From Lantana camara (taxonomy: Eukaryota; Streptophyta; Magnoliopsida; Lamiales; Verbenaceae): DNA of 64,000 nt. The translations under genes and the position numbers were made by a program. The notes beneath the pieces are model-generated. The model did no database searches. It was not told the DNA's origin and saw nothing but the letters and a program-made list of their open reading frames with translations. Where the stretch lies: the NCBI GenBank assembly GCA_037501455.1, contig CM074860.1, positions 54,136,501-54,200,500 of the forward strand, given 5' to 3'. Each line of letters begins with the position of its first letter. Position 1 is the first letter of the stretch. Below are positions 1 to 64,000 of this stretch, in pieces.

Positions 1-704
1 CTTTTTTTTTTACCTTATTTGCTGAAAGAGTGATGGTTGATTGATCATGTAATGTCTTGCTCTGTTTTCATTCAATATTACCCTGTTTTTTTTCACGTAA
101 ACTGCAGCAAATTTCCTTGTTTCTGCTGCGTGTGGTGAGATGGTTTTCAGACTTTTTTTGGTGAACATTTGCTGCCTTCTATTTCCTTGAATTGTTGGCT
201 TTAGTTGGTTAGAGTTTAGGTAGTTGTTTTGGCCTGGTTTGATTTCCATTTTCCTTCCCCTGTTTCGGTTTTTCTGCTGTTGCCGCCTGTTGCTGCTGTA
301 ACACTCTCCCCGGGCAGGGAGAGTTTGTACGTGGGAGTACCCGCGCTGCAGAAACCTTTGGCATCTTTTTACCGGGCCGGGGAAGGTTTCTTTGAGAAAT
401 CTACCTTGGCGGCTAGCCTTCTGCGTGGCAGCTTCTGTTTCTTCCCTTCTTTCTTCTGCTGCTTTATTTTCCTTCCTTTTTCCTTTGTTGTTCCTTCCTT
501 CCTTGTTTTACTGTGTGTGTGTCTGCCTGTTTAATTAGTGATCTGCTGCGGCTACTTCTTCCATTATTGCAGTGTGTGTGCGTGAGTATATCTATATATA
601 TATATATAGTTTGGTTTGTGTGTGCATGGTGTGCATGGTATTTATATATATAATATGTATCACAAGCATGCATTGTGTGTGTCGTATGTTTCTGAGTTTG
701 CATG
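1..704 (+). mobile_element. Element D, 5' LTR, first part
   Basis: The bases align closely with 39226-39930, part of the 3' LTR of the same element, so the window opens about 1.2 kb inside the 5' LTR of D. It is cut at 704 by element A and resumes at 32148. The GCATG at 700-704 is one copy of A's target duplication; the other is at 32143-32147. The stretch holds degraded GC-rich palindromes (307-416) and a short TA run (593-608). There is no coding capacity. Confidence 0.9.
307..416. repeat. Palindrome cluster in D 5' LTR (degraded)
   Basis: Four CCCGGGC-centred motifs begin at 307, 338, 370 and 402, spaced 31, 32 and 32 bp. They correspond to the better preserved set at 39530-39650. The second and fourth have lost most of their symmetry, and about 12 bp between the second and third is missing relative to the 3' LTR. 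Confidence 0.7.
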
Positions 705-3589
705 GGTAGTGCCCGGAGCGGTGGCCACCACATCCCCCGCACCTAAACCCGAACCCACATATGAAATGGATTTCCATACATGGGCTCAAGTCTGAGCGAA
801 CGGTGACCTATACCCACACACTAGGCTAAGCGGGGCTAAACTCGAACAGAGCGCGCAAATAAGCAAAACAGATCTGCGGAAGCAGTAAACAGGATCGAAA
901 GAGCTCTATAACTAACATATACATCATATACAATGGCCTCATGGCCCCAAAAGATCGATTATATACATCAAAAGTCCATAATTCTTCAGAAAACAATTCT
1001 GGAAACAATTACATATAAGAGTATCCAAAATGCAAGAAATACGAATGCATCACGACCTAGACACACAAGTACAAGACAAGACTCGCACTTCCCCGCCTAG
1101 CTCGGTACACCTGAAAGGGAAAGGAGAGGGTCAGTCTCACAACTCGACTGAGTGAGGGGCTTAACACACCCACACTTTAAATACGTATAGAGCATAGCAC
1201 AAATCAAAAGTGATAGTCATGAATCGAGGCTAGGGTTTTGCACACGAAAACCATTTCCCGAAGCTAATATTTAGTAGAAAAGCATCTATCTCGATTCATA
1301 ATCTATCAGTCATAACATAACCAAAAGCCCGGCGAGAACGGACTATCCCTTACTCCTTTAAACATAAATATCAAATCACAAATCCACCCTTGCATCCATG
1401 GTGTGTCGGGAATCAAACCCTAGCACCTACATTACCAAAAACATACGGGGTAGTTAACCCACGTTATGCCTTCCCCGGTTATCCCCCGAAGGCTCAAGAT
1501 ATCACGCCTTCCCAACCTCCCTAGGTCGCACGTGAATATCTCAAATGAGAACGGTGTACAGGGGTCAAACCCGGCGACCCCGTGGTCGACCCGACCCTTC
1601 CTTACCCACGTCTCCAGGGCCCACAAACCATATCAAACCAAAATCCCATCTTTCAGGGCACACTCGCTCAACATAACAAAAAGTACCAAAAGAGATTCGA
1701 AAATCAAGCTTATATATGCTTTTACTTATATCATTTCCATAAAGTCCAAATCTTCCACAAAATCATAAACATAATTTAAGCACTCATATTTAAGTATGTA
1801 TAACATATCTACATGCGAGTGAGAAATCATCATATTATAGGCCATAGGTTAATAGCTAATAATTCCTGACCTCACCTTAACAAAAGAGACAAAAGGTAGG
1901 ATCGAACGACAACCAACCACCTAAGCTTCGGGCTCTTGCGCAACTGGAAGAGGCTCTGAAACACAAGAGAAAGCAAGACCCGAGACTTAGACTCAAATAT
2001 GAACCAAATAGACGCTCGGCAATGCTTGTGAATGCAAAGAATGCAAATGAAACGCATGAACGTGACAAATAAATCCTACCAATTCTTATTCACATAATTC
2101 ATATCAAATAAGGCCATAAATTCAAAACAAGGTACATAACGCATAATATAACAAGCTAACAAGGCATACAAATCATAAACGAAGAAAGAAAACACAAATA
2201 AAAACAACGAAGCGATAAAAAGAGCAATTGCCGCCGTCATATTTTCAAATGACACGGCCGTGTTGGGTTTTAGTTCAAAATGGACACGGTCGTGTCCGAT
2301 TAAAATTAAATCAGGAGCTTAATACGAGACACTGACACGGCCGTGTTGAGTTGTAGTTCAAAATGGACACGGCCGTGTCCGGTTTTATAAAAATAATTTA
2401 CCCCAAGTCGAGAGGCTGACACGGCCGTGTCCAAAACATGTACAAAGCTGACACGGTCGTGTTGGCCCTTCATCTTCGAAAAAAAAAACCAGCAGCAACT
2501 GTAACTCTGCGCTAAAAACAGAGGAAGAAGCAGAGCAACACGCAACAACATCAAGCAACAACTTCAAACCACAAAACTCAAGCAAACCATGGCAAATCAC
2601 TTCATATGCAACATGTAATCTTCCAATCATCACAAAAGCTCAATAATCATCATATATTTCAAGAATTCTCATGCAAGAATTTAAATTCCATCAATGGAAA
2701 CTTCTACCACACTCATCCATATTCAAAAGCAAGACCATATTTTCATGTTAGGGGCTTAAGGGATCACATATATATCTTCAAATCAAAGCTTAAGTCCAAG
2801 AAACAAGGAAGATCATCAAACCTTCAATATACATGCCATGCTCCATAGTTACATCAAACATAGCTCAAACCATTGAATTAATAGCTTAAAATGATCATAT
2901 AATCATGTACATATCAAATACTATCTTACCCCTTGAAGATGCTGGAAGAAAATGGAGATTAGAGCTCAATCTCTCCCAAGGGTGAATAGTAACGGGTTTG
3001 AGCTTGAACTCCAAAGTTGCTACACCTTTTCCTCTTTTTCCTTGCTTGAACCGAGAATGGGAGTGGGAGGGATGGATATGCTGAGTTTTGGGGGAGTGTG
3101 GGCCCAAGCTTGAGGGTAATATGTCAAAATTTGAGGGACCAAAGTGCAATTAGGTGAAAGGTAGTCATATACGAGCGAGCTGAGTTTCCGGTCGGATTTC
3201 GGAGTACCAAATGAGCTTAAAAGGTTATGAGGCTTAGTCCATCAAACCCGAATCGTCGAAACGAGCTCAACGGTAGTGACGAAATTCAAATCCGAATTCC
3301 CGAGCTCAAAATACACACATTGGAACCTAAGTTGCGCTAAAAACGTTTTAGCCTCCTTTAGGTTCCAAACGAAACAAATAATTCAAAAGCTCAACAAATA
3401 GATTCGAAAACATATAACGAGCATAAACGAATCAATCCATAACAAATTACGTACATACTCAAATAAGAATCATTCGAATTCATAAGAAATATTTAAAATA
3501 AGAATTAAAAGAGTAAAGAATAAGAATTTAAATAATGTAAATCGCGCACATACGTCATACCTGTACGGTCTGAAAGTCGGGGTGTCACA
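705..3589 (-). mobile_element. Element A LTR1 (3'-most LTR)
   Basis: About 2,885 bp. On the minus strand it starts TGTGACACCCCGAC at 3589 and ends GGGCACTACC at 705. In element sense it holds: a splice-donor-like GGGTAAG (2925-2930); the palindrome cluster (2251-2463); a GAAGGC..GCCTTC hairpin near 1480-1515; a CAGTC/GACTG hairpin near 1131-1152; CTTTCAGGTGTAC then GCTAGGCGGG (1092-1101); and the conserved GCGGGGGATGTGG terminal block. No coding capacity; short ORFs here are chance. Confidence 0.93.
2251..2463. repeat. Six paired palindromes GACACGGCCGTGTC in LTR1
   Basis: Copies begin at 2251, 2283, 2334, 2366, 2418 and 2450. Successive distances are 32, 51, 32, 52 and 32 bp, so three pairs with a 32-bp pitch repeat every 83-84 bp. 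Core variation is limited to GGCC or GGTC and to the last base. Spacers inside two pairs share AGTTCAAAATG. Confidence 0.95.
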
Positions 3590-3609
3590 ATCCTTCCCCC
3601 TTAAAAAGG
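3590..3609 (-). promoter_or_regulatory. Polypurine tract of A, first internal region
   Basis: On the minus strand an AAGGGGGAAGGAT tract directly precedes the LTR start TGTGACACC. This is the expected primer for plus-strand DNA synthesis and marks the left LTR as the 3' LTR of a minus-strand element. Confidence 0.85.
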
Positions 3610-3617
3610 ACTTGCCC

Positions 3618-6600
3618 TCAAGTTCGAACCGAGTTCTCGAACAACTCTGGATATAAACTTCTCATCTTTTCCTCAGTTTCCCAGGTGGATTCCTCGGATT
3701 TCTGATCTCTCCAAAGTACCCTGACCAAAGGAATCTGTCGGTTTCTTAATTCTTGCATTTTTCGATCCTGAATTGCAACTGGGTGTTTCTCAATTGTCAA
3801 ATCCGGCTCTAACTGAACTTCTTCAACTGGGAGAATTATTGTCTCATCGGGGTAATACTTACGGAGTTGAGAAACGTGAAACACGTTGTGTATCCCGGTC
3901 AAAGTTGGCGGTAAATCCAACCTATACGCCACTTCTCCGATTCTTTCTAAAATCTCAAACGGTCCAAGATATCGGGGACTGAGTTTTCCACCTTTACCTA
4001 TTCGAGTGAAACCTTTTCTCGGAGATGCTTTTAAAAAGACTCTATCTCCCATCTCAAACTGTAAAGGTCTTCTTCTCTTATCAGCGTAACTCTTCTGACA
4101 TGACTGAGCCGCTTTCATTCTTTGCCTAATCTGATGAACCTTCTCAATCGTAGCAGTAATATTTTCCTTAGGTTCGGCTCTCTCGAGTTTATGCTCTTCA
4201 GTCCATCTCCAATCCTCGATATCCCAAAATATATGGGATCTGCACTTCCTTCCATAAAGTGCCTCACAAGGAGCCATCCCAATTGAACCCTGATAGCTGT
4301 TATTATACGCAAACTCAACCAAAGCCAGATGCTCGTCCCACTTACCTTGAAAATCCAAAACACACGCCCTAAGCATATCCTCCCAATACTGAATTAACCT
4401 CTCCCTCTGACCGTCGGTCTGAGGATGCGAAGCGGTGCTGAACTTGAGCTTGGTACCCAAACATCTCTGAAGATTCTGCCAAAAGATCGAAGTGAACCTC
4501 GGATCTCGATCCGAAACTATACTGACTGGAATTCGGTCTAATCTTACAATTTCCCGCACATACAACTCTGCTAGTTTCGGTACCTAATCAGACTTCCAAA
4601 CCTTAAGAAAATGGGTAGACTTAGTCAACCTATCCATAATCACCCAAATTCCATCGAACCCTCCTTTAGCTTTAGGCAAGCCGGACACAAAGTCCATGGT
4701 CACTTGCTCCCACTTCCACTCGGGAATAGGAAGTGGTTGAAGAGTTTCTCCCGGCTTCTGGTGCTCTGCCTTCACCTTTTGACATGTTAGTCATCGCTTC
4801 ACGAAGTTCGCGACGTCCCTTTTCATGCCATTCCACCACAACTTCTCTTTCAGATCTCGATACATCTTAGTACCTCCCGAATGAATCGAGTACCCCGAGC
4901 GATGTGCTTCTTCAAAAATCAACCTCCTATGCTCGGTTGGAACACCAACTCTTGATTTGAACCTTAACAAACCTGAGTCATCCAATCCAAACTTAGAATC
5001 CTGGTTCTCTTGTGAACGAGATATCAATCTCTGAATCTCAACATCTGAGGCCTGAGCTTCTAATAACTGCTGTTTCAAATCTGGTATAATTGTGAGATTA
5101 GCCAACCAAGTCCCTGAAGCCAGAATCTCTGAACCCGAATTAGAAGAACCTACTTCCAAATTAACCACACTCGCCTTTCTACTCAATGCATCGGCTACCA
5201 CGTTTGCTTTACCTGGATGGTACTGAATCTTGCAATCATAATCCTCTAGTAATTCCATCCAATGCCTCTGCCCGACATTCAAATCCTTCTGAGAAAAGAG
5301 GTACTTGAGGCTCTGATGATCCGTGAACACCTCGAACGTAGTACCGCAGAGATAGTGTCGCCACTTCATCAATACGAACACAACGACAGCCAATTCCAAG
5401 TCATGGGTAGGGTAATTCTTCTCATGCTCCTTCAATTTTCTCGAAGCATAAGCTACCACTCTACCATGTTGCATTAAAACACAACCCAGACCTTCCTTAG
5501 AAGCATCCGTGTAAACTGCATAACCATCGGTGCCCTCGGGTTGGGTGAGAACTGGTGCTGAAGTCAATTTCACTTTCAAAGTCTGAAAACTTGCTTCACA
5601 CTTATCACCCCACTCAAACTTCACTTCTTTCTTAGTCAGCTGAGTCAACGGAGCAGCAATCTTAGAAAAATCTTTAACAAACCTTCTGTAATAACCAGCT
5701 AATCCAAGAAAGCTTCGAATTTCTGAAACATTCCTCGGTCTTTCCCAACGAAGCACGGATTCAATCTTGGACGGATCCACTTCAATTCCATTACCCGAAA
5801 TAATATGCCCCAAAAATATAACCCTGTCGATCCAAAACTCGCATTTGCTAAAGTTGGCATATAACTTATGCTCCCTTAGGGTTTCCAAAACAATCTGAAG
5901 ATGCTGAGCGTGCTCTTCAACCGACTTAGAATACACCAGAATGTCGTCTATACAAATTACCACAAACTTGTCAAGGAACTGCCTGAACACTCGGTGCATC
6001 AAATCCATGAATACGGTTGGAGCATTAGTTAACCCGAAAGGCATCACAACGAACTGAAAATGACCATAGCGAGTGTTGAATCCAGTCTTAGGTATATCCT
6101 CCTCCCTTATCCGCAGCTGATAGTAACCCTGCCTCAAATCTAACTTGGAATAGACCTTAGAACCTTGCAGAATATCAAATAACTCCTCGATGTGAGGTAA
6201 AGGGTATTTGTTCTTCACGGTCATCCGATTCAGCTCACGGTAATCTATGCACATCCTTAACGTGCCATCTTTCTTCTTTACAAATAGCACAGGAGCACCC
6301 CACGGAGAAGTGCTCGGGCGGATGTACCCGCAATCTAGAAGTTCATCAAGCTGCAACTTTAACTCCTTTAACTCAGCAGGAGCCATTCTGTAGGGAGTCT
6401 TCGAGAAAGGCTCTGCTCCAGGATAAAGGTCAATTACGAACTCGATGTCCTTATCAGGCGGAAGAGAACCCAAAGTCTCAGGGAAAACATCGATATACTC
6501 ACGCACGACCTCCGTCTCTTCAAGTTTGGCCTGATCCTTCGGTCTATTCAAAAGATAGGCCACAAAACCTGTTGCACCGTCCCGGACCAGTTTACTAGCC

Positions 6601-6683
6601 TCGACAAAAGAAATAAACGGGCTTGACTTAACCCTCTCACCCTTAAACACCACTGAACCGACGGAAACTTTTTCTCCCGACAA
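3618..6683 (-). pseudogene. pol: Element A copy 1 pol: RT, RNase H, integrase, chromodomain-like tail
   Basis: This encodes the replication and integration half of the polyprotein. In order it shows RT ([12 protein letters not shown] near 6390; catalytic IDD at about 5943-5951), RNase H ([11 protein letters not shown] near 5500, TDHQSL near 5310, DALSRK near 5180), the integrase zinc region (HRSGYSIH near 4900), the catalytic core ([17 protein letters not shown], a DGQ..ER motif, about 4710-4390) and a chromodomain-like end ([17 protein letters not shown], 3630-3690). Breaks: a one-base deletion near 6672 separates it from gag-protease; TGA at 4791-4793 replaces the first Cys of the integrase CX2C; TAG at 4584-4586 is shared with copy 2. 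The stretch 3618-4565 is open to the natural stop. Confidence 0.92.
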
Positions 6684-8090
6684 TCCATCTGAGCCCCATA
6701 TTCATACAACCAATCCATCCCTAAAATAACATCATACCTCTGCATAGGCATCTCAATCAACTCTGCCAGAAAGACTCGGCCTTCAAAGCTAATTGGACAA
6801 CCCCTAAAAACCCTGCAAGATACCAAGCTACCACCAAGAGGGGAACTAACCACGTAATCATACGCACATAAAGAAACGGGCAAGCACATAGTAGCAGTAA
6901 TGTCCCGATAAATAAATGAATGAGTAGCCCTGGGATCAAATAATGCATGTAATGTAGTGCCATGGATGCTTATAGTACCTTCGATCATAGCGTTTGGGTC
7001 GATATCCACAGCTTGCTCCTCCTCAGCTCCCAACGCATACGCCCTACCTGGAATTGCAGGCCTCGGATTGTCTTTCTTTTTCGGGCACGTGTTCACCATA
7101 TGATCCGGTGCTCCACAAATGAAACACCTTTTATGAAGTCTGAAGCAATTATCCACGTGGTGAGGACCCTTGCAATAGGTACATTGCACTTTAGGTGGTG
7201 CTGGAAGTGCTACAGGTTGCTTGGCTTGAGTTGGTCCCGCTGGTCTGAATGATTTGTTCTGAGGCTTAGCCTGTTGAAAAGTTTGAAAGGCTGGCCGCTT
7301 TCCAAATTTATTCAAAGTCCCTGAGCTGGACCCTTGCCCCGAATGTGAAGTCCTCCTCCTCAAAACCACTCTCTCTTCGACCCTGAGAGCCTTATCAACT
7401 ACTTTCGCCCACGTGCTCGTATTGGCTGCTTCCAAAGCATCTTTCATATCCTCCCGTAGTCCTTGGAGAAACTAGAGGCCTTCGCTTCATCATCATTGGC
7501 GATATTAGGGGCATAGCGGGAGAGTCTCTCAAACTCGTTGATATATTCAGTCACAGACATACTCCCTTGTTTCAAATCCATAAATTCCCTCAACCTTTGG
7601 CTTCTCGTAACCTTAGGGATATATTTATTCTTGAATTCCTGTTCAAAGATATCCCATGTAATCTCTTCCCCGGAAGCTTCCAACTTAATCTGAGTCCTAG
7701 TCCACCAACTGTAGGCCTGTCCCTTATCATGCTAAGAGTGAACTGTAGCTTGTCCATCGGGTCACAAGGAATGAAGCGCCATACCCGATTTGTCTGAATT
7801 AACCACTACTCTGTTTGCACATCATTCCCACCAATGAAAACCGGTGGATTCTGATTTTTAAATTCCCGAAAAAGAGCAGTGATAGCATTCCCTCCATGAT
7901 TCCCGGCCGGAGGTGCATTATTCCTTTCTTGAGCCCTTTGTTCAAAAAATACGGCCAATGTTTCCATAAAATTCCCGTGATACATTTGAGGTGGAGGTGG
8001 TGGATTGTTGTTTTCTAAGTGTGGAGAATGATCTCGGTGATGACGGTGTTCCGGAGATCTATCTCGGCGGTGGTGTCTTCGGGGAGGCAT
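6672..8090 (-). pseudogene. gag: Element A copy 1 gag and protease
   Basis: Gag packages element RNA. The start is the MPPRRHHRRDRSPEHRH methionine (8088-8090), chosen because it begins the basic N-terminus shared by the other families and because TTTTGTAG lies directly upstream. A retrotransposon-gag core (FKNKYIPK, FERLSRYAPNIA) is followed by two CCHC-type knuckles (CTYCKGPHHVDNC and CFICGAPDHMVNTC, about 7080-7190) and a protease (near 6940) whose site reads DPR rather than DPG. Breaks: TAG at 7806-7808, a one-base deletion near 7731, a one-base deletion at about 7472-7475 shared with copy 2, and the 6672 frameshift. Confidence 0.9.
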
Positions 8091-8266
8091 ATTTCTACAA
8101 AACAAAAGATTCCAATTCATATGCGTGAGGGTTAGTGCATGTTCATGTGCACTATTAACAAGAAAGTAAACAAATAATCACATAAATGCATATGACCACG
8201 TTTTCCTAAGCCGTACGACCTAGACTCACCAGACTCGACCCAAGAGCTCCGGTTTTGCAACCGAGA

Positions 8267-8278
8267 GCTCTGATACCA
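8267..8278 (-). promoter_or_regulatory. Primer-binding site, tRNA-iMet type (A copy 1)
   Basis: TGGTATCAGAGC on the minus strand, a short distance after the LTR end (LTR boundary at 8288). It matches the 3' end of plant initiator methionine tRNA, the usual primer for this lineage. It fixes 8288-onwards as the 5' LTR for this internal region. Confidence 0.93.
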
Positions 8279-8287
8279 CTTTAAGGA

Positions 8288-9915
8288 TGTAGCGCCCGGA
8301 GCGGTGGCCTCCACATCCCCCGCACCTAAACCCGAACCCACATATGAAATGGATTTCCATACATGGGCTCAAGTCTAAGCGAACGGTGACCTATACCCAC
8401 ACACTAGGCTAAACGGGGCTAAACTCGAACAGAGCACGTAAATAAACAAAACAGATCTGCGGAAGCAGTAAACAGGATTGAAAGAGCTCTATAACTAACA
8501 TATACATCATATACAATGGCCTCACGGCCCCAAAAGATCGAGTATATACATCAAAAGTCCATAATTCTTCAAAAAACAATTCTGGCAACAATTACATATA
8601 ACAGTATCCATAATGCAAGAAATACGAATGCATCACGACCTAGACACACAAGTACAAGACAAGACTCGCACTTCCCTGCGTAGCTCGGTACACCTCAAAG
8701 GGAGGGAGAGGGTCAGTCTCACAACTCGAATGAGTGACGGGCTTAACACACCCACACTTTAAATACATATAGAGCATAGCACAAATCAAAAGTGATAGTC
8801 ATGAATCGAGGCTAGGGTTTTGCACACCAAAACCATTTCCCGAAGCTAATATTTAGTAGAAAAGCATCTATCTCAATTCATAATCTATCAGTCATAACAT
8901 AACCAAAAGCCCGGCGAGAACGGACTATCCCTTACTCCTTTAAACATAAATATCAAATCACAAATCCACCCTTGCATCCATGGTGTGTCGGGAATCAAAC
9001 CCTAGCACCTACATTACCAAAAACATACAAGGTAGATAACCCACGTTATGCCTTCCCCGGTTATCCACCGAAGGCTCAAGATATCATGCCTTCCCAACCT
9101 CCCTAGGTCGTACTTGAATATCTCAAATGAGAACGTGCACAGGGGTCAAACCCGGCGACCCCGTGGTCGACCCGGGCCTTCCTTACCCACGTCTCCAAGG
9201 CCCACAAACCATATCAAACCAAAATCCCATCTTTCAGGGCACACTCGCTCAACATAACAAAACGTACCAAAAGGGATTCAAAAATCAAGCTTATATATGC
9301 TTTTACTTATATCATTTCCATAAAATCCAAATCTTCCATAAAATCATAAACATAATTTAAGCACTCATATTTAAGTATGTATAACATATCCGCATGTGAG
9401 TGAGAAACCATCATATTATAGGCCATAGGTTAATAGCTAATAATTCTTAACCTCACCTTAACAAAAGAGACAAAAGGTAGGATCGAACGGCAACCAACCA
9501 CCTAAGCTTCGGGCTCTTGCGCAACTGGAAGAGGCTCTGAAACACAAGAGAAAGCAAGACCCGAGACTTAGACTCAAATATGAACCAAATAGACGCTCGA
9601 CAATGCTTGTGAATGCAAAGAATGCAAATGAAACGCATGAACTTGACCAATAAATCCTACCAATTCTTATTCACATAATTCATATCAAATAAGGCCAAAT
9701 ATTCAAAACAAGGTACATAACGCGTAATATAACAAGCTAACAAGGCATACAAATCATAAACGAGGAAAGAAAACACAAATAAAAACAACGAAGCGATAAA
9801 ACGAGCAATTGCCGCCGCCATATTTTCAAATGACACGGCCGTGTTGGGTTTTAGTTCAAAATGGACACGGCCGTGTCCGATTAAAATTAAATCAGGAGCT
9901 TTATACGAGACGCTG
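8288..9915 (-). mobile_element. Element A LTR2, first part (cut by B)
   Basis: This aligns with LTR1 from its 3' end inward and stops at CGCTG (9911-9915), where element B begins; the LTR resumes at 23355. It contains GCTAGGCGGG-type sequence near 8675, the CAGTC/GACTG hairpin (imperfect here) near 8715, and the first two palindromes (9832 and 9864, 32 bp apart). The third palindrome is split: its first G is 9915. Confidence 0.92.
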
Positions 9916-10853
9916 TGTAACGCCCCAGCTTTCGGCATTTCAGGTATGTTCGACACGTGTGCGTTTGAGAGTTAGCTTTTAATTATTAATTGTTCATTTC
10001 TTTAATTTTCCATAGCATGACATAATTTTATAAAAATTATATTTTTGACATTTTATTGAAAATTCATATCATATCATATTTATCGGATATATTGAACGTG
10101 ATTGCTATGTGAATTATTTTCCCAAATGTGATTTAATTCTTTTATGGCTTAATTGATCATTTTCGTGAATTAGGGATCTAATTGCATTGGACTTGATTGA
10201 TCATTTAATATTGGATTTGAACCTCATTGCATGAATTAATTAATAGAAGGATTTAATTGCAAATTGGCCATCTCTTCCCCTCTCTTGAGCAGCATATCAC
10301 GTACCATTACATCCCATTTCATACCACATTTCATCTTTGCTCCATTTTCTTCCCTTTGCCAACCGAATCAAACCCTCATTTTGAAGAGAGGAGATTTCAT
10401 CATTTAAGCATCAATTTGTGGGATTTGTGGACATAGAAGCATCATCATCATCACTTCTTCATCCTAGCTTCCATTTCTTTCATTTGAGGTATTTTTGGAG
10501 ATTTCATTATTTTCTTGAATATGTGATATATAGGGCTTGGTATTGGCTTGAGTGAATTGTGTATTTGTTGTTGGAAACATGGTTGTGATCATTAAGCTCA
10601 AGGTTGATGCATATAACTTGTGATTTTTGGATTTAGAGCATGAGTGTTGGTATGTGTTTCAAATGATGGATTATTGATGATCTAACATGGAATTATGTGT
10701 TTAAATGAGTTGTTGTTGATCTATATGTATGTTAGCATATGTGTTGCATCAAATATGTGCTTTACATCTTGAATTTGATCCATTTTTGGTGGTTGAGTGT
10801 TGTTATGCCATTGCTGCTCTGTTCTGCTCTACATACAGCTGCTCTCGTATTTT

Positions 10854-11080
10854 GGGAACGGCCCTTCCCAACCCCAGTTCAAAACTGGAAAGGTCGTTCC
10901 CATGATGCTGAGACAGTAGGCCAGCGAGACTGGGAACGGCCCTTCCCATTTTGGCCTTTGAGCCGGAAGGGCCGTTCCCAGCTAAAACGTTTTCCCTTTT
11001 AAGAAAATGCTGTTGCGTTTTCTGTAGGCCATGGGAACGGCCCTTCCCATTTTCAAAGGGAAGCCGGAACGACCGTTCCC
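10854..11080. repeat. Six paired palindromes GGGAACGGCCGTTCCC (B 5' LTR)
   Basis: Start points, aligned on the GGCC centre, are 10854, 10886, 10932, 10964, 11033 and 11065. Distances are 32, 46, 32, 69 and 32 bp: three pairs, each exactly 32 bp apart, although the palindrome is unrelated to that in A. Several copies are imperfect (CCCTTCCC for CCGTTCCC). The 3' LTR repeats the same spacing at 21720, 21752, 21798, 21830, 21899 and 21931. Confidence 0.94.
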
Positions 11081-11709
11081 ATAGTCCAGAAAGTGCCCAA
11101 AATTCACTACATAAAATTGCATTTTTAGCACCTCGTTCCGACGGCTTCCTTGACCCCTAATTGCTATTATATGACTGAATACATGTCGAAACGCAATATT
11201 TTTATGGTACATTGTATTTTTCCCGTCGTCTCGTTGCATTTCCACCGTTCGTCATATTTGGTACATTTTGAGTCGTGTTTCACGGACAATTGTCTTTCTT
11301 GCACAGACCAGCTTCCTGGTGACGAGGAGCGGGCCCCGTGAGTTGTTTCCTTGGATATTTTTGGGTCGTTCAGGTGAGGTTTAATTTTAGATACATAGGA
11401 CCCGTACAACCCTATGTGAAGTTTTAAGCCAAAACCTATCTTTATACTTATAATTTTCAAATGAGATTGGTTTTCAAATGTTTTACCGAACTATTGGAGG
11501 GATTGATTGATTGATTGATTGTTTTGGCGAGTATTGTATTGCACTGTGGGCCCGAGGGTAGTGACTCGAGCCAACCGGGAAAGCACGGGTTGACGGGTAA
11601 CTCGAGAGCTATCCTCACCAACTGGGATGAACCCTGAACCCTCTACGAGATTAGGGGAGGAAGGAGTTCCGGGCTTAGGGATTCATGTACCCTCTGCCCA
11701 GATTGATTG

Positions 11710-11737
11710 GATGGTGGGGCCTTGCAATCCCACCATC
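11710..11737 (+). other. Conserved LTR hairpin with TTGCAA loop
   Basis: GATGGTGGG (11710-11718) pairs perfectly with CCCACCATC (11729-11737) around a loop containing CTTGCAA. The equivalent hairpin with a different stem sequence occurs in LTRs C, D and H, and a variant in G. It is always followed by a CCGGAGGAA-type motif. Repeated in the 3' LTR at 22576-22603. Confidence 0.75.
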
Positions 11738-12491
11738 ACCCGGAGGAAGAAGGCGTTATTGAACTTGCTAATTGTGCATAGTAATAAATTGCTTGATCAC
11801 CTAATCACCTAATAATTGATTGATTGATTGATTGTACACAGTCAGTGTAAGGTTGGAGAATTGCCCCACTCGCCGTGCCACAATTGATTGTATTGAATTG
11901 ATTAAATTGCAAATGAATTAGTTGTAACCTCGGGCGATGGAATCTTTTATTTTACTAAATTGTATTGTTTCCCAAAAATTATTACCCGAGATTATGACTT
12001 GCATGTTGGTGCGCTTATATTTATTTATACCCCTCGCTCAGTCTGTGTTGGACTGACACCTCAACTTTTCAGTGTTTTGCAGGGCGTGCTAGGCGGGAAT
12101 TTAGAGTCTAGTGGTATTTAAATTTGGGTCTAGCACACTTCATTCCCACATTTTGTTTATGTATAGCTTGGGAATATTTTGTATCATGCCTTGTTACCTA
12201 TTTTGTTGGGAGATGATATTGTATTGATAGTGTGAATGTTGGTATCTATAAGTAAATAAATAAATATGGTATCTATACGTATCGAATGAATGTTATTGCT
12301 TCCGCTTTTTAATACTCTGACTTGATTGTTGGTTGGTTTTAAATTGAGGGTACCCGCCTAGCCTTGAGTCATTTTATTGTCTCCCGTTCGCTATAGCTTT
12401 GATTCATGTATGGATTGTCCATTTCATATGTGAGTTGGGGCTATAGTGCGGGGGATGTGGTGCCTAACATTCCGGGTGCTACATCCTACGG

Positions 12492-12504
12492 TGGTATCAG
12501 AGCC
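12492..12504 (+). promoter_or_regulatory. Primer-binding site, tRNA-iMet type (B)
   Basis: TGGTATCAGAGCC begins 9 bases after the LTR end at 12483. It is followed by a 229-base leader (12505-12733) with no ORF, ending in TTGATTTCAG, a splice-acceptor-like sequence touching the gag start. Confidence 0.93.
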
Positions 12505-12733
12505 CGGTTGCAAAACCGGGTCTCTAGTGTCGTTTCTTGTGAGTCTAGGTCGCACGGCATAGGAACTAATTGTCAATCTGAGAGTCTTGCATTGTTATTT
12601 GATACTTGAACCTACTTGACTTACTTGAATTTGGGGTGACTTGTTGAGTTTTGAATTCTTGGGCAATTTGTGAGTTATTTGCACACATTGCCACTTACTA
12701 ACCGAACATGCATGATAGTGACTTGATTTCAGG

Positions 12734-14227
12734 ATGGCTCGCGATAGACATCACCGTGATCGTTCCGCTAGACATCGACATCATCGTCATCATCGCCGGG
12801 AGAGATCGCCACCTCCTCCTCCACCTCCTCAGGCTCAGCCACAGGATTTTATGAACGCCGTGATGGGTCTTATTGATCAGAGAGTCCGGGATTATGTTCC
12901 TCCACCACCACCAGTTGCACCACCACAGCCTGGAGGCCAGATTTCAGCTGTTTTCAGGGAGTTTCAGAACCAGCATCCTCCCAAGTTTTATAAAGGGAAT
13001 GATATTCAGGCAGAGCAGTGGCTGAAAGAAATTGAGAGGATATGGGAGCTTATCCTGTGTGGGTCCCGGGAGAAGGCCCGATGTACTATTTCTTTGATTC
13101 AGAGCGAGGCATACTCATGGTGGGAGACTGTCCAGATTGTGTTAGCTGCTGCAGGTGAGGAAGTGAATTGGGCAGTTTTTGTCAGAGAGTTCCAGAACAA
13201 GTTCATTCCTCCATCTTCTCGCACTAGGAGATTGAAGGAATTTACAGAACTGAAGCAAGGAAACAGATTGGTCTCAGAGTATATCGCCGAGTTTGAGAGA
13301 TTGTCCCGCTATGCTCCTAATATAGCGAGTGATGATTTCCATAAGGCGATGTAGTTTGTTCAGGGCCTTAGACCGGATATTCAGGCAGCGATTGAGGCGG
13401 TCAACACGAGTACTTTGGTGAAGGCTACCAAGAAGGCATTGTTAGTTGAGGATTCGGTGAATGCGAGGCGGTCTACTTATCGTTCAGGCTCAGGTTCGGG
13501 TTCAGGGTCTGGATCTGGATTCAGAGGTTCTGGATCGGGTTTCAGAGGTGCCGGATCAGGGTATAAGGGTTCAGGCTCGGGTTCTGCTTCAGGCAAGAGG
13601 CCGATGGTTTATTCTTCTCCACCACCAGCTCCACAGGGCCCAGGGAAGAAGCCCCGACCAGCAGGACCAGTGATTCGAGCTCCAGTTGCTCCAGCTTTGC
13701 CACCACCACCCGAGAGACCTTATTGTACCTTCTGTGGACAGAGGACACACGTCTATGATAACTGCAGGAGGCGTTTGGGTTTATGCCTACTTTGTGGGAG
13801 CGATGAGCATTTGGTAGACGGATGTCCAGATCGCAGGATACCACCACCGGGAGCACCGAGACCACTGATTAGGGCTCGTGCTTATGCTTTGGAGGGTGAG
13901 CAGCAGGATGCTGATATTGATCCAGCCGCGGTAGTTGAAGGTACCATTTGCATACATGGCATGAACATTCATACGTTGTTTGATCCGGGAGCTACTCACT
14001 CCTTTCTTTCGAGTACTATATCTATTTCTTTGCCTTTGCCTGTTACTCGTTCTTCTGCATGCTATGTGGTTAGTACTCCGTTTGGTGGTAGTTTAGAATC
14101 TGATCGGGTGTTCAGAGAGGTTCCGGTGAGCATCGAGGGTCCAGTTTTCTTATCAGACTTCATTGAGCTGCCGATGACTTGCTATGGATCCATTTTGGGC
14201 ATGGATTGGTTGTACAGACATTCTGCC
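12734..14227 (+). pseudogene. gag: Element B gag and N-terminal part of protease
   Basis: The start MARDRHHRDR begins a His/Arg-rich N-terminus. Next come a proline run, the gag core (FQNQHPPKFYKGNDIQAEQW, then FERLSRYAPNIASDD) and an unusual low-complexity Gly/Ser linker of repeated GSGSGSGFRGSG type (about 13485-13590). Two CX2CX4HX4C knuckles follow (CTFCGQRTHVYDNC and CLLCGSDEHLVDGC, about 13725-13830), then the protease with FDPGATHSF (about 13979). The frame is open except for TAG at 13352-13354 where relatives have Gln. It stops being coding at 14227, where solo LTR C enters between two codons after MDWLYRHSA. Confidence 0.93.
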
Positions 14228-17200
14228 TGTAGCACCCGGGATGACAGGCGCCACATCCCCCGCACTACAAGTCTAGTCCACACGTGAAATGGATAATCCA
14301 AGCATGAACCGGACTCATAGCGAATGGGAGACCAAAATAAAAATATTCTAGCTAGGTGGAATCTAACCCTGTACCAAATAAATCAAGAATACGTAGAATG
14401 TAAAGCGGAAGCAATAACGTATAATTCAAAATTTTCAACCATGGTTACACGCCCAACCATTCCAATACATAATTTAAATCCACCAAGCATCCTAACGACG
14501 GGTTTAACTAGGCATGCAACCTGTCCAGAATTCAATAGCCAACAATAATCATAATTGGCACACAGGCCCAATACATAGCGGAAATACAATTAAATCATAA
14601 AAGAATGTAAAATGTGACTCGAGTGTACAAGTGACTCGACAAGAGAATAAAACTTGACTTCCGCCTAGCAAAACCTGCAAACAATTGAAAGGTGGGAAAG
14701 AGGAGTCAGTCTCTAGAAGACTGAGTGAGCAGGAGCTATACATATATAGAGAAACATGCGCATGCAAGTCATAACTCCCGAGTAAGGTTTTATTTAGAGT
14801 TAGTTCCCAAAAAGGGCAAGAGAATAGCTGGGCAATACTCGGATTTTATGACTAATCATATTAAATTCATTAAGTTCATAATTCATACATAAACATAAAG
14901 GCTCGGAGAGTGAGCGTGCATCATCTCCAACCAAACTCCGACCGTGTACGACAAATATCATTAATACTTGAAATACGTGATCATGCAATATATTATAATA
15001 CATACAAATCATATAACATAACATAAGACATAGTCGTTTGGGCAATCCATGTCCCGGCCTTCCCGCACGGTGCATAACAATCATAACATAATCATAGTCA
15101 TAAAATAAGTTCCAACCTTCTTCCTCCGGCGGTGGACGGGCTTGCAAGACCCGGCCACCTCATACATAATGGCTAGTGAGGTACATGAATCCTCAAAAGC
15201 CCGACTAGCGTTTTCTCATCAAAACTCCTGACGAGATCCGTTTCGACGTAAAATGGTTGCAACTAGTGCACGGGTTCACCGTCGGCCCTTGCCTCCCAGG
15301 CTTACCACGATACACTAAGCTCCGGGGCCCGTGAACATATCATACATACATAATCTCGCCAAAACATTTGATTCATACGAAGCATAACATATTTCATAAT
15401 CCTTGTGAAAATATTTACTCGATAAATTAATTTAAAAACCATATATAAATATACCTTAGGCTTTTGGCCAAAACTTATCACATAAGGTTGTAGGGTTTAA
15501 TACATATCTAGAACGAAAACACCCTCACCTGGAATACCACGAGACATAAAACATAATTAATGCGGGTGCCTATTCAACTTGGAAGTCTCCGCCCTGGAAA
15601 CTAACTGTACAGGAGAAGGAACAATGTGTACTCGTGAGAAATGACTCAATATGAAATCACATAGACGCACGGCATGTTATGCACATGATATGAGATGCAT
15701 AAGAAGCATGAATCGTGTGATGGGGTCATATAATCAAGTAATTCATTCAAAATGTTCAATACATGGTGGTTTCATATTCATGTGCTTCATATGTTTCATA
15801 TTTTGTATCAAATCGAGCCATAAGCTTCATACTTTAATCATAACTCATACTATAATATATTTACAATGCATGCGATTCATAAATGAAGCGAGAAGTTAGC
15901 ATATGAGGCCAATAAATGAAGGAACAATTCATGCATGCAAGCTAGAGAGCATTTGAAGGCATATTGGTTCATAATATACAAGTTAACACCTAAAATAACA
16001 TATTAACAAAATATACAAGTCATGGAAGAAGCTAACCACAACATACAAAACAATTAAACCAAGCAAACCATTCATGCATGCATAAAAGTAGCACATCACG
16101 TTCATATTGTCATTTCACGTATATGCATTGAATTCATAGCATAAAATTCATAAAAATATCAAGATATATCACATATAATAAATTAAGGAAGTATATAATA
16201 CATTCAAACCACATATGGAGTCCGAGGAAGTGGAGAGAAAGCAAGAAAACGGATTGGGCAAGCTTTTAGTGAGAGCTGACAGTTTTTGGTAATGCACAAG
16301 CTGTAAAGAATTTAACATATCTTGAGTTCTAGAATTTGGAATCGAGTTTTGCTTGTTGGGAATGAAACTAGACACATAGACCTTTCGAAGGATATATGGC
16401 ACGGATCCTGGTTTAAAACCAGGTGAAAATGGCGAAGGCCCGAAGTTGGGTGATTGCAGATTGTCGGAAAAGTAGCGACACCAAAAAGAATTAATAATAT
16501 ATCACAAATGGGAAAAGATATTGAAGTGATTCCAATTGGAGAATATTCTAAACTTCAAGAGGTTTCCGTGGGTTAAAAAATCAGGTCCTTCCGAGTTCGG
16601 ACGAGGGAGTCGCGGCCGTGACAAAATTGCACTGAAAATCAGTCGCGGCCGCGACTGAAAATTGGCCAAGTTTCGAATTAAAAATGGTCGCGACCACGAC
16701 CAAAAATGGTCGCGGGCGCGACCCCCAATTCCAGCAGCTGCGTTAGGCGACGGGAAAACAGGGCAAAGGCGGAAATTAGCTTCAAGAAGGCCAAAGGAGC
16801 TCCCAAATCACCCATAATCACACCACAACCACCAAATACAACATATATGCACATATTACTCATAAATCATGAATCAAATCATCAAATTTTATAAACCCAC
16901 AAGTATATATATACAAGTATACACATTTATATACACACATATACATACACAATTCTTACATCAAAATTCAAACCAACAAGCAAAGAATTCATAGATTATC
17001 ATGTAATCATGCATATACACACAATATTACAAGTTGTCCAACAAGAATCTCAACCCTAATCATCACCCATCGTACATATCTACACACACATACCTTGGAA
17101 GAAGAAGGAGAAGAGAGGGGTTGAAGAAGAGAGTGACTTGAGCTTGATTCTTGGAGGAAAAATGGATGAACACCTTGTATTCTTGCTCCTTGTTGATCGA

Positions 17201-17664
17201 GAGAGAGGAGAAGAAAAGGATGGGGGTGTCTCTTGTATTTGTTCTTGAAGAATGATGAAATGAAGAGGAAAAGTGCAAGTGTATGTATATATCGTGCAAA
17301 ACAAGAGGAAAGAGAAGGGAAATTGCACTTTGGTCCTTTGGGAATTTAAGTAATTAAATTAGGGCCCCAAGGTTTGGTTGTTGGGTAAATGGGGTCTAAT
17401 TCAAAATTTGATTGAGTCCAAGGATTTCATATAAGATCAAATAGGTACATAACAAAATATAACATACAAATAACAATTAAACATACTAAACGAGTTTAAT
17501 TAACATAATCACTTAAGTCACATAGTTCACATAATAGCAATTAGTTCACAAAATTAATAAATTAAAAAATCACTTAGAAATTAAAACACATATAAGTCAC
17601 ATAACTCTCGATCTAAACCCACTCGTGACGTCATACCTGTACGGCCAAAAGTCGGGGCGTTACA
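14228..17664 (-). mobile_element. Solo LTR C inside B pol
   Basis: 3,437 bp bounded by a perfect 5-bp duplication CTGCC (14223-14227 and 17665-17669). It reads TGTAACGCCCCGAC to GGGTGCTACA on the minus strand, with no internal region, so it is the product of LTR-LTR recombination. It keeps the shared cassette: donor AAGGTATGTG (GT at 17092-17093), palindromes (16609-16722), TTGCAA hairpin (15131-15159), CAGTCT/AGACTG hairpin near 14706-14722 and GCTAGGCGGA (14660-14669). It is diverged from every other LTR here. Confidence 0.95.
16609..16722. repeat. Palindromes GTCGCGGCCGCGAC in solo LTR C
   Basis: Four copies begin at 16609, 16642, 16687 and 16709, spaced 33, 45 and 22 bp. The second copy is a perfect GTCGCGGCCGCGAC, which contains a NotI-like core; the others differ by one or two bases. 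The position, roughly 0.94-1.05 kb from the LTR start, matches that of the palindromes in B. Confidence 0.9.
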
Positions 17665-17669
17665 CTGCC

Positions 17670-20600
17670 ACTGTTGATTGTAGAGCGAAGAAGGTTCAGT
17701 TCGGATCAGATTTGGTAGTGGGTTCGAGTTCCAAGACTGTACCGCTACTTTCTTTTTCTGAAGCTCATAAGTTGGTTCAAGAGGGAGCCACGGGTTTCAT
17801 TGCCTATATTCTCAACAAACCCAAGGATCAGAGTAAGCTCGAAGAAACGGAAGTAGTGAAGGAATTTCCCGAGGTCTTTCCTGAGGAACTGGATTCTTTA
17901 CCTCCAGAACGGGAAATTGAGTTTGTGGTTGATTTGTACCCGAATGCAGAGCCATACTCCAAAACTCCGTATCGTATGGCTCCGGCCGAGTTGAAAGAGT
18001 TGAAGACTCAACTTGATGCGTTGTTGGAGATTGGGTACATTAGACCGAGTTCTTCTCCCTGGGGTGCACCGGTTTTGTTTGTAAAGAAGAAGGACGGAAC
18101 CTTGAGAATGTGTATAGACTATAGGGAATTGAACCGGATGACGATCAAGAACAAGTATCCTCTTCCACACATCGAGGAGTTGTTGACATACTTTAGGGAT
18201 CGAAAGTCTATTCGAAATTGGATTTGAGACAAGGATACTACCAGCTGCGTATCCGAGCAGGGGATATTTCTAAGACAGGATTTAACACTCTGTACGGGCA
18301 TTATGAGTTTGTGGTGATGCCGTTTGGTTTGACTAATGCCCCAGTAGCTTTTATGGATATGATGCACAGGATCTTCAGGCCTTTTCTGGATAAGTTCGTG
18401 GTCATTTTTATTGATGATATCCTAGTTTTCTCGAAGTCTGCCGAGGAGCATGCAAGACACCTTCAGTTGGTATTAAGGACTTTGAAGGAGCATCAGTTGT
18501 TTGCCAAATTCAGCAAGTGTGGGTTCTGGATTGACAGGGTGTCATTCTTGGGTCACGTGATTTCAGGTAATGGTTTGGAAGTTGATCCTTCCAAGATTGA
18601 GTCAGTTTTGAAGTGGGAGAAACCTAGGAATGCCTCAGAGATCAGGAGTTTCTTGGGATTGGCAGGTTATTACCAGAGGTTTGTTAAGGATTTCTCCAAG
18701 TTAGAGGTTCCTTTAACCCGGTTGACGAAGAAGAATGTGAAATTTGATTGGAGTGAAGATTGTGAGAAGAGTTTCACTTTCTTGAAAGAGAAGTTAGTGT
18801 CTGCTCCAGTGTTAGCCCTTCCGGAAGGTTCTGAAGGATATGCTGTTTATACGGATGCTTCTAAGGAAGGTTTAGGATGTGTGTTGACTCAGAAAGGTAA
18901 GGTAATTGCTTATGCATCCCGAAAGTTGAAAGAGCATGAAAAGAATTATCCCACACATGATCTTGAACTCGCCGCCGTAGTCTTTTCACTTGGAAAGTGG
19001 AGACATTATTTGTACGGGGTGTCTTTCGAGATTTTCACTGCCCAAAAAAGCCTCCAGTATTTATTCACTCAGAAGGATTTGAATATTGGGCAACGGCGTT
19101 GGATGGAAAGGTTGGAAGATTATGATTGCACGATTAAGTACCATTCCGGCAAAGCCAACGTGGTCGCCGATGCACTGAGTAGGAAGGTTAGTGTGTCGAG
19201 CTTGGAAGTGGGTGAAAGTAGTGGAATTGAGTCAATCGTTTTAAAGGGTCGAGTTTCTAATATTTTGGTCCAGCCAGATTTGAAGCACAAGTTGTTTGAG
19301 GCTCAGGGTACGAATTTGGAAGTTCAGAGATTGGTAGCTAAGGCAAGAGCTGATCCAGAGTGTCCATTCAGGTTCGATGAAACCGGTCTTCTTTGTTTCA
19401 AGAACCGAGTGGTTGTACCCGAAGAGTTGAAACGGGTATTGGTCGAGGAAGCTCACAGATCGGCTTATTCTATCCACCCCGGAGGAAACAAGATGTATAA
19501 GGATTTAAGGCAATATTATTGGTGGCGTGGATTGAAGAAGGATGTGGCCGAGTATCTGAAGCATTGTCTCACTTGTCAGAAAGTGAAAGCCGAGCATCAG
19601 AAACCGGGAGGTCTTCTTCAGCCGTTACCTATTCCTGAGTGGAAGTTGGAACAGGTGACGATGGATTTCGCGTCCGGATTACCTAAAGTGAAAGGTGGGT
19701 TTGATGGGATTTGGGTAATTGTGGATCGTTTGACGAAGTCTGCACATTTTCTACCGGTTCGGATGTCGTATAAGATTCGCAAGCTAGCCGAGCTTTATAA
19801 CCGGGAGATTGTTAGGCTTCACGGGATTCCGATTGGTATAGTTTCAGACAGAGATCCACGGTTCACTTCCAGGTTGTGGCGTGAATTGCAAGAGGTTCTG
19901 GGTACGAAGCTCCAGTTTAGTACAGCTTTTCATCCTCAGACGGATGGTCAGTCCGAGAGATTAATAAGGTATCTCGAGGATTTGCATAGAGCTTGTTCTT
20001 TGGATTTTTAGTCTTCTTGGCATGATCAGCTACCTTTGATTGAGTTTGAGTACAACAACAGTTTTCAAGCTTCGATTGGAATGACACCGTATGAGCTACT
20101 TTATGGTCGGAAGTGTCGTTCTCCGTTGTTCTTTGACTTGGAAGAGTGGAAATGGACTAAACAGGAAGGTGTTAAGAAAGGTGAGAAATTGGAAAAACCT
20201 TCCAAGGCCGTTGAAGCTATGATTGAGAAAGTCTAATTAATAAAACAACGGATGAAATCAGCTCAGGACAGACAGAAGAGCTACGCCGATCGTTGCAGAA
20301 GGGATCTCGAGTTTGAGGTTGGAGACCGGGTATTCTTGAAGGCGCCTCCACGTAAAGGATTTGCTCGGATTGGGAAAGGAGGTAAACTTAAACCTCGTTA
20401 TTTAGGTCCTTATGAGATCTTGGAAAGAATTAGAGAAGTTGCTTACAGATTGGACCTACCACAGAGCCTTACGGGGATTCATAACGTATTTCACGTGTGT
20501 CATTTGAGGAAATACTACCCCGATGAAACCGAGATCATTCCTATTGAAGAAGTGGAATTGGAACCGAGTCTTACCTTTGTTCAGATACCGGTTAGGATTT

Positions 20601-20746
20601 TGGATAAGAAGTTTTAGGAATTAAGAAACCGGAGGATTCCCATGGTTAATGTTCTTTGGAGAAGTGATAAGACCGAAGAAGCCACGTGGGAGACCGAAGA
20701 CAAAATGAGACGGTTCCATCCAGAGTTGTTCCCTTCCGATCAGTGA
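17670..20746 (+). pseudogene. pol: Element B pol: protease end, RT, RNase H, integrase, chromodomain-like tail
   Basis: It resumes in the frame lost at 14227. RT runs from about 17940 ([12 protein letters not shown]) through [13 protein letters not shown] and FIDDIL (18410-18420). RNase H has [11 protein letters not shown] (about 18845) and DALSRK (about 19168). Integrase has [11 protein letters not shown] and HCLTC (19450-19580), TMDFASGLP (about 19660), VSDRDPRF (about 19845) and a DGQSERL motif (about 19943). The end has EATWETEDKMRRFHPELF and a natural TGA at 20744-20746. Breaks: a one-base deletion near 18185 with TAG at 18194-18196, TAG 20009-20011, TAA 20234-20236 and TAG 20615-20617. 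In RNase H, TAQKSL replaces the usual TDHQSL, so an active-site Asp is lost. Confidence 0.93.
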
Positions 20747-20763
20747 ATCTGGGGACCAGATTC

Positions 20764-20780
20764 TTTTAAGGAGGGAGGAT
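20764..20780 (+). promoter_or_regulatory. Polypurine tract of B
   Basis: TTTTAAGGAGGGAGGAT lies directly against the 3' LTR start TGTAACG at 20781. It is the plus-strand primer site. Confidence 0.87.
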
Positions 20781-23349
20781 TGTAACGCCCCAGCTTTCGG
20801 CATTTCAGGTATGTACGACACGTGTGCGTTTGAGAGTTAGCTTTTAATTATTAATTGTTCATTTCTTTAATTTTCCATAGCATGACATAATTTTATAAAA
20901 ATTATATTTTTGACATTTTATTGAAAATTCATATCATATCATATTTATCGGATATATTGAACGTGATTGCTATGTGAATTATTTTCCCGAATGTGATTTA
21001 ATTCTTTTATGGCCTTAATTGATCATTTTCATGAATTAGGGATCTAATTGCATTGGACTTTATTGATCATTTAATATTGGATTTGAACCTCATTGCATGA
21101 CTTAATTAATAGAAGGATTTAATTGCAAATTGGCCATCTCTTCCCCTCTCTTGAGCAGCATATCAAGTACCATTACATCCCATTTCATACCACATTTCAT
21201 CTTTGCTCCATTTTCTTCCCTTTGCCAACCGAATCAAACCCTCACTTTGAAGAGAGGAGATTTCATCATTTAAGCATCAATTTGTGGGACTTGTGGACAT
21301 AGAAGCATCATCATCATCACTTCTTCATCCTAGCTTCCATTTCTTTCATTTGAGGTATTTTTGGAGATTTCATGATTTTCTTGAATATGTGATATATAGG
21401 GCTTGGTATTGGCTTGAGTGAATTGTGTATTTGTTGTTGGAAACATGGTTGTGATCATTAAGCTCATGGTTGATGCATATAACTTGTGATTTTTGGATTT
21501 AGAGCATGAGTGTTGGTATGGGTTTCAAATGATGGATTATTGATGATCTAACATGGAATTATGTGTTTAAATGAGTTGTTGTTGATCTATATGTATGCTA
21601 GCATATGTGTTGCATCAAATATGTGCTTTACATCTTGAATTTGATCCATTTTTGGTGGTTGATTGTTGCTATGCCATTGCTGCTCTGTTCTGCTCTGCAT
21701 ACAGCTGCTCTCGTATTTTGGGAACGGCCCTTCCCAACCCCAGTTCAAAACTGGAACGGCCGTTCCCATGATGCTGAGACAGTAGGCCAGCGAGACTGGG
21801 AACGACCGTTCCCCTTTTGGCCTTTGAGCCGGAAGGGCCGTTCCCAGCTAAAACGTTTTCCCTTTTAAGAAAACGCTGGAGTGTTTTCTGTAGGCCATGG
21901 GAACGGCCCTTCCCATTTTCAAAGGGAAGCCGGAACGGCCGTTCCCAAAGTCCAGAAAGTGCCCAAAATTCACTGCATAAAATTGTATTTTTAGCACCTC
22001 GTTCCGACGGCTTCCTTGACCCCTAATTGCTATTATATGACTGAATACATGTCGAAACGCAATATTTTTATGGTACATTGTATTTTTCCCGTCGTCTCGT
22101 TGCATTTCCACCGTTCGTCATATTTGGTACATTTTGAGTCGTGTTTCACGGACAATTGTCTTTCTTGCACAGACCAGCTTCCTGGTGACGAGGAGCAGGC
22201 CCCGTGAGCTGTTTCCTTGGATATTTTTGGGTCGTTCAGGTGAGGTTTAATTTTAGATACATAGGACCCGTACAACCGTATGTGAAGTTTTAAGCCAAAA
22301 CCTATCTTTATACTTATAATTTTCAAATGAGATTGGTTTTCAAATGTTTTACCGAACTATTGGAGGGATTGATTGATTGATTGATTGTTTTGGCAAGTAT
22401 TGTATTGCACTATGGGCCCGAGGGTAGTGACTCGAGCCAACCGGGAAAGCACGGGCTGATGGGTAACTCGAGAGCTATCCTCACCAATTGGGATGAACCC
22501 TGAACCCTCTAGGAGATTAGGGGAGGAAGGAGTTCCGGGCTTAGGGATTCATGTACCCTCTGCCCAGATTGATTGGATGGTGGGGCCTTGCAATCCCACC
22601 ATCACCCGGAGGAAGAAGGCGTTATTGAACTTGCTAATTGTGCACAGTAATAAATTGCTTGATCACCTAATCACCTAATAATTGATTGATTGATTGATTG
22701 TACACAGTCGGTGTAAGGTTGGAGAATTGCCCCACTCGCCGGGCCACAATTGATTGTATTGAATTGATTAAATTGCAAATGAATTAGTTGTAACCTCGGG
22801 CGATGGAATCTTTTATTTTACTAAATTGTATTGTTTCCCAAAAATTATTACCTGAGATTATGACTTGCATGTTGGTGCGCTTATATTTATTTATACCCCT
22901 CGCTCAGTCTGTGTTGGACTGACACCTCAACTTTTCAGTGTTTTGCAGGGCGTGCTAGGCGGGAATTTAGAGTCTAGTGGTCTTTAAATTTGGGTCTAGC
23001 ACACTTCATTCCCACATTTTGTTTATGTATAGCTTGGGAATATTTTGTATCATGCCTTGTTACCTATTTTGTTGGGAGATGATATTGTATTGATAGTGTG
23101 AATGTTGGTATCTATAAGTAAATAAATAAATATGGTATCTATACGTATCGAATGAATGTTATTGCTTCCGCTTTTTAATACTCTGACTTGATTGCTGGTT
23201 GGTTCTAAATTGAGGGTACCCGCCTAGCCTTGAGTCATTTTATTGTCTCCCGTTCGCTATAGCTTTGATTCATGTATGGATTGTCCATTTCATATGTGAG
23301 TTGGGGCTATAGTGCGGGGGATGTGGTGCCTAGCGTTCCGGGTGCTACA
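20781..23349 (+). mobile_element. Element B 3' LTR
   Basis: 2,569 bp, near-identical to 9916-12483, with the same donor-like site, palindrome cluster (21720-21946), TTGCAA hairpin (22576-22603), GACTGA hairpin and GCTAGGCGGG. Differences from the 5' LTR are notably dense inside the palindrome cluster (about 11 of roughly 46). It ends GGGTGCTACA at 23349. Confidence 0.95.
21720..21946. repeat. Six paired palindromes (B 3' LTR)
   Basis: Starts at 21720, 21752, 21798, 21830, 21899 and 21931 give distances 32, 46, 32, 69 and 32, identical to the 5' LTR despite base changes in the motifs themselves. Confidence 0.94.
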
Positions 23350-24609
23350 TGCTGACACGGCAGTGTTGAGTTTTAGTTCAAAATGGACACGGCCGTGTCC
23401 GGTTTTATAAAAATAATTTGCCCCAAGTCGAGAGGCTGACACGGCTGTGTCCAAAACATGTACAAAGCTGACACGGTCGTGTTGGCCCTTCGTCTTCGAG
23501 AAAAAATGCCAGCAGCAACAGTAACTCTGCGCCAAAAACAGAGGAAGAAGCAGAGCAACACGCAACAACATCAAGCAACAACTTCAAACCACAAAACTCA
23601 AGCAAACCATGGCAAATCACTTCATATCCAACATGTAATCTTCCAATCATCACAAAAGCTCAATAATCATCATATATTTCAAGAATTCTCATGCAAGAAT
23701 TTAAATTCCATCAATGGAAACTTCTACCACACTCGTCTCTATTCAAAAGCAAGACCATATTTTCATGTTAGGGGCTTAAGGGATCACATATATATCTTCA
23801 AATCAAAGCTTAAGTCCAAGAAACAAGGAAGATCATCAAACCTTCAATATACATGCCATGCTCCATAGTTACATCAAACATAGCTCAAAACATAGAATTA
23901 ATAGCTTAAAATGATCATATAATCATGTACATATCAAAGTCTATGTTACCCCTTGAAGATGTTGGAAGAAAATGGATATTAGAGCTCAATCTCTCCCAAG
24001 GGTGAATAGTAACGGGTTTGAGCTTGAACTCCAAAGTTGCTACACCTTTTCCTCTTTTTCCTTGCTTGAACCGAGAATGGGAGTGGGAGGGATGGATATG
24101 CTTAGTTTTGGGGGAGTGTGGGCCCAAGCTTGAGGGTAATATGTAAAAATTTGAGGGACCAAAGTGCAATTAGGTGAAAGGTAGTCATATAGCAGCGAGG
24201 TGAGTTTCCGGTCGGATTTCGGAGTACCAAATGAGCTTAAAAGGTTATGAGGCTTAGTCCATCAAACCCGAATCGTTAAAACGAGCTCAACGGTAGTGAC
24301 GGAATTCAAATCCGAATTCCCGAGCTCAAAATACACACATTGGAACCTAAGTTGCGCTAAAAACGTTTTAGTCTCCTTTAGGTTCCAAACGAAACAAATA
24401 ATTCAAAAGCTCAACAAATAGATTCGAAAACATATAACGAGCATAAACGAATCAATCCATAACAAATTACGTACATACTCAAATAAGAATCATTCGAATT
24501 CATAAGAAATATTTAAAATAAGAATTAAAAGAGTAAAGAATAAGAATTTAAATAATGTAAATCGCGCACATACGTCATACCTGTACGGTCTGAAAGTCGG
24601 GGTGTCACA
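23350..24609 (-). mobile_element. Element A LTR2, second part
   Basis: Starts with B's duplicated TGCTG and continues the LTR interrupted at 9915. Palindromes at 23354, 23386, 23438 and 23470 give distances 32, 52 and 32, and the third palindrome of this LTR is the one cut by B. Joined with 8288-9915 the LTR is about 2,883 bp, matching LTR1. It ends GGGGTGTCACA at 24609. Confidence 0.92.
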
Positions 24610-24629
24610 ATCCTTCCCCCTTAAAAAGG
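24610..24629 (-). promoter_or_regulatory. Polypurine tract of A, second internal region
   Basis: Same AAGGGGGAAGGAT tract as at 3590-3609, directly adjoining the start of LTR2 on the minus strand. It shows that LTR2 serves as 3' LTR for this internal region and as 5' LTR for the other. Confidence 0.85.
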
Positions 24630-24637
24630 ACTTGCCC

Positions 24638-27600
24638 TCAAGTCCGAACAGAGTTCTCGAACAACTCTGGATATAAACTTCTCATCTTTTCCTCAGTTTC
24701 CCAGGTGGATTCCCCGGATTTCTGATCTCTCCAAAGTACCCTGACCAAAGGAATCTGTCGGTTTCTTAATTCTTGCATTTTTCGATCCTGAATTGCAACT
24801 GGGTGTTTCTCAATTGTCAAATCCGGCTCTATCTGAACTTCTTCAATTGGGAGAATTATTGTCTCATCGGGGTAATACTTACGGAGCTGAGAAACGCGAA
24901 ACACGTTGTGTGTCCCGGTCAAAGTTGGCGGTAAATCCAACCTATACGCCACTTCTCCGATTCTTTCTAAAATCTCAAACGGTCTAAGATATCGGGGACT
25001 GAGTTTTCCACCTTTACCTATTCGAGTGAAACCTTTTCTCGGAGATGCTTTGAAAAAGACTCTATCTCCCATCTCAAACTGTAAAGGTCTTCTTCTCTTA
25101 ACAGCGTAACTCTTCTGACGTGACTGAGCTGCTTTCATTCTTTACCTAATCTGATGAACCTTCTCAATCGTAGCAGTAATATTTTCCTTAGGTTCGACTC
25201 TCTCGAGTTTATGCTCTTCAGTCCATCTCCAATCCTCGATATCCCAAAATATATGGGATCTGCACTTCCTTCCATAAAGTGCCTCACAAGGAGCCATCCC
25301 AATTGAACCCTGATAGTTGTTATTATACGCAAACTCAACCAAAGCCAGATGTTCGTCCCACTTACCTTGAAAATCCAAAACACACGCCCTAAGCATATCC
25401 TCCCAATACTGAATTAACCTCTCCGTCTGACCGTCGGTCTGAGGATGCGAAGCGGTGCTGAACTTGAGCTTGGTACCCAAACATCTCTGAAGATTCTGCC
25501 AAAAGATCGAAGTGAAACTCGGATCTCGATCCGAAACTATACTGACTGGAATTCCGTGTAATCTTACAATTTCCCGCACATACAACTCTGCTAGTTTCGG
25601 TACCTAATCAGACATCCGAACCTTAAGAAAATGGGCAGACTTAGTCAACCTGTCCATAATCACCCAAATTCCATCGAACCCTCCTTTAGCTTTAGGCAAG
25701 CCGGACACAAAGTCCATGGTCACTTGCTCCCACTTCCACTCGGGAATAGGAAGTGGTTGGAGAGTTCCTCCCGACTTCTGGTGCTCTGCCTTCACCTTTT
25801 GACACGTTAGACATCGCTTCACGACGTTCGCGATGTCCCTTTTCATGTCATTCCACCACAACTTCTCTTTCAGATCTCGATACATCTTAGTACCTCCCGG
25901 ATGAATCGAGTACCCCGAGCGAGGTGCTTCTTCCAAAATCAACCTCCTAAGCTCGGTTGGAACATAAACTCTTGATTTGAACCTTAACAAACCTGAGTCA
26001 TCCAATCCAAACTTAGAATCCTGGTTCTCTTATGAACGAGATATCAATCTCTGAATCTCAACATCTGTGGCCTGAGCTTCTAATAACTGCTGTTTCAAAT
26101 CTGGTATAATTGTGAGATTAGCTAACCAAGTCCCTGAAGCCAGAATCTCTGAACCCGAATTAGAAGAACCTACTTCCAAATTAACCACACTCGCCTTTCT
26201 ACTCAATGCATCGGCTACCACATTTGCTTTACCTGGATGGTACTGAATCTTGCAATCATAATCCTCTAGTAATTCCATCCAATGCCTCTGCCTGACATTC
26301 AAATCCTTCTGAGAAAAGAGGTAATTGAGGCTCTGATGATCCGTGAACACCTCGAACGTAGTACCGTAGAGATAGTGTCGCCACTTCATCAATACGAACA
26401 CAACGACAACCAATTCCAAGTCATGGGTAGGGTAATTCTTCTCATGATCCTTCAATTTTCTCGAAGCATAAGCTACCACTCTACCATGCTGCATTAAAAC
26501 ACAACCCAGACCTTCCTTAGAAGCATCCGTGTAAACTGCATAACCCTCGGTGCCCTCGGGTAGGGTGAGAACTGGTGCTGAAGTCAATTTCACTTTCAAA
26601 GTCTGAAAACTTGCTTCACACTTATCATCCCACTCAAACTTCACTTCTTTCTTAGTCAACTGAGTCAACGGAGCAGCAATCTTAGAAAAATCTTTAACAA
26701 ACCTTCTGTAATAACCAGCTAATCCAAGAAAACTTCGAATTTCTGATACATTCCTCGGTCTTTCCCAACGAAGCACGGATTCAATCTTGGACGGATCCAC
26801 TTCAATTCCATTACCCGAAATAATATGCCCCAAAAATATAACCCTGTCGATCCAAAATTCTCATTTGCTAAACTTGGCATATAACTTATGCTCCCTTAGG
26901 GTTTCCAAAACAATCCGAAGATGCTGAGCGTGCTCTTCCACCGACTTAGAATACACCAGAATGTCATCTATTAAAATTACCACAAAATTGTCAAGGAACT
27001 ACCTGAACACTCGGTGCATCAAATCCATGAATACGGCTGGAGCATTAGTTAACCCGAAAGGCATCACAACGAACACAAAATGACCATAGCGAGTGTTAAA
27101 TCCAGTCTTAGGTATATCCTCCTCCCTTATCCGCAGCTGATAGTAACCCTGCCTCAAATCTAACTTGGAATAGACCTTAGAACCTTGCAGAATATCAAAT
27201 AACTCCTCGATGTGAGGTAAAGGGTATTTGTTCTTCACCGTCATCCGATTCAGCTAACGGTAATCTATGCACATCCTTAACGTGCCATCTTTCTTCTTTA
27301 CAAATAGCACAGGAGCACCCCACGGAGAAGTGCTTGGGCGAATGTACCCGCAATCTAGAAGTTCATCAAGCTGCAACTTTAACTCCTTTAACTCAGCAGG
27401 AGCCATTCTGTAGGGAGTCTTCGAGAAAGGCTCTGCTCCGGGATAAAGGTCAATTACGAACTCGATGTCCCTATCAGGCGGAAGAGAACCCAAAGTCTCA
27501 GGGAAAACATCGATATACTCACGCACGACCTCCGTCTCTTCAAGTTTGGCCTGATCCTTCGGTCTATTCAAAAGATAGGCCACAAAACCTGTTGCACCGT

Positions 27601-27730
27601 CTCGGACCAGTTTACTAGCCTCGACAAAAGAAATAAACGGGCTTGACTTAACCTTCTCACCATTAAACACCACTGAACCGAAGGAAACTTTCTTCTCCCG
27701 ACAATCCATCTGAGCCCCATATTCATACAA
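24638..27730 (-). pseudogene. pol: Element A copy 2 pol
   Basis: Same domain order as copy 1: RT (IDD codons about 26963-26971), RNase H (about 26540-26210), integrase HHCC ([11 protein letters not shown].. with intact CLTC, about 25930-25790), DDE core and chromodomain-like end at 24638. The protease-RT junction, frameshifted in copy 1, is intact here. In-frame stops are TAG 27254-27256 (Glu in copy 1), TAG 26999-27001 (Gln), TGA 26861-26863 (Cys), TAA 26030-26032 (Gln), TAG 25604-25606 (shared with copy 1) and TAA 25142-25144 (Gln). Mostly C-to-T changes, so clearly non-functional. Confidence 0.92.
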
Positions 27731-29112
27731 CTAATCCATCCGCAAAATAACATCATACCTCTGCATAGGCATCTCAATCAACTCTGCCAGAAAGACTCGG
27801 CCTTCAAAGCTAATTGGACAACCCCTAAAAACCCTGCAAGATACCAAGCTACCACCAAGAGGGGAACTAACCACGTAATCATGCATACATAAAGAAATAG
27901 GCAAGCACATAGTAGCAGCAATGTCCCGAGAAATAAATGAATGAGTAGCCTCGGGATCAAATAATGCATGTAATGTAGTGCTATGGATGCTTATAGTACC
28001 TTCGATCACAGAGTTTGGGTCGATATCCACAGCTTGCTCCTCCTCAGCTCCCAACGCATAGGCCCTAGCTGGAATTATGGGCCTCGGATTGTCTTTCTTT
28101 TTCGGGCACGTGTTCACCATATGATCCGGTGCTCCACAAATGAAACACCTTTTATGAAGTCTTAAGCAATTATCCACGTGGTGAGGACCTTTGCAATAGG
28201 TACATTGCACTTTAGGTGGTGCTGGAAGTGCTAAAGGTTGCTTGGCTTGAGTTGGTCCCGCTGGTCTGAATGATTTGTTCTGAGGCTTAGCCTGTTGAAA
28301 AGTTTGAAAGGCTGGCCGCTTTCCAAATTTATTCAAAGTCCCTGAGCTGGACCCTTGCCCCGAATGTGAAGTCCTCCTCCTCCAAACCACTCTCTCTTCG
28401 ACCCTGAGAGCCTTGTCAACTACTTTCGCCCACGTGCTCGTATTGGCTGCTTCCAAATCATCTTTCATATCCTCTCGTAGTCCTTGGAGAAACTAGAGGC
28501 CTTCGCTTCATCATCATTGGCGATATTAGGGGCATAGCGGGAGAGTCTCTCAAACTCGTTGATATATTCAGTCACAGACATACTCCCTTGTTTCAAATCC
28601 ATAAATTCCCTCAACCTTCGGCTTCTCATAGCCTTAGGGATATATTTATTCTTGAATTCCTGTTCAAAGATATCCCATGTAATCTCTTCCCCGGAAGCTT
28701 CCAACTTAATCTGGGTCCTAGTCCACCAACTGTAGGCCTGCCCCTGTATCATGCTAAGAGTGCACTGTAGCTTGTCCATCGGGTCACAAGGAATGAAGCG
28801 CCATACCCGATTTGTCTGAATTAACCACTCCTCTGCTTGCACATCATTCCCACCAATGAAAACCGATGGATTCTGATTTTTAAATTCCCGAAGAAGAGCA
28901 GTGATAGCATTCCCTCCATGATTCCCAACCGGAGGTGCATTATTCCTTTCCTGAGCCCTTTGTTCCAAAAATACGGCCAATGTTTCCATAAAATTCCCGT
29001 GATCCATTTGAAGTGGAGGTGGTGGATTGTTGTTTTCCAAGTATGGAGAATGATCTCGGTGATGACGGTGTTCCGGAGATCTATCTCGGCGGTGGTGTCT
29101 TCGGGGAGGCAT
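27731..29112 (-). pseudogene. gag: Element A copy 2 gag and protease
   Basis: The start MPPRRHHRRDRSPEHRH is at 29110-29112, preceded by TTTTGTAGAAAT on the minus strand. Unlike copy 1, the first half of gag is open down to 28465, through WWTRTQIKLEASGEEITWD and FERLSRYAPNIANDD. The frame is then lost by the same one-base deletion (28493-28496) as in copy 1. Two knuckles (CTYCKGPHHVDNC, CFICGAPDHMVNTC) and a protease with DPE in place of DPG follow. TAG at 27731-27733 replaces the Trp of MDWLYEY. Confidence 0.9.
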
Positions 29113-29288
29113 ATTTCTACAAAACAAAAGATTCCAATTCATATGCGTGAGGGTTAGTGCATGTTCATGTGCACTATTAACAAGAAAGTAAACAAATAAT
29201 AACATAAATGCATATAACCACGTTGTCCTAAGCCGTACGACCTAGACTCACTAGACTCGACCCAAGGGCTCCGGTTTTGCAACCGAGA

Positions 29289-29300
29289 GCTCTGATACCA
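29289..29300 (-). promoter_or_regulatory. Primer-binding site, tRNA-iMet type (A copy 2)
   Basis: TGGTATCAGAGC on the minus strand, a few bases inside the LTR3 boundary at 29310. Confidence 0.93.
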
Positions 29301-29309
29301 CTTTAAGGA

Positions 29310-32142
29310 TGTAGCGCCCGGAGCGGTGGCCACCACATCCCCCACACCTAAACCCGAACCCACATATGAAATGGATTTCCACACATGGGCTCAAGTCTAA
29401 GCGAACGGTGACCTATACCCACACACTAGGCTAAGCGGGGCTAAACTCGAATAGAGCGTGCAAATAAACAAAACAGATCTGCGGAAGCAGTAAACAGGAT
29501 TGAAAGAGCTCTATAACTAACATATACATCATATACAATGGCCTCACAGCCCCAAAAGATCGAGTATACACATCAAAAGTCCATAATTCTTCAAAAAACA
29601 ATTCTGGCAACAATTACATATAAGAGTATCCAAAATGCAAGAAATACGAATGCATCACGACCTAGACACACAAGTACAAGACAAGACTCGCACTTCCCTG
29701 CCTAGCTCGGTACACCTCAAAGGGAAAGGAGAGGGTCAGTCTCACAACTCGACTGAGTGAGGGGCTTAACACACCCACACTTTAAATACGTATAGAGCAT
29801 AGCACAAATCAAAAGTGATAGTCATGAATCGAGGCTAGGGTTTTGCACACCAAAACCATTTCCTGAAGCTAATATTTAGTAGAAAAGCATCTATCTCAAT
29901 TCATAATCTATCAGTCATAACATAACCAAAGGCCCGGCGAGAACGGACTATCCCTTACTCCTTTAAACATAAAAATCAAATCACAAATCCACCCTTGCAT
30001 CCATGGTGTGTCGGGAATCAAACCCTAGCACCTACATTACCAAAAACATACGGGGTAGCTAACCCACGTTATGCCTTCCCCGGTTATCCACCGAAGGCTC
30101 AAGATATCATGCCTTCCCAACCTCCCTAGGTCGTATGTGAATATCTCAAATGAGAACGTGCACAGGGGTCAAACCCGGCGACGCCGTGGTCGACCCGGGC
30201 CTTCCTTACCCACGTCTCCAAGGCCCACAAACCATATCAAACCAAAATCCCATCTTTCAGGGCACACTCGCTCAACATAACAAAACGTACCAAAAGAGAT
30301 TCGAAAATCAAGCTTATATATACTTTTACTTATATCATTTCCATAAAGTCCAAATCTTCCATAAAATCATAAACATAATTTAAGCACTCATATTTAAGTA
30401 TGTATAACATATCCGCATGCGAGTGAGAAATCATCATATTATAGGCCATAGGTTAATAGCTAATAATTCCTAACCTCACCTGAACAAAAGAGACAAAAGG
30501 TACGATCGAACGGTAACCAACCACCTAAGCTTCGGGCTCTTGCGGAACTGGAAGAGGCTCTGAAACACAAGAGAAAGCAAGACCCGAGACTTAGACTCAA
30601 ATATGAACCAAATAGACGCTCGGCAATGCTTGTGAATGCATAGAATGCAAATAAAACGCATGAACGTGACAAATAAATCCTACCAATTCTTATTCACATA
30701 ATTCATATCAAATAAGGCCATAAATTCAAAACAAGGGACATAACGCATAATATAACAAGCTAACAAGGCATACAAATCATAAACGAAGAAAGAAAACCCA
30801 AATAAAAACAACGAAGCGATAAAACGAGCCATTGCCGCCGCAATATTTTCCAATGACACGGCCGTGTTGGGTTTTAGTTCAAAATGGACACGGTCGTGTC
30901 CGATTAAAATTAAATCAGGAGCTTAATACGAGACGCTGACACGGCCGTGTTGAGTTTTAGTTCAAAATGGACACGGCCGTGTCCGGTTTTATAAAAATAA
31001 TTTACCCCAAGTCGAGAGGCTGACACGGCCGTATCCAAAACATGTACAAAGCTGACACGGCCGTGTTGGCCCTTCATCTTCGAAAAAAAATACCAGTAGC
31101 AATAGTAACTCTGCGCCAAAAACAGAGGAAGAAGCAGAGCAACACGCAGCAACATCAAGCAACAACTTCAAACCACAAAACTCAAGCAAACCATGGCAAA
31201 TCATCATATATTTTAAGAATTCTCATGCAAGAATTTAAATTCCATCAATGGAAACTTCTACCACACTCATCCATATTCAAAAGCAAGACCATATTTTTAT
31301 GTTAGGGGAGTAAGGGATCACATATATATCTTCAAATCAAAGCTTAAGTCCAAGAAACAAAGAAGATCATCAAACCCTCAATATACATGCCATGCTCGAT
31401 AGTTACATCAAACATAGCTCAAAACATGGAATTAATAGCTTAAAATGATCATATAATCATGTACATATCAAATACTATCTTACCCCTTGAAGATGTTGGA
31501 AGAAAATAGAGATTAGAGCTCAATCTCTCCCAAGGGTGAATAGTAACCGGTTTGAGCTTGAACTCCAAAGTTGCTACACCTTTTCCTCTTTTTCCTTCCT
31601 TGAACCGAGAATGGGAGTGGGAGGGATGGATATGCTGAGTTTTGGTGGAGTGTGGGCCCAAGCTTGAAGGTAATATGTCAAAATTTGAGGGACCAAAGTG
31701 CAATTAGGTGAAAGGTAGTCATATACGAGCGAGGTGAGTTTCCGGTCGGATTTCGGAGTACCAAATGAGCTTAAAAGGTTATGAGGCTTAGTCCATCGAA
31801 CCCGAATCATCGAAACGAGCTCAACGGTAGTGACGGAATTCGAATCCGAATTCCCGAGCTCAAAATACACACATTGGAACCTAAGTTACGCTAAAAACGT
31901 TTTAGCCTCCTTTAGGTTCCAAACGAAACAATTAATTCAAAAGCTCAACAAATAGATTCGAAAACGTGTAACCAGCATAAAAGAATCAATCCATAAAAAT
32001 TACGTACATACTCAAATAAGAATCATTCGAATTCATAAGAAATATTTAAAATAAGAATTAAAAGAGTAAAGAATAAGAATTTAAATAATGTAAATCGCGC
32101 ACATACGTCATACCTGTACGGTCTGAAAGTCGGGGTGTCACC
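29310..32142 (-). mobile_element. Element A LTR3 (5'-most LTR)
   Basis: About 2,833 bp, roughly 50 bp shorter than LTR1 because of a deletion near 31203. It keeps a donor-like GGGTAAGATAG (GT at 31482-31483), palindromes (30855-31067), and the other LTR1 motifs. The outer edge reads GTGTCACC instead of GTGTCACA, followed by the GCATG duplication at 32143-32147. Confidence 0.92.
30855..31067. repeat. Six paired palindromes in LTR3
   Basis: Starts at 30855, 30887, 30938, 30970, 31022 and 31054: distances 32, 51, 32, 52 and 32, identical to LTR1. Confidence 0.95.
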
Positions 32143-32147
32143 GCATG

Positions 32148-33819
32148 CATGTAACTTGTGTGTGCATGGGCTTTTATTTTAATTTAATTTGCATGCATTA
32201 ACCTATACTATATGTGTACTTATGAGTATATATATATATATATATATATTATATATTTTAAGTATTATTTGATTTATTTTAATTACACTATTTAATTGAT
32301 ATCTATTTGACGTATTTAAATTACCGATTATTACGTGAACATTCTTATTTATCTAATTTCTAATTTTAAACGTGAAATGGTAAGTGTTATGATTATTATA
32401 TGAAATTCATCGATTGAATTGACATGAAATGTGAATTTATGAACTTGAATGAATGAATGAACGAATGGCTTGGTTTTATGCCTTAAATGCCTTAATAGTG
32501 CATATGAACATTTTCATGACATAATATCATCTCTTACGCATTCATATCATATTCATTTCATTGTCGAGCGTCATATACGGTCATTTTGAGTCTCATACCT
32601 TCTCTTTTGCACTGATTCGGGTTTGGTTGGACACAAGGGCGAGCATTGAGACGATTGTGCCTTTCTTTTGCTTTTAAAAAGGTGGGTTTCTCTTCTAATA
32701 GCTAAAACGACCCGATATATCCCTTATGTGAAATGTTTTGAGCCAAAATAGTATATTTATATATCGAGTCTTTTAAGAGTAAATGATTTCAAACGTAAAC
32801 CTTCCTTTTATGAAAACATATTCTATGATTTTGGCGAGATTATGTATGTATGAGCACGGGCCCAGGGAGTTAGTGTTTGTGCCTATCCGGGGAAGCATAG
32901 GTTGACGGTGATCCCAAATACTACTTCCAACCATAAACTACGACGCAACCGACCTCGCTAGGAGTTTTAGCGAGGAAGGGGAATCGGGTTCTTGAGGATT
33001 CATGTACCTCACTAGACACTATGTATGAGGTGGTCGGGTCTTGCAAACCCTTCCACCACCCGGAGGAAAAAGGTGTATATGAATGATTATGATCATGATA
33101 TGTATGAGCACAAAAGATTTATGTGTGATAATGAATAATTAATGTTATGATTACACGAGGTGTTGGTTGGAGATTGCGCATGCCCACTCACCGGGCCATA
33201 AAACCCTATGAAAAAGTATGAATGAATATAAATGTCGTAATCCCGTTGATGTTTTCTTTGTTTTGCCACTTGGGAAATTCTTATCAAACTTCACACGGGA
33301 TTAGGGCTTCCATGAATGTGTTTAAATTATGCGATATTATATCTTATGCCCCGTTTTATACCCACCAGTCACTTTTAGACTGAACCCGGTTTGTTTTCAG
33401 TTGTTTTGTGCAGGTATAGGAGTGCTAGGCGGGAATACAAGTCGTCTAGGTCTTGCATTAGTGTTTAGCACTTCTTTTCAGTTTGGCATATACTCATACT
33501 CTTATTACTATTTTGTATATGATCAGGGTTATGGAGCGTATATGATTTTGTAGGCCAGGTAGGCCGTTGATTGTATATCTATTTTTGGAGCATGGTGGCT
33601 CATTGTATATAATGTATGTTGATCTGGCTTCCGCATTTTTATTTTCGCTCTGATTTTTATATCCTCTTGATCTTGAATGGTTTAAGGGTTAGTCCTGCCT
33701 AGCATAGCGTGTGTGTTGTGTCCCCGTTCACCGTGATTTGGCACGTGTATGGACTTCCATTCCATATATGGGTCGGTTCCCGGTGCGGGGGATGTAGTAC
33801 CTTACGGTCGGGTGCTACA
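32148..33819 (+). mobile_element. Element D 5' LTR, second part
   Basis: Continues the LTR cut at 704 and aligns with 50342-52015. It contains a TA microsatellite (32227-32249), GGCGAG and GGGCCCAGGG (about 32832-32878), the TTGCAA hairpin (33029-33057), a CAGTC..ACTG stem near 33367-33382, TTTTGTGCAG then GCTAGGCGGG (33424-33433, 395 nt before the end), and the end GGGTGCTACA at 33819. Confidence 0.93.
32227..32249. repeat. TA microsatellite
   Basis: About 11 TA units in the AT-rich part of D's 5' LTR. It is shorter in the 3' LTR copy near 50414-50426, so it varies in length between sibling LTRs. Confidence 0.9.
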
Positions 33820-33827
33820 TCCTTATG

Positions 33828-33839
33828 TGGTATCAGAGC
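33828..33839 (+). promoter_or_regulatory. Primer-binding site, tRNA-iMet type (D)
   Basis: TGGTATCAGAGC starts 9 bases after the LTR end. The leader from 33840 to 34033 has no ORF. Confidence 0.93.
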
Positions 33840-34033
33840 TTGGGGTTGCAAAACCCGGCCTCTTGTGTCGTGTCGAGTCAGTTAAGTCGTTCGGCTTTAG
33901 GAACAACTTGTCAATGTGTTGCATATGCATTGTTTACGTGTTTGTGTGCTCTAAATTTCGAATTTTGACTGAATTAATTGAACTTGCATGCATGGACTAA
34001 AAATAGCATGCATTTCAGTGTTTCTTGGATAGG

Positions 34034-35015
34034 ATACCTCCACGTAGACACCGTGGGAGATCTCCAGGACGACGCCGTCATCATGATCGATCTCCTACAC
34101 CACCACCATAAGCGCCTCCAATGGATATGGGGAATTTCATGGAAGCAGTTTTTAATTATGTTGAGCATCGGAGAGCTCAAGCTCCCCCACCACAACAAGC
34201 AGAACAATCGGCTACGCCACCAAACAATAAAAATAGGCATCCTCATGGAGTTTTTCTAAGTTATAATCCCCCTAGATTTTTTGGTTCTATTGATGACGCT
34301 GTTTCAGAGGGGTGGTTGACTCGATTGGAGAGAATTTATGTAGTCCGACAGTTCACTACGCAAGAGAGGGCTCAATTTGCCATACTTCAATTAGATGGCG
34401 ATGCTTATGAATAGTGGGAAAGAACAAGAGAAAAACTCGAAGTGGATGGAGAGGAAGTCACTTTGGAGGTGTTCAAAAGGGAATTCCGGGAGTGCTATGT
34501 ACCTGAGGTGGTCCGGGAACGTAAGGAACAAGAGTTTATGGATATAGAACAATGAAACTGAACCGTGGCTAAATACCTTGCTTTGTTTAATAGGCTTGGG
34601 AAATATGCTCCTCATATCACTAGGGATGAGAAAAGGAAGGCGAGGAAGTTCATTGCGGGTTTGAGGCAGGATCTAAGACTTTGGCACGCCTGTCATAACT
34701 TGCGAGTCGTTTGCTGACACCGTGCAAAGGGCTTTAGTTCAAGAGGAAGAGTACAGGAAGAAGGATCCGGTCTTTAGGGTACCAAGGGCACAAGGCTCAG
34801 GATCAAGCTCGGGAAAAAGGACCATGATTCAAGCTACTCCACCATCTAAAGGTCTTTTCAAGAAACCCCGAATTGGAGGGCAAGCCCCACAAGCTCCAAA
34901 AGCTCAAGCTTTGGCACCTTTGGATCGACAAGTTTAGAGCGCAGCTCGGATAGCTCAACTTCCGTGTGCACATTGTGCAGGGCCGAATCACAACTACTAC
35001 AAATGCTGGAAGAGA
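34034..35015 (+). pseudogene. gag: Element D gag
   Basis: The expected start reads ATA at 34034-34036, so the initiator is lost; it is followed by a PPRRHRGRSPGRRRHHDRSP-type basic N-terminus. The gag core is recognisable (GWLTRLERIYVVRQFTTQERAQFAILQLDG would be one stretch, here seen at about 34305-34405; FKREFRECYVPE at about 34471). Knuckles are [14 protein letters not shown] (about 34967) and [14 protein letters not shown] (from about 35025). Breaks: TAA 34109-34111, TAG 34412-34414, TGA 34553-34555 and 34559-34561, a frameshift near 34680, TAG 34935-34937. It is more decayed than A or B. Confidence 0.88.
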
Positions 35016-37990
35016 TTGGGATTATGTCTTATATGTGGAAAAGCTGATCACGGGGCGGAGGTGTGTCCTGATAAGACTCCAGGATTTCAAAATGGGGTTC
35101 AAAGGCCAATGATACAAGCTCGAGCTTATGCCCTTGAGGGTGAAGAGCAAGATGCAGAAATTGATCCAACCGCTTTAGTAGAAGGTACTCTATGCATACA
35201 TAACATGAACATTCATGCACTCTTTGATCTGGGTGCCACGCATTCCTTTATTTCTCGTGATTTAGCTACCACTCTATGCTTGCCTGTTATCTGTTTATCT
35301 TCTTGTTATTTGGTGAGTTTGCCACTTGGTGGAAATCTTCAGACAGATCAGTTGGTTCGGGAGTGTTCAGTTTTGATTGAAGGGAAAGAATATCCGGCCG
35401 ATTTAATTGTTATGCCTATGAAGAGGTATGGGGTTATTTTGGGTATGGATTGGTTGTCCAGGCATCGGGCCAATGTTGATTTTTTTGCTAAGAAGGTGAT
35501 ATTGGGTGATGAATTGGTGATTGGTAGTGGATCAAGACCGGTATCCCCTTTATCTTACATGGAAGCTTATAAGTTGATGAGAGAAGGAGTAAGGGGATTT
35601 ATTGCTTATCTTCTCAATAAGCCGAAAGATCAAGTCAAGTTGGAGGATACCACGGTTGTTAAAGATTTTCCCGATGTGTTTCTGGAGAATTTGGGTTCTT
35701 TGCCACCAGACCGTGAGATTGAATTTGTTATCGACTTATATCCGGGATCCGAACTGTATTCTAAGACTACTTATAGAATGGCACCAGCCGAGTTGAAGGA
35801 ATTAAAGATTCAATTAGAGGAATTGCTTAAAGTTGGGTATATTCGGCCTAGTTCTTCACCGTGGGGTATTCTTTTTGTCAAGAAGAAGGATGGAACCTTA
35901 AGAATGTGTATAGATTACCGGGAGCTTAATCGGATGACCGTAAAGAACAAGTATCCTTTGCCCCATATTGAGGATTTATTCGACATGTTACAAGGTTCGG
36001 GGGGTATATCCAAAGTTGGACTTGAGACAAGGATACTATCAATTGAAAATCCGGGAAGAGGACAATCCGAAGATGGGATTTAACATACGGTACGGGCATT
36101 ATGAGTTTGTAGTGATGCCTTTTAGACTGACTAATGCTCCGGCTGCTTTCATGGATATGATGCATTGGATTTTGCGGCCCTATTTGGATAAGTCTGTGGT
36201 GATATTCATCGATGACATCCTTGTTTATTCGAGAACTCCGGAAGATCATGCAAGGCACCTCAGAATTGTGTTGGACACCTTGAGGGAACATCGGTTGTAT
36301 GCTAAGTATAGCAAATGCGAGTTCTGGGTTGACCGGGTAGCATTTCTAGGCCATATTATCTCAAGGACAGGTTTGGAAGTAGATCCTTCTAAGATTGAGA
36401 CGGTTATTCAGTGGCAAAGCCCGAAAAATGCTTCAAAAGTGAGGAGTTTCTTAGGTTTGGCAGGCTATTATCGGAGATTCGTACATGAATTCTAGAAGAT
36501 TGCAGCTCCTTTAACCCGATTGACTAAGCAAGCGGTTAAGTTTGAGTGGAACGAGGCATGTGAGGCTAGTTTTCAACTCTTAAATTAGCTGAAAAAGCTC
36601 GAGCTGATTCAGAGTATCCGCTTGGGTTTGATGATACGGGACTTCTAAGATTCAAGAATAGAGTTGTTGTGTCGGAAGAGTTAAAAAGGATTAGTCTTGA
36701 GGAAGCCCATCGGTCAGGGTATTCGATACATCCCGGAGGGAACAAAATGTATAAGGATTTAAAACAGTTTTATTGGTGGAATGGTTTGAAACGGGATGTT
36801 ATCAACTTCGTGAAACATTGTATGACCTGTCAAGTGGTAAAAGCCGAACATCAAAAGCCATCGGGGCTACTTCAACCATTGCCTATCCCGGACTGGAAGT
36901 GGAAACAAATAGCTATGGATTTTGATTCGGGATTACCGAAAGTGAGAGGAGGTCTTGATGGAATTTAGGTTATTGTGGACAGGTTGACAAAATCAACTCA
37001 TTTTCTTGCTATCTGAATGTCCGATAAAGTGAGTAAGTTGGCTAAGAGGTATAATGATGAGATTGTCAGGCTCCATGGAGTACCCGTTAGCATTGTCTCG
37101 GATCGGGATCCAAGATTTACTTCACGATTTTGGCAAGAATTACAGAAGTGTTTGGGAACAAGGCTTCGATTCAGCACAGCTTTCCATCCTCGGACCGACG
37201 GACAATCAGAGAGGTTGATTAAGTATCTGGAGGATATGTTGAGAGCATGTGCATCGGACTTTCACAGCTCGTGGAATGAACAGTTGCCATTAATCGAGTT
37301 TGCATAAAACAATAGCTATCAAGCCTCGATTGAGATGGCCCCTTATGAAGCTCTCTACGGACATAAATGTAGATCCCCTTTGTTCTTTGACTTGGAGGAA
37401 TGGAATTGGACGAAACAGGAAGGTGTTAAAAGAGGGAAGAAGAAGGAAAAACCCTCTAAGGCTGTACAAGGGGCTTTTGACAAGGTCCAAATTAATTAGA
37501 CAATGGATGAAGGCCGCTCAGGATCGACAAAAGAGTTATGCAGACCTTCGGAGAAAGAATCTTGAGTTTGAGGTTGGTGACAGGGTTTTCCTAAAGGCAT
37601 CCCCACGAAGAGGGTTCTCAAGGAGGAAAATTAAACCCTCGGTATATGGGACCGTATGAGATTTTAGAGAAGGTTGGGGATACGGCCTATCGATTGGATT
37701 TGCCTCCGAGTTTGACTGGAATTCATAATGTGTTTCATGTTTCACAACTCCGGAAATATTATCGACATGAATCTGAGGTTCTACTGGTTGAAGAAGTGGA
37801 ATTAGAACTGAATCTCACCGTCGTTCAAAAGCCGATTAAGATATTGGATCGAAAATTTCAGGAGCTTCGAAATCGGCGTATTCCACTAGTCAAGGTTCCT
37901 TGGAGAAGTGATAAAACCGAAGAGGCTACGTGGGAGACGGAGGAAAAGATGAGGAAGTTTCACCCCGAGTTGTTTCCGAGCGAGAAGTGA
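35016..37990 (+). pseudogene. pol: Element D protease-RT-integrase with RNase H deleted
   Basis: The reading frame opens through the second knuckle, protease (FDLGATHSF near 35224, Leu for the usual Pro), [13 protein letters not shown], and RT up to a frameshift near 36000. RT then continues in another frame with FIDDIL (36205-36219) to a stop at 36493-36495. At about 36580 the sequence jumps from the start of the RNase H region to LAEKARADSEYP, missing about 560 nt relative to B, so RNase H is gone. Integrase follows ([31 protein letters not shown]) with stops at 36966-36968 and 37305-37307 and frameshifts near 37450 and 37630. The last part (37646-37990) ends [18 protein letters not shown]. 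Confidence 0.9.
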
Positions 37991-38005
37991 ATCTGAAGAC
38001 GTATT

Positions 38006-38023
38006 CTTTTAAGGGGGAGAGGT
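38006..38023 (+). promoter_or_regulatory. Polypurine tract of D
   Basis: TTTTAAGGGGGAGAGGT ends directly at the 3' LTR start TGTAACGCCCC at 38024. Confidence 0.87.
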
Positions 38024-39945
38024 TGTAACGCCCCGACTTTTCAGTCGTAAAGGTATGACGTATGTGTTTACCAATTTGCGCGAATTAATTGTTTATACGT
38101 GGTTTATATTTAATTTTATTATAAATTGTTATTATTTTATTTTATTTTATTTTCTTTAATATCATTTCGTTAATTTAGTGAATTAAGTTGTTAATTAAGT
38201 GTTTAGTATTAATTAAATTATAACCTTAATTATCTGAATTAATTTCCTTTAATGTATGAAATTATTAAGGTTATGCGCATGAATGTTTATTTGTGCTTCG
38301 TTCTTATACGAAATGATATCGAAATGTCATGGAAATTTATTATGTCATAAATTTATGTGTTATGAACATGTCTATATGCTCGGTTTATGTTTTCGAAATC
38401 GTTTGACGTGGTAACGAATTTAATATGAATTGTGGAACCAAATCGGGGGCTAACGAGCAATTAGCACACCCATGGTTCTGTATGTGATATCTTGAGCTCG
38501 GGAACTCGGATTCGAGTTCCGTCAACTTTGTTGAACTCGTATCGAAGATTAGAGTTTAATTAACCTAGCCTTATAATTTTCCGGAATCATTTGAACCTTC
38601 GAAATCCAACCGAAAAACGAAACGACACCAAAACTGTCAAATTTTACTAAAATGGCCCTATCTTGTTCAAACCTTAACCAAATTAACTATGGTTGGACTC
38701 CTTGTAACCCTAGTTCAGCCCACTATCTTCCCATACTCATCCCCAATTGAAAATATCCTCACACAATCAAGAAAACTCAGCAAAAATCCCAGCATTCCAG
38801 TTTTCCGGTCACTCTGCCATTTCAGGAGATTTTGGAGCTCAAATCTCTTTCAACTTTCATCCAATCAACAAGGTGAGTTAGGATTATGTTATACATGCAT
38901 CTCTGGTCATTGTGATCCATTCATCCCTAATTCTAAGTCAATTTTCATGTGGTTTTGATGATTTGAGTGAATAGTTAGGTTTTAGAGTGTTTTGATGAAT
39001 TCTTGAATTCATTTGGCTTATAACTTGTTTCGGTGCTATATTTATGATTCTTTTCCCTCATTTATGACTGAGTATACTTGTGTTAGTTGGTGGTTAAGAG
39101 TTGGGTGAGTTACCATTAATGAATTTGTTATGGATTGAATGAATTTTTAACTGAATTTTTCTCTCCCTCACGTCTTGAACTGGTGCTAGCTTTTGTGATT
39201 TATTTTGACGTCAAATGATACTTCTTTTTTTTTTACCTTATTTGCTGAAGGAGTGATGGTTGATTGATCATGTCATGTCTTGCTCTGTTTTCATTCAATA
39301 TTGCCCTGTTTCTCTTCACGTAAACTGCTGCAAATTTCCTTGTTTCTGCTGCGTGTGGTGAGATGGTTTTCAGGCTTGTTTTGCTGAACATTTGTTGCCT
39401 TTTATTTCCTTGAATTGTTGGCTTGAGTTGGTTAGAGTTTATGTGGTTGTTTTGGCCTGGTTTGATTTCCATTTTCCTTCCCCTGTTTCGGTTTTTCTAC
39501 TGTTGCCGCCTGTTGCTGCTGTAACACTCTCCCCGGGCAGGGAGAGTTTGTACGTGGGAGTACCCGGGTGGGTACTCCTGCTGCCAAAACCTTCTGCATC
39601 TTTTTACCCGGCCGGGGAAGGTTTCTTTGAGAAATCTACCCGGGCGGGTAGCCTTCTGCGTTGCAGCTTCTGTTTCTTCCCTTCTTTCTTCTGCTGCTTC
39701 GTTTTCCTTCATTTTTCCTTTGTTGCTCCTTCCTTCCTTGTTTTGTTGTGTGTGTGTGTGTGTCTGTTTAATTAGTGATCTGTTGCTGCTATTTCTTCCA
39801 TTATTGCAGTGTGTGTACGTGAGTATATCTATATATATATAGTTCGGTTTTGTGTGTGAATGGTGTGCATGGTATTTATATATATAATATGTATAACATG
39901 AATGCATTGTGTGTGTAGTATGTTTCTGAGTTTGCATGCATGTAA
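38024..39945 (+). mobile_element. Element D 3' LTR, first part
   Basis: Starts TGTAACGCCCCGAC and runs to the TGTAA (39941-39945) that was duplicated when element E inserted; the LTR resumes at 50342. It contains a strong donor-like AAGGTGAGT (GT at 38873-38874), a palindrome cluster (39530-39650) and a TG run (39747-39762). Total LTR length is about 3,596 bp. No genes. Confidence 0.93.
39530..39650. repeat. Palindromes TACCCGGGCGGGTA in D 3' LTR
   Basis: Four copies aligned on their centres start at 39530, 39561, 39605 and 39637, spaced 31, 44 and 32 bp. The second is extended to GAGTACCCGGGTGGGTACTC. The paired arrangement is the same as in A, B and H, with a different sequence. Confidence 0.9.
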
Positions 39946-40121
39946 TGTAGCACCCGGAACGCGGGCCACCACATCCCCCGCACCTAAACCCGAACCCGTA
40001 TATGAAATGGGAAGTCCATACACGAGCTTAAGTCTAAGCGAACGGGAGACCACACACTAGCTAGGCTAGGCGGAGCTAAAACTAAACCAGAGCGCGCGAT
40101 AAATAGAACAAATAGCGGAAG
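39946..40121 (-). mobile_element. Element E left LTR, outer part
   Basis: TGTAGCACCCGGAACG (+ strand) to the GGAAG duplication (40117-40121) made by solo LTR H; continues at 43103. Confidence 0.93.
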
Positions 40122-41296
40122 TGTAACGCCCCGTGTTTTCACAAGTGCAGGTAAAGGTTACGTGCGCATTTACATTTAATTATTTGATTTTATATTTTGA
40201 TTCATTAATCGAATTCGTTTCTAATTTGATTTATTTGTTTAAAATTTATATGAATTCCAATGTGTGCTATGAATATATGAATGAAATTATGAGAATGTGA
40301 ATTTCTTGAATTCGGTGTTGTTTGACATGTTTCGTGTAATCCGTGGGCTTGATTGTGACTTATTTGAACGTTTCGGAGTCAATTGGAAATTGAGTTTGGG
40401 CTTAATTGCCACTTTTTGAAAGTTTAGGGACCTATTTGAATAATAGGCAACCCTGAACGGTTTTCGTGATATCTTGAGCTTCGGACCTCGAAATCGAGAT
40501 CCCTAAATGGCGTTGAACTTTTTTCGACGATACCTATCCATTAAACTTGACCTTATACTTTTTTGATACCGTTTGGACCTTCGACAACGAATCTTTCCAC
40601 AACCTCGTTTCTTTTAACTTGTTTGAACCGTTTCTTAAACAAACCGGACTTGGATCGACCCGTAACCTATCCATTTATCACTAAATATCAGCATTCCTCC
40701 TCCTTGCTTCCACTTTTGATCGATCAGTTCATCATCTCAAGAGACAAGGGATAAGCTCCAAGAAAACCCTCCATTTTGATCATCCAAGCTTTGAGCTCAA
40801 GCTTAACCAATCCTCCATCTCCTTTCAAGGTAATTAGTGATTTGGAACCTCCATCTTCTCCTCTATCTTTTCATCTATGTATAGCTTGGCATGAGTGAAG
40901 GATTCATGTGTTTTGAATATGAGCATGAAATGAGGGTTTAATCTTGAACTTTGGATTCTCTTGGTTTAATTGGGAATTGATGCATGAAAAATGATCCTTG
41001 TAACTTCCACATCATTTCTATATCTTTAAATCTCATGTTGGATATGTATTACATGATGTGCCATTGATGAAGCTTGAAGCTTCCATGAATGAAAGCTTGT
41101 TGTTGGATGATCTTTTACCAAATTTGGATATAAATTCTTGCATATATGAATGGATTGCATGATTTGCATGAGTTTTGTGGCTTGAAACCATGTCTAAGTG
41201 TACCTATGAGCTTCCTTATTGCTGCCCCTGCTTTTTCAAGCTTCTCCCTCGCGAAACAGAGCTTATGCTCTGTTTTATCTTTTAAGACGACGAGCT

Positions 41297-41510
41297 GACA
41301 CGGCCGTGTCAACTTTGAAGTGAAAATGGACACGGCCGTGTTGGGCTCTCGACTTGGGAATTTTATTAATTTTAACCTCGGACACGGCCGTGTTCAAATG
41401 CTTTGAAAACTTAACACGGCCCTGTCAAGCCCTGGACTTTGAATTTTTTGATTTTTAAACCTCGGACATGGCCGTGCCCGTTCCCTTTGAAAACTCAACA
41501 CGGCCGTGTC
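41297..41510. repeat. Six paired palindromes GACACGGCCGTGTC in solo LTR H
   Basis: Starts at 41297, 41329, 41381, 41413, 41465 and 41497. Distances are exactly 32, 52, 32, 52 and 32 bp, a strict 84-bp super-period. The motif is the same as in A although the rest of the LTR does not align simply. Copies 4-6 carry changes (AACACGGCCCTGTC, GACATGGCCGTGCC, AACACGGCCGTGTC). Confidence 0.95.
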
Positions 41511-42273
41511 ATTTGAAATGACAGCTTTGGGGGAACTCTTTTATTGCCTGTTTTGCGTTTATTGCTCGTATTTGTGAATTGTATGCAACGTGGATCTATT
41601 AAAGCTGTGATTTATGATTGATATATGATATTGATAATCATACGAATGAAAGTATGAAAGTTATGAACGATATGAACGGGAACGAATACGATTTTATCGT
41701 ATATTGAATGAAACTTGGTGAATTATATGCTTAATGGGATTCCATGATGTTCATGAACATAATTGGACATGCTTTTATGTTTCAAGCATTCAATAACATG
41801 TGTCATTGCATTGCTGAGCGTCTAATGTGGTCATAATCGAGTCTCACACTACCTTTGTCACACAGATATTGTTCCAGTGGGTGGCGAGGGTGAGCAGTGA
41901 GAGCTTTGTCGGATTCTTTTGTCTACCAGGTGAGTTTTTCTTCTATTAGTTAAAATATGACCCCAAACCACCTAATGTGTAAGATTTGAGCCAAAATTAT
42001 ATATATGTATATATCAAGTTTTAACGAGCATATGTTTTAAATGGAAGCCTTTATTATGATTATCCTACCAAAAGTTTTGGCGAGTAATGAATGTTCACAA
42101 TGAATGGGGGCCCGGGACTTAATGTATTGGTGAACCGGGGAAGCATTGGCTGATGGGAATCCACATATACTAGTTCCAACAATTTCGGTAACCTAGACTT
42201 CACTAGGAGATTAGTGAATGAAAGGGGACCCGCGCTTTTGGGGATTCATGTACCCCTCTAGCATTAATGAATG

Positions 42274-42302
42274 AGGGTTCGGGCCTTGCAAACCCGTTCC
42301 CT
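42274..42302 (+). other. TTGCAA-loop hairpin in H
   Basis: AGGGTTCGGG pairs with CCCGTTCCCT around a loop CCTTGCAAA. Four outer and four inner pairs differ from the B stem while pairing is kept, and the loop core is unchanged. Confidence 0.75.
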
Positions 42303-43703
42303 ACCCGGAGGAAGAAGGTGGTATATGAATGATCGAATGAATGATCTAATGAATGTGCACGAAAGAGTGAATGCATGAACGAATAAATGAATGAATGATT
42401 AATAAATTACACGAGGTGGTGGTTGGAGATAATGCACGCCCTCTCGCCGGGCCACAAATGACCTAATGAATGAAATGAATTGTTATAATCCTATTCGTTG
42501 TATTTATTTCCCCCTTGGGAAAAATGCTTCTAAACCTCGAATAAGGATTATAGCTTGCATGTATGTGTTTAAATTCCGCAGTATTATGATATTATGCCTA
42601 TTTTTATACCCACCAGTCTGTGTAAGACTGAACCCGTAGTTGTGTCAGTTTCTTTTTGCAGGAAGGGATGCTAGGCGGGATACAAGTCTGAGAGAGAGTC
42701 TTGCATAGTGTCTAGCATTTCTTATCTTTACATACATTTGCTTCACTCTTGATCATTTTGGATTTTGTATTAGTATGGAGCGGGCATGTAATTGGTACCT
42801 ATACGTATCTTACTTGAACGCTAGTTGTTGGTACATAGAGCGTATAGCTCAATATATGAAATACGTGTTGGTATCTAGAGCATCTAACTCAGTATATGGT
42901 TTATGAATTATTGCTTCCACTTTTCTGTTGCTCTGATTGTTGGTATTGTTGGGGTTTAAGTTATAGGCTAGTCCCGCCTGGCTTAGCGAGTGTGTATATC
43001 TCCGTTCGCTATGATTTGGCACGTGTATGGAAATCCATTTCATATACGGGTCGGGTCATGGTGCGGGGGATGTGACGTCTCGCGCTCGGGCGTTACAGGA
43101 AGCAAGGAGTTCTAGAAATATAAAATTTCAAGATTAACATATACATCAAGTGATCAAATATACGTAGCCAAAACGATTCATATCTCCAACATAAAATTCA
43201 TAAAATGATTAATTCAATAAATACAAGACCAAAATGAAATGCAATGCACCTCACACGACCTATACCCAAAAGTGAGACTCGAACGACCCACTTCTCCGCC
43301 TAGCTCGTGCTCAAAAGACCTGCAAACTAAAAGTGGGAAAAGGAGAGGTGTCAGTCATATCTCGACTGAGTGAGGGGGGGCTAACGCACACCCACACACT
43401 ATACATATAAATAGCAAAGCCCGAAAAAGATAAAGGTTATGAACCGGGAATAGGTTTTGCACACCAAAACATTTTCAAAGAACATTACATATCATATACG
43501 TATACAATTCATATCCTTAACAAATACATTAACATAAAGTATCTATTCCCGTTTCATAATACAACCATTTCATTAAGCTCGGCGAGTACGAGCGGAAATC
43601 CCATCCTGGGCTCCTCATTACATTACATTATAAAACAGAAATCACATTCAATCCCCTTCTTCCGTGATGGAAGAGTCCGTCGACCCTAGCCATCCATTAC
43701 ATT

Positions 43704-43825
43704 ATACATTCCTCGAGGGGTGATTAACCCACACGAGTGCCACTATACATTCCTTGAGGGAAGATTAACCCACACGAGTGCCATTACATTATACATTCCT
43801 TGAGGGGTAGCTAGCCCACACGAGT
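43704..43825. repeat. Minisatellite in E LTR
   Basis: Three imperfect units of about 40-47 bp, each with ATACATTCCT, GAGGG and CCCACACGAG. The same array is in the right LTR at about 48285-48412. Confidence 0.85.
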
Positions 43826-44907
43826 CCTCCCCGGTTCATTCCGAAGGCATCAAGAGCACCGCGACTTCCCCAACCTCCCTAGGGTCGTACGTAGTACCTT
43901 GGATGGAGAGCGTGCACAGGGGTCATAACCGGCGACCCCATGGTCGTCCCGGGTCCCCCTTACCCACATCTCCGGGGCCCAACATTACCATTACATTACC
44001 TTACCTTACCTTTCCTTTCATTGCATTCTCGCTCATTACAAACCATTAACATTACGAACATTAGCATTACATTTCCATAAACATTAAACATTCATTAAAA
44101 CATAAGATTATATATGCTCTTAGATATAGCCCTTTCAAAAGTCAAAACTTGATAACAAGATCATAAACATATTGTACATTACACATATTTAACTATCTAT
44201 ATAATATATAGTCGCATGCGGGCTAGAAAACGAACATTTAAGGGTCTTAGGTCGCTTAACTAAAAAGAAGAGAACCTAAACCTCACCTTTGAACAAAAGT
44301 TTAGTGTGGTGCGAGAAAATGATCCCAAACAACTTAAACTCCAGGCACGACTCCTCCCGGAAGCACCCCTGAGATAAACAAATGCAATTCTAAGGACTTG
44401 GACTCAAACATGTACCACTTAGACGCACGGCGATGCATATGAATGCAATGAATTCCAGGAAAGTGGCATAAGGTGACATTTAAAACGTTCAAGTTCATAA
44501 CAAATAAAATTCATATCAAATGAATCCATAAAATTAATTCAAGAAATTTAAAATATAATATCACCTGTTTTCATAACATATAAGTCATGAGCAATTAAAA
44601 GAAGGCACTTAAAGAGCATGAAATGAATTACGAAAATCATGCATGCGAGATCGAATTATTTAAAATCATAACATATATAAATTTAATATAACCATTTCTA
44701 TAATTAAAATCAAAATAAATAATATACATTACATTATATATAAAGCATATAATATAATACATATATATACATACAACTCCACGTACACACACATGCACAT
44801 TCATGCACAAAATATAAATTCAAACACATATAATATCATGCATGCATACACAAGTACACACACAAATACATGCATGCACACACAAATACACAATTTACAA
44901 TTACATA

Positions 44908-44910
<3 letters not shown>

Positions 44911-44962
<52 letters not shown>
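44911..44962. repeat. TA microsatellite (E left LTR)
   Basis: About 52 bp of uninterrupted AT; the sibling LTR has about 43 bp at 49432-49474. Confidence 0.95.
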
Positions 44963-44967
<5 letters not shown>

Positions 44968-45823
44968 CACATGCAAACACATACAGCAGCCATGCATGCA
45001 CTAATCACACACAACACACTTATATAATCCACATATATATATATACCAATTCACGTACACATGTACCACAGGCACAAATTCCATTTTATAAATAATCTAC
45101 ATGCACAACCGCACAACAAGAGCAGCCCTAAGGTTTCTGCATCAAGTCCCCTTTTTTTTTCTGATATGGATCGATCAGCAGGTATGGGAGAGAGATAGGG
45201 ATGGTTTAGGTTGAGATTAAGTCAAAGAAATTATTAGGAATTAGGTTTAATAGCTCAATCATAGGTCATAGGGGCGTAATGGGGTACGAGTGGCTGAAAT
45301 ATGCTCCATCGGGGGTCGAAACAACATCGAAAAATTACGAAACTTGTTCCATTGCGTCCGGGTCGTCGAGAGGAGTTGAACGCCAAAGACGGCACTCGAA
45401 TCCGAGTGCCATAGCTCAAGATATAAATTAAAACGTCACACATGTACTAAAATGACTCATTTGAAAACTCTCAAAAAGTTGCAAATAGGTCCAGATTCGA
45501 AATTCCAATTAAGTCCAATAATTTTAAAATCATACAATTACATCCTTAAATCACGTATTTCACATAATTCACGAAATTAGCATGCTCGGGAATAAAATTC
45601 ACATATTAAAAATTCATAATTTACAAGAATTCACATCAGAATCTAAATTCGGGCATATTCTTGACATTTAAATCACATATTTCATATTATTTCAAATAAT
45701 TCATATAAGAAACAATTAGAAATAAATAAGAATGCATCAAATAAAAATGAAATTAAATACAATTACGGAAAATAAACTCACACGTGGTACAAACCTGTAT
45801 GTTCGAACGAGCGGGGTGTCACA

Positions 45824-45845
45824 AACTCTCCCCCTTAAAAAGGAC
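45824..45845 (-). promoter_or_regulatory. Polypurine tract of E
   Basis: The minus strand reads TTTTTAAGGGGGAGAGTT immediately before the LTR start TGTGACACC. Confidence 0.83.
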
Positions 45846-46150
45846 CTGTCCTCAGGTCCAGCTCGGAACCTCGCACCATTCCGCAAATAACTTCCCATCT
45901 TCTTATCGACCTCTTTCCTTGTTTGATCTTGCACCTCATATCTTACCTCTTCTCGATTGCTCTATCAAGTTGACAAGGAGAGCTCGACCCTCACGCTTAC
46001 CGAACACTCCCGGCAAAGAAATCTTACCAAGAACTCTCAAAAGAAACTCATAACAAAGTCATGTGAAAGTAATAGGGCATACAAGGAAGTTAAAAAAAAA
46101 TAACAACAACAATAATCACAACGATGCATCCCGAAAATAAATGCATAAAT
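45846..46150 (-). pseudogene. Residual 3' end of E pol and deletion junction
   Basis: On the minus strand, EVDKKMGSYLRNGARF (about 45870-45918) resembles the chromodomain-like end EEKMRSLYPELFENSVR of A, shifted and decayed. From about 45940 to 46130 the sequence is low complexity, including an A-rich AACAAC stretch (46088-46120), and joins the broken protease. I take this as the scar of a deletion of more than 3 kb of pol; the exact breakpoints cannot be set by eye. Confidence 0.6.
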
Positions 46151-47316
46151 GGCCTCGGGATCGACCAATGCATGTGATGTTATGCCATATATGCAATTGT
46201 ACCTTCCACCGCGGCATTTTGATTAACTTCTGCTCTTCTTTCTCTTTCTCCACCCAAAGCGTACGCCCGAGCATGAATCACGGGTCTTGGATTTTCTCCC
46301 GGCACATAATCCGGCCTTTTACGTGGGCATCGATCTAACATATGCTTCGGCGACCCATATCCGAACCACCTCTTGTGAAGTTTCCAAAAATCCTCCGACA
46401 AATGATTTGTTCGTCAGCAATGCACACATTCGGGACCCTTGATAGCCGTAGGAGGATTTTGATTCGCCATTTTAGGTTGCTTGTTTTGAGGATCCGGAAG
46501 GGGATGAACTTTATACACCGGTCTCTTTCCAAGAATTGCTTGAGAACCCAAACTAGAACTTTGGCCGATGTGTTAATTCTTTCTTCTCATAACCACCCGG
46601 TCTTCAACTCTTAAGGCCTTGTCCGTCACCTTCGCCCACGTGCTAGTATTTGAAGCTTCTAATGCATCCTTGATATCTTCTTGAAGCCCTTGAAGGAATT
46701 GTGAGGCCTTACTCTCGTCATCATTGGCAATACTTGGGGCGTACCGAGAAAGCCTCTCAAACTCATTAATATAATCCGTTACCGACATTTCCCTTTGCTT
46801 GAGATCCATGAACTCTCTCAAGCGTCTATTCCGGGTAGCTTTCGGAACATACTTGCTCTTGAACTCTCGGACGAGCACTTCCTAAGTAATTTCTTCCCCG
46901 GAGGCCACCAATTTCCCTTGAACACTTAACCACCAATCATAAGCTTGTCCTTGGACCATGGTGAGGGTGCATTGAAGTTTCTCATCCGGTCCACAAGGTA
47001 TAAGATCCCATATTCTATTCGTTTGCACCAACCATTCTTCGGCTTGAATATCGTTCCAACCAATGAAAACCGGTGGGTTTTGATTCTTGAATTCCCTAAG
47101 GGTGGCTGTAATAAGGCCTCCTCCATGATTATCGGCCGGCGGGGTATTATTCCTTTCTTGATTCCGTTGCTCTAAAAATACTGCAAGCCTTTCCATAAAG
47201 TTTCCCGGATCCATTTGTGGTGGTGGTGGATTGTTATTCTCTTGATGAGGAGAGTGATCCCGGTGATGACGACGCTCGGGGGATCTATCTCGACGGTGAT
47301 ATCTTCTTGGAGGCAT
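46151..47316 (-). pseudogene. gag: Element E gag and start of protease
   Basis: The start MPPRRYHRRDRSPERRHH is at 47314-47316, preceded by TTTTTGTAGAAAT. The gag core is well preserved (EWLVQTNRIWDLIPCG; FERLSRYAPSIANDDESKASQFLQGL) and, unlike both A copies, has no deletion at the ASQF position. Breaks: TAG 46882-46884 (Trp in A), TAA 46573-46575, a TGA near 46409 inside the first knuckle. The second knuckle has lost Cys residues (WFGYGSPKHMLDRC). The protease start is frameshifted and reads DPEAIYAF instead of DPGATHSF. Confidence 0.9.
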
Positions 47317-47495
47317 ATTTCTACAAAAATTCAAGAAATTCCAATACATATGCATGCGGGTCAATACATGTTCATGTGCACTATTAACAAAGAAATAAAC
47401 AAATAAGCGCATAAAGTCACATAAACCCGTTGTCCTACGCCGTACGACCTAGACAGACTCAACACGACACTAGAACTCCGGTTTTGCAACCCGGA

Positions 47496-47507
47496 GCTCT
47501 GATACCA
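47496..47507 (-). promoter_or_regulatory. Primer-binding site, tRNA-iMet type (E)
   Basis: TGGTATCAGAGC on the minus strand, 8 bases from the LTR boundary at 47516. The leader 47317-47495 has no gene. Confidence 0.92.
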
Positions 47508-47515
47508 CTTTAGGA

Positions 47516-49428
47516 TGTAGCACCCGGAACGCGGGCCGCCACATCCCCCACACCTAAACCCGAACCCGTATATGAAATGGGAAGTCCATACACGAGCTTA
47601 AGTCTAAGCGAACGGGAGACCACACACTCGCTAGGCTAGGCGTAGCTAAAACTAAACCAGAGCGCGAGATAAATAGAATAAATAGCGGAAGCAAGGAGTT
47701 CTAGAAATATAAAATTTCAAGATTAACATATACATCAAGTGATCAAATATACGTAGCCAAAACGATTCATATCTCCAACATAAAATTCATAACATGATTA
47801 ATTCAATAAATACAAGACCAAAATGAAATGCAATGCACCTAACACGACCTATACCCAAAAGTGAGACTCGAACGACCTACTTCTCCGCCTAGCTCGTGCT
47901 CAAAAGACCTGCAAACTAAAAGTGGGAAAAGGAGAGGTGTCAGTCATATCTCGACTGAGTGAGGGGGGCTAACACACACCCACACACTATACATATAAAT
48001 AACATAGCCCGAAAAAGATAAAGGTTATGAACCGGAAATAGGTTTTGCACACCAAAACATTTTCAAAGTACATTACATATCATATACGTATACAATTCAT
48101 ATCCTTAACAAATACATTAACATAAAGTCTCTATTCCGTTTCATAATCCAACCATTTCATTAAGCTCGGTGAGTACGAGCGGAAATCCCATCCTGGGCTC
48201 CTCATTACATTACATTATAAAACAGAAATCACATTCAATCCCCTTCTCCGGTGATGGAAGAGTCCGTCGACCCTAGCCATCCATTACATTATACATTCCT
48301 CGAAGGGTGATTAACCCACACGAGTGCCATTATACATTCCTCAAGGGACGATTAACCCACACGAGTGCCATTACATTATACATTCCTCGAGGGGTAGCTA
48401 ACCCACACGAGTCCTCCCCGGTTCATTCCGAAGGCATCAAGAGCACCGCGACTTCCCCAACCTCCCTAGGGTCGTACGTAGTACCTTGGATGGAGAACGT
48501 GCACAAGGGTCATAACCGGCGACCCCATGGTTGTCCCGGGTCCCCTTTACCCACATCTCCGGGGCCCAACATTACCATTACATTACCTTACCTTACCTTA
48601 CCTTTCCTTTCAATGCATTCTCGCTCATTACAAACCATTAACATTACGAACATTAGCATTACATTTCCATAAACATTAAACATTCATTAAAACATAAGCT
48701 TATATATGCTCATAGATATAGCTCTTTCAAAAGTCAAAACTTGATAACAAGATCATAAACATATTGTACATTACACATATTTAACTATATATATAATATA
48801 TAGTCGCATGCGGGCTAGAAAACGAACATTTAAGGGTCTTAGGTCGCCTAACTAAAAAGAAAAGAACCTAAACCTCACCTCTGAACAAAAGTTTAGTGTG
48901 GTGCGAGAAAACGATCCCAAACAACTTAAACTCCAGGCACGACTCCTCCCGGAAGCACCCCTGAGACAAACAAATGTAATTCTAAAGACTTAGACTCAAA
49001 CATGTACCACTTAGACGCACGGCGATGCCTATGAATGCAATGAATGCAAGGAAAGTGGCATAAGGTGACATTTAAAACGTTCAAGTTCATAACAAATAAA
49101 ATTCATATCAAATGAATCCATAAAATTAATTCAAGACATTTAAAATATAATATCACATGTTTTCATAACACATAAGTCATGAGCAATTAAAAGAAGGCAC
49201 CTAAAGAGCATTAAATGAATTACGAAAATCAGGCATGCGAGATCGAATTATTTAAAATCATAACATATATAAATTTAATATAAACATTTCTATAATTAAA
49301 ATCAAAATAAATAATGTACATTACATTATATATAAAGCATATAATATAATACATATATATACATACAACTCCACGTACACACACAAATACATGCATGCAC
49401 ACACAAATACACAATTTACATTTACATA

Positions 49429-49477
<49 letters not shown>

Positions 49478-50336
49478 GCAAACACATACAGTAGCCATGC
49501 ATGCACTAATCACACACAACACACTTACATAATCCACATATATATACACCAATTCACGTACACATGCACCACAGGTACAAATTCCATTTTATAAATAATC
49601 TACATGCACAACGCACAACAAGAGCAACCCCAAGATTTCTGCATCAAGTCCCTCTTTTTTCTGAGATGGATCAATCAGCAGGTATGGGAGAGAGATAGGG
49701 ATGGTTTACGTTGAGATTAAGTAAAAGAAATGATTAGGAATTAGGTTTAATAGCTCAAGTAGAGGTCATAGGGGCGTAATGGGGTACGAGTGGCTGAAAT
49801 CTGCTCCGTCGGGGGTCGAAACAGCATCGAAAAATTACAAAACTTGTTCCATTACGTCCGGGTCGTCGAAAGACGTTGAACACCGAAGACGGCACTTGAA
49901 TCCGAGTACCATAGCTCAAGATATAAATTAAAACGTGCACATATGTACTAAAATGACTCATTTTTCAAATGAGTCCAAAACTTTAAAAAAGTTGCAAATA
50001 GGTCCAGATTCGAAATTCCAATTAAGTTCAATAATTTTAAAATCATACAATTACATCCTTAAATCACGTATTTCACATAATTCACGAAATTAGCATGCTC
50101 GGGAATAAAATTCACATATCATAAATTCATAATTTACAAGAATTCACATCATAATCTAAATTCGGGGATATTCTTGACATTTAAATCACATATTTCATAT
50201 TATTTCAAATAATTCATATAAGAAACAATTAGAAATAAATAAGAATGCATCAAATAAAAATGAAATTAAATACAATTACGGAAAATAAACTCACACGTGG
50301 TACAAACCTGTACGTGCGAACGAGCGGGGTGTCACA
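47516..50336 (-). mobile_element. Element E right (5') LTR
   Basis: About 2,821 bp, close to the left LTR without H (about 2,897 bp). Contains the minisatellite (about 48285-48412), TA run (49432-49474) and the same conserved terminal block. Ends GGGGTGTCACA, followed by TGTAA (50337-50341). Confidence 0.93.
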
Positions 50337-50341
50337 TGTAA

Positions 50342-52015
50342 CTTGTGTGTGCATGGGCTTTTATTTTAATTTGATTTGCATGCATGAACCTATACCATAT
50401 GTGTACGTATGAGTATATATATATATATTTATTATATATTTTAAGTATTATTTGATTTATTTTAATTATAGAATTTAATTGATATCTATTTCACGTATTT
50501 AAATTACCGATTATTACGTGAACATTCTTATTTATCTAATTTCTAATTTTAAACGTGAAATGGTACGTGTTATGGTTATTATATGAAATTCGTCATTTGA
50601 ATTGTCATGAAATGTGAATTTATGAACTTGAATGAATTAATGAACGAATGGCTTGGTTATATTCCTTAAATGCCTTAATAGTGCACATGGACATTTTCAT
50701 GACATAATATCATCTGTTACGCATTCATATCATATTCATTTCATTGTCGAGCGTCATATATGGTCATTTTGAGTCTCATACCTTCTCTTTTGCACAGATT
50801 CGGGTTTGGTCGTAGACGAGGGCGAGCATTGAGATGATTGTGCGTTTCTTTTGCTTTTAAAAAGGTGGGTTTCTCTTCTAACAGCTAAAACGACCCGATA
50901 TATCCCTTACGTGAAATGTTTTGAGCCGAAATAGTATATTTACATATCGAGTCTTTTAAGAGTAAATGATTTCAAACGTAAACCTTCCTTTTATGAAACC
51001 ATATTCTATGATTTTGGCGAGATTATATATGTATGAGTACGGGCCCAGGGACTTAGTGTTTGTGGCTATCCGGGGAAGCATGGGCTGACGGTGATCCAAA
51101 TACTAGTTCCAACCATAAACTACGACGCAACCGACCTCGCTAGGAGTTTTAGCGAGGAAAGGGAATCGGGCTCTTGAGGATTCATGTACCTCACTAGCCA
51201 CTATGTATGAGGTGGTCGGGTCTTGTAAACCCTTCCACCACCCGGAGGAAGAAGGTGTATATGAATGATTATGATCATGATATGTATGAGCATAAAAGAT
51301 TTATATGTGATAATGAATATTTAATGCTATAATTACACGAGGTGTTGGTTGGAGATTGCGCACGCCCACTCGCCGGGCCATAAAACCCTATGAAAAAGTG
51401 TGAACGAATATGAATGCCGTAATCCCGTTGATGTTTTCTTTGTTTTGCCACTTGGGAAATTCTTATCAAACTTCACACGGGATTAGGGTTTGCATGAATG
51501 TGTTTAAATTATGCGATATTATATCTTATGCCCCGTTTTATACCCACCAGTCTCTTTTAGACTGAGCCAGGTTTGTTTTCAGTTGTTTTGTGCAGGTATA
51601 GGAGTGCTAGGCGGGAATACAAGTCGTCTAGGTCTTGGATTAGTGTTTAGCACTTCTTTTCAGTTTGGCATATACTCATACTCTTATTACTATTTTGTAT
51701 ATGATCAGGGTTATGGAGCGTATCTGATTTTGTAGGCCGTGTCGGCTGTTGATTACCTAAATGATATTGTATATCTATTTTTGGAGCTTGGTAGCTCATT
51801 GTATATAATGTATGTTGATCTGGCTTCCGCATTTTTATTTTCGCTCTGATTTTTATATCCTCTTGATCTTGAATGGTTTATGGGCTAGTCCCGCCTAGCA
51901 TAGCGTGTGTGTTGTGTCCCTGTTCGCCTTGATTTGGCACGTGTATGTACTTCCATTTCATATACGGGTCGGGTCCCGGTGCGGGGGATGTGGTACCTTG
52001 CGCTCGGGTGCTATA
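50342..52015 (+). mobile_element. Element D 3' LTR, second part
   Basis: Resumes the LTR interrupted by E. Holds the TTGCAA hairpin (about 51210-51238), CAGTC..GACTG, TTTTGTGCAG with GCTAGGCGGG near 51606, and ends GGGTGCTATA (C to T in the usual TACA). The presumed duplication ATACA (52016-52020) has its partner outside the window. Confidence 0.92.
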
Positions 52016-52037
52016 ATACATGATTGAATTTTGTAGG

Positions 52038-52566
52038 ATGCCTCCACGTCGTCGTGATCGTTCTCCGGCTCGTGGAAATAAGCAAGGTACTCCGTGGAAT
52101 AATCAGAATCCACCTCCACCGCCGCCTCTACCTAATACAGCGGATCTTATGGCTCTTATGACTCAGTTTGTGCAAGCCGTGAATGCACAACAAGCCGCTC
52201 AACAAGGCACATAAGCACCTCCTCCACCGCCGGCACCTATTGAGAGTGTTTATGACCGGTTTAGTAGGCCTTGTCCACTTATATTTCCAGGCACTACGGA
52301 TGACTTGAAAGCGGAGTATTGGATCACTACTATTGAGAGGATCTTCTAGGTTGTCACTTATACCGAAAAGGAGAAGGCTTTGTGTGCTATTGATCTTCTT
52401 CGTGATGAGGCTTATAATTGGTGGAGTAGCACCATATCCCGCCTTGGGGTTGGTGAGGATAATATGACATGGGGGATATTTGCTAGAGAGTTTCGGGCAC
52501 ACTACATACCGAAACAAGCAAGGAAGCGACGTGAGAGGGAATCCATGAAATTGGAACAAGGGAACA
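52038..52566 (+). pseudogene. gag: F0 gag, 5' part, cut by LTR Fm
   Basis: This is the outermost element seen. ATG at 52038 directly follows AATTTTGTAGG and begins MPPRRRDRSPARGNKQ. A proline run and LMALMTQFVQAVNAQQAAQQ follow, then the gag core (YWITTIERIF, EKALCAIDLLRDEAYNWW, FAREFRAHYIPKQARKR). Stops: TAA near 52212 and a TAG near 52347. It ends at LEQGN where LTR Fm enters; GAACA (52562-52566) is the likely duplicated target. Its PBS and LTR must lie to the left of D, outside the window. Confidence 0.87.
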
Positions 52567-55448
52567 TGTAACGCCCGGACGAGGGCATTCCACGCCTATC
52601 CCACACTACGAACTTAGCTTGTATATAGAATTGCTATCCATATACCCGCCAAGGCCGAAGCAAGCGGTGACAAACGGACATCCTAGCTAGGCGGTACTAG
52701 ACTCACAAAGCGAGTAAAGCAAACACAAGCACTCAAAAGCTTAAATCAAAACGCATTCAAGAGTATCATAAGAACAATATATCCAATAAGTAATGACCAT
52801 CACGGTCCAGCACAAAATGCTCAAGTGGGAGAATGTAAAATAATCCTAAGCGACCGACACAGTCTAAACTAGCATAACAACATCATACATACTAAATCCA
52901 TAAATCCGAAACATTACATAAGTCATAAGGTAAAGTACGCTACAAGCGTAAAGAAGTACAAGCTAGACACTATGATAAACTCTCAACCAAGACCCCACCT
53001 TGCAAGACTCCAAAACGTGACCTGCGGACACGAAAGGTAAGTGAGGTCAGTTCAACAGGAACCGGTAAGGAGAAGTTTACATAATATAATATGAGGGAGG
53101 TTCAATGCATGCCCAAACAAAGATATTCACGATTCAATTCTATTCAAAGTAAATGCAAGTTTTGTAAAACGAATCGTGAATTAAAGCACCGGCTCGGTGA
53201 GGACGAGCACTCCATCCGATCTTCCCAAACCAAGAAATCAAATCAAACCATCCATTACGTCGTTGATGCCGAGGGTGTACATCCCCCGATCATCCATAAC
53301 ATAGAGAATTTGGTCGATGAAACCTAGCTCTCTCCAAGAAAACTTCAACCCCGAAACCTCCTCGGAGTCTTAGTAGTCTTGTCCGCAGTGGGAACTTCGT
53401 ATGAGGACATCCATTGGCCCTTGCCTTCCCGGAATATCACTCATCTCCATCCCCGAGCTCAAATTCGATTTCCCCAAGCAAGCGTCCTTGCAAGGTACAT
53501 CATAACCTCGCTACACAACTCACACGTGCATAAACTTCAAATAAAAGTTTCAAAGGCATTTTGGGTATCTATCCCATATATCAAATGATGTTTTACTTGT
53601 AAACCATTTTCCATAGGCAAATATCCATAGTATGAGCATAGCTCACAAAACTTGGCTATTAGAGCCTACATATACATTTGGAAACTGGAGTTCAAAACCA
53701 ATAAATATGAAAGGTTATGGGTGTCCACAGTTTTGAAATCATTTCATAATATAACTCCTCACCTTCACCAAGAACTTCGAAGGCCAACCACGAACAACAA
53801 ACTACTCGACCGGAGACGCACCACCTAACAAGATAAACGTGCTGACAAAGGTAAGATACGACTCGAAACCAATTAAGACGACGTATGGCTTCAAGAAAGA
53901 GTAAACATGCTCATGATATGCAAGGAATGTCCAAGTATAGCATAATTGTAGAAATGATGATCAAATAACATCATATAAGTCATATAACAAGCTTCCAACT
54001 CATAGAGAAGCAAATAACAACATGTGAACCATACTTATCACATTATTATGCATAATCGAGGCATGCACGACATTACAATGCATGGAAACATGATTCCAAG
54101 TTATAAATATCATACTAGGGGTGTAAGAAGTGCAAAGGAAGTGAAAACGAAGCAAAACGATCAAGATCACAAAAACTCAAAATTTTGACCCGAGATAATT
54201 CACACGGGCGTTTCGCCCTATAGTTCATTTTGTAAAGGGGAGTTTGGGTCATAAAAATCGTGGCAGGAGGTTTTCAAACGGGGGTTTGGTGTTTCAATGC
54301 AATTTTCAAACGGCCATTTGACATGCGACTGGTGCAAAACGGAATTACGAACATATGCTTGCAAATGACAAATTTTAAGCTCTAAACACTCCTAAATCAT
54401 GCTCTAAAGCTCATACAATGTAAATAAACGAATTTAGACATCAAATATCATAATGTGAACATTTAAGAATGAATAAGCATCAAGAATTCCAACAATTTAC
54501 ACATAAGAACTTCATCTTCTTCAAGTATTCAAGCTTCAAACTCAACAATGGTGAAATCTTCATTCATGCAAGAAACTCAAGGAATTTAATCACATTCTTC
54601 ATGAAATTGCTTAGGGAATAAGAATTAAACACCCAATAAAGTTAAAACACACAAGATCATGAACATGCAAGAATTCTTTAAAAGCTTCAAAGTGCTTCAA
54701 TGGCGGATTTCACATATGAGCAGAAAAGCAAGAAATTCTTATACTAAAATATTCCCAACATCAAAATAAACACATTTCCAACAAGACATTCAAATTCAGT
54801 CCAACACACAAGAACCCCAGTTCAAATTCAAGTTCAAAAGCTTCAAGAACAACAACCCAACAAAGAAGCACATAAACCTTACCTTAGGAGATGAGAATCA
54901 AAGAGAATAACTTGGTCTTGAGTCTTGAATCTCTAGCTTCAATCTCCAATCTTGTCTCTTGAAAATGGTTGAAGTGTTCTTGGGAGAATATGAATAGGTT
55001 GGAAGAAAAGTGAGAGAGGGAGGGTTTGAATCTTGTGCTATAACGTAAATGAGTCTCAAGGTGTTAAAATCTGATTTATGAATTGGGTCAGCTATTTGGG
55101 TCATGAACCGGGTCAATTGGAGCGGGTTATAAGTTAAATTGGGTCTGAAATTGGGTTAAATACGTAATTGGGTCGCAGTCAATTTATTTGGGTTGAAATT
55201 GTTTACTTTTCTTAAAAAGGCCATAACTTATTCGTCCGAATTCCAAATCGAGCGATTCAAGAACCCACGAAATCGTAATCGAATTATCTACTCAATTTCA
55301 TTATGTTCTATCCAGTTCTAGGCTTGGAAAATAAATTTACCATTTAGTCCCTAATTTATGCTTTAATGTCCATATAAGCACATTCTTTTGTTTAATCATA
55401 AAGCATGCTATAAAACTCAATAAGCACGATACGAGCACATACTTATCA
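52567..55448 (-). mobile_element. LTR Fm (minus strand), truncated by G
   Basis: Begins TGTAACGCCCGG and matches the reverse complement of the Fp LTR (59304-62564) in order and in many blocks, for example the CACCGCTTGC and GCTAGGCGGT regions near its end. About 200 bp of its U3 start is missing because G begins at 55449; the rest is not in the window. It has a donor-like AAGGTAAGG (GT at 54881-54882) and a palindrome cluster (54201-54320). No internal region is visible, so it may be solo or part of an element broken by G. Confidence 0.88.
54201..54320. repeat. Paired AAACGGGCGTTT-type motifs in Fm
   Basis: Four degenerate copies, aligned on GTTT (ATTT in the last), at 54210, 54242, 54284 and 54316: distances 32, 42 and 32 bp. 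The first reads ACGGGCGTTTCG, the third CAAACGGGGGTTTG. Confidence 0.75.
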
Positions 55449-57246
55449 TGTAGCACCCCACACGCAACGCGCCACATCCCCCGCACTCAGACCCGACCCA
55501 TATATGAAATGGGAAATCCATACACGTGCCAGTTCAGAGCGAACGGGGACTCACTCACTCACTATGGTAGGTGGGAACTAAACCTCAAAAAAACCAAATA
55601 ACCAAATACAAAAAAATTAAATTGCAATTGCGGAAGGTGAGCATATAATCAGAAATTATATCAATCATAGAGACGGTTTCACTAACATAGATACCTAGTC
55701 CCGAAAATTCATATATAATCATAAATCATAAGGTACGGGATCAAACTACCCCCAAAAGCCTGTCCCGAATTCATATAAATATAACATTTCTAAATATACA
55801 TTCTTGTATAAGCTAACTGATGTACAAAATGTGTATGCAGTGACTTAGACTTAAATATGGGACTTGACAAACTCAAAACCCCGCCTAGCACTCCAAAACC
55901 TGCAAAAGAACTGAAAACAAACCGAGTTAAGTCTATAGGAGACTGGTGGGTATAAAACAGGCATAAGTATCATATAAGACAATATTTAAACATTCACATG
56001 AAAGCTATAATCCCAAATGAGGTTTTTAGAGCATTTCCCAAGTGGGTGAAATAAAGAAGACATCAAAAGGGATTATGACAACCAATTTTTCATTAGGTCT
56101 TTCGTGGCCCGGCGAGTGGGCGTGCATTATCTCCAACCAACACCTTGTGTAATTCATTAAACATTTATTCTTTCTTTCTTTCTTTCATGCATTACATTTT
56201 TCGTGCATATTCATGAACATTTACACCTTCTTCCTCCGGGTGATGGTCGCGTGATCGGCCCGAACCATCCATGTATTGACCAAAAGGGGTTACATGACTC
56301 CCCAGATAGCACTCAGCGTCCATTCCTCGCTACCTCCTAACGAGGTCCGGTTACGCCGTTCATTGGTTGGAACTAGTGTGAGGGATCACCGTCGACCCAT
56401 GCCTCCCCGGATAGCCCCTCACACCAAGTCCCTGGGCCCCATTCTGTGCATTAAGTCATTCATTCATTCTCGCCAAAACATTTGGTACGTATTCATAAAA
56501 TAAAGGCTTTACGTTGCAATCATTTACTCTTGAAATGACTCTATATACATAAAATAAATTTTGGCCGAAAACTTTACACGTTGGAAGTATATAGGGTAAT
56601 TTAGCTAAATAGTAGAGAAACCCACCTGTACATCTCTTACGGAAGAATACGAAGAAGAAAAGGAGACTCGAGAGTGTCCTATGAACTAGGGAAGTCTCGG
56701 CCCTGGAGAAACTGTACCAAAGACAAGATAGTGCATTCGTGAGACTCAAGACACTAAATGAACCACATATGACGCACGGCCATGCTATGCACGTGACATG
56801 AGATGTATAAGAAATATGAGTTATGTGATGAGGCCATATAATCAAGTAATTCATGCAAACGTTCAATACATGGTGGTTTTATATTCTTTAATTACATATC
56901 TTTCATGAACCATAACAATTGGAGCCATAAATTTCATATCATATTCATAGTACTTGTTTAAACATGTTTACAATGCATATATTAAGTATTCAAGCAAGAG
57001 AAATCACTTAAGACATCCAAAGAATGCAAGAAGGCACTTATCGTTTCATATAGAAGCACTTAAACGACGTTAGAGTAATTCAAGTCATGGATTCCATATA
57101 ACAAGTATCACCGAAATATATTAAGTTTGAAATTCTAAAATTAACAAATAAAGACATTAAATTCATGAAGGGAAACTAGATAATACTTAAATTCTAATTA
57201 AATAAAACTATACAATAGATATGTATACATATACATATATATATAC

Positions 57247-57278
<32 letters not shown>

Positions 57279-58997
57279 ATATATATATTCCATACACATG
57301 CATATACATATCACAATTACATATTTTCACATATAGTATATATAGACACGTACATACATAATATATATAACACATGCATAAATAAATATATATATAGCCA
57401 TGCACACCTAATACACTACACACTATATATATTACATATACACACATGCAGTTAATTTACATACTTTACTACATTTATATATATATATATATACTCATGC
57501 ATTACATGTAAAGTGCAGCCCCAAAGCAACCACTAATTGATGTGCATGGAAGGAAATAAATAAGCAGCATACGCACAGGAAAAAAGCAGTAGGTCACTGT
57601 TCATCCGAAACTTAACCAAAATCCGGTCGCGGGCGCGACACGGAAAAGCCTTGCTGCGGTCGGTGGTGCAACCGCAAGCTGCAGGTCATACTCGAGTAGT
57701 TTCAGTCCCTGTTTCTTCACCAATTTCGCAGCAGTAGCAGGGGGCTTCTTTAGGTCATAAAGAAGAGAAAAGCGGCAGCCAAAACATAATAAAAAAGGTA
57801 GCAAAACACGCATGAATCGGCCACCACACAGCGCGTAACAACAACAATGCAAAAGATGGAGGATCAAGATCATAATTCAAGCTTCCATGGAGGTTCAATC
57901 ATGGCTGATTAAGTTTCATGTAAAACCCACGAAAATCATGCATATATATGAAGTAATCAAGTCATATAGATCGTATATTACTCATCAATTCAAGAAACAA
58001 GGCAAGAATGGCATGAATTCATCAAGAATTAAGATTTAACCTAACTATTCATTCATATCTCCATATCATGCTCAATACTTCATGAAAATTAGAATTATAG
58101 AACTTAAAATAGAGCCAAGAAGATGGAAAATAAGATCATAAACTTACCTCTTGAATTTGATTGAGTGAAAATCCCTAAAATGGCTAAAGTGGCGAAATGG
58201 AACTGGAAAGCAGGGTTTTGGCTGAGCTTTTACTCTTTGTAGCAGGTATATTTCGAATGGGAGTGGGTAGGGGCTGATAATGGGTTGATTTAGGGTTTCA
58301 AAATGTCCAACCATGGTTAATTTGGTTAAGTATGGTGAGAGTTATGATTAAAATGGTAAAGTGTGGCAGTTTTGTTGCCGATTCATTTTTCGGTTAAATT
58401 TTGGGGGTTCAAATAGGGTTAAAAAAATATAAGGTTAGTTCACTAGACCCGAATTGTTGATACGAGTCCAACGAAGTTGACGGAACTCGATTCCGAGTTC
58501 CCGAGCTCAAGACATCACATTCGGAACCAAGGGTGCACTAATTGCCCGTTAACCCCCGATTTGGTTCCACAATTCAATTTAAATTCAAAACTCAGGCAAA
58601 TAATTCCGAAAATTTGAAACAAACATATATTCATATTCATGACACGTATATCTCCGACATATTAAATTTTCACAAAATTTCAAGGTCAAATCATATAAAA
58701 AAGAAGCGCGTTTATAACACTCATGAGCAATACATTTACAAATTCATAATATTTCATAATAAATAACAAAATTAAATTCATATTTAAAAGTGAATCAAAG
58801 TGCACGAATTTAATATACATTTAATATTAATCATGTTTAGATATAAATATTTAACGAATTAACATAAATTTAATATTAATAAACTTAAGATATGATTATT
58901 TAACATTTAATATATAAAACACTTATAAACAATTAATTTGCGCAAATTGGTAAACACATACGTCATACATGTACGACTGAAAAGTCGGGCCGTTAAA
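55449..58997 (-). mobile_element. LTR G (minus strand), D-related
   Basis: 3,549 bp. The minus-strand start (TTTAACGGCCCGACTTTTCAG) and many blocks match D's LTR, so G is a diverged member of the D family. It holds a donor-like GAGGTAAGTT (GT at 58146-58147), a perfect palindrome GTCGCGGGCGCGAC (57626-57639) with a possible degraded partner about 32 bp on, a TTTC run (56169-56186), a long TA run (57235-57288), a GATGGT/ACCATC hairpin (56242-56269) and GCTAGGCGGG (55880-55889). TATCA (55444-55448) precedes it. Confidence 0.9.
57235..57288. repeat. TA microsatellite in LTR G
   Basis: About 54 bp of AT repeat with two interruptions; several E and D family LTRs have a TA run in the corresponding AT-rich zone. 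Confidence 0.9.
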
Positions 58998-59015
58998 ATC
59001 TCTCCCCCTTAAAAG
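58998..59015 (-). promoter_or_regulatory. Polypurine tract of G
   Basis: The minus strand reads TTTTAAGGGGGAGAGAT against the LTR start. It shows that 55449-58997 is a 3' LTR with internal sequence to its right, not a solo LTR. Confidence 0.85.
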
Positions 59016-59303
59016 AATCCATCCTCGAATTCACAGCTCGCCCGAAAACAAACAAGGAGAGAGCCCCGTCTCTCACAGGCAACAAGGAGAGTACCCCGTC
59101 TCTCGAACAACAATGAGAGAACCCCGCCTTTCGCAAGCAAAGAGAGCATCCTGTCTCTCGAACACGATAAGAGAACCCCCGTCTATTTCAAAGAACTAGA
59201 GAACCCCGTCTCTCGAACAACAAGACAAGGGAGCCTTCCATACTCCCGAGTCAAACCACAAGAAATAGTTACATTAAAGAACAATCGCCAAGGAAAAGTA
59301 TCT
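59016..59303 (-). repeat. Internal tail of G with hairpin-forming tandem repeat
   Basis: Between about 59045 and 59250 there are about seven imperfect units of 25-32 bp built on AACAA..GAGAG..CCCCGTCTCTC. Each unit pairs GAGAG with CTCTC across an ACCCCG-type loop. I see no pol domain here. The segment is cut by Fp at 59304; TATCT (59299-59303) would be the Fp target copy. Confidence 0.75.
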
Positions 59304-60590
59304 TGTGACGCCCCGCTTCTCGGTCAAGGTAAAGTTTGGTACGAGAGTGCACGATTTACCTTTCCTTGCATGATTTATGTGGAATTATGCCTTAATTTGA
59401 TAATGGATTTGTGCATAAGTGAAATATATTAAGTGTGTGATATATGTGGTTTTATGACATATTAATTATATGCTTGTATTGCTATTATTGAGCGTTGATA
59501 GCATGTTTTATAGTTTGACGAAACAATGTGCTTAGATGGACATTAAAGCGTAATTTAGGGACTATATGGTAAATTTATTTTCCAAGCATGAACTGGTTAA
59601 AACTTAATAAAATTGAGTAGATAATTTGATTACGAGTTCGTGGGTTCTTGAATCGCTCGATTTGGAGTTCGGACGAAGAAGTTATGGCCATTTTACGAAA
59701 AGTCAACCTTTTAATCCTTTAATTGTTGACCTGCGACCCAATTTCGAATTAAGCCCAATTTGAGCCCCAATTTCACCTAAATCTGACCCGTATGACCCGC
59801 TCCATGACCCTATATGGCTGACCCAATTTACAAAATCAGATTTAACACTCCAAAACCCATTTTTACGTTATTTCAAGATTAAAACACACTCTCTCCCTCA
59901 CTTTTCTCAAGAGACCATCCATATTCTCCCAAGAACTTCAAGCCATCTTCAAGAGCCAAGAGTGGAGACTAAAGCTGGAGATTCAAGACTAAGGAACAAG
60001 ATTCCCTCTTCCATTTTCAGGTCTTAAGGTAAGAAATGCTTGAATGCTTATGTGGGCCTTCTTCTTTGAACTTGAAGCTTGAGTTTGAAATCTAGGGTTC
60101 TTGGTTAGATGGATTAAGTCCGAATTTTATGATGGAAATATGTTTCTTATGATGTTGGGAGTGATTTGATGTAAAAATTTCTCATTTTCATGCTTGTTTG
60201 AAGAAACCACCATTGTTGACCTTTGAAGCTTTTATGAAGAATTCTTGCATGTTCATGTTCTAGCTTGTTTTAGCTTGATTTAATGATGGATTCTTGTTCC
60301 TTATGCGTTTTTATGGAGAATGTGATAGATTTCCTACAATTTCTTGCAATGATTGTTGATTTCACCATTGTTATGCTTGAAGCTTTCTTGAAACTTGTAG
60401 AAGATGAAGTTCTTATATGAATTGATACGTTTCTTGAAGTTTATATGTTTATAATTGCTTTATAATGTAACTTGATGATTTACGATGCTTATTTGTGGTT
60501 TTGGAAGCTTAATTTCATGTTTTGGGGTGTTTTGAACTCATTCCCGTCGAATTTGAAGTTGCTGTCACGTTTTTTTTATGTTCTGGGCAG

Positions 60591-60670
60591 AATCCACTAA
60601 GGTAGTAGCTTTTGGACCAAATCCGCGAGGTTGGATTTTTTGTGAAGGAAAATCCACGGGGTTGGATTAT
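60591..60670. repeat. AATCC..GGATT inverted motifs in Fp LTR
   Basis: Copies start at 60591, 60620 and 60651 (29 and 31 bp apart); the second and third read AATCC then GTTGGATT. They occupy the place of the GC palindromes in other families but are shorter and less symmetric. Confidence 0.6.
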
Positions 60671-62164
60671 CCCTAGCCTTGTTTTATTGATTCGTTTCAC
60701 TTGTTTTGCCTCTCGTTTGTTCCTTACTTATTTATATTATGTCTCTAATGTATCGTGACCTCGTTATATGTTGTGACATCTCATGCATACCTTATATTAT
60801 GATCTTTATACCTCAATCATGCTTAAGTTATCTTAATTGACTAAGTTATGCGTTTAATTAAATTGTGTTAAGTATGATTCATAGGTCGCTTATTACATAT
60901 GACTTGAGAACTTGATACATTACTTGTATGATGCAATGTGATCATAATTCCCAATATATACCATCGTCGAACATTCCTTGCACATAATTAGCATATTTGC
61001 ATTCATGTCAAAGCCGTGCGTCGTCTTGTTGGGTTTCGAGTCGAGTCTTACCTTTGTTGGTACATTGTCTTGTTAGGTGGTGAGTCTCCGGACGTGTAAC
61101 CTTCCTTGTTCGTACTTGATCTTCGAGGTTCTTGGTAAAGGTGAGGAGTTATATTATGAAAATGTTTTCAAACTGTGGACAATACCGTATAGCCTTCATG
61201 ATTTGGTTCTCAAATTCCCGTTTTGAAAACTATATATATAGGCATAGTATGCCGGATTTTGGGAGCTTGGCTCATTATACTTATATCGTTGCTTATTGAA
61301 AACGGTTTGCAAGTATAGTATGAATCTTGGAATACGGGATAGGTACCCGAATTGTTTTGGTTTTGAAAATGATATATATGTACGTATTTAGCGAGATGTT
61401 TTGGACCATGCTACGAAAGTGGTATGGAGATTGATGTACCTTGCTGGGATGCTTACTTGGGGAAATCGAACTTGAGCTCGGGGATGGAGGTGAGTGATAT
61501 TCCGGGAAGGCAAGGGCCGACGGATGTCCTCATCCAAAGTTCCCACTGTGGACAAGATTACTAAGACTCCGAGAAGGTTTCGGGGTTGAAGTCTTCTTGG
61601 AGAGAGCTCGGTTTCATGGACCGAATTCTCTATGTTATGGATGATCGAGGGTGCGCACCCTCGACATCAATGGCGTGATGGATGGATTGGTTTGATTTCT
61701 TTGGTTTGGGAAGTAAGGTTGGAGGGCTCATTCTCGCCGAGCCGGTTATGTTTCTAGTTTGTGATCCGTTGTTTTGAAAACCCCTCTGCATTGATTTTGA
61801 AAAGTTAAACCGATCATAAACACCTTTAATATCGCATGCATTGTACCCCCTTTTTATTATATTCCTTAGAGTAAATCCTCACCGGTTCCTTTTGAACTGA
61901 CTCTTCAACCTCTGTATTGTCTGCAGGTTTTTTGGAGTCTTCCTAGGTGGTGTGTCATAGAGTCTTGGCTCGTAGAAGTTGTGTTGAGTCTACATTTAAT
62001 TTAAGTTGATGTTCATGTACGTTATTATGGTTTAACGCTTTCGTTAGCCTTGGTGGGCATTACGGTAAAGTTGGAAATGTTACATTCTTGTATGAATTCT
62101 GTTTATGAAAATTGTACAGGTTGGGATCGTGATGATCCAATGATATTTGGATATATTATTCTAT

Positions 62165-62300
62165 CGGGATAGGTGACTAGGTAGTTGAACCTGTATTTAT
62201 GATTTCATTTCGGGACAGGTGCCTAGGAAGTGGAACCCGTATTTATATTATTTCTTATCGGGACAGGTTGCATGCTCTTGAACCCGTTGAACTGTGTGAT
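62165..62300. repeat. Short minisatellite in Fp LTR
   Basis: Three imperfect units of 46-48 bp start CGGGATAGG (62165), CGGGACAGG (62211) and CGGGACAGG (62259); the first two contain GAAC(C)CGTATTTAT-like ends. Confidence 0.75.
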
Positions 62301-62575
62301 GCGTGATTGATCTTGTTAATTGACGTTAATGAATTGATTCCGATTGCATGCTACATGTTTGTTGAAAAAAATTTATGCTCGCTTCCGCATGTCTGTTGCT
62401 TTCTTTACTACGCGTTGAGTCGAGTTGTTTAGGTACCGCCTAGCCAGGTTGTTCGTCCGTCACCGCTTGCTTTGGGAATGGTGCGTATATGGATGTCAGT
62501 TTCATATACGAGCTAGAACCTTAGCGCGGGGTATGATGTGATTGCCCTCCGCCGGGGCGTTACACCCTATTTGGT

Positions 62576-62588
62576 TGGTATCAGAGCC
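62576..62588 (+). promoter_or_regulatory. Primer-binding site, tRNA-iMet type (Fp)
   Basis: TGGTATCAGAGCC, 11 bases after the LTR end at 62564. The following leader (62589-62977) is AT-rich and non-coding and ends ACGTGTAGG against the gag ATG. Confidence 0.92.
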
Positions 62589-62977
62589 GAAGATTCAAAA
62601 CCGGGCTCTTGAGTCATCTCGGGTCGTCTAGGTCGTACGGTAATAGGAATAACTTGCTTATATGCTTTAAATTGATTCTTTTTGCATATGCTACATTGTT
62701 GATTAACATAATAGTTCTTGCATTACATGTACATCTTGATTGAATATGTTGACCTTTTGTTAACTACTTGCCTATATCACTTAACTTGTAACTACTTGTT
62801 GTACTTAAATTAACGTCGTGCTTATGTGTTGGTTTGTTTTCATATATGAACGTCCTCATGATACGTATATCTTGTTAACTATTGCTTCTAAATTATGCAA
62901 TTGCATTGCTTACTTGACAATATGTGACATGAGCATATGACTAATCGACATGCGTACATGATAAGATTACGTGTAGG

Positions 62978-64000
62978 ATGCCTCCTCGTAGAATTGATCG
63001 CTCTTCGGCACGCCAAAATGAGTAAGACCCTCCGGTAGAAAATCAAATTGCACCACCAATGCCGCCTCTGAATGTCAATGAATTGCTCACTATTATGATT
63101 CAGATTTTGCAACTCCGACAAGCACCGCAAACCTTATTGGCACCTCCGGCGTTGATACCTACGCCCACAGTCAAGGAACAAGGGTTTGGAACTAAGGTAG
63201 TAGTTTCCGGATTGGGGTCTGAGAGATCACCATCCTTGATGGCACCTTCGACTTCTCGAGTACCATATAAGGGGTTAGGAGATAGAAAGGCTAAAAAATT
63301 TTGCATCCGGATCAGCGACCCCTTTGGCTATTAAGGGCCGAAACTCGTACAAGCATTATGGGAGCGCCAATCACTTCGGGGATAACTACCGGAAAGGACA
63401 CGGGAAGTGTTTTACATGTTGTGGAAACCCAAAATGTAAAGCTAAGGATTGCGATCAGAGGAGAGGCCACTATATGGATGAGAAGGGTAAGGCTAAGATT
63501 TCTACATCTCAAGTACAGGCTCCTCAAGCTACTAAGGGCCATGACCCGTGTGATCATTATGGTCGTGCTACACACTTTGGGGAAGATTGTTGGTGGAAAC
63601 AAGGCAACTGTTTCAAGTGCGGTAGCACCAAACACTGGGTAAAGAATTGTGATAAACCGGGAACTAGAGGTTCGTATGAACATCATAGTGACATTAGCCA
63701 TAAGGGAGACGAACGTTGGGGAAAGCTTGGATGATGCTTTACTTGTGGAAATTCAGCACCTTGGGTAAGGGATTGTAATCAGAGGATGGACCGACAGAAT
63801 TTGGAAGGGTTTCGTGGGAAGTTAGCAAAGACCTTGACTCAGGAAGAAACCAACGATTGGGCCACCGCTACCGGGCTAACTATGGAAGCGAAAACAGAGG
63901 AACAAAGACTTGGAACTAGGAAGAATGTTGCTAATCCTTGTTTCAGTTCGGGTCTTAAGAGTGTTGTCCCTAGTTCTTTCTCTCAACCTACACCGCGGAA
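62978..64000 (+). pseudogene. gag: Element Fp gag with repeated zinc-knuckle modules (continues beyond window)
   Basis: ATG at 62978 starts MPPRRIDRSSARQNE, followed at once by TAA (63023-63025). The usual gag core between the proline-rich start and the knuckles is not recognisable, so it is probably deleted. After a frameshift near 63320, three direct modules follow (about 63345-63452, 63546-63650, 63672-63776). Each has an HYG.A.HFG block and a CF.CG block. Only CFKCGSTKHWVKNC in the second is a full CX2CX4HX4C; the others have lost Cys or His residues. TGA at 63732-63734 interrupts the third. The frame then stays open to the window end (TLTQEETNDWATATGLTMEAK), without recognisable protease yet. 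Confidence 0.8.

Follow-up and report, generated by a model that had tools for sequence, protein, structure and literature searches.

Palindromes with a CGG-CCG core recur in pairs about 32 bp apart in the LTRs of probable gypsy retrotransposons

Retroviruses carry self-complementary sites in their leaders for dimerisation and packaging, and the anti-silencing motif arrays of the VANDAL/VANC system are sequence-specific, lie in non-coding parts of plant transposable elements and diverge by family. Closer to the arrays described here is the repeated motif (RM) of the LTRs of Sireviruses, which are Ty1/copia elements; this motif is palindromic, has a CGG-CCG core and family-specific arms, forms CpG islands, and is termed Sirevirus-specific relative to the classic elements with which it was compared (Bousios et al. 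2010, excerpts of PMC2829016). A regulatory role is proposed for the RM in these excerpts, in which the protein that reads it is not named. In maize Sireviruses an excess of small RNAs is reported at the palindrome clusters (excerpts of PMC5311732 and PMC10760457).

Our results concern one window of one genome, the window being the whole 64-kb stretch of DNA that was analysed, and this is plant-like DNA dense with nested LTR retrotransposons. Element E (705-32142, minus strand) is a three-LTR tandem (LTR-internal-LTR-internal-LTR) between copies of the flanking duplication GCATG at 700-704 and 32143-32147, with LTR copy 1 at 705..3589 and LTR copy 3 at 29310..32142, both minus, the latter computed on the slice 29310-32144 and thus with two flanking bases included. 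Its first internal stretch runs from protease through RT-RNaseH-integrase zinc domain and SH3_Tf2-1 (97.7 bits) to a weak chromo match (23.2 bits, under the Pfam cut-off of 25.1), which is the gypsy order. E is a gypsy retrotransposon, probably a chromovirus of the Tekay type; this domain order was read in E, whereas the H and I LTRs have no coding sequence to classify. Element F (9916-23349) splits the middle LTR of E between the flanks CGCTG (9911-9915) and TGCTG (23350-23354), which have one difference, and the I LTR (minus, starting at 17664) is nested in F. The solo LTR H (40122..43097, plus) lies inside an LTR of element K, and its description as a solo LTR in the earlier note is borne out by its terminal sequences (TGTAACGCCC...GGGCGTTACA at 40122 and 43097), by a 5-bp target duplication, GGAAG, and by an uninterrupted homologous site at ~47687. 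K has the target duplication TGTAA at 39941-39945 and 50337-50341, and element J (plus) has its two LTRs split by E and by K, its 3′ LTR starting at 38024. E and K are related but distinct; each occupies one of the two J LTRs, at positions only 7 bp from each other, which suggests an insertion hot spot, GCATGCATGTAAC. The insertion point of F coincides with the edge of an E palindrome at 23354; as the preference of LTR elements for palindromes is weak overall and not significant for Tekay in the excerpts of PMC6911290, it does not account for the position of F beside a palindrome.

The H array (41297..41510, plus) consists of six RACACGGCCGTGTY-like palindromes in three pairs, and the six GACACGGCCGTGTC-like palindromes that had been described there are present at 41297, 41329, 41381, 41413, 41465 and 41497, at distances of 32, 52, 32, 52 and 32 bp. 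Half of the copies had been said to carry base changes; the exact 14-mer is found in only one of the six, the other five having 1-2 changes, and four of the six keep the inner 12-mer ACACGGCCGTGT intact. With up to three mismatches allowed, the whole window holds 26 matches to the 14-mer against 0.61 expected (maximum in 100 shuffles: 3), and 24 of them lie inside the arrays of the H and E LTR copies; the other two (16609 and 54201) have three mismatches each, and the one at 16609 falls in the I array.

An array peculiar to H is ruled out by the arrays in E, F, J and I. E has six palindromes in both copy 1 (2251..2463, minus) and copy 3 (30855..31067, minus), with a sense spacing of 32, 52, 32, 51 and 32, and in its middle LTR there are two palindromes 32 apart on one side of F (9832..9877, minus) and four at 32, 52 and 32 on the other (23354..23483, minus), these halves being kept unjoined. 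The array layout is common to E and H, whose LTRs align in parts only, at 70-71% in the array region. The F array, which turned up both as a direct repeat and in the palindrome list, has six GGGAACGGCCSTTCCC-like palindromes at 32, 46, 32, 69 and 32 in the 5′ LTR (10854..11080, plus) and six sites of identical spacing in the 3′ LTR (21720..21946, plus). Four quasi-palindromes with an ACCCGG-like core, spaced 31, 44 and 32, form the array of the J 3′ LTR (39526..39651, plus), of which the other J LTR holds a decayed copy (303..440, plus), and the I array (16608..16723, minus) has four GTCGCGGCCGCGAC-like palindromes at a sense spacing of 22, 45 and 33, or 25, 42 and 33 with the centre that the scan assigns to the imperfect second site. 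Of the 26 sites in E1, H, F2, I and J, 19 have a left half-site whose last three sense letters are exactly CGG. Outside the core the letters differ between families, are common to E and H, and are alike within arrays except in J, where the first two palindromes have outer arms unlike each other, each self-complementary. Over the window there are 58 strong hairpins or palindromes against 10-19 in ten shuffles, many of the 58 being copies in repeated LTRs, and 34 have at least 50% G+C against 2-9 in the shuffles. Since palindromy was what first drew attention to J and I, their spacing counts as independent evidence but their symmetry does not.

As read from these five families, the constant is the palindrome pair about 32 bp, or three helical turns, apart, with the distances between pairs left free, and not an 84-bp super-period. 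Pairs at 31-33 bp make up all three pairs in each of E, H and F, both pairs in J and one of two in I, the exception being an I pair at 22-25. The summed autocorrelation at 31-33 bp, taken over the 1000 bp after the donor-like site (in K, from LTR position 600), is higher than in any of 100 shuffles for seven copies from five families (E1, E3, H, F1, F2, J and I); F2 and J are the only copies in which it is also the strongest lag, the peaks elsewhere being at 83 in E1 and E3, 39 in H, 78 in F1 and 25 in I. No such signal at 31-33 bp is found in the K and N LTRs. Element Q also beats all shuffles at 31-33, but its 32-bp peaks fall in a TA-rich repeat and its signal is therefore discounted. With E, F, J and I each counted once, 9 of the 16 distances between neighbours lie within 31-33; H was omitted because the layout that it has in common with E was likely inherited. 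Random placement put at least nine distances in some 3-bp band in 5e-6 of 200,000 trials and a 31-33 distance in all four arrays with a frequency of 0.0034, and the strictest test, which asks that every array have a distance in one shared 3-bp band, gave P 0.11. The strict 32/52 alternation of the earlier note does not carry over as a rule, since the between-pair distances of F, J and I differ, and these same distances (46 and 69 in F, or ~4.4 and 6.6 turns at 10.5 bp; 44 in J; 45 in I) rule out its proposal that all six centres, and sites in general, face one side of the DNA. As these distances vary, only the members of a pair are in phase. What survives of the suggestion that the spacing is under selection is the pair distance, which does look constrained, and not the alternation, which fails across families.

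We read these arrays as belonging to the Sirevirus RM kind, though carried by gypsy elements, less numerous in copies and arranged in a pair geometry. They resemble the RM, as given in the excerpts of PMC2829016, in their palindromes with a CGG-CCG core, in arms that are family-specific and much alike within an element (the J outer arms differ among sites), in their clustering in LTRs and, less clearly, in their CpG richness. The carriers of the RM are Ty1/copia, whereas the arrays here belong to Ty3/gypsy, as judged from the domain order of E, which is not that of a Ty1/copia Sirevirus. In 12 of the 13 RM consensus sequences CGG and CCG stand 4-6 bases apart, the 13th being without the core, whereas here they mostly form a contiguous CGGCCG. 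The RM is described with at least eight copies per element (linker plus 3′ LTR), two Sireviruses having 3 and 4 in the LTR, whereas E, H, F, J and I have 6, 6, 6, 4 and 4 palindromes per LTR, internal regions being covered here by the window-wide palindrome scans only. The RM is drawn upstream of the TATA box; here TATA-like strings occur on either side of the array (E, H, I and J) and splice-like flanks suggest a leader. The excerpts describe no pair spacing for the RM, and here the pairs are ~32 bp apart. CpG per 100 bp in the array and in the rest of the LTR is 7.5 and 3.4 in E1, 7.9 and 3.4 in E3, 6.5 and 3.1 in H, 5.2 and 2.4 in F1, 6.1 and 2.3 in F2, 12.8 and 2.6 in I and 5.5 and 2.3 in J; the densest 200-bp CpG windows lie off the array in F1 and J, at most touch it in F2, and in H are tied with another stretch. 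A kind of CGG-CCG array described as peculiar to Sireviruses (excerpts of PMC2829016) is met here in several gypsy families, where the geometry of its pairs is nearly fixed. Among the matches listed in a search of open-licence papers, none was on palindrome arrays of gypsy LTRs by its title or the start of its abstract, and among the matches listed for CACGGCCGTG none was a plant-LTR paper by its title. The maize Sirevirus cis-region (Bousios et al. 2016, as rendered in excerpts of citing papers) is likewise an LTR regulatory palindrome cluster with strong predicted structure; small-RNA evidence exists for that region, and the arrays here are described from sequence.

The reading that we favour, and that we hold to have an about even chance of being right, is that the arrays form a cis-regulatory part of the LTR in which a dimeric DNA-binding factor would occupy paired sites, and of the roles offered in the earlier note a dimeric DNA-binding protein fits best. 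The palindromes, their pair spacing, their differing arms and their place in the LTR are observed; the letters of sites and spacers change by family and the pair distance mostly stays, and this points to a paired protein-binding site in a control region. The array would be a cis-acting LTR control region in a group of Ty3/gypsy, probably chromovirus, retrotransposons, in which each 14-16 bp palindrome would most likely be the site of a homodimeric protein that reads the CGG|CCG core. The functional unit would be a pair of sites about three helical turns apart, placing two dimers on one face of the DNA where they could cooperate, and two or three such pairs would follow in a string at loosely set distances. 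We infer the DNA binding and the cooperativity, as we do a role in transcription or in resisting silencing. Paired sites are favoured by the return of the 31-33 bp distance in five families, by the F short spacers of one length and unrelated sequence, and by the presence of this palindrome kind in Sirevirus LTRs, with the regulatory role proposed there. Also counted for them is that palindromes are kept while spacers differ: between E1 and H, 43 of 92 spacer bases differ and 8 of 84 palindrome bases (42 and 8 for E3 and H), the comparison being of the four spacers of equal length, with the fifth (38 against 37) omitted. Outside the 14-16 bp core, symmetry falls to about the chance level in E (7/24), F (6/24) and I (4/16), as for a bounded binding site, and complementarity beyond the core is above chance in J (12/16, with a J core length set at 6, a choice favouring J) and in H (11/24). 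Over the five families 40 of 104 such pairs are complementary, where two controls give 32.3 and 31.6 and reach the observed count in 118 and 65 of 2000 draws, and this excess, mostly of J and H, hints at structure there. Counted against paired sites are this complementarity beyond the core, the lack of a 31-33 signal in K and N, the few copies in which 31-33 is the top lag (F2 and J), the P of 0.11 in the strictest test, the weakness of the indel test given below, the unlike outer arms of J, which would be odd for one binding protein, and the I pair at 22-25.

The regularity could also have come about neutrally, by the tandem copying of a palindrome-bearing unit and its inheritance with no selection on spacing, which we consider unlikely. 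H does resemble a tandem repeat of 84 bp that has decayed: Tandem Repeats Finder gives it an 84-bp period at 41330-41511 with 77% matches, and its long spacers are 75% alike, so that the statement that its spacers are not a clean repeat was right in part. The units of a simple 84-bp tandem repeat would be alike over their full length, and H comes close to this (long-spacer identity 0.75), whereas E and F do not: the E long spacers have an identity of 0.56, and the F long spacers are unequal in length with an identity of 0.33, against shuffled means of 0.46-0.50. Recent 84-bp duplication as the whole story is ruled out by these E long spacers and by the F short spacers, which are at shuffle level. 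The second and third short spacers of E are 0.89 alike, so some duplication is younger; the first has an identity of 0.43 and 0.33 with the other two. In F the short spacers are equal in length with mutual identities of 0.33, 0.43 and 0.48 (shuffling the short spacers of H and E gives 0.46 on average), and because they are unrelated at one length simple tandem duplication does not explain the pair distance. The simple 84-bp duplication considered in the earlier note covers part of H, then, but not F, with its unrelated short spacers, nor E, with its unrelated first one. Neutral copying also sits badly with the return of the pair distance in families with other palindromes, and with spacers that diverge as palindromes are kept. 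Weighing substitutions against indels in the E and H spacers, a comparison suggested in the earlier note, was suggestive only of constrained spacing: the background of 24 indels per 451 substitutions over seven LTR comparisons (ratio range 0.019-0.112) predicts ~5 indels and one net change is seen, with P ~0.04, or ~0.5 at the lowest ratio, in a test that is weak since three of the seven comparisons have one copy in common and paired indels can cancel. This weakness and the P of 0.11 in the strictest spacing test leave room for neutral duplication.

Also unlikely, in our judgement, is that the arrays act in RNA, lying in the transcribed leader, probably in its intron, where the palindromes would form hairpins or self-pairing sites through which unspliced RNA dimerises and is packaged. 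The arrays do seem to lie within a transcribed leader, to judge by their flanks: donor-like sites stand ~360-650 bases ahead of each array, matching a 9-letter consensus at 8-9 letters in H, I and J and at fewer than 8 in E and F (in H, AAG|GTAATT at 40827..40835, plus, LTR position 709, a sequence match only), and acceptor-like strings follow the arrays; a block near GCCGAGCGTCTA is common to those of E, H, I and J, recurs in K and N, and is absent from F. Six LTR families have a second donor-like string (AAG|GTGAGG, CAG|GTGAGT or close) less than ~100 bp past the acceptor-like string, at LTR positions 1715 in E, 1809 in H, 1460 in F, 2137 in I and 1838 in N, and at 50865 in J; a small leader exon possibly lies between the two. 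The sense RNA of the array folds far better than its shuffles in H (z -6.0), E1 (-6.1), F2 (-9.6), J (-5.5) and I (-6.5), with none of 200 shuffles as good in each case, and when a 150-base window is slid along roughly the first 2 kb of each of these LTRs, z is lowest in the array; every DNA palindrome, however, also folds as RNA. The RNA dimerisation that had been proposed gains from J and I, where the sense strand is lower in energy (-74.8 against -62.7 and -68.4 against -65.1), but not from E1, E3, H, F1 and F2, where the antisense is lower. In J the arms covary, and the first J pair is the sole one with a clear preference for complementarity within the palindrome; mismatch counts between pair partners and within palindromes are of one order in E, H, F and I. 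The non-standard pairs of the sense palindromes (A.C 21, G.U 8 and other 22, of 334) are unlike the residue of selection on sense RNA, 9 of the 21 A.C pairs being one outermost E pair counted across several copies. No Rfam family matched the window at gathering thresholds. The three-turn distance is more DNA-like than RNA-like, single-stranded linkers needing no fixed spacing of 32 nt. Very unlikely is a third alternative, in which the hairpin palindromes are kept for some regulatory reason and matter mainly as sources of small RNAs, as targets or by-products of host silencing; the small-RNA excess on maize Sirevirus palindrome clusters (excerpts of PMC5311732 and PMC10760457) speaks for it, and it leaves the pair distance unexplained.

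Paired sites for a dimeric factor may likewise be set beside other known systems. The arrays are like those of VANDAL/VANC in having specific motifs in non-coding parts of the element that diverge between families; VANDALs are DNA transposons with a dedicated VANC protein (excerpts of PMC5735166 and PMC10398659), unlike the LTR elements here. No VANC-like protein was identified in the 10 of 20 ORFs of at least 150 aa that were scanned, three of the ten being without a Pfam match. The BARE dimerisation and packaging signals (excerpts of PMC3735527) are comparable as signals in retroelement RNA; from these and from retroviral signals the present arrays differ in an exact three-turn spacing that is more typical of DNA, and in that they are known from DNA. 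Pattern searches for an E-type pol gave 5 matches in a viral contig collection and 20 in a genome contig collection, none of them confirmed, and the paired-palindrome pattern gave none in the former and seven stretches in the latter, all with bacterial record titles and, to judge by their coordinates, none at 32-bp spacing. A broader proposal, which we regard as doubtful but worth stating, is that gypsy chromoviruses and copia Sireviruses independently came to rely on CGG-CCG palindromes and that a single class of plant factor reads these, the gypsy unit being a pair three turns apart whose geometry is kept while the outer letters are swapped; the array would lie in an intron of the LTR leader and not ahead of the promoter. 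If this paired-palindrome code is true, lineages would change the key and not the shape of the lock. Should a single host factor serve the two superfamilies, these abundant groups of plant elements would have a dependence in common. A pair 32 bp apart could be used as bait, with phase-shifted pairs as the control.

Further repeats were seen in the window. Inspection by eye suggests weak hairpins at distances of 31 and 33 in N and Q; the autocorrelation scan did not register them and they were left uncounted. Q also has GAGAGA......TCTCTC quasi-palindromes every 27-30 bp at 59051-59224, apparently at the 3′ end of an internal region and outside the LTR. The K LTR has three tandem units of 41-46 bp (43694-43825 and 48281-48412), with no palindrome pair signal, and the N LTR has a lone perfect 20-bp palindrome, TCGAGGGTGCGCACCCTCGA, at 61645-61664.
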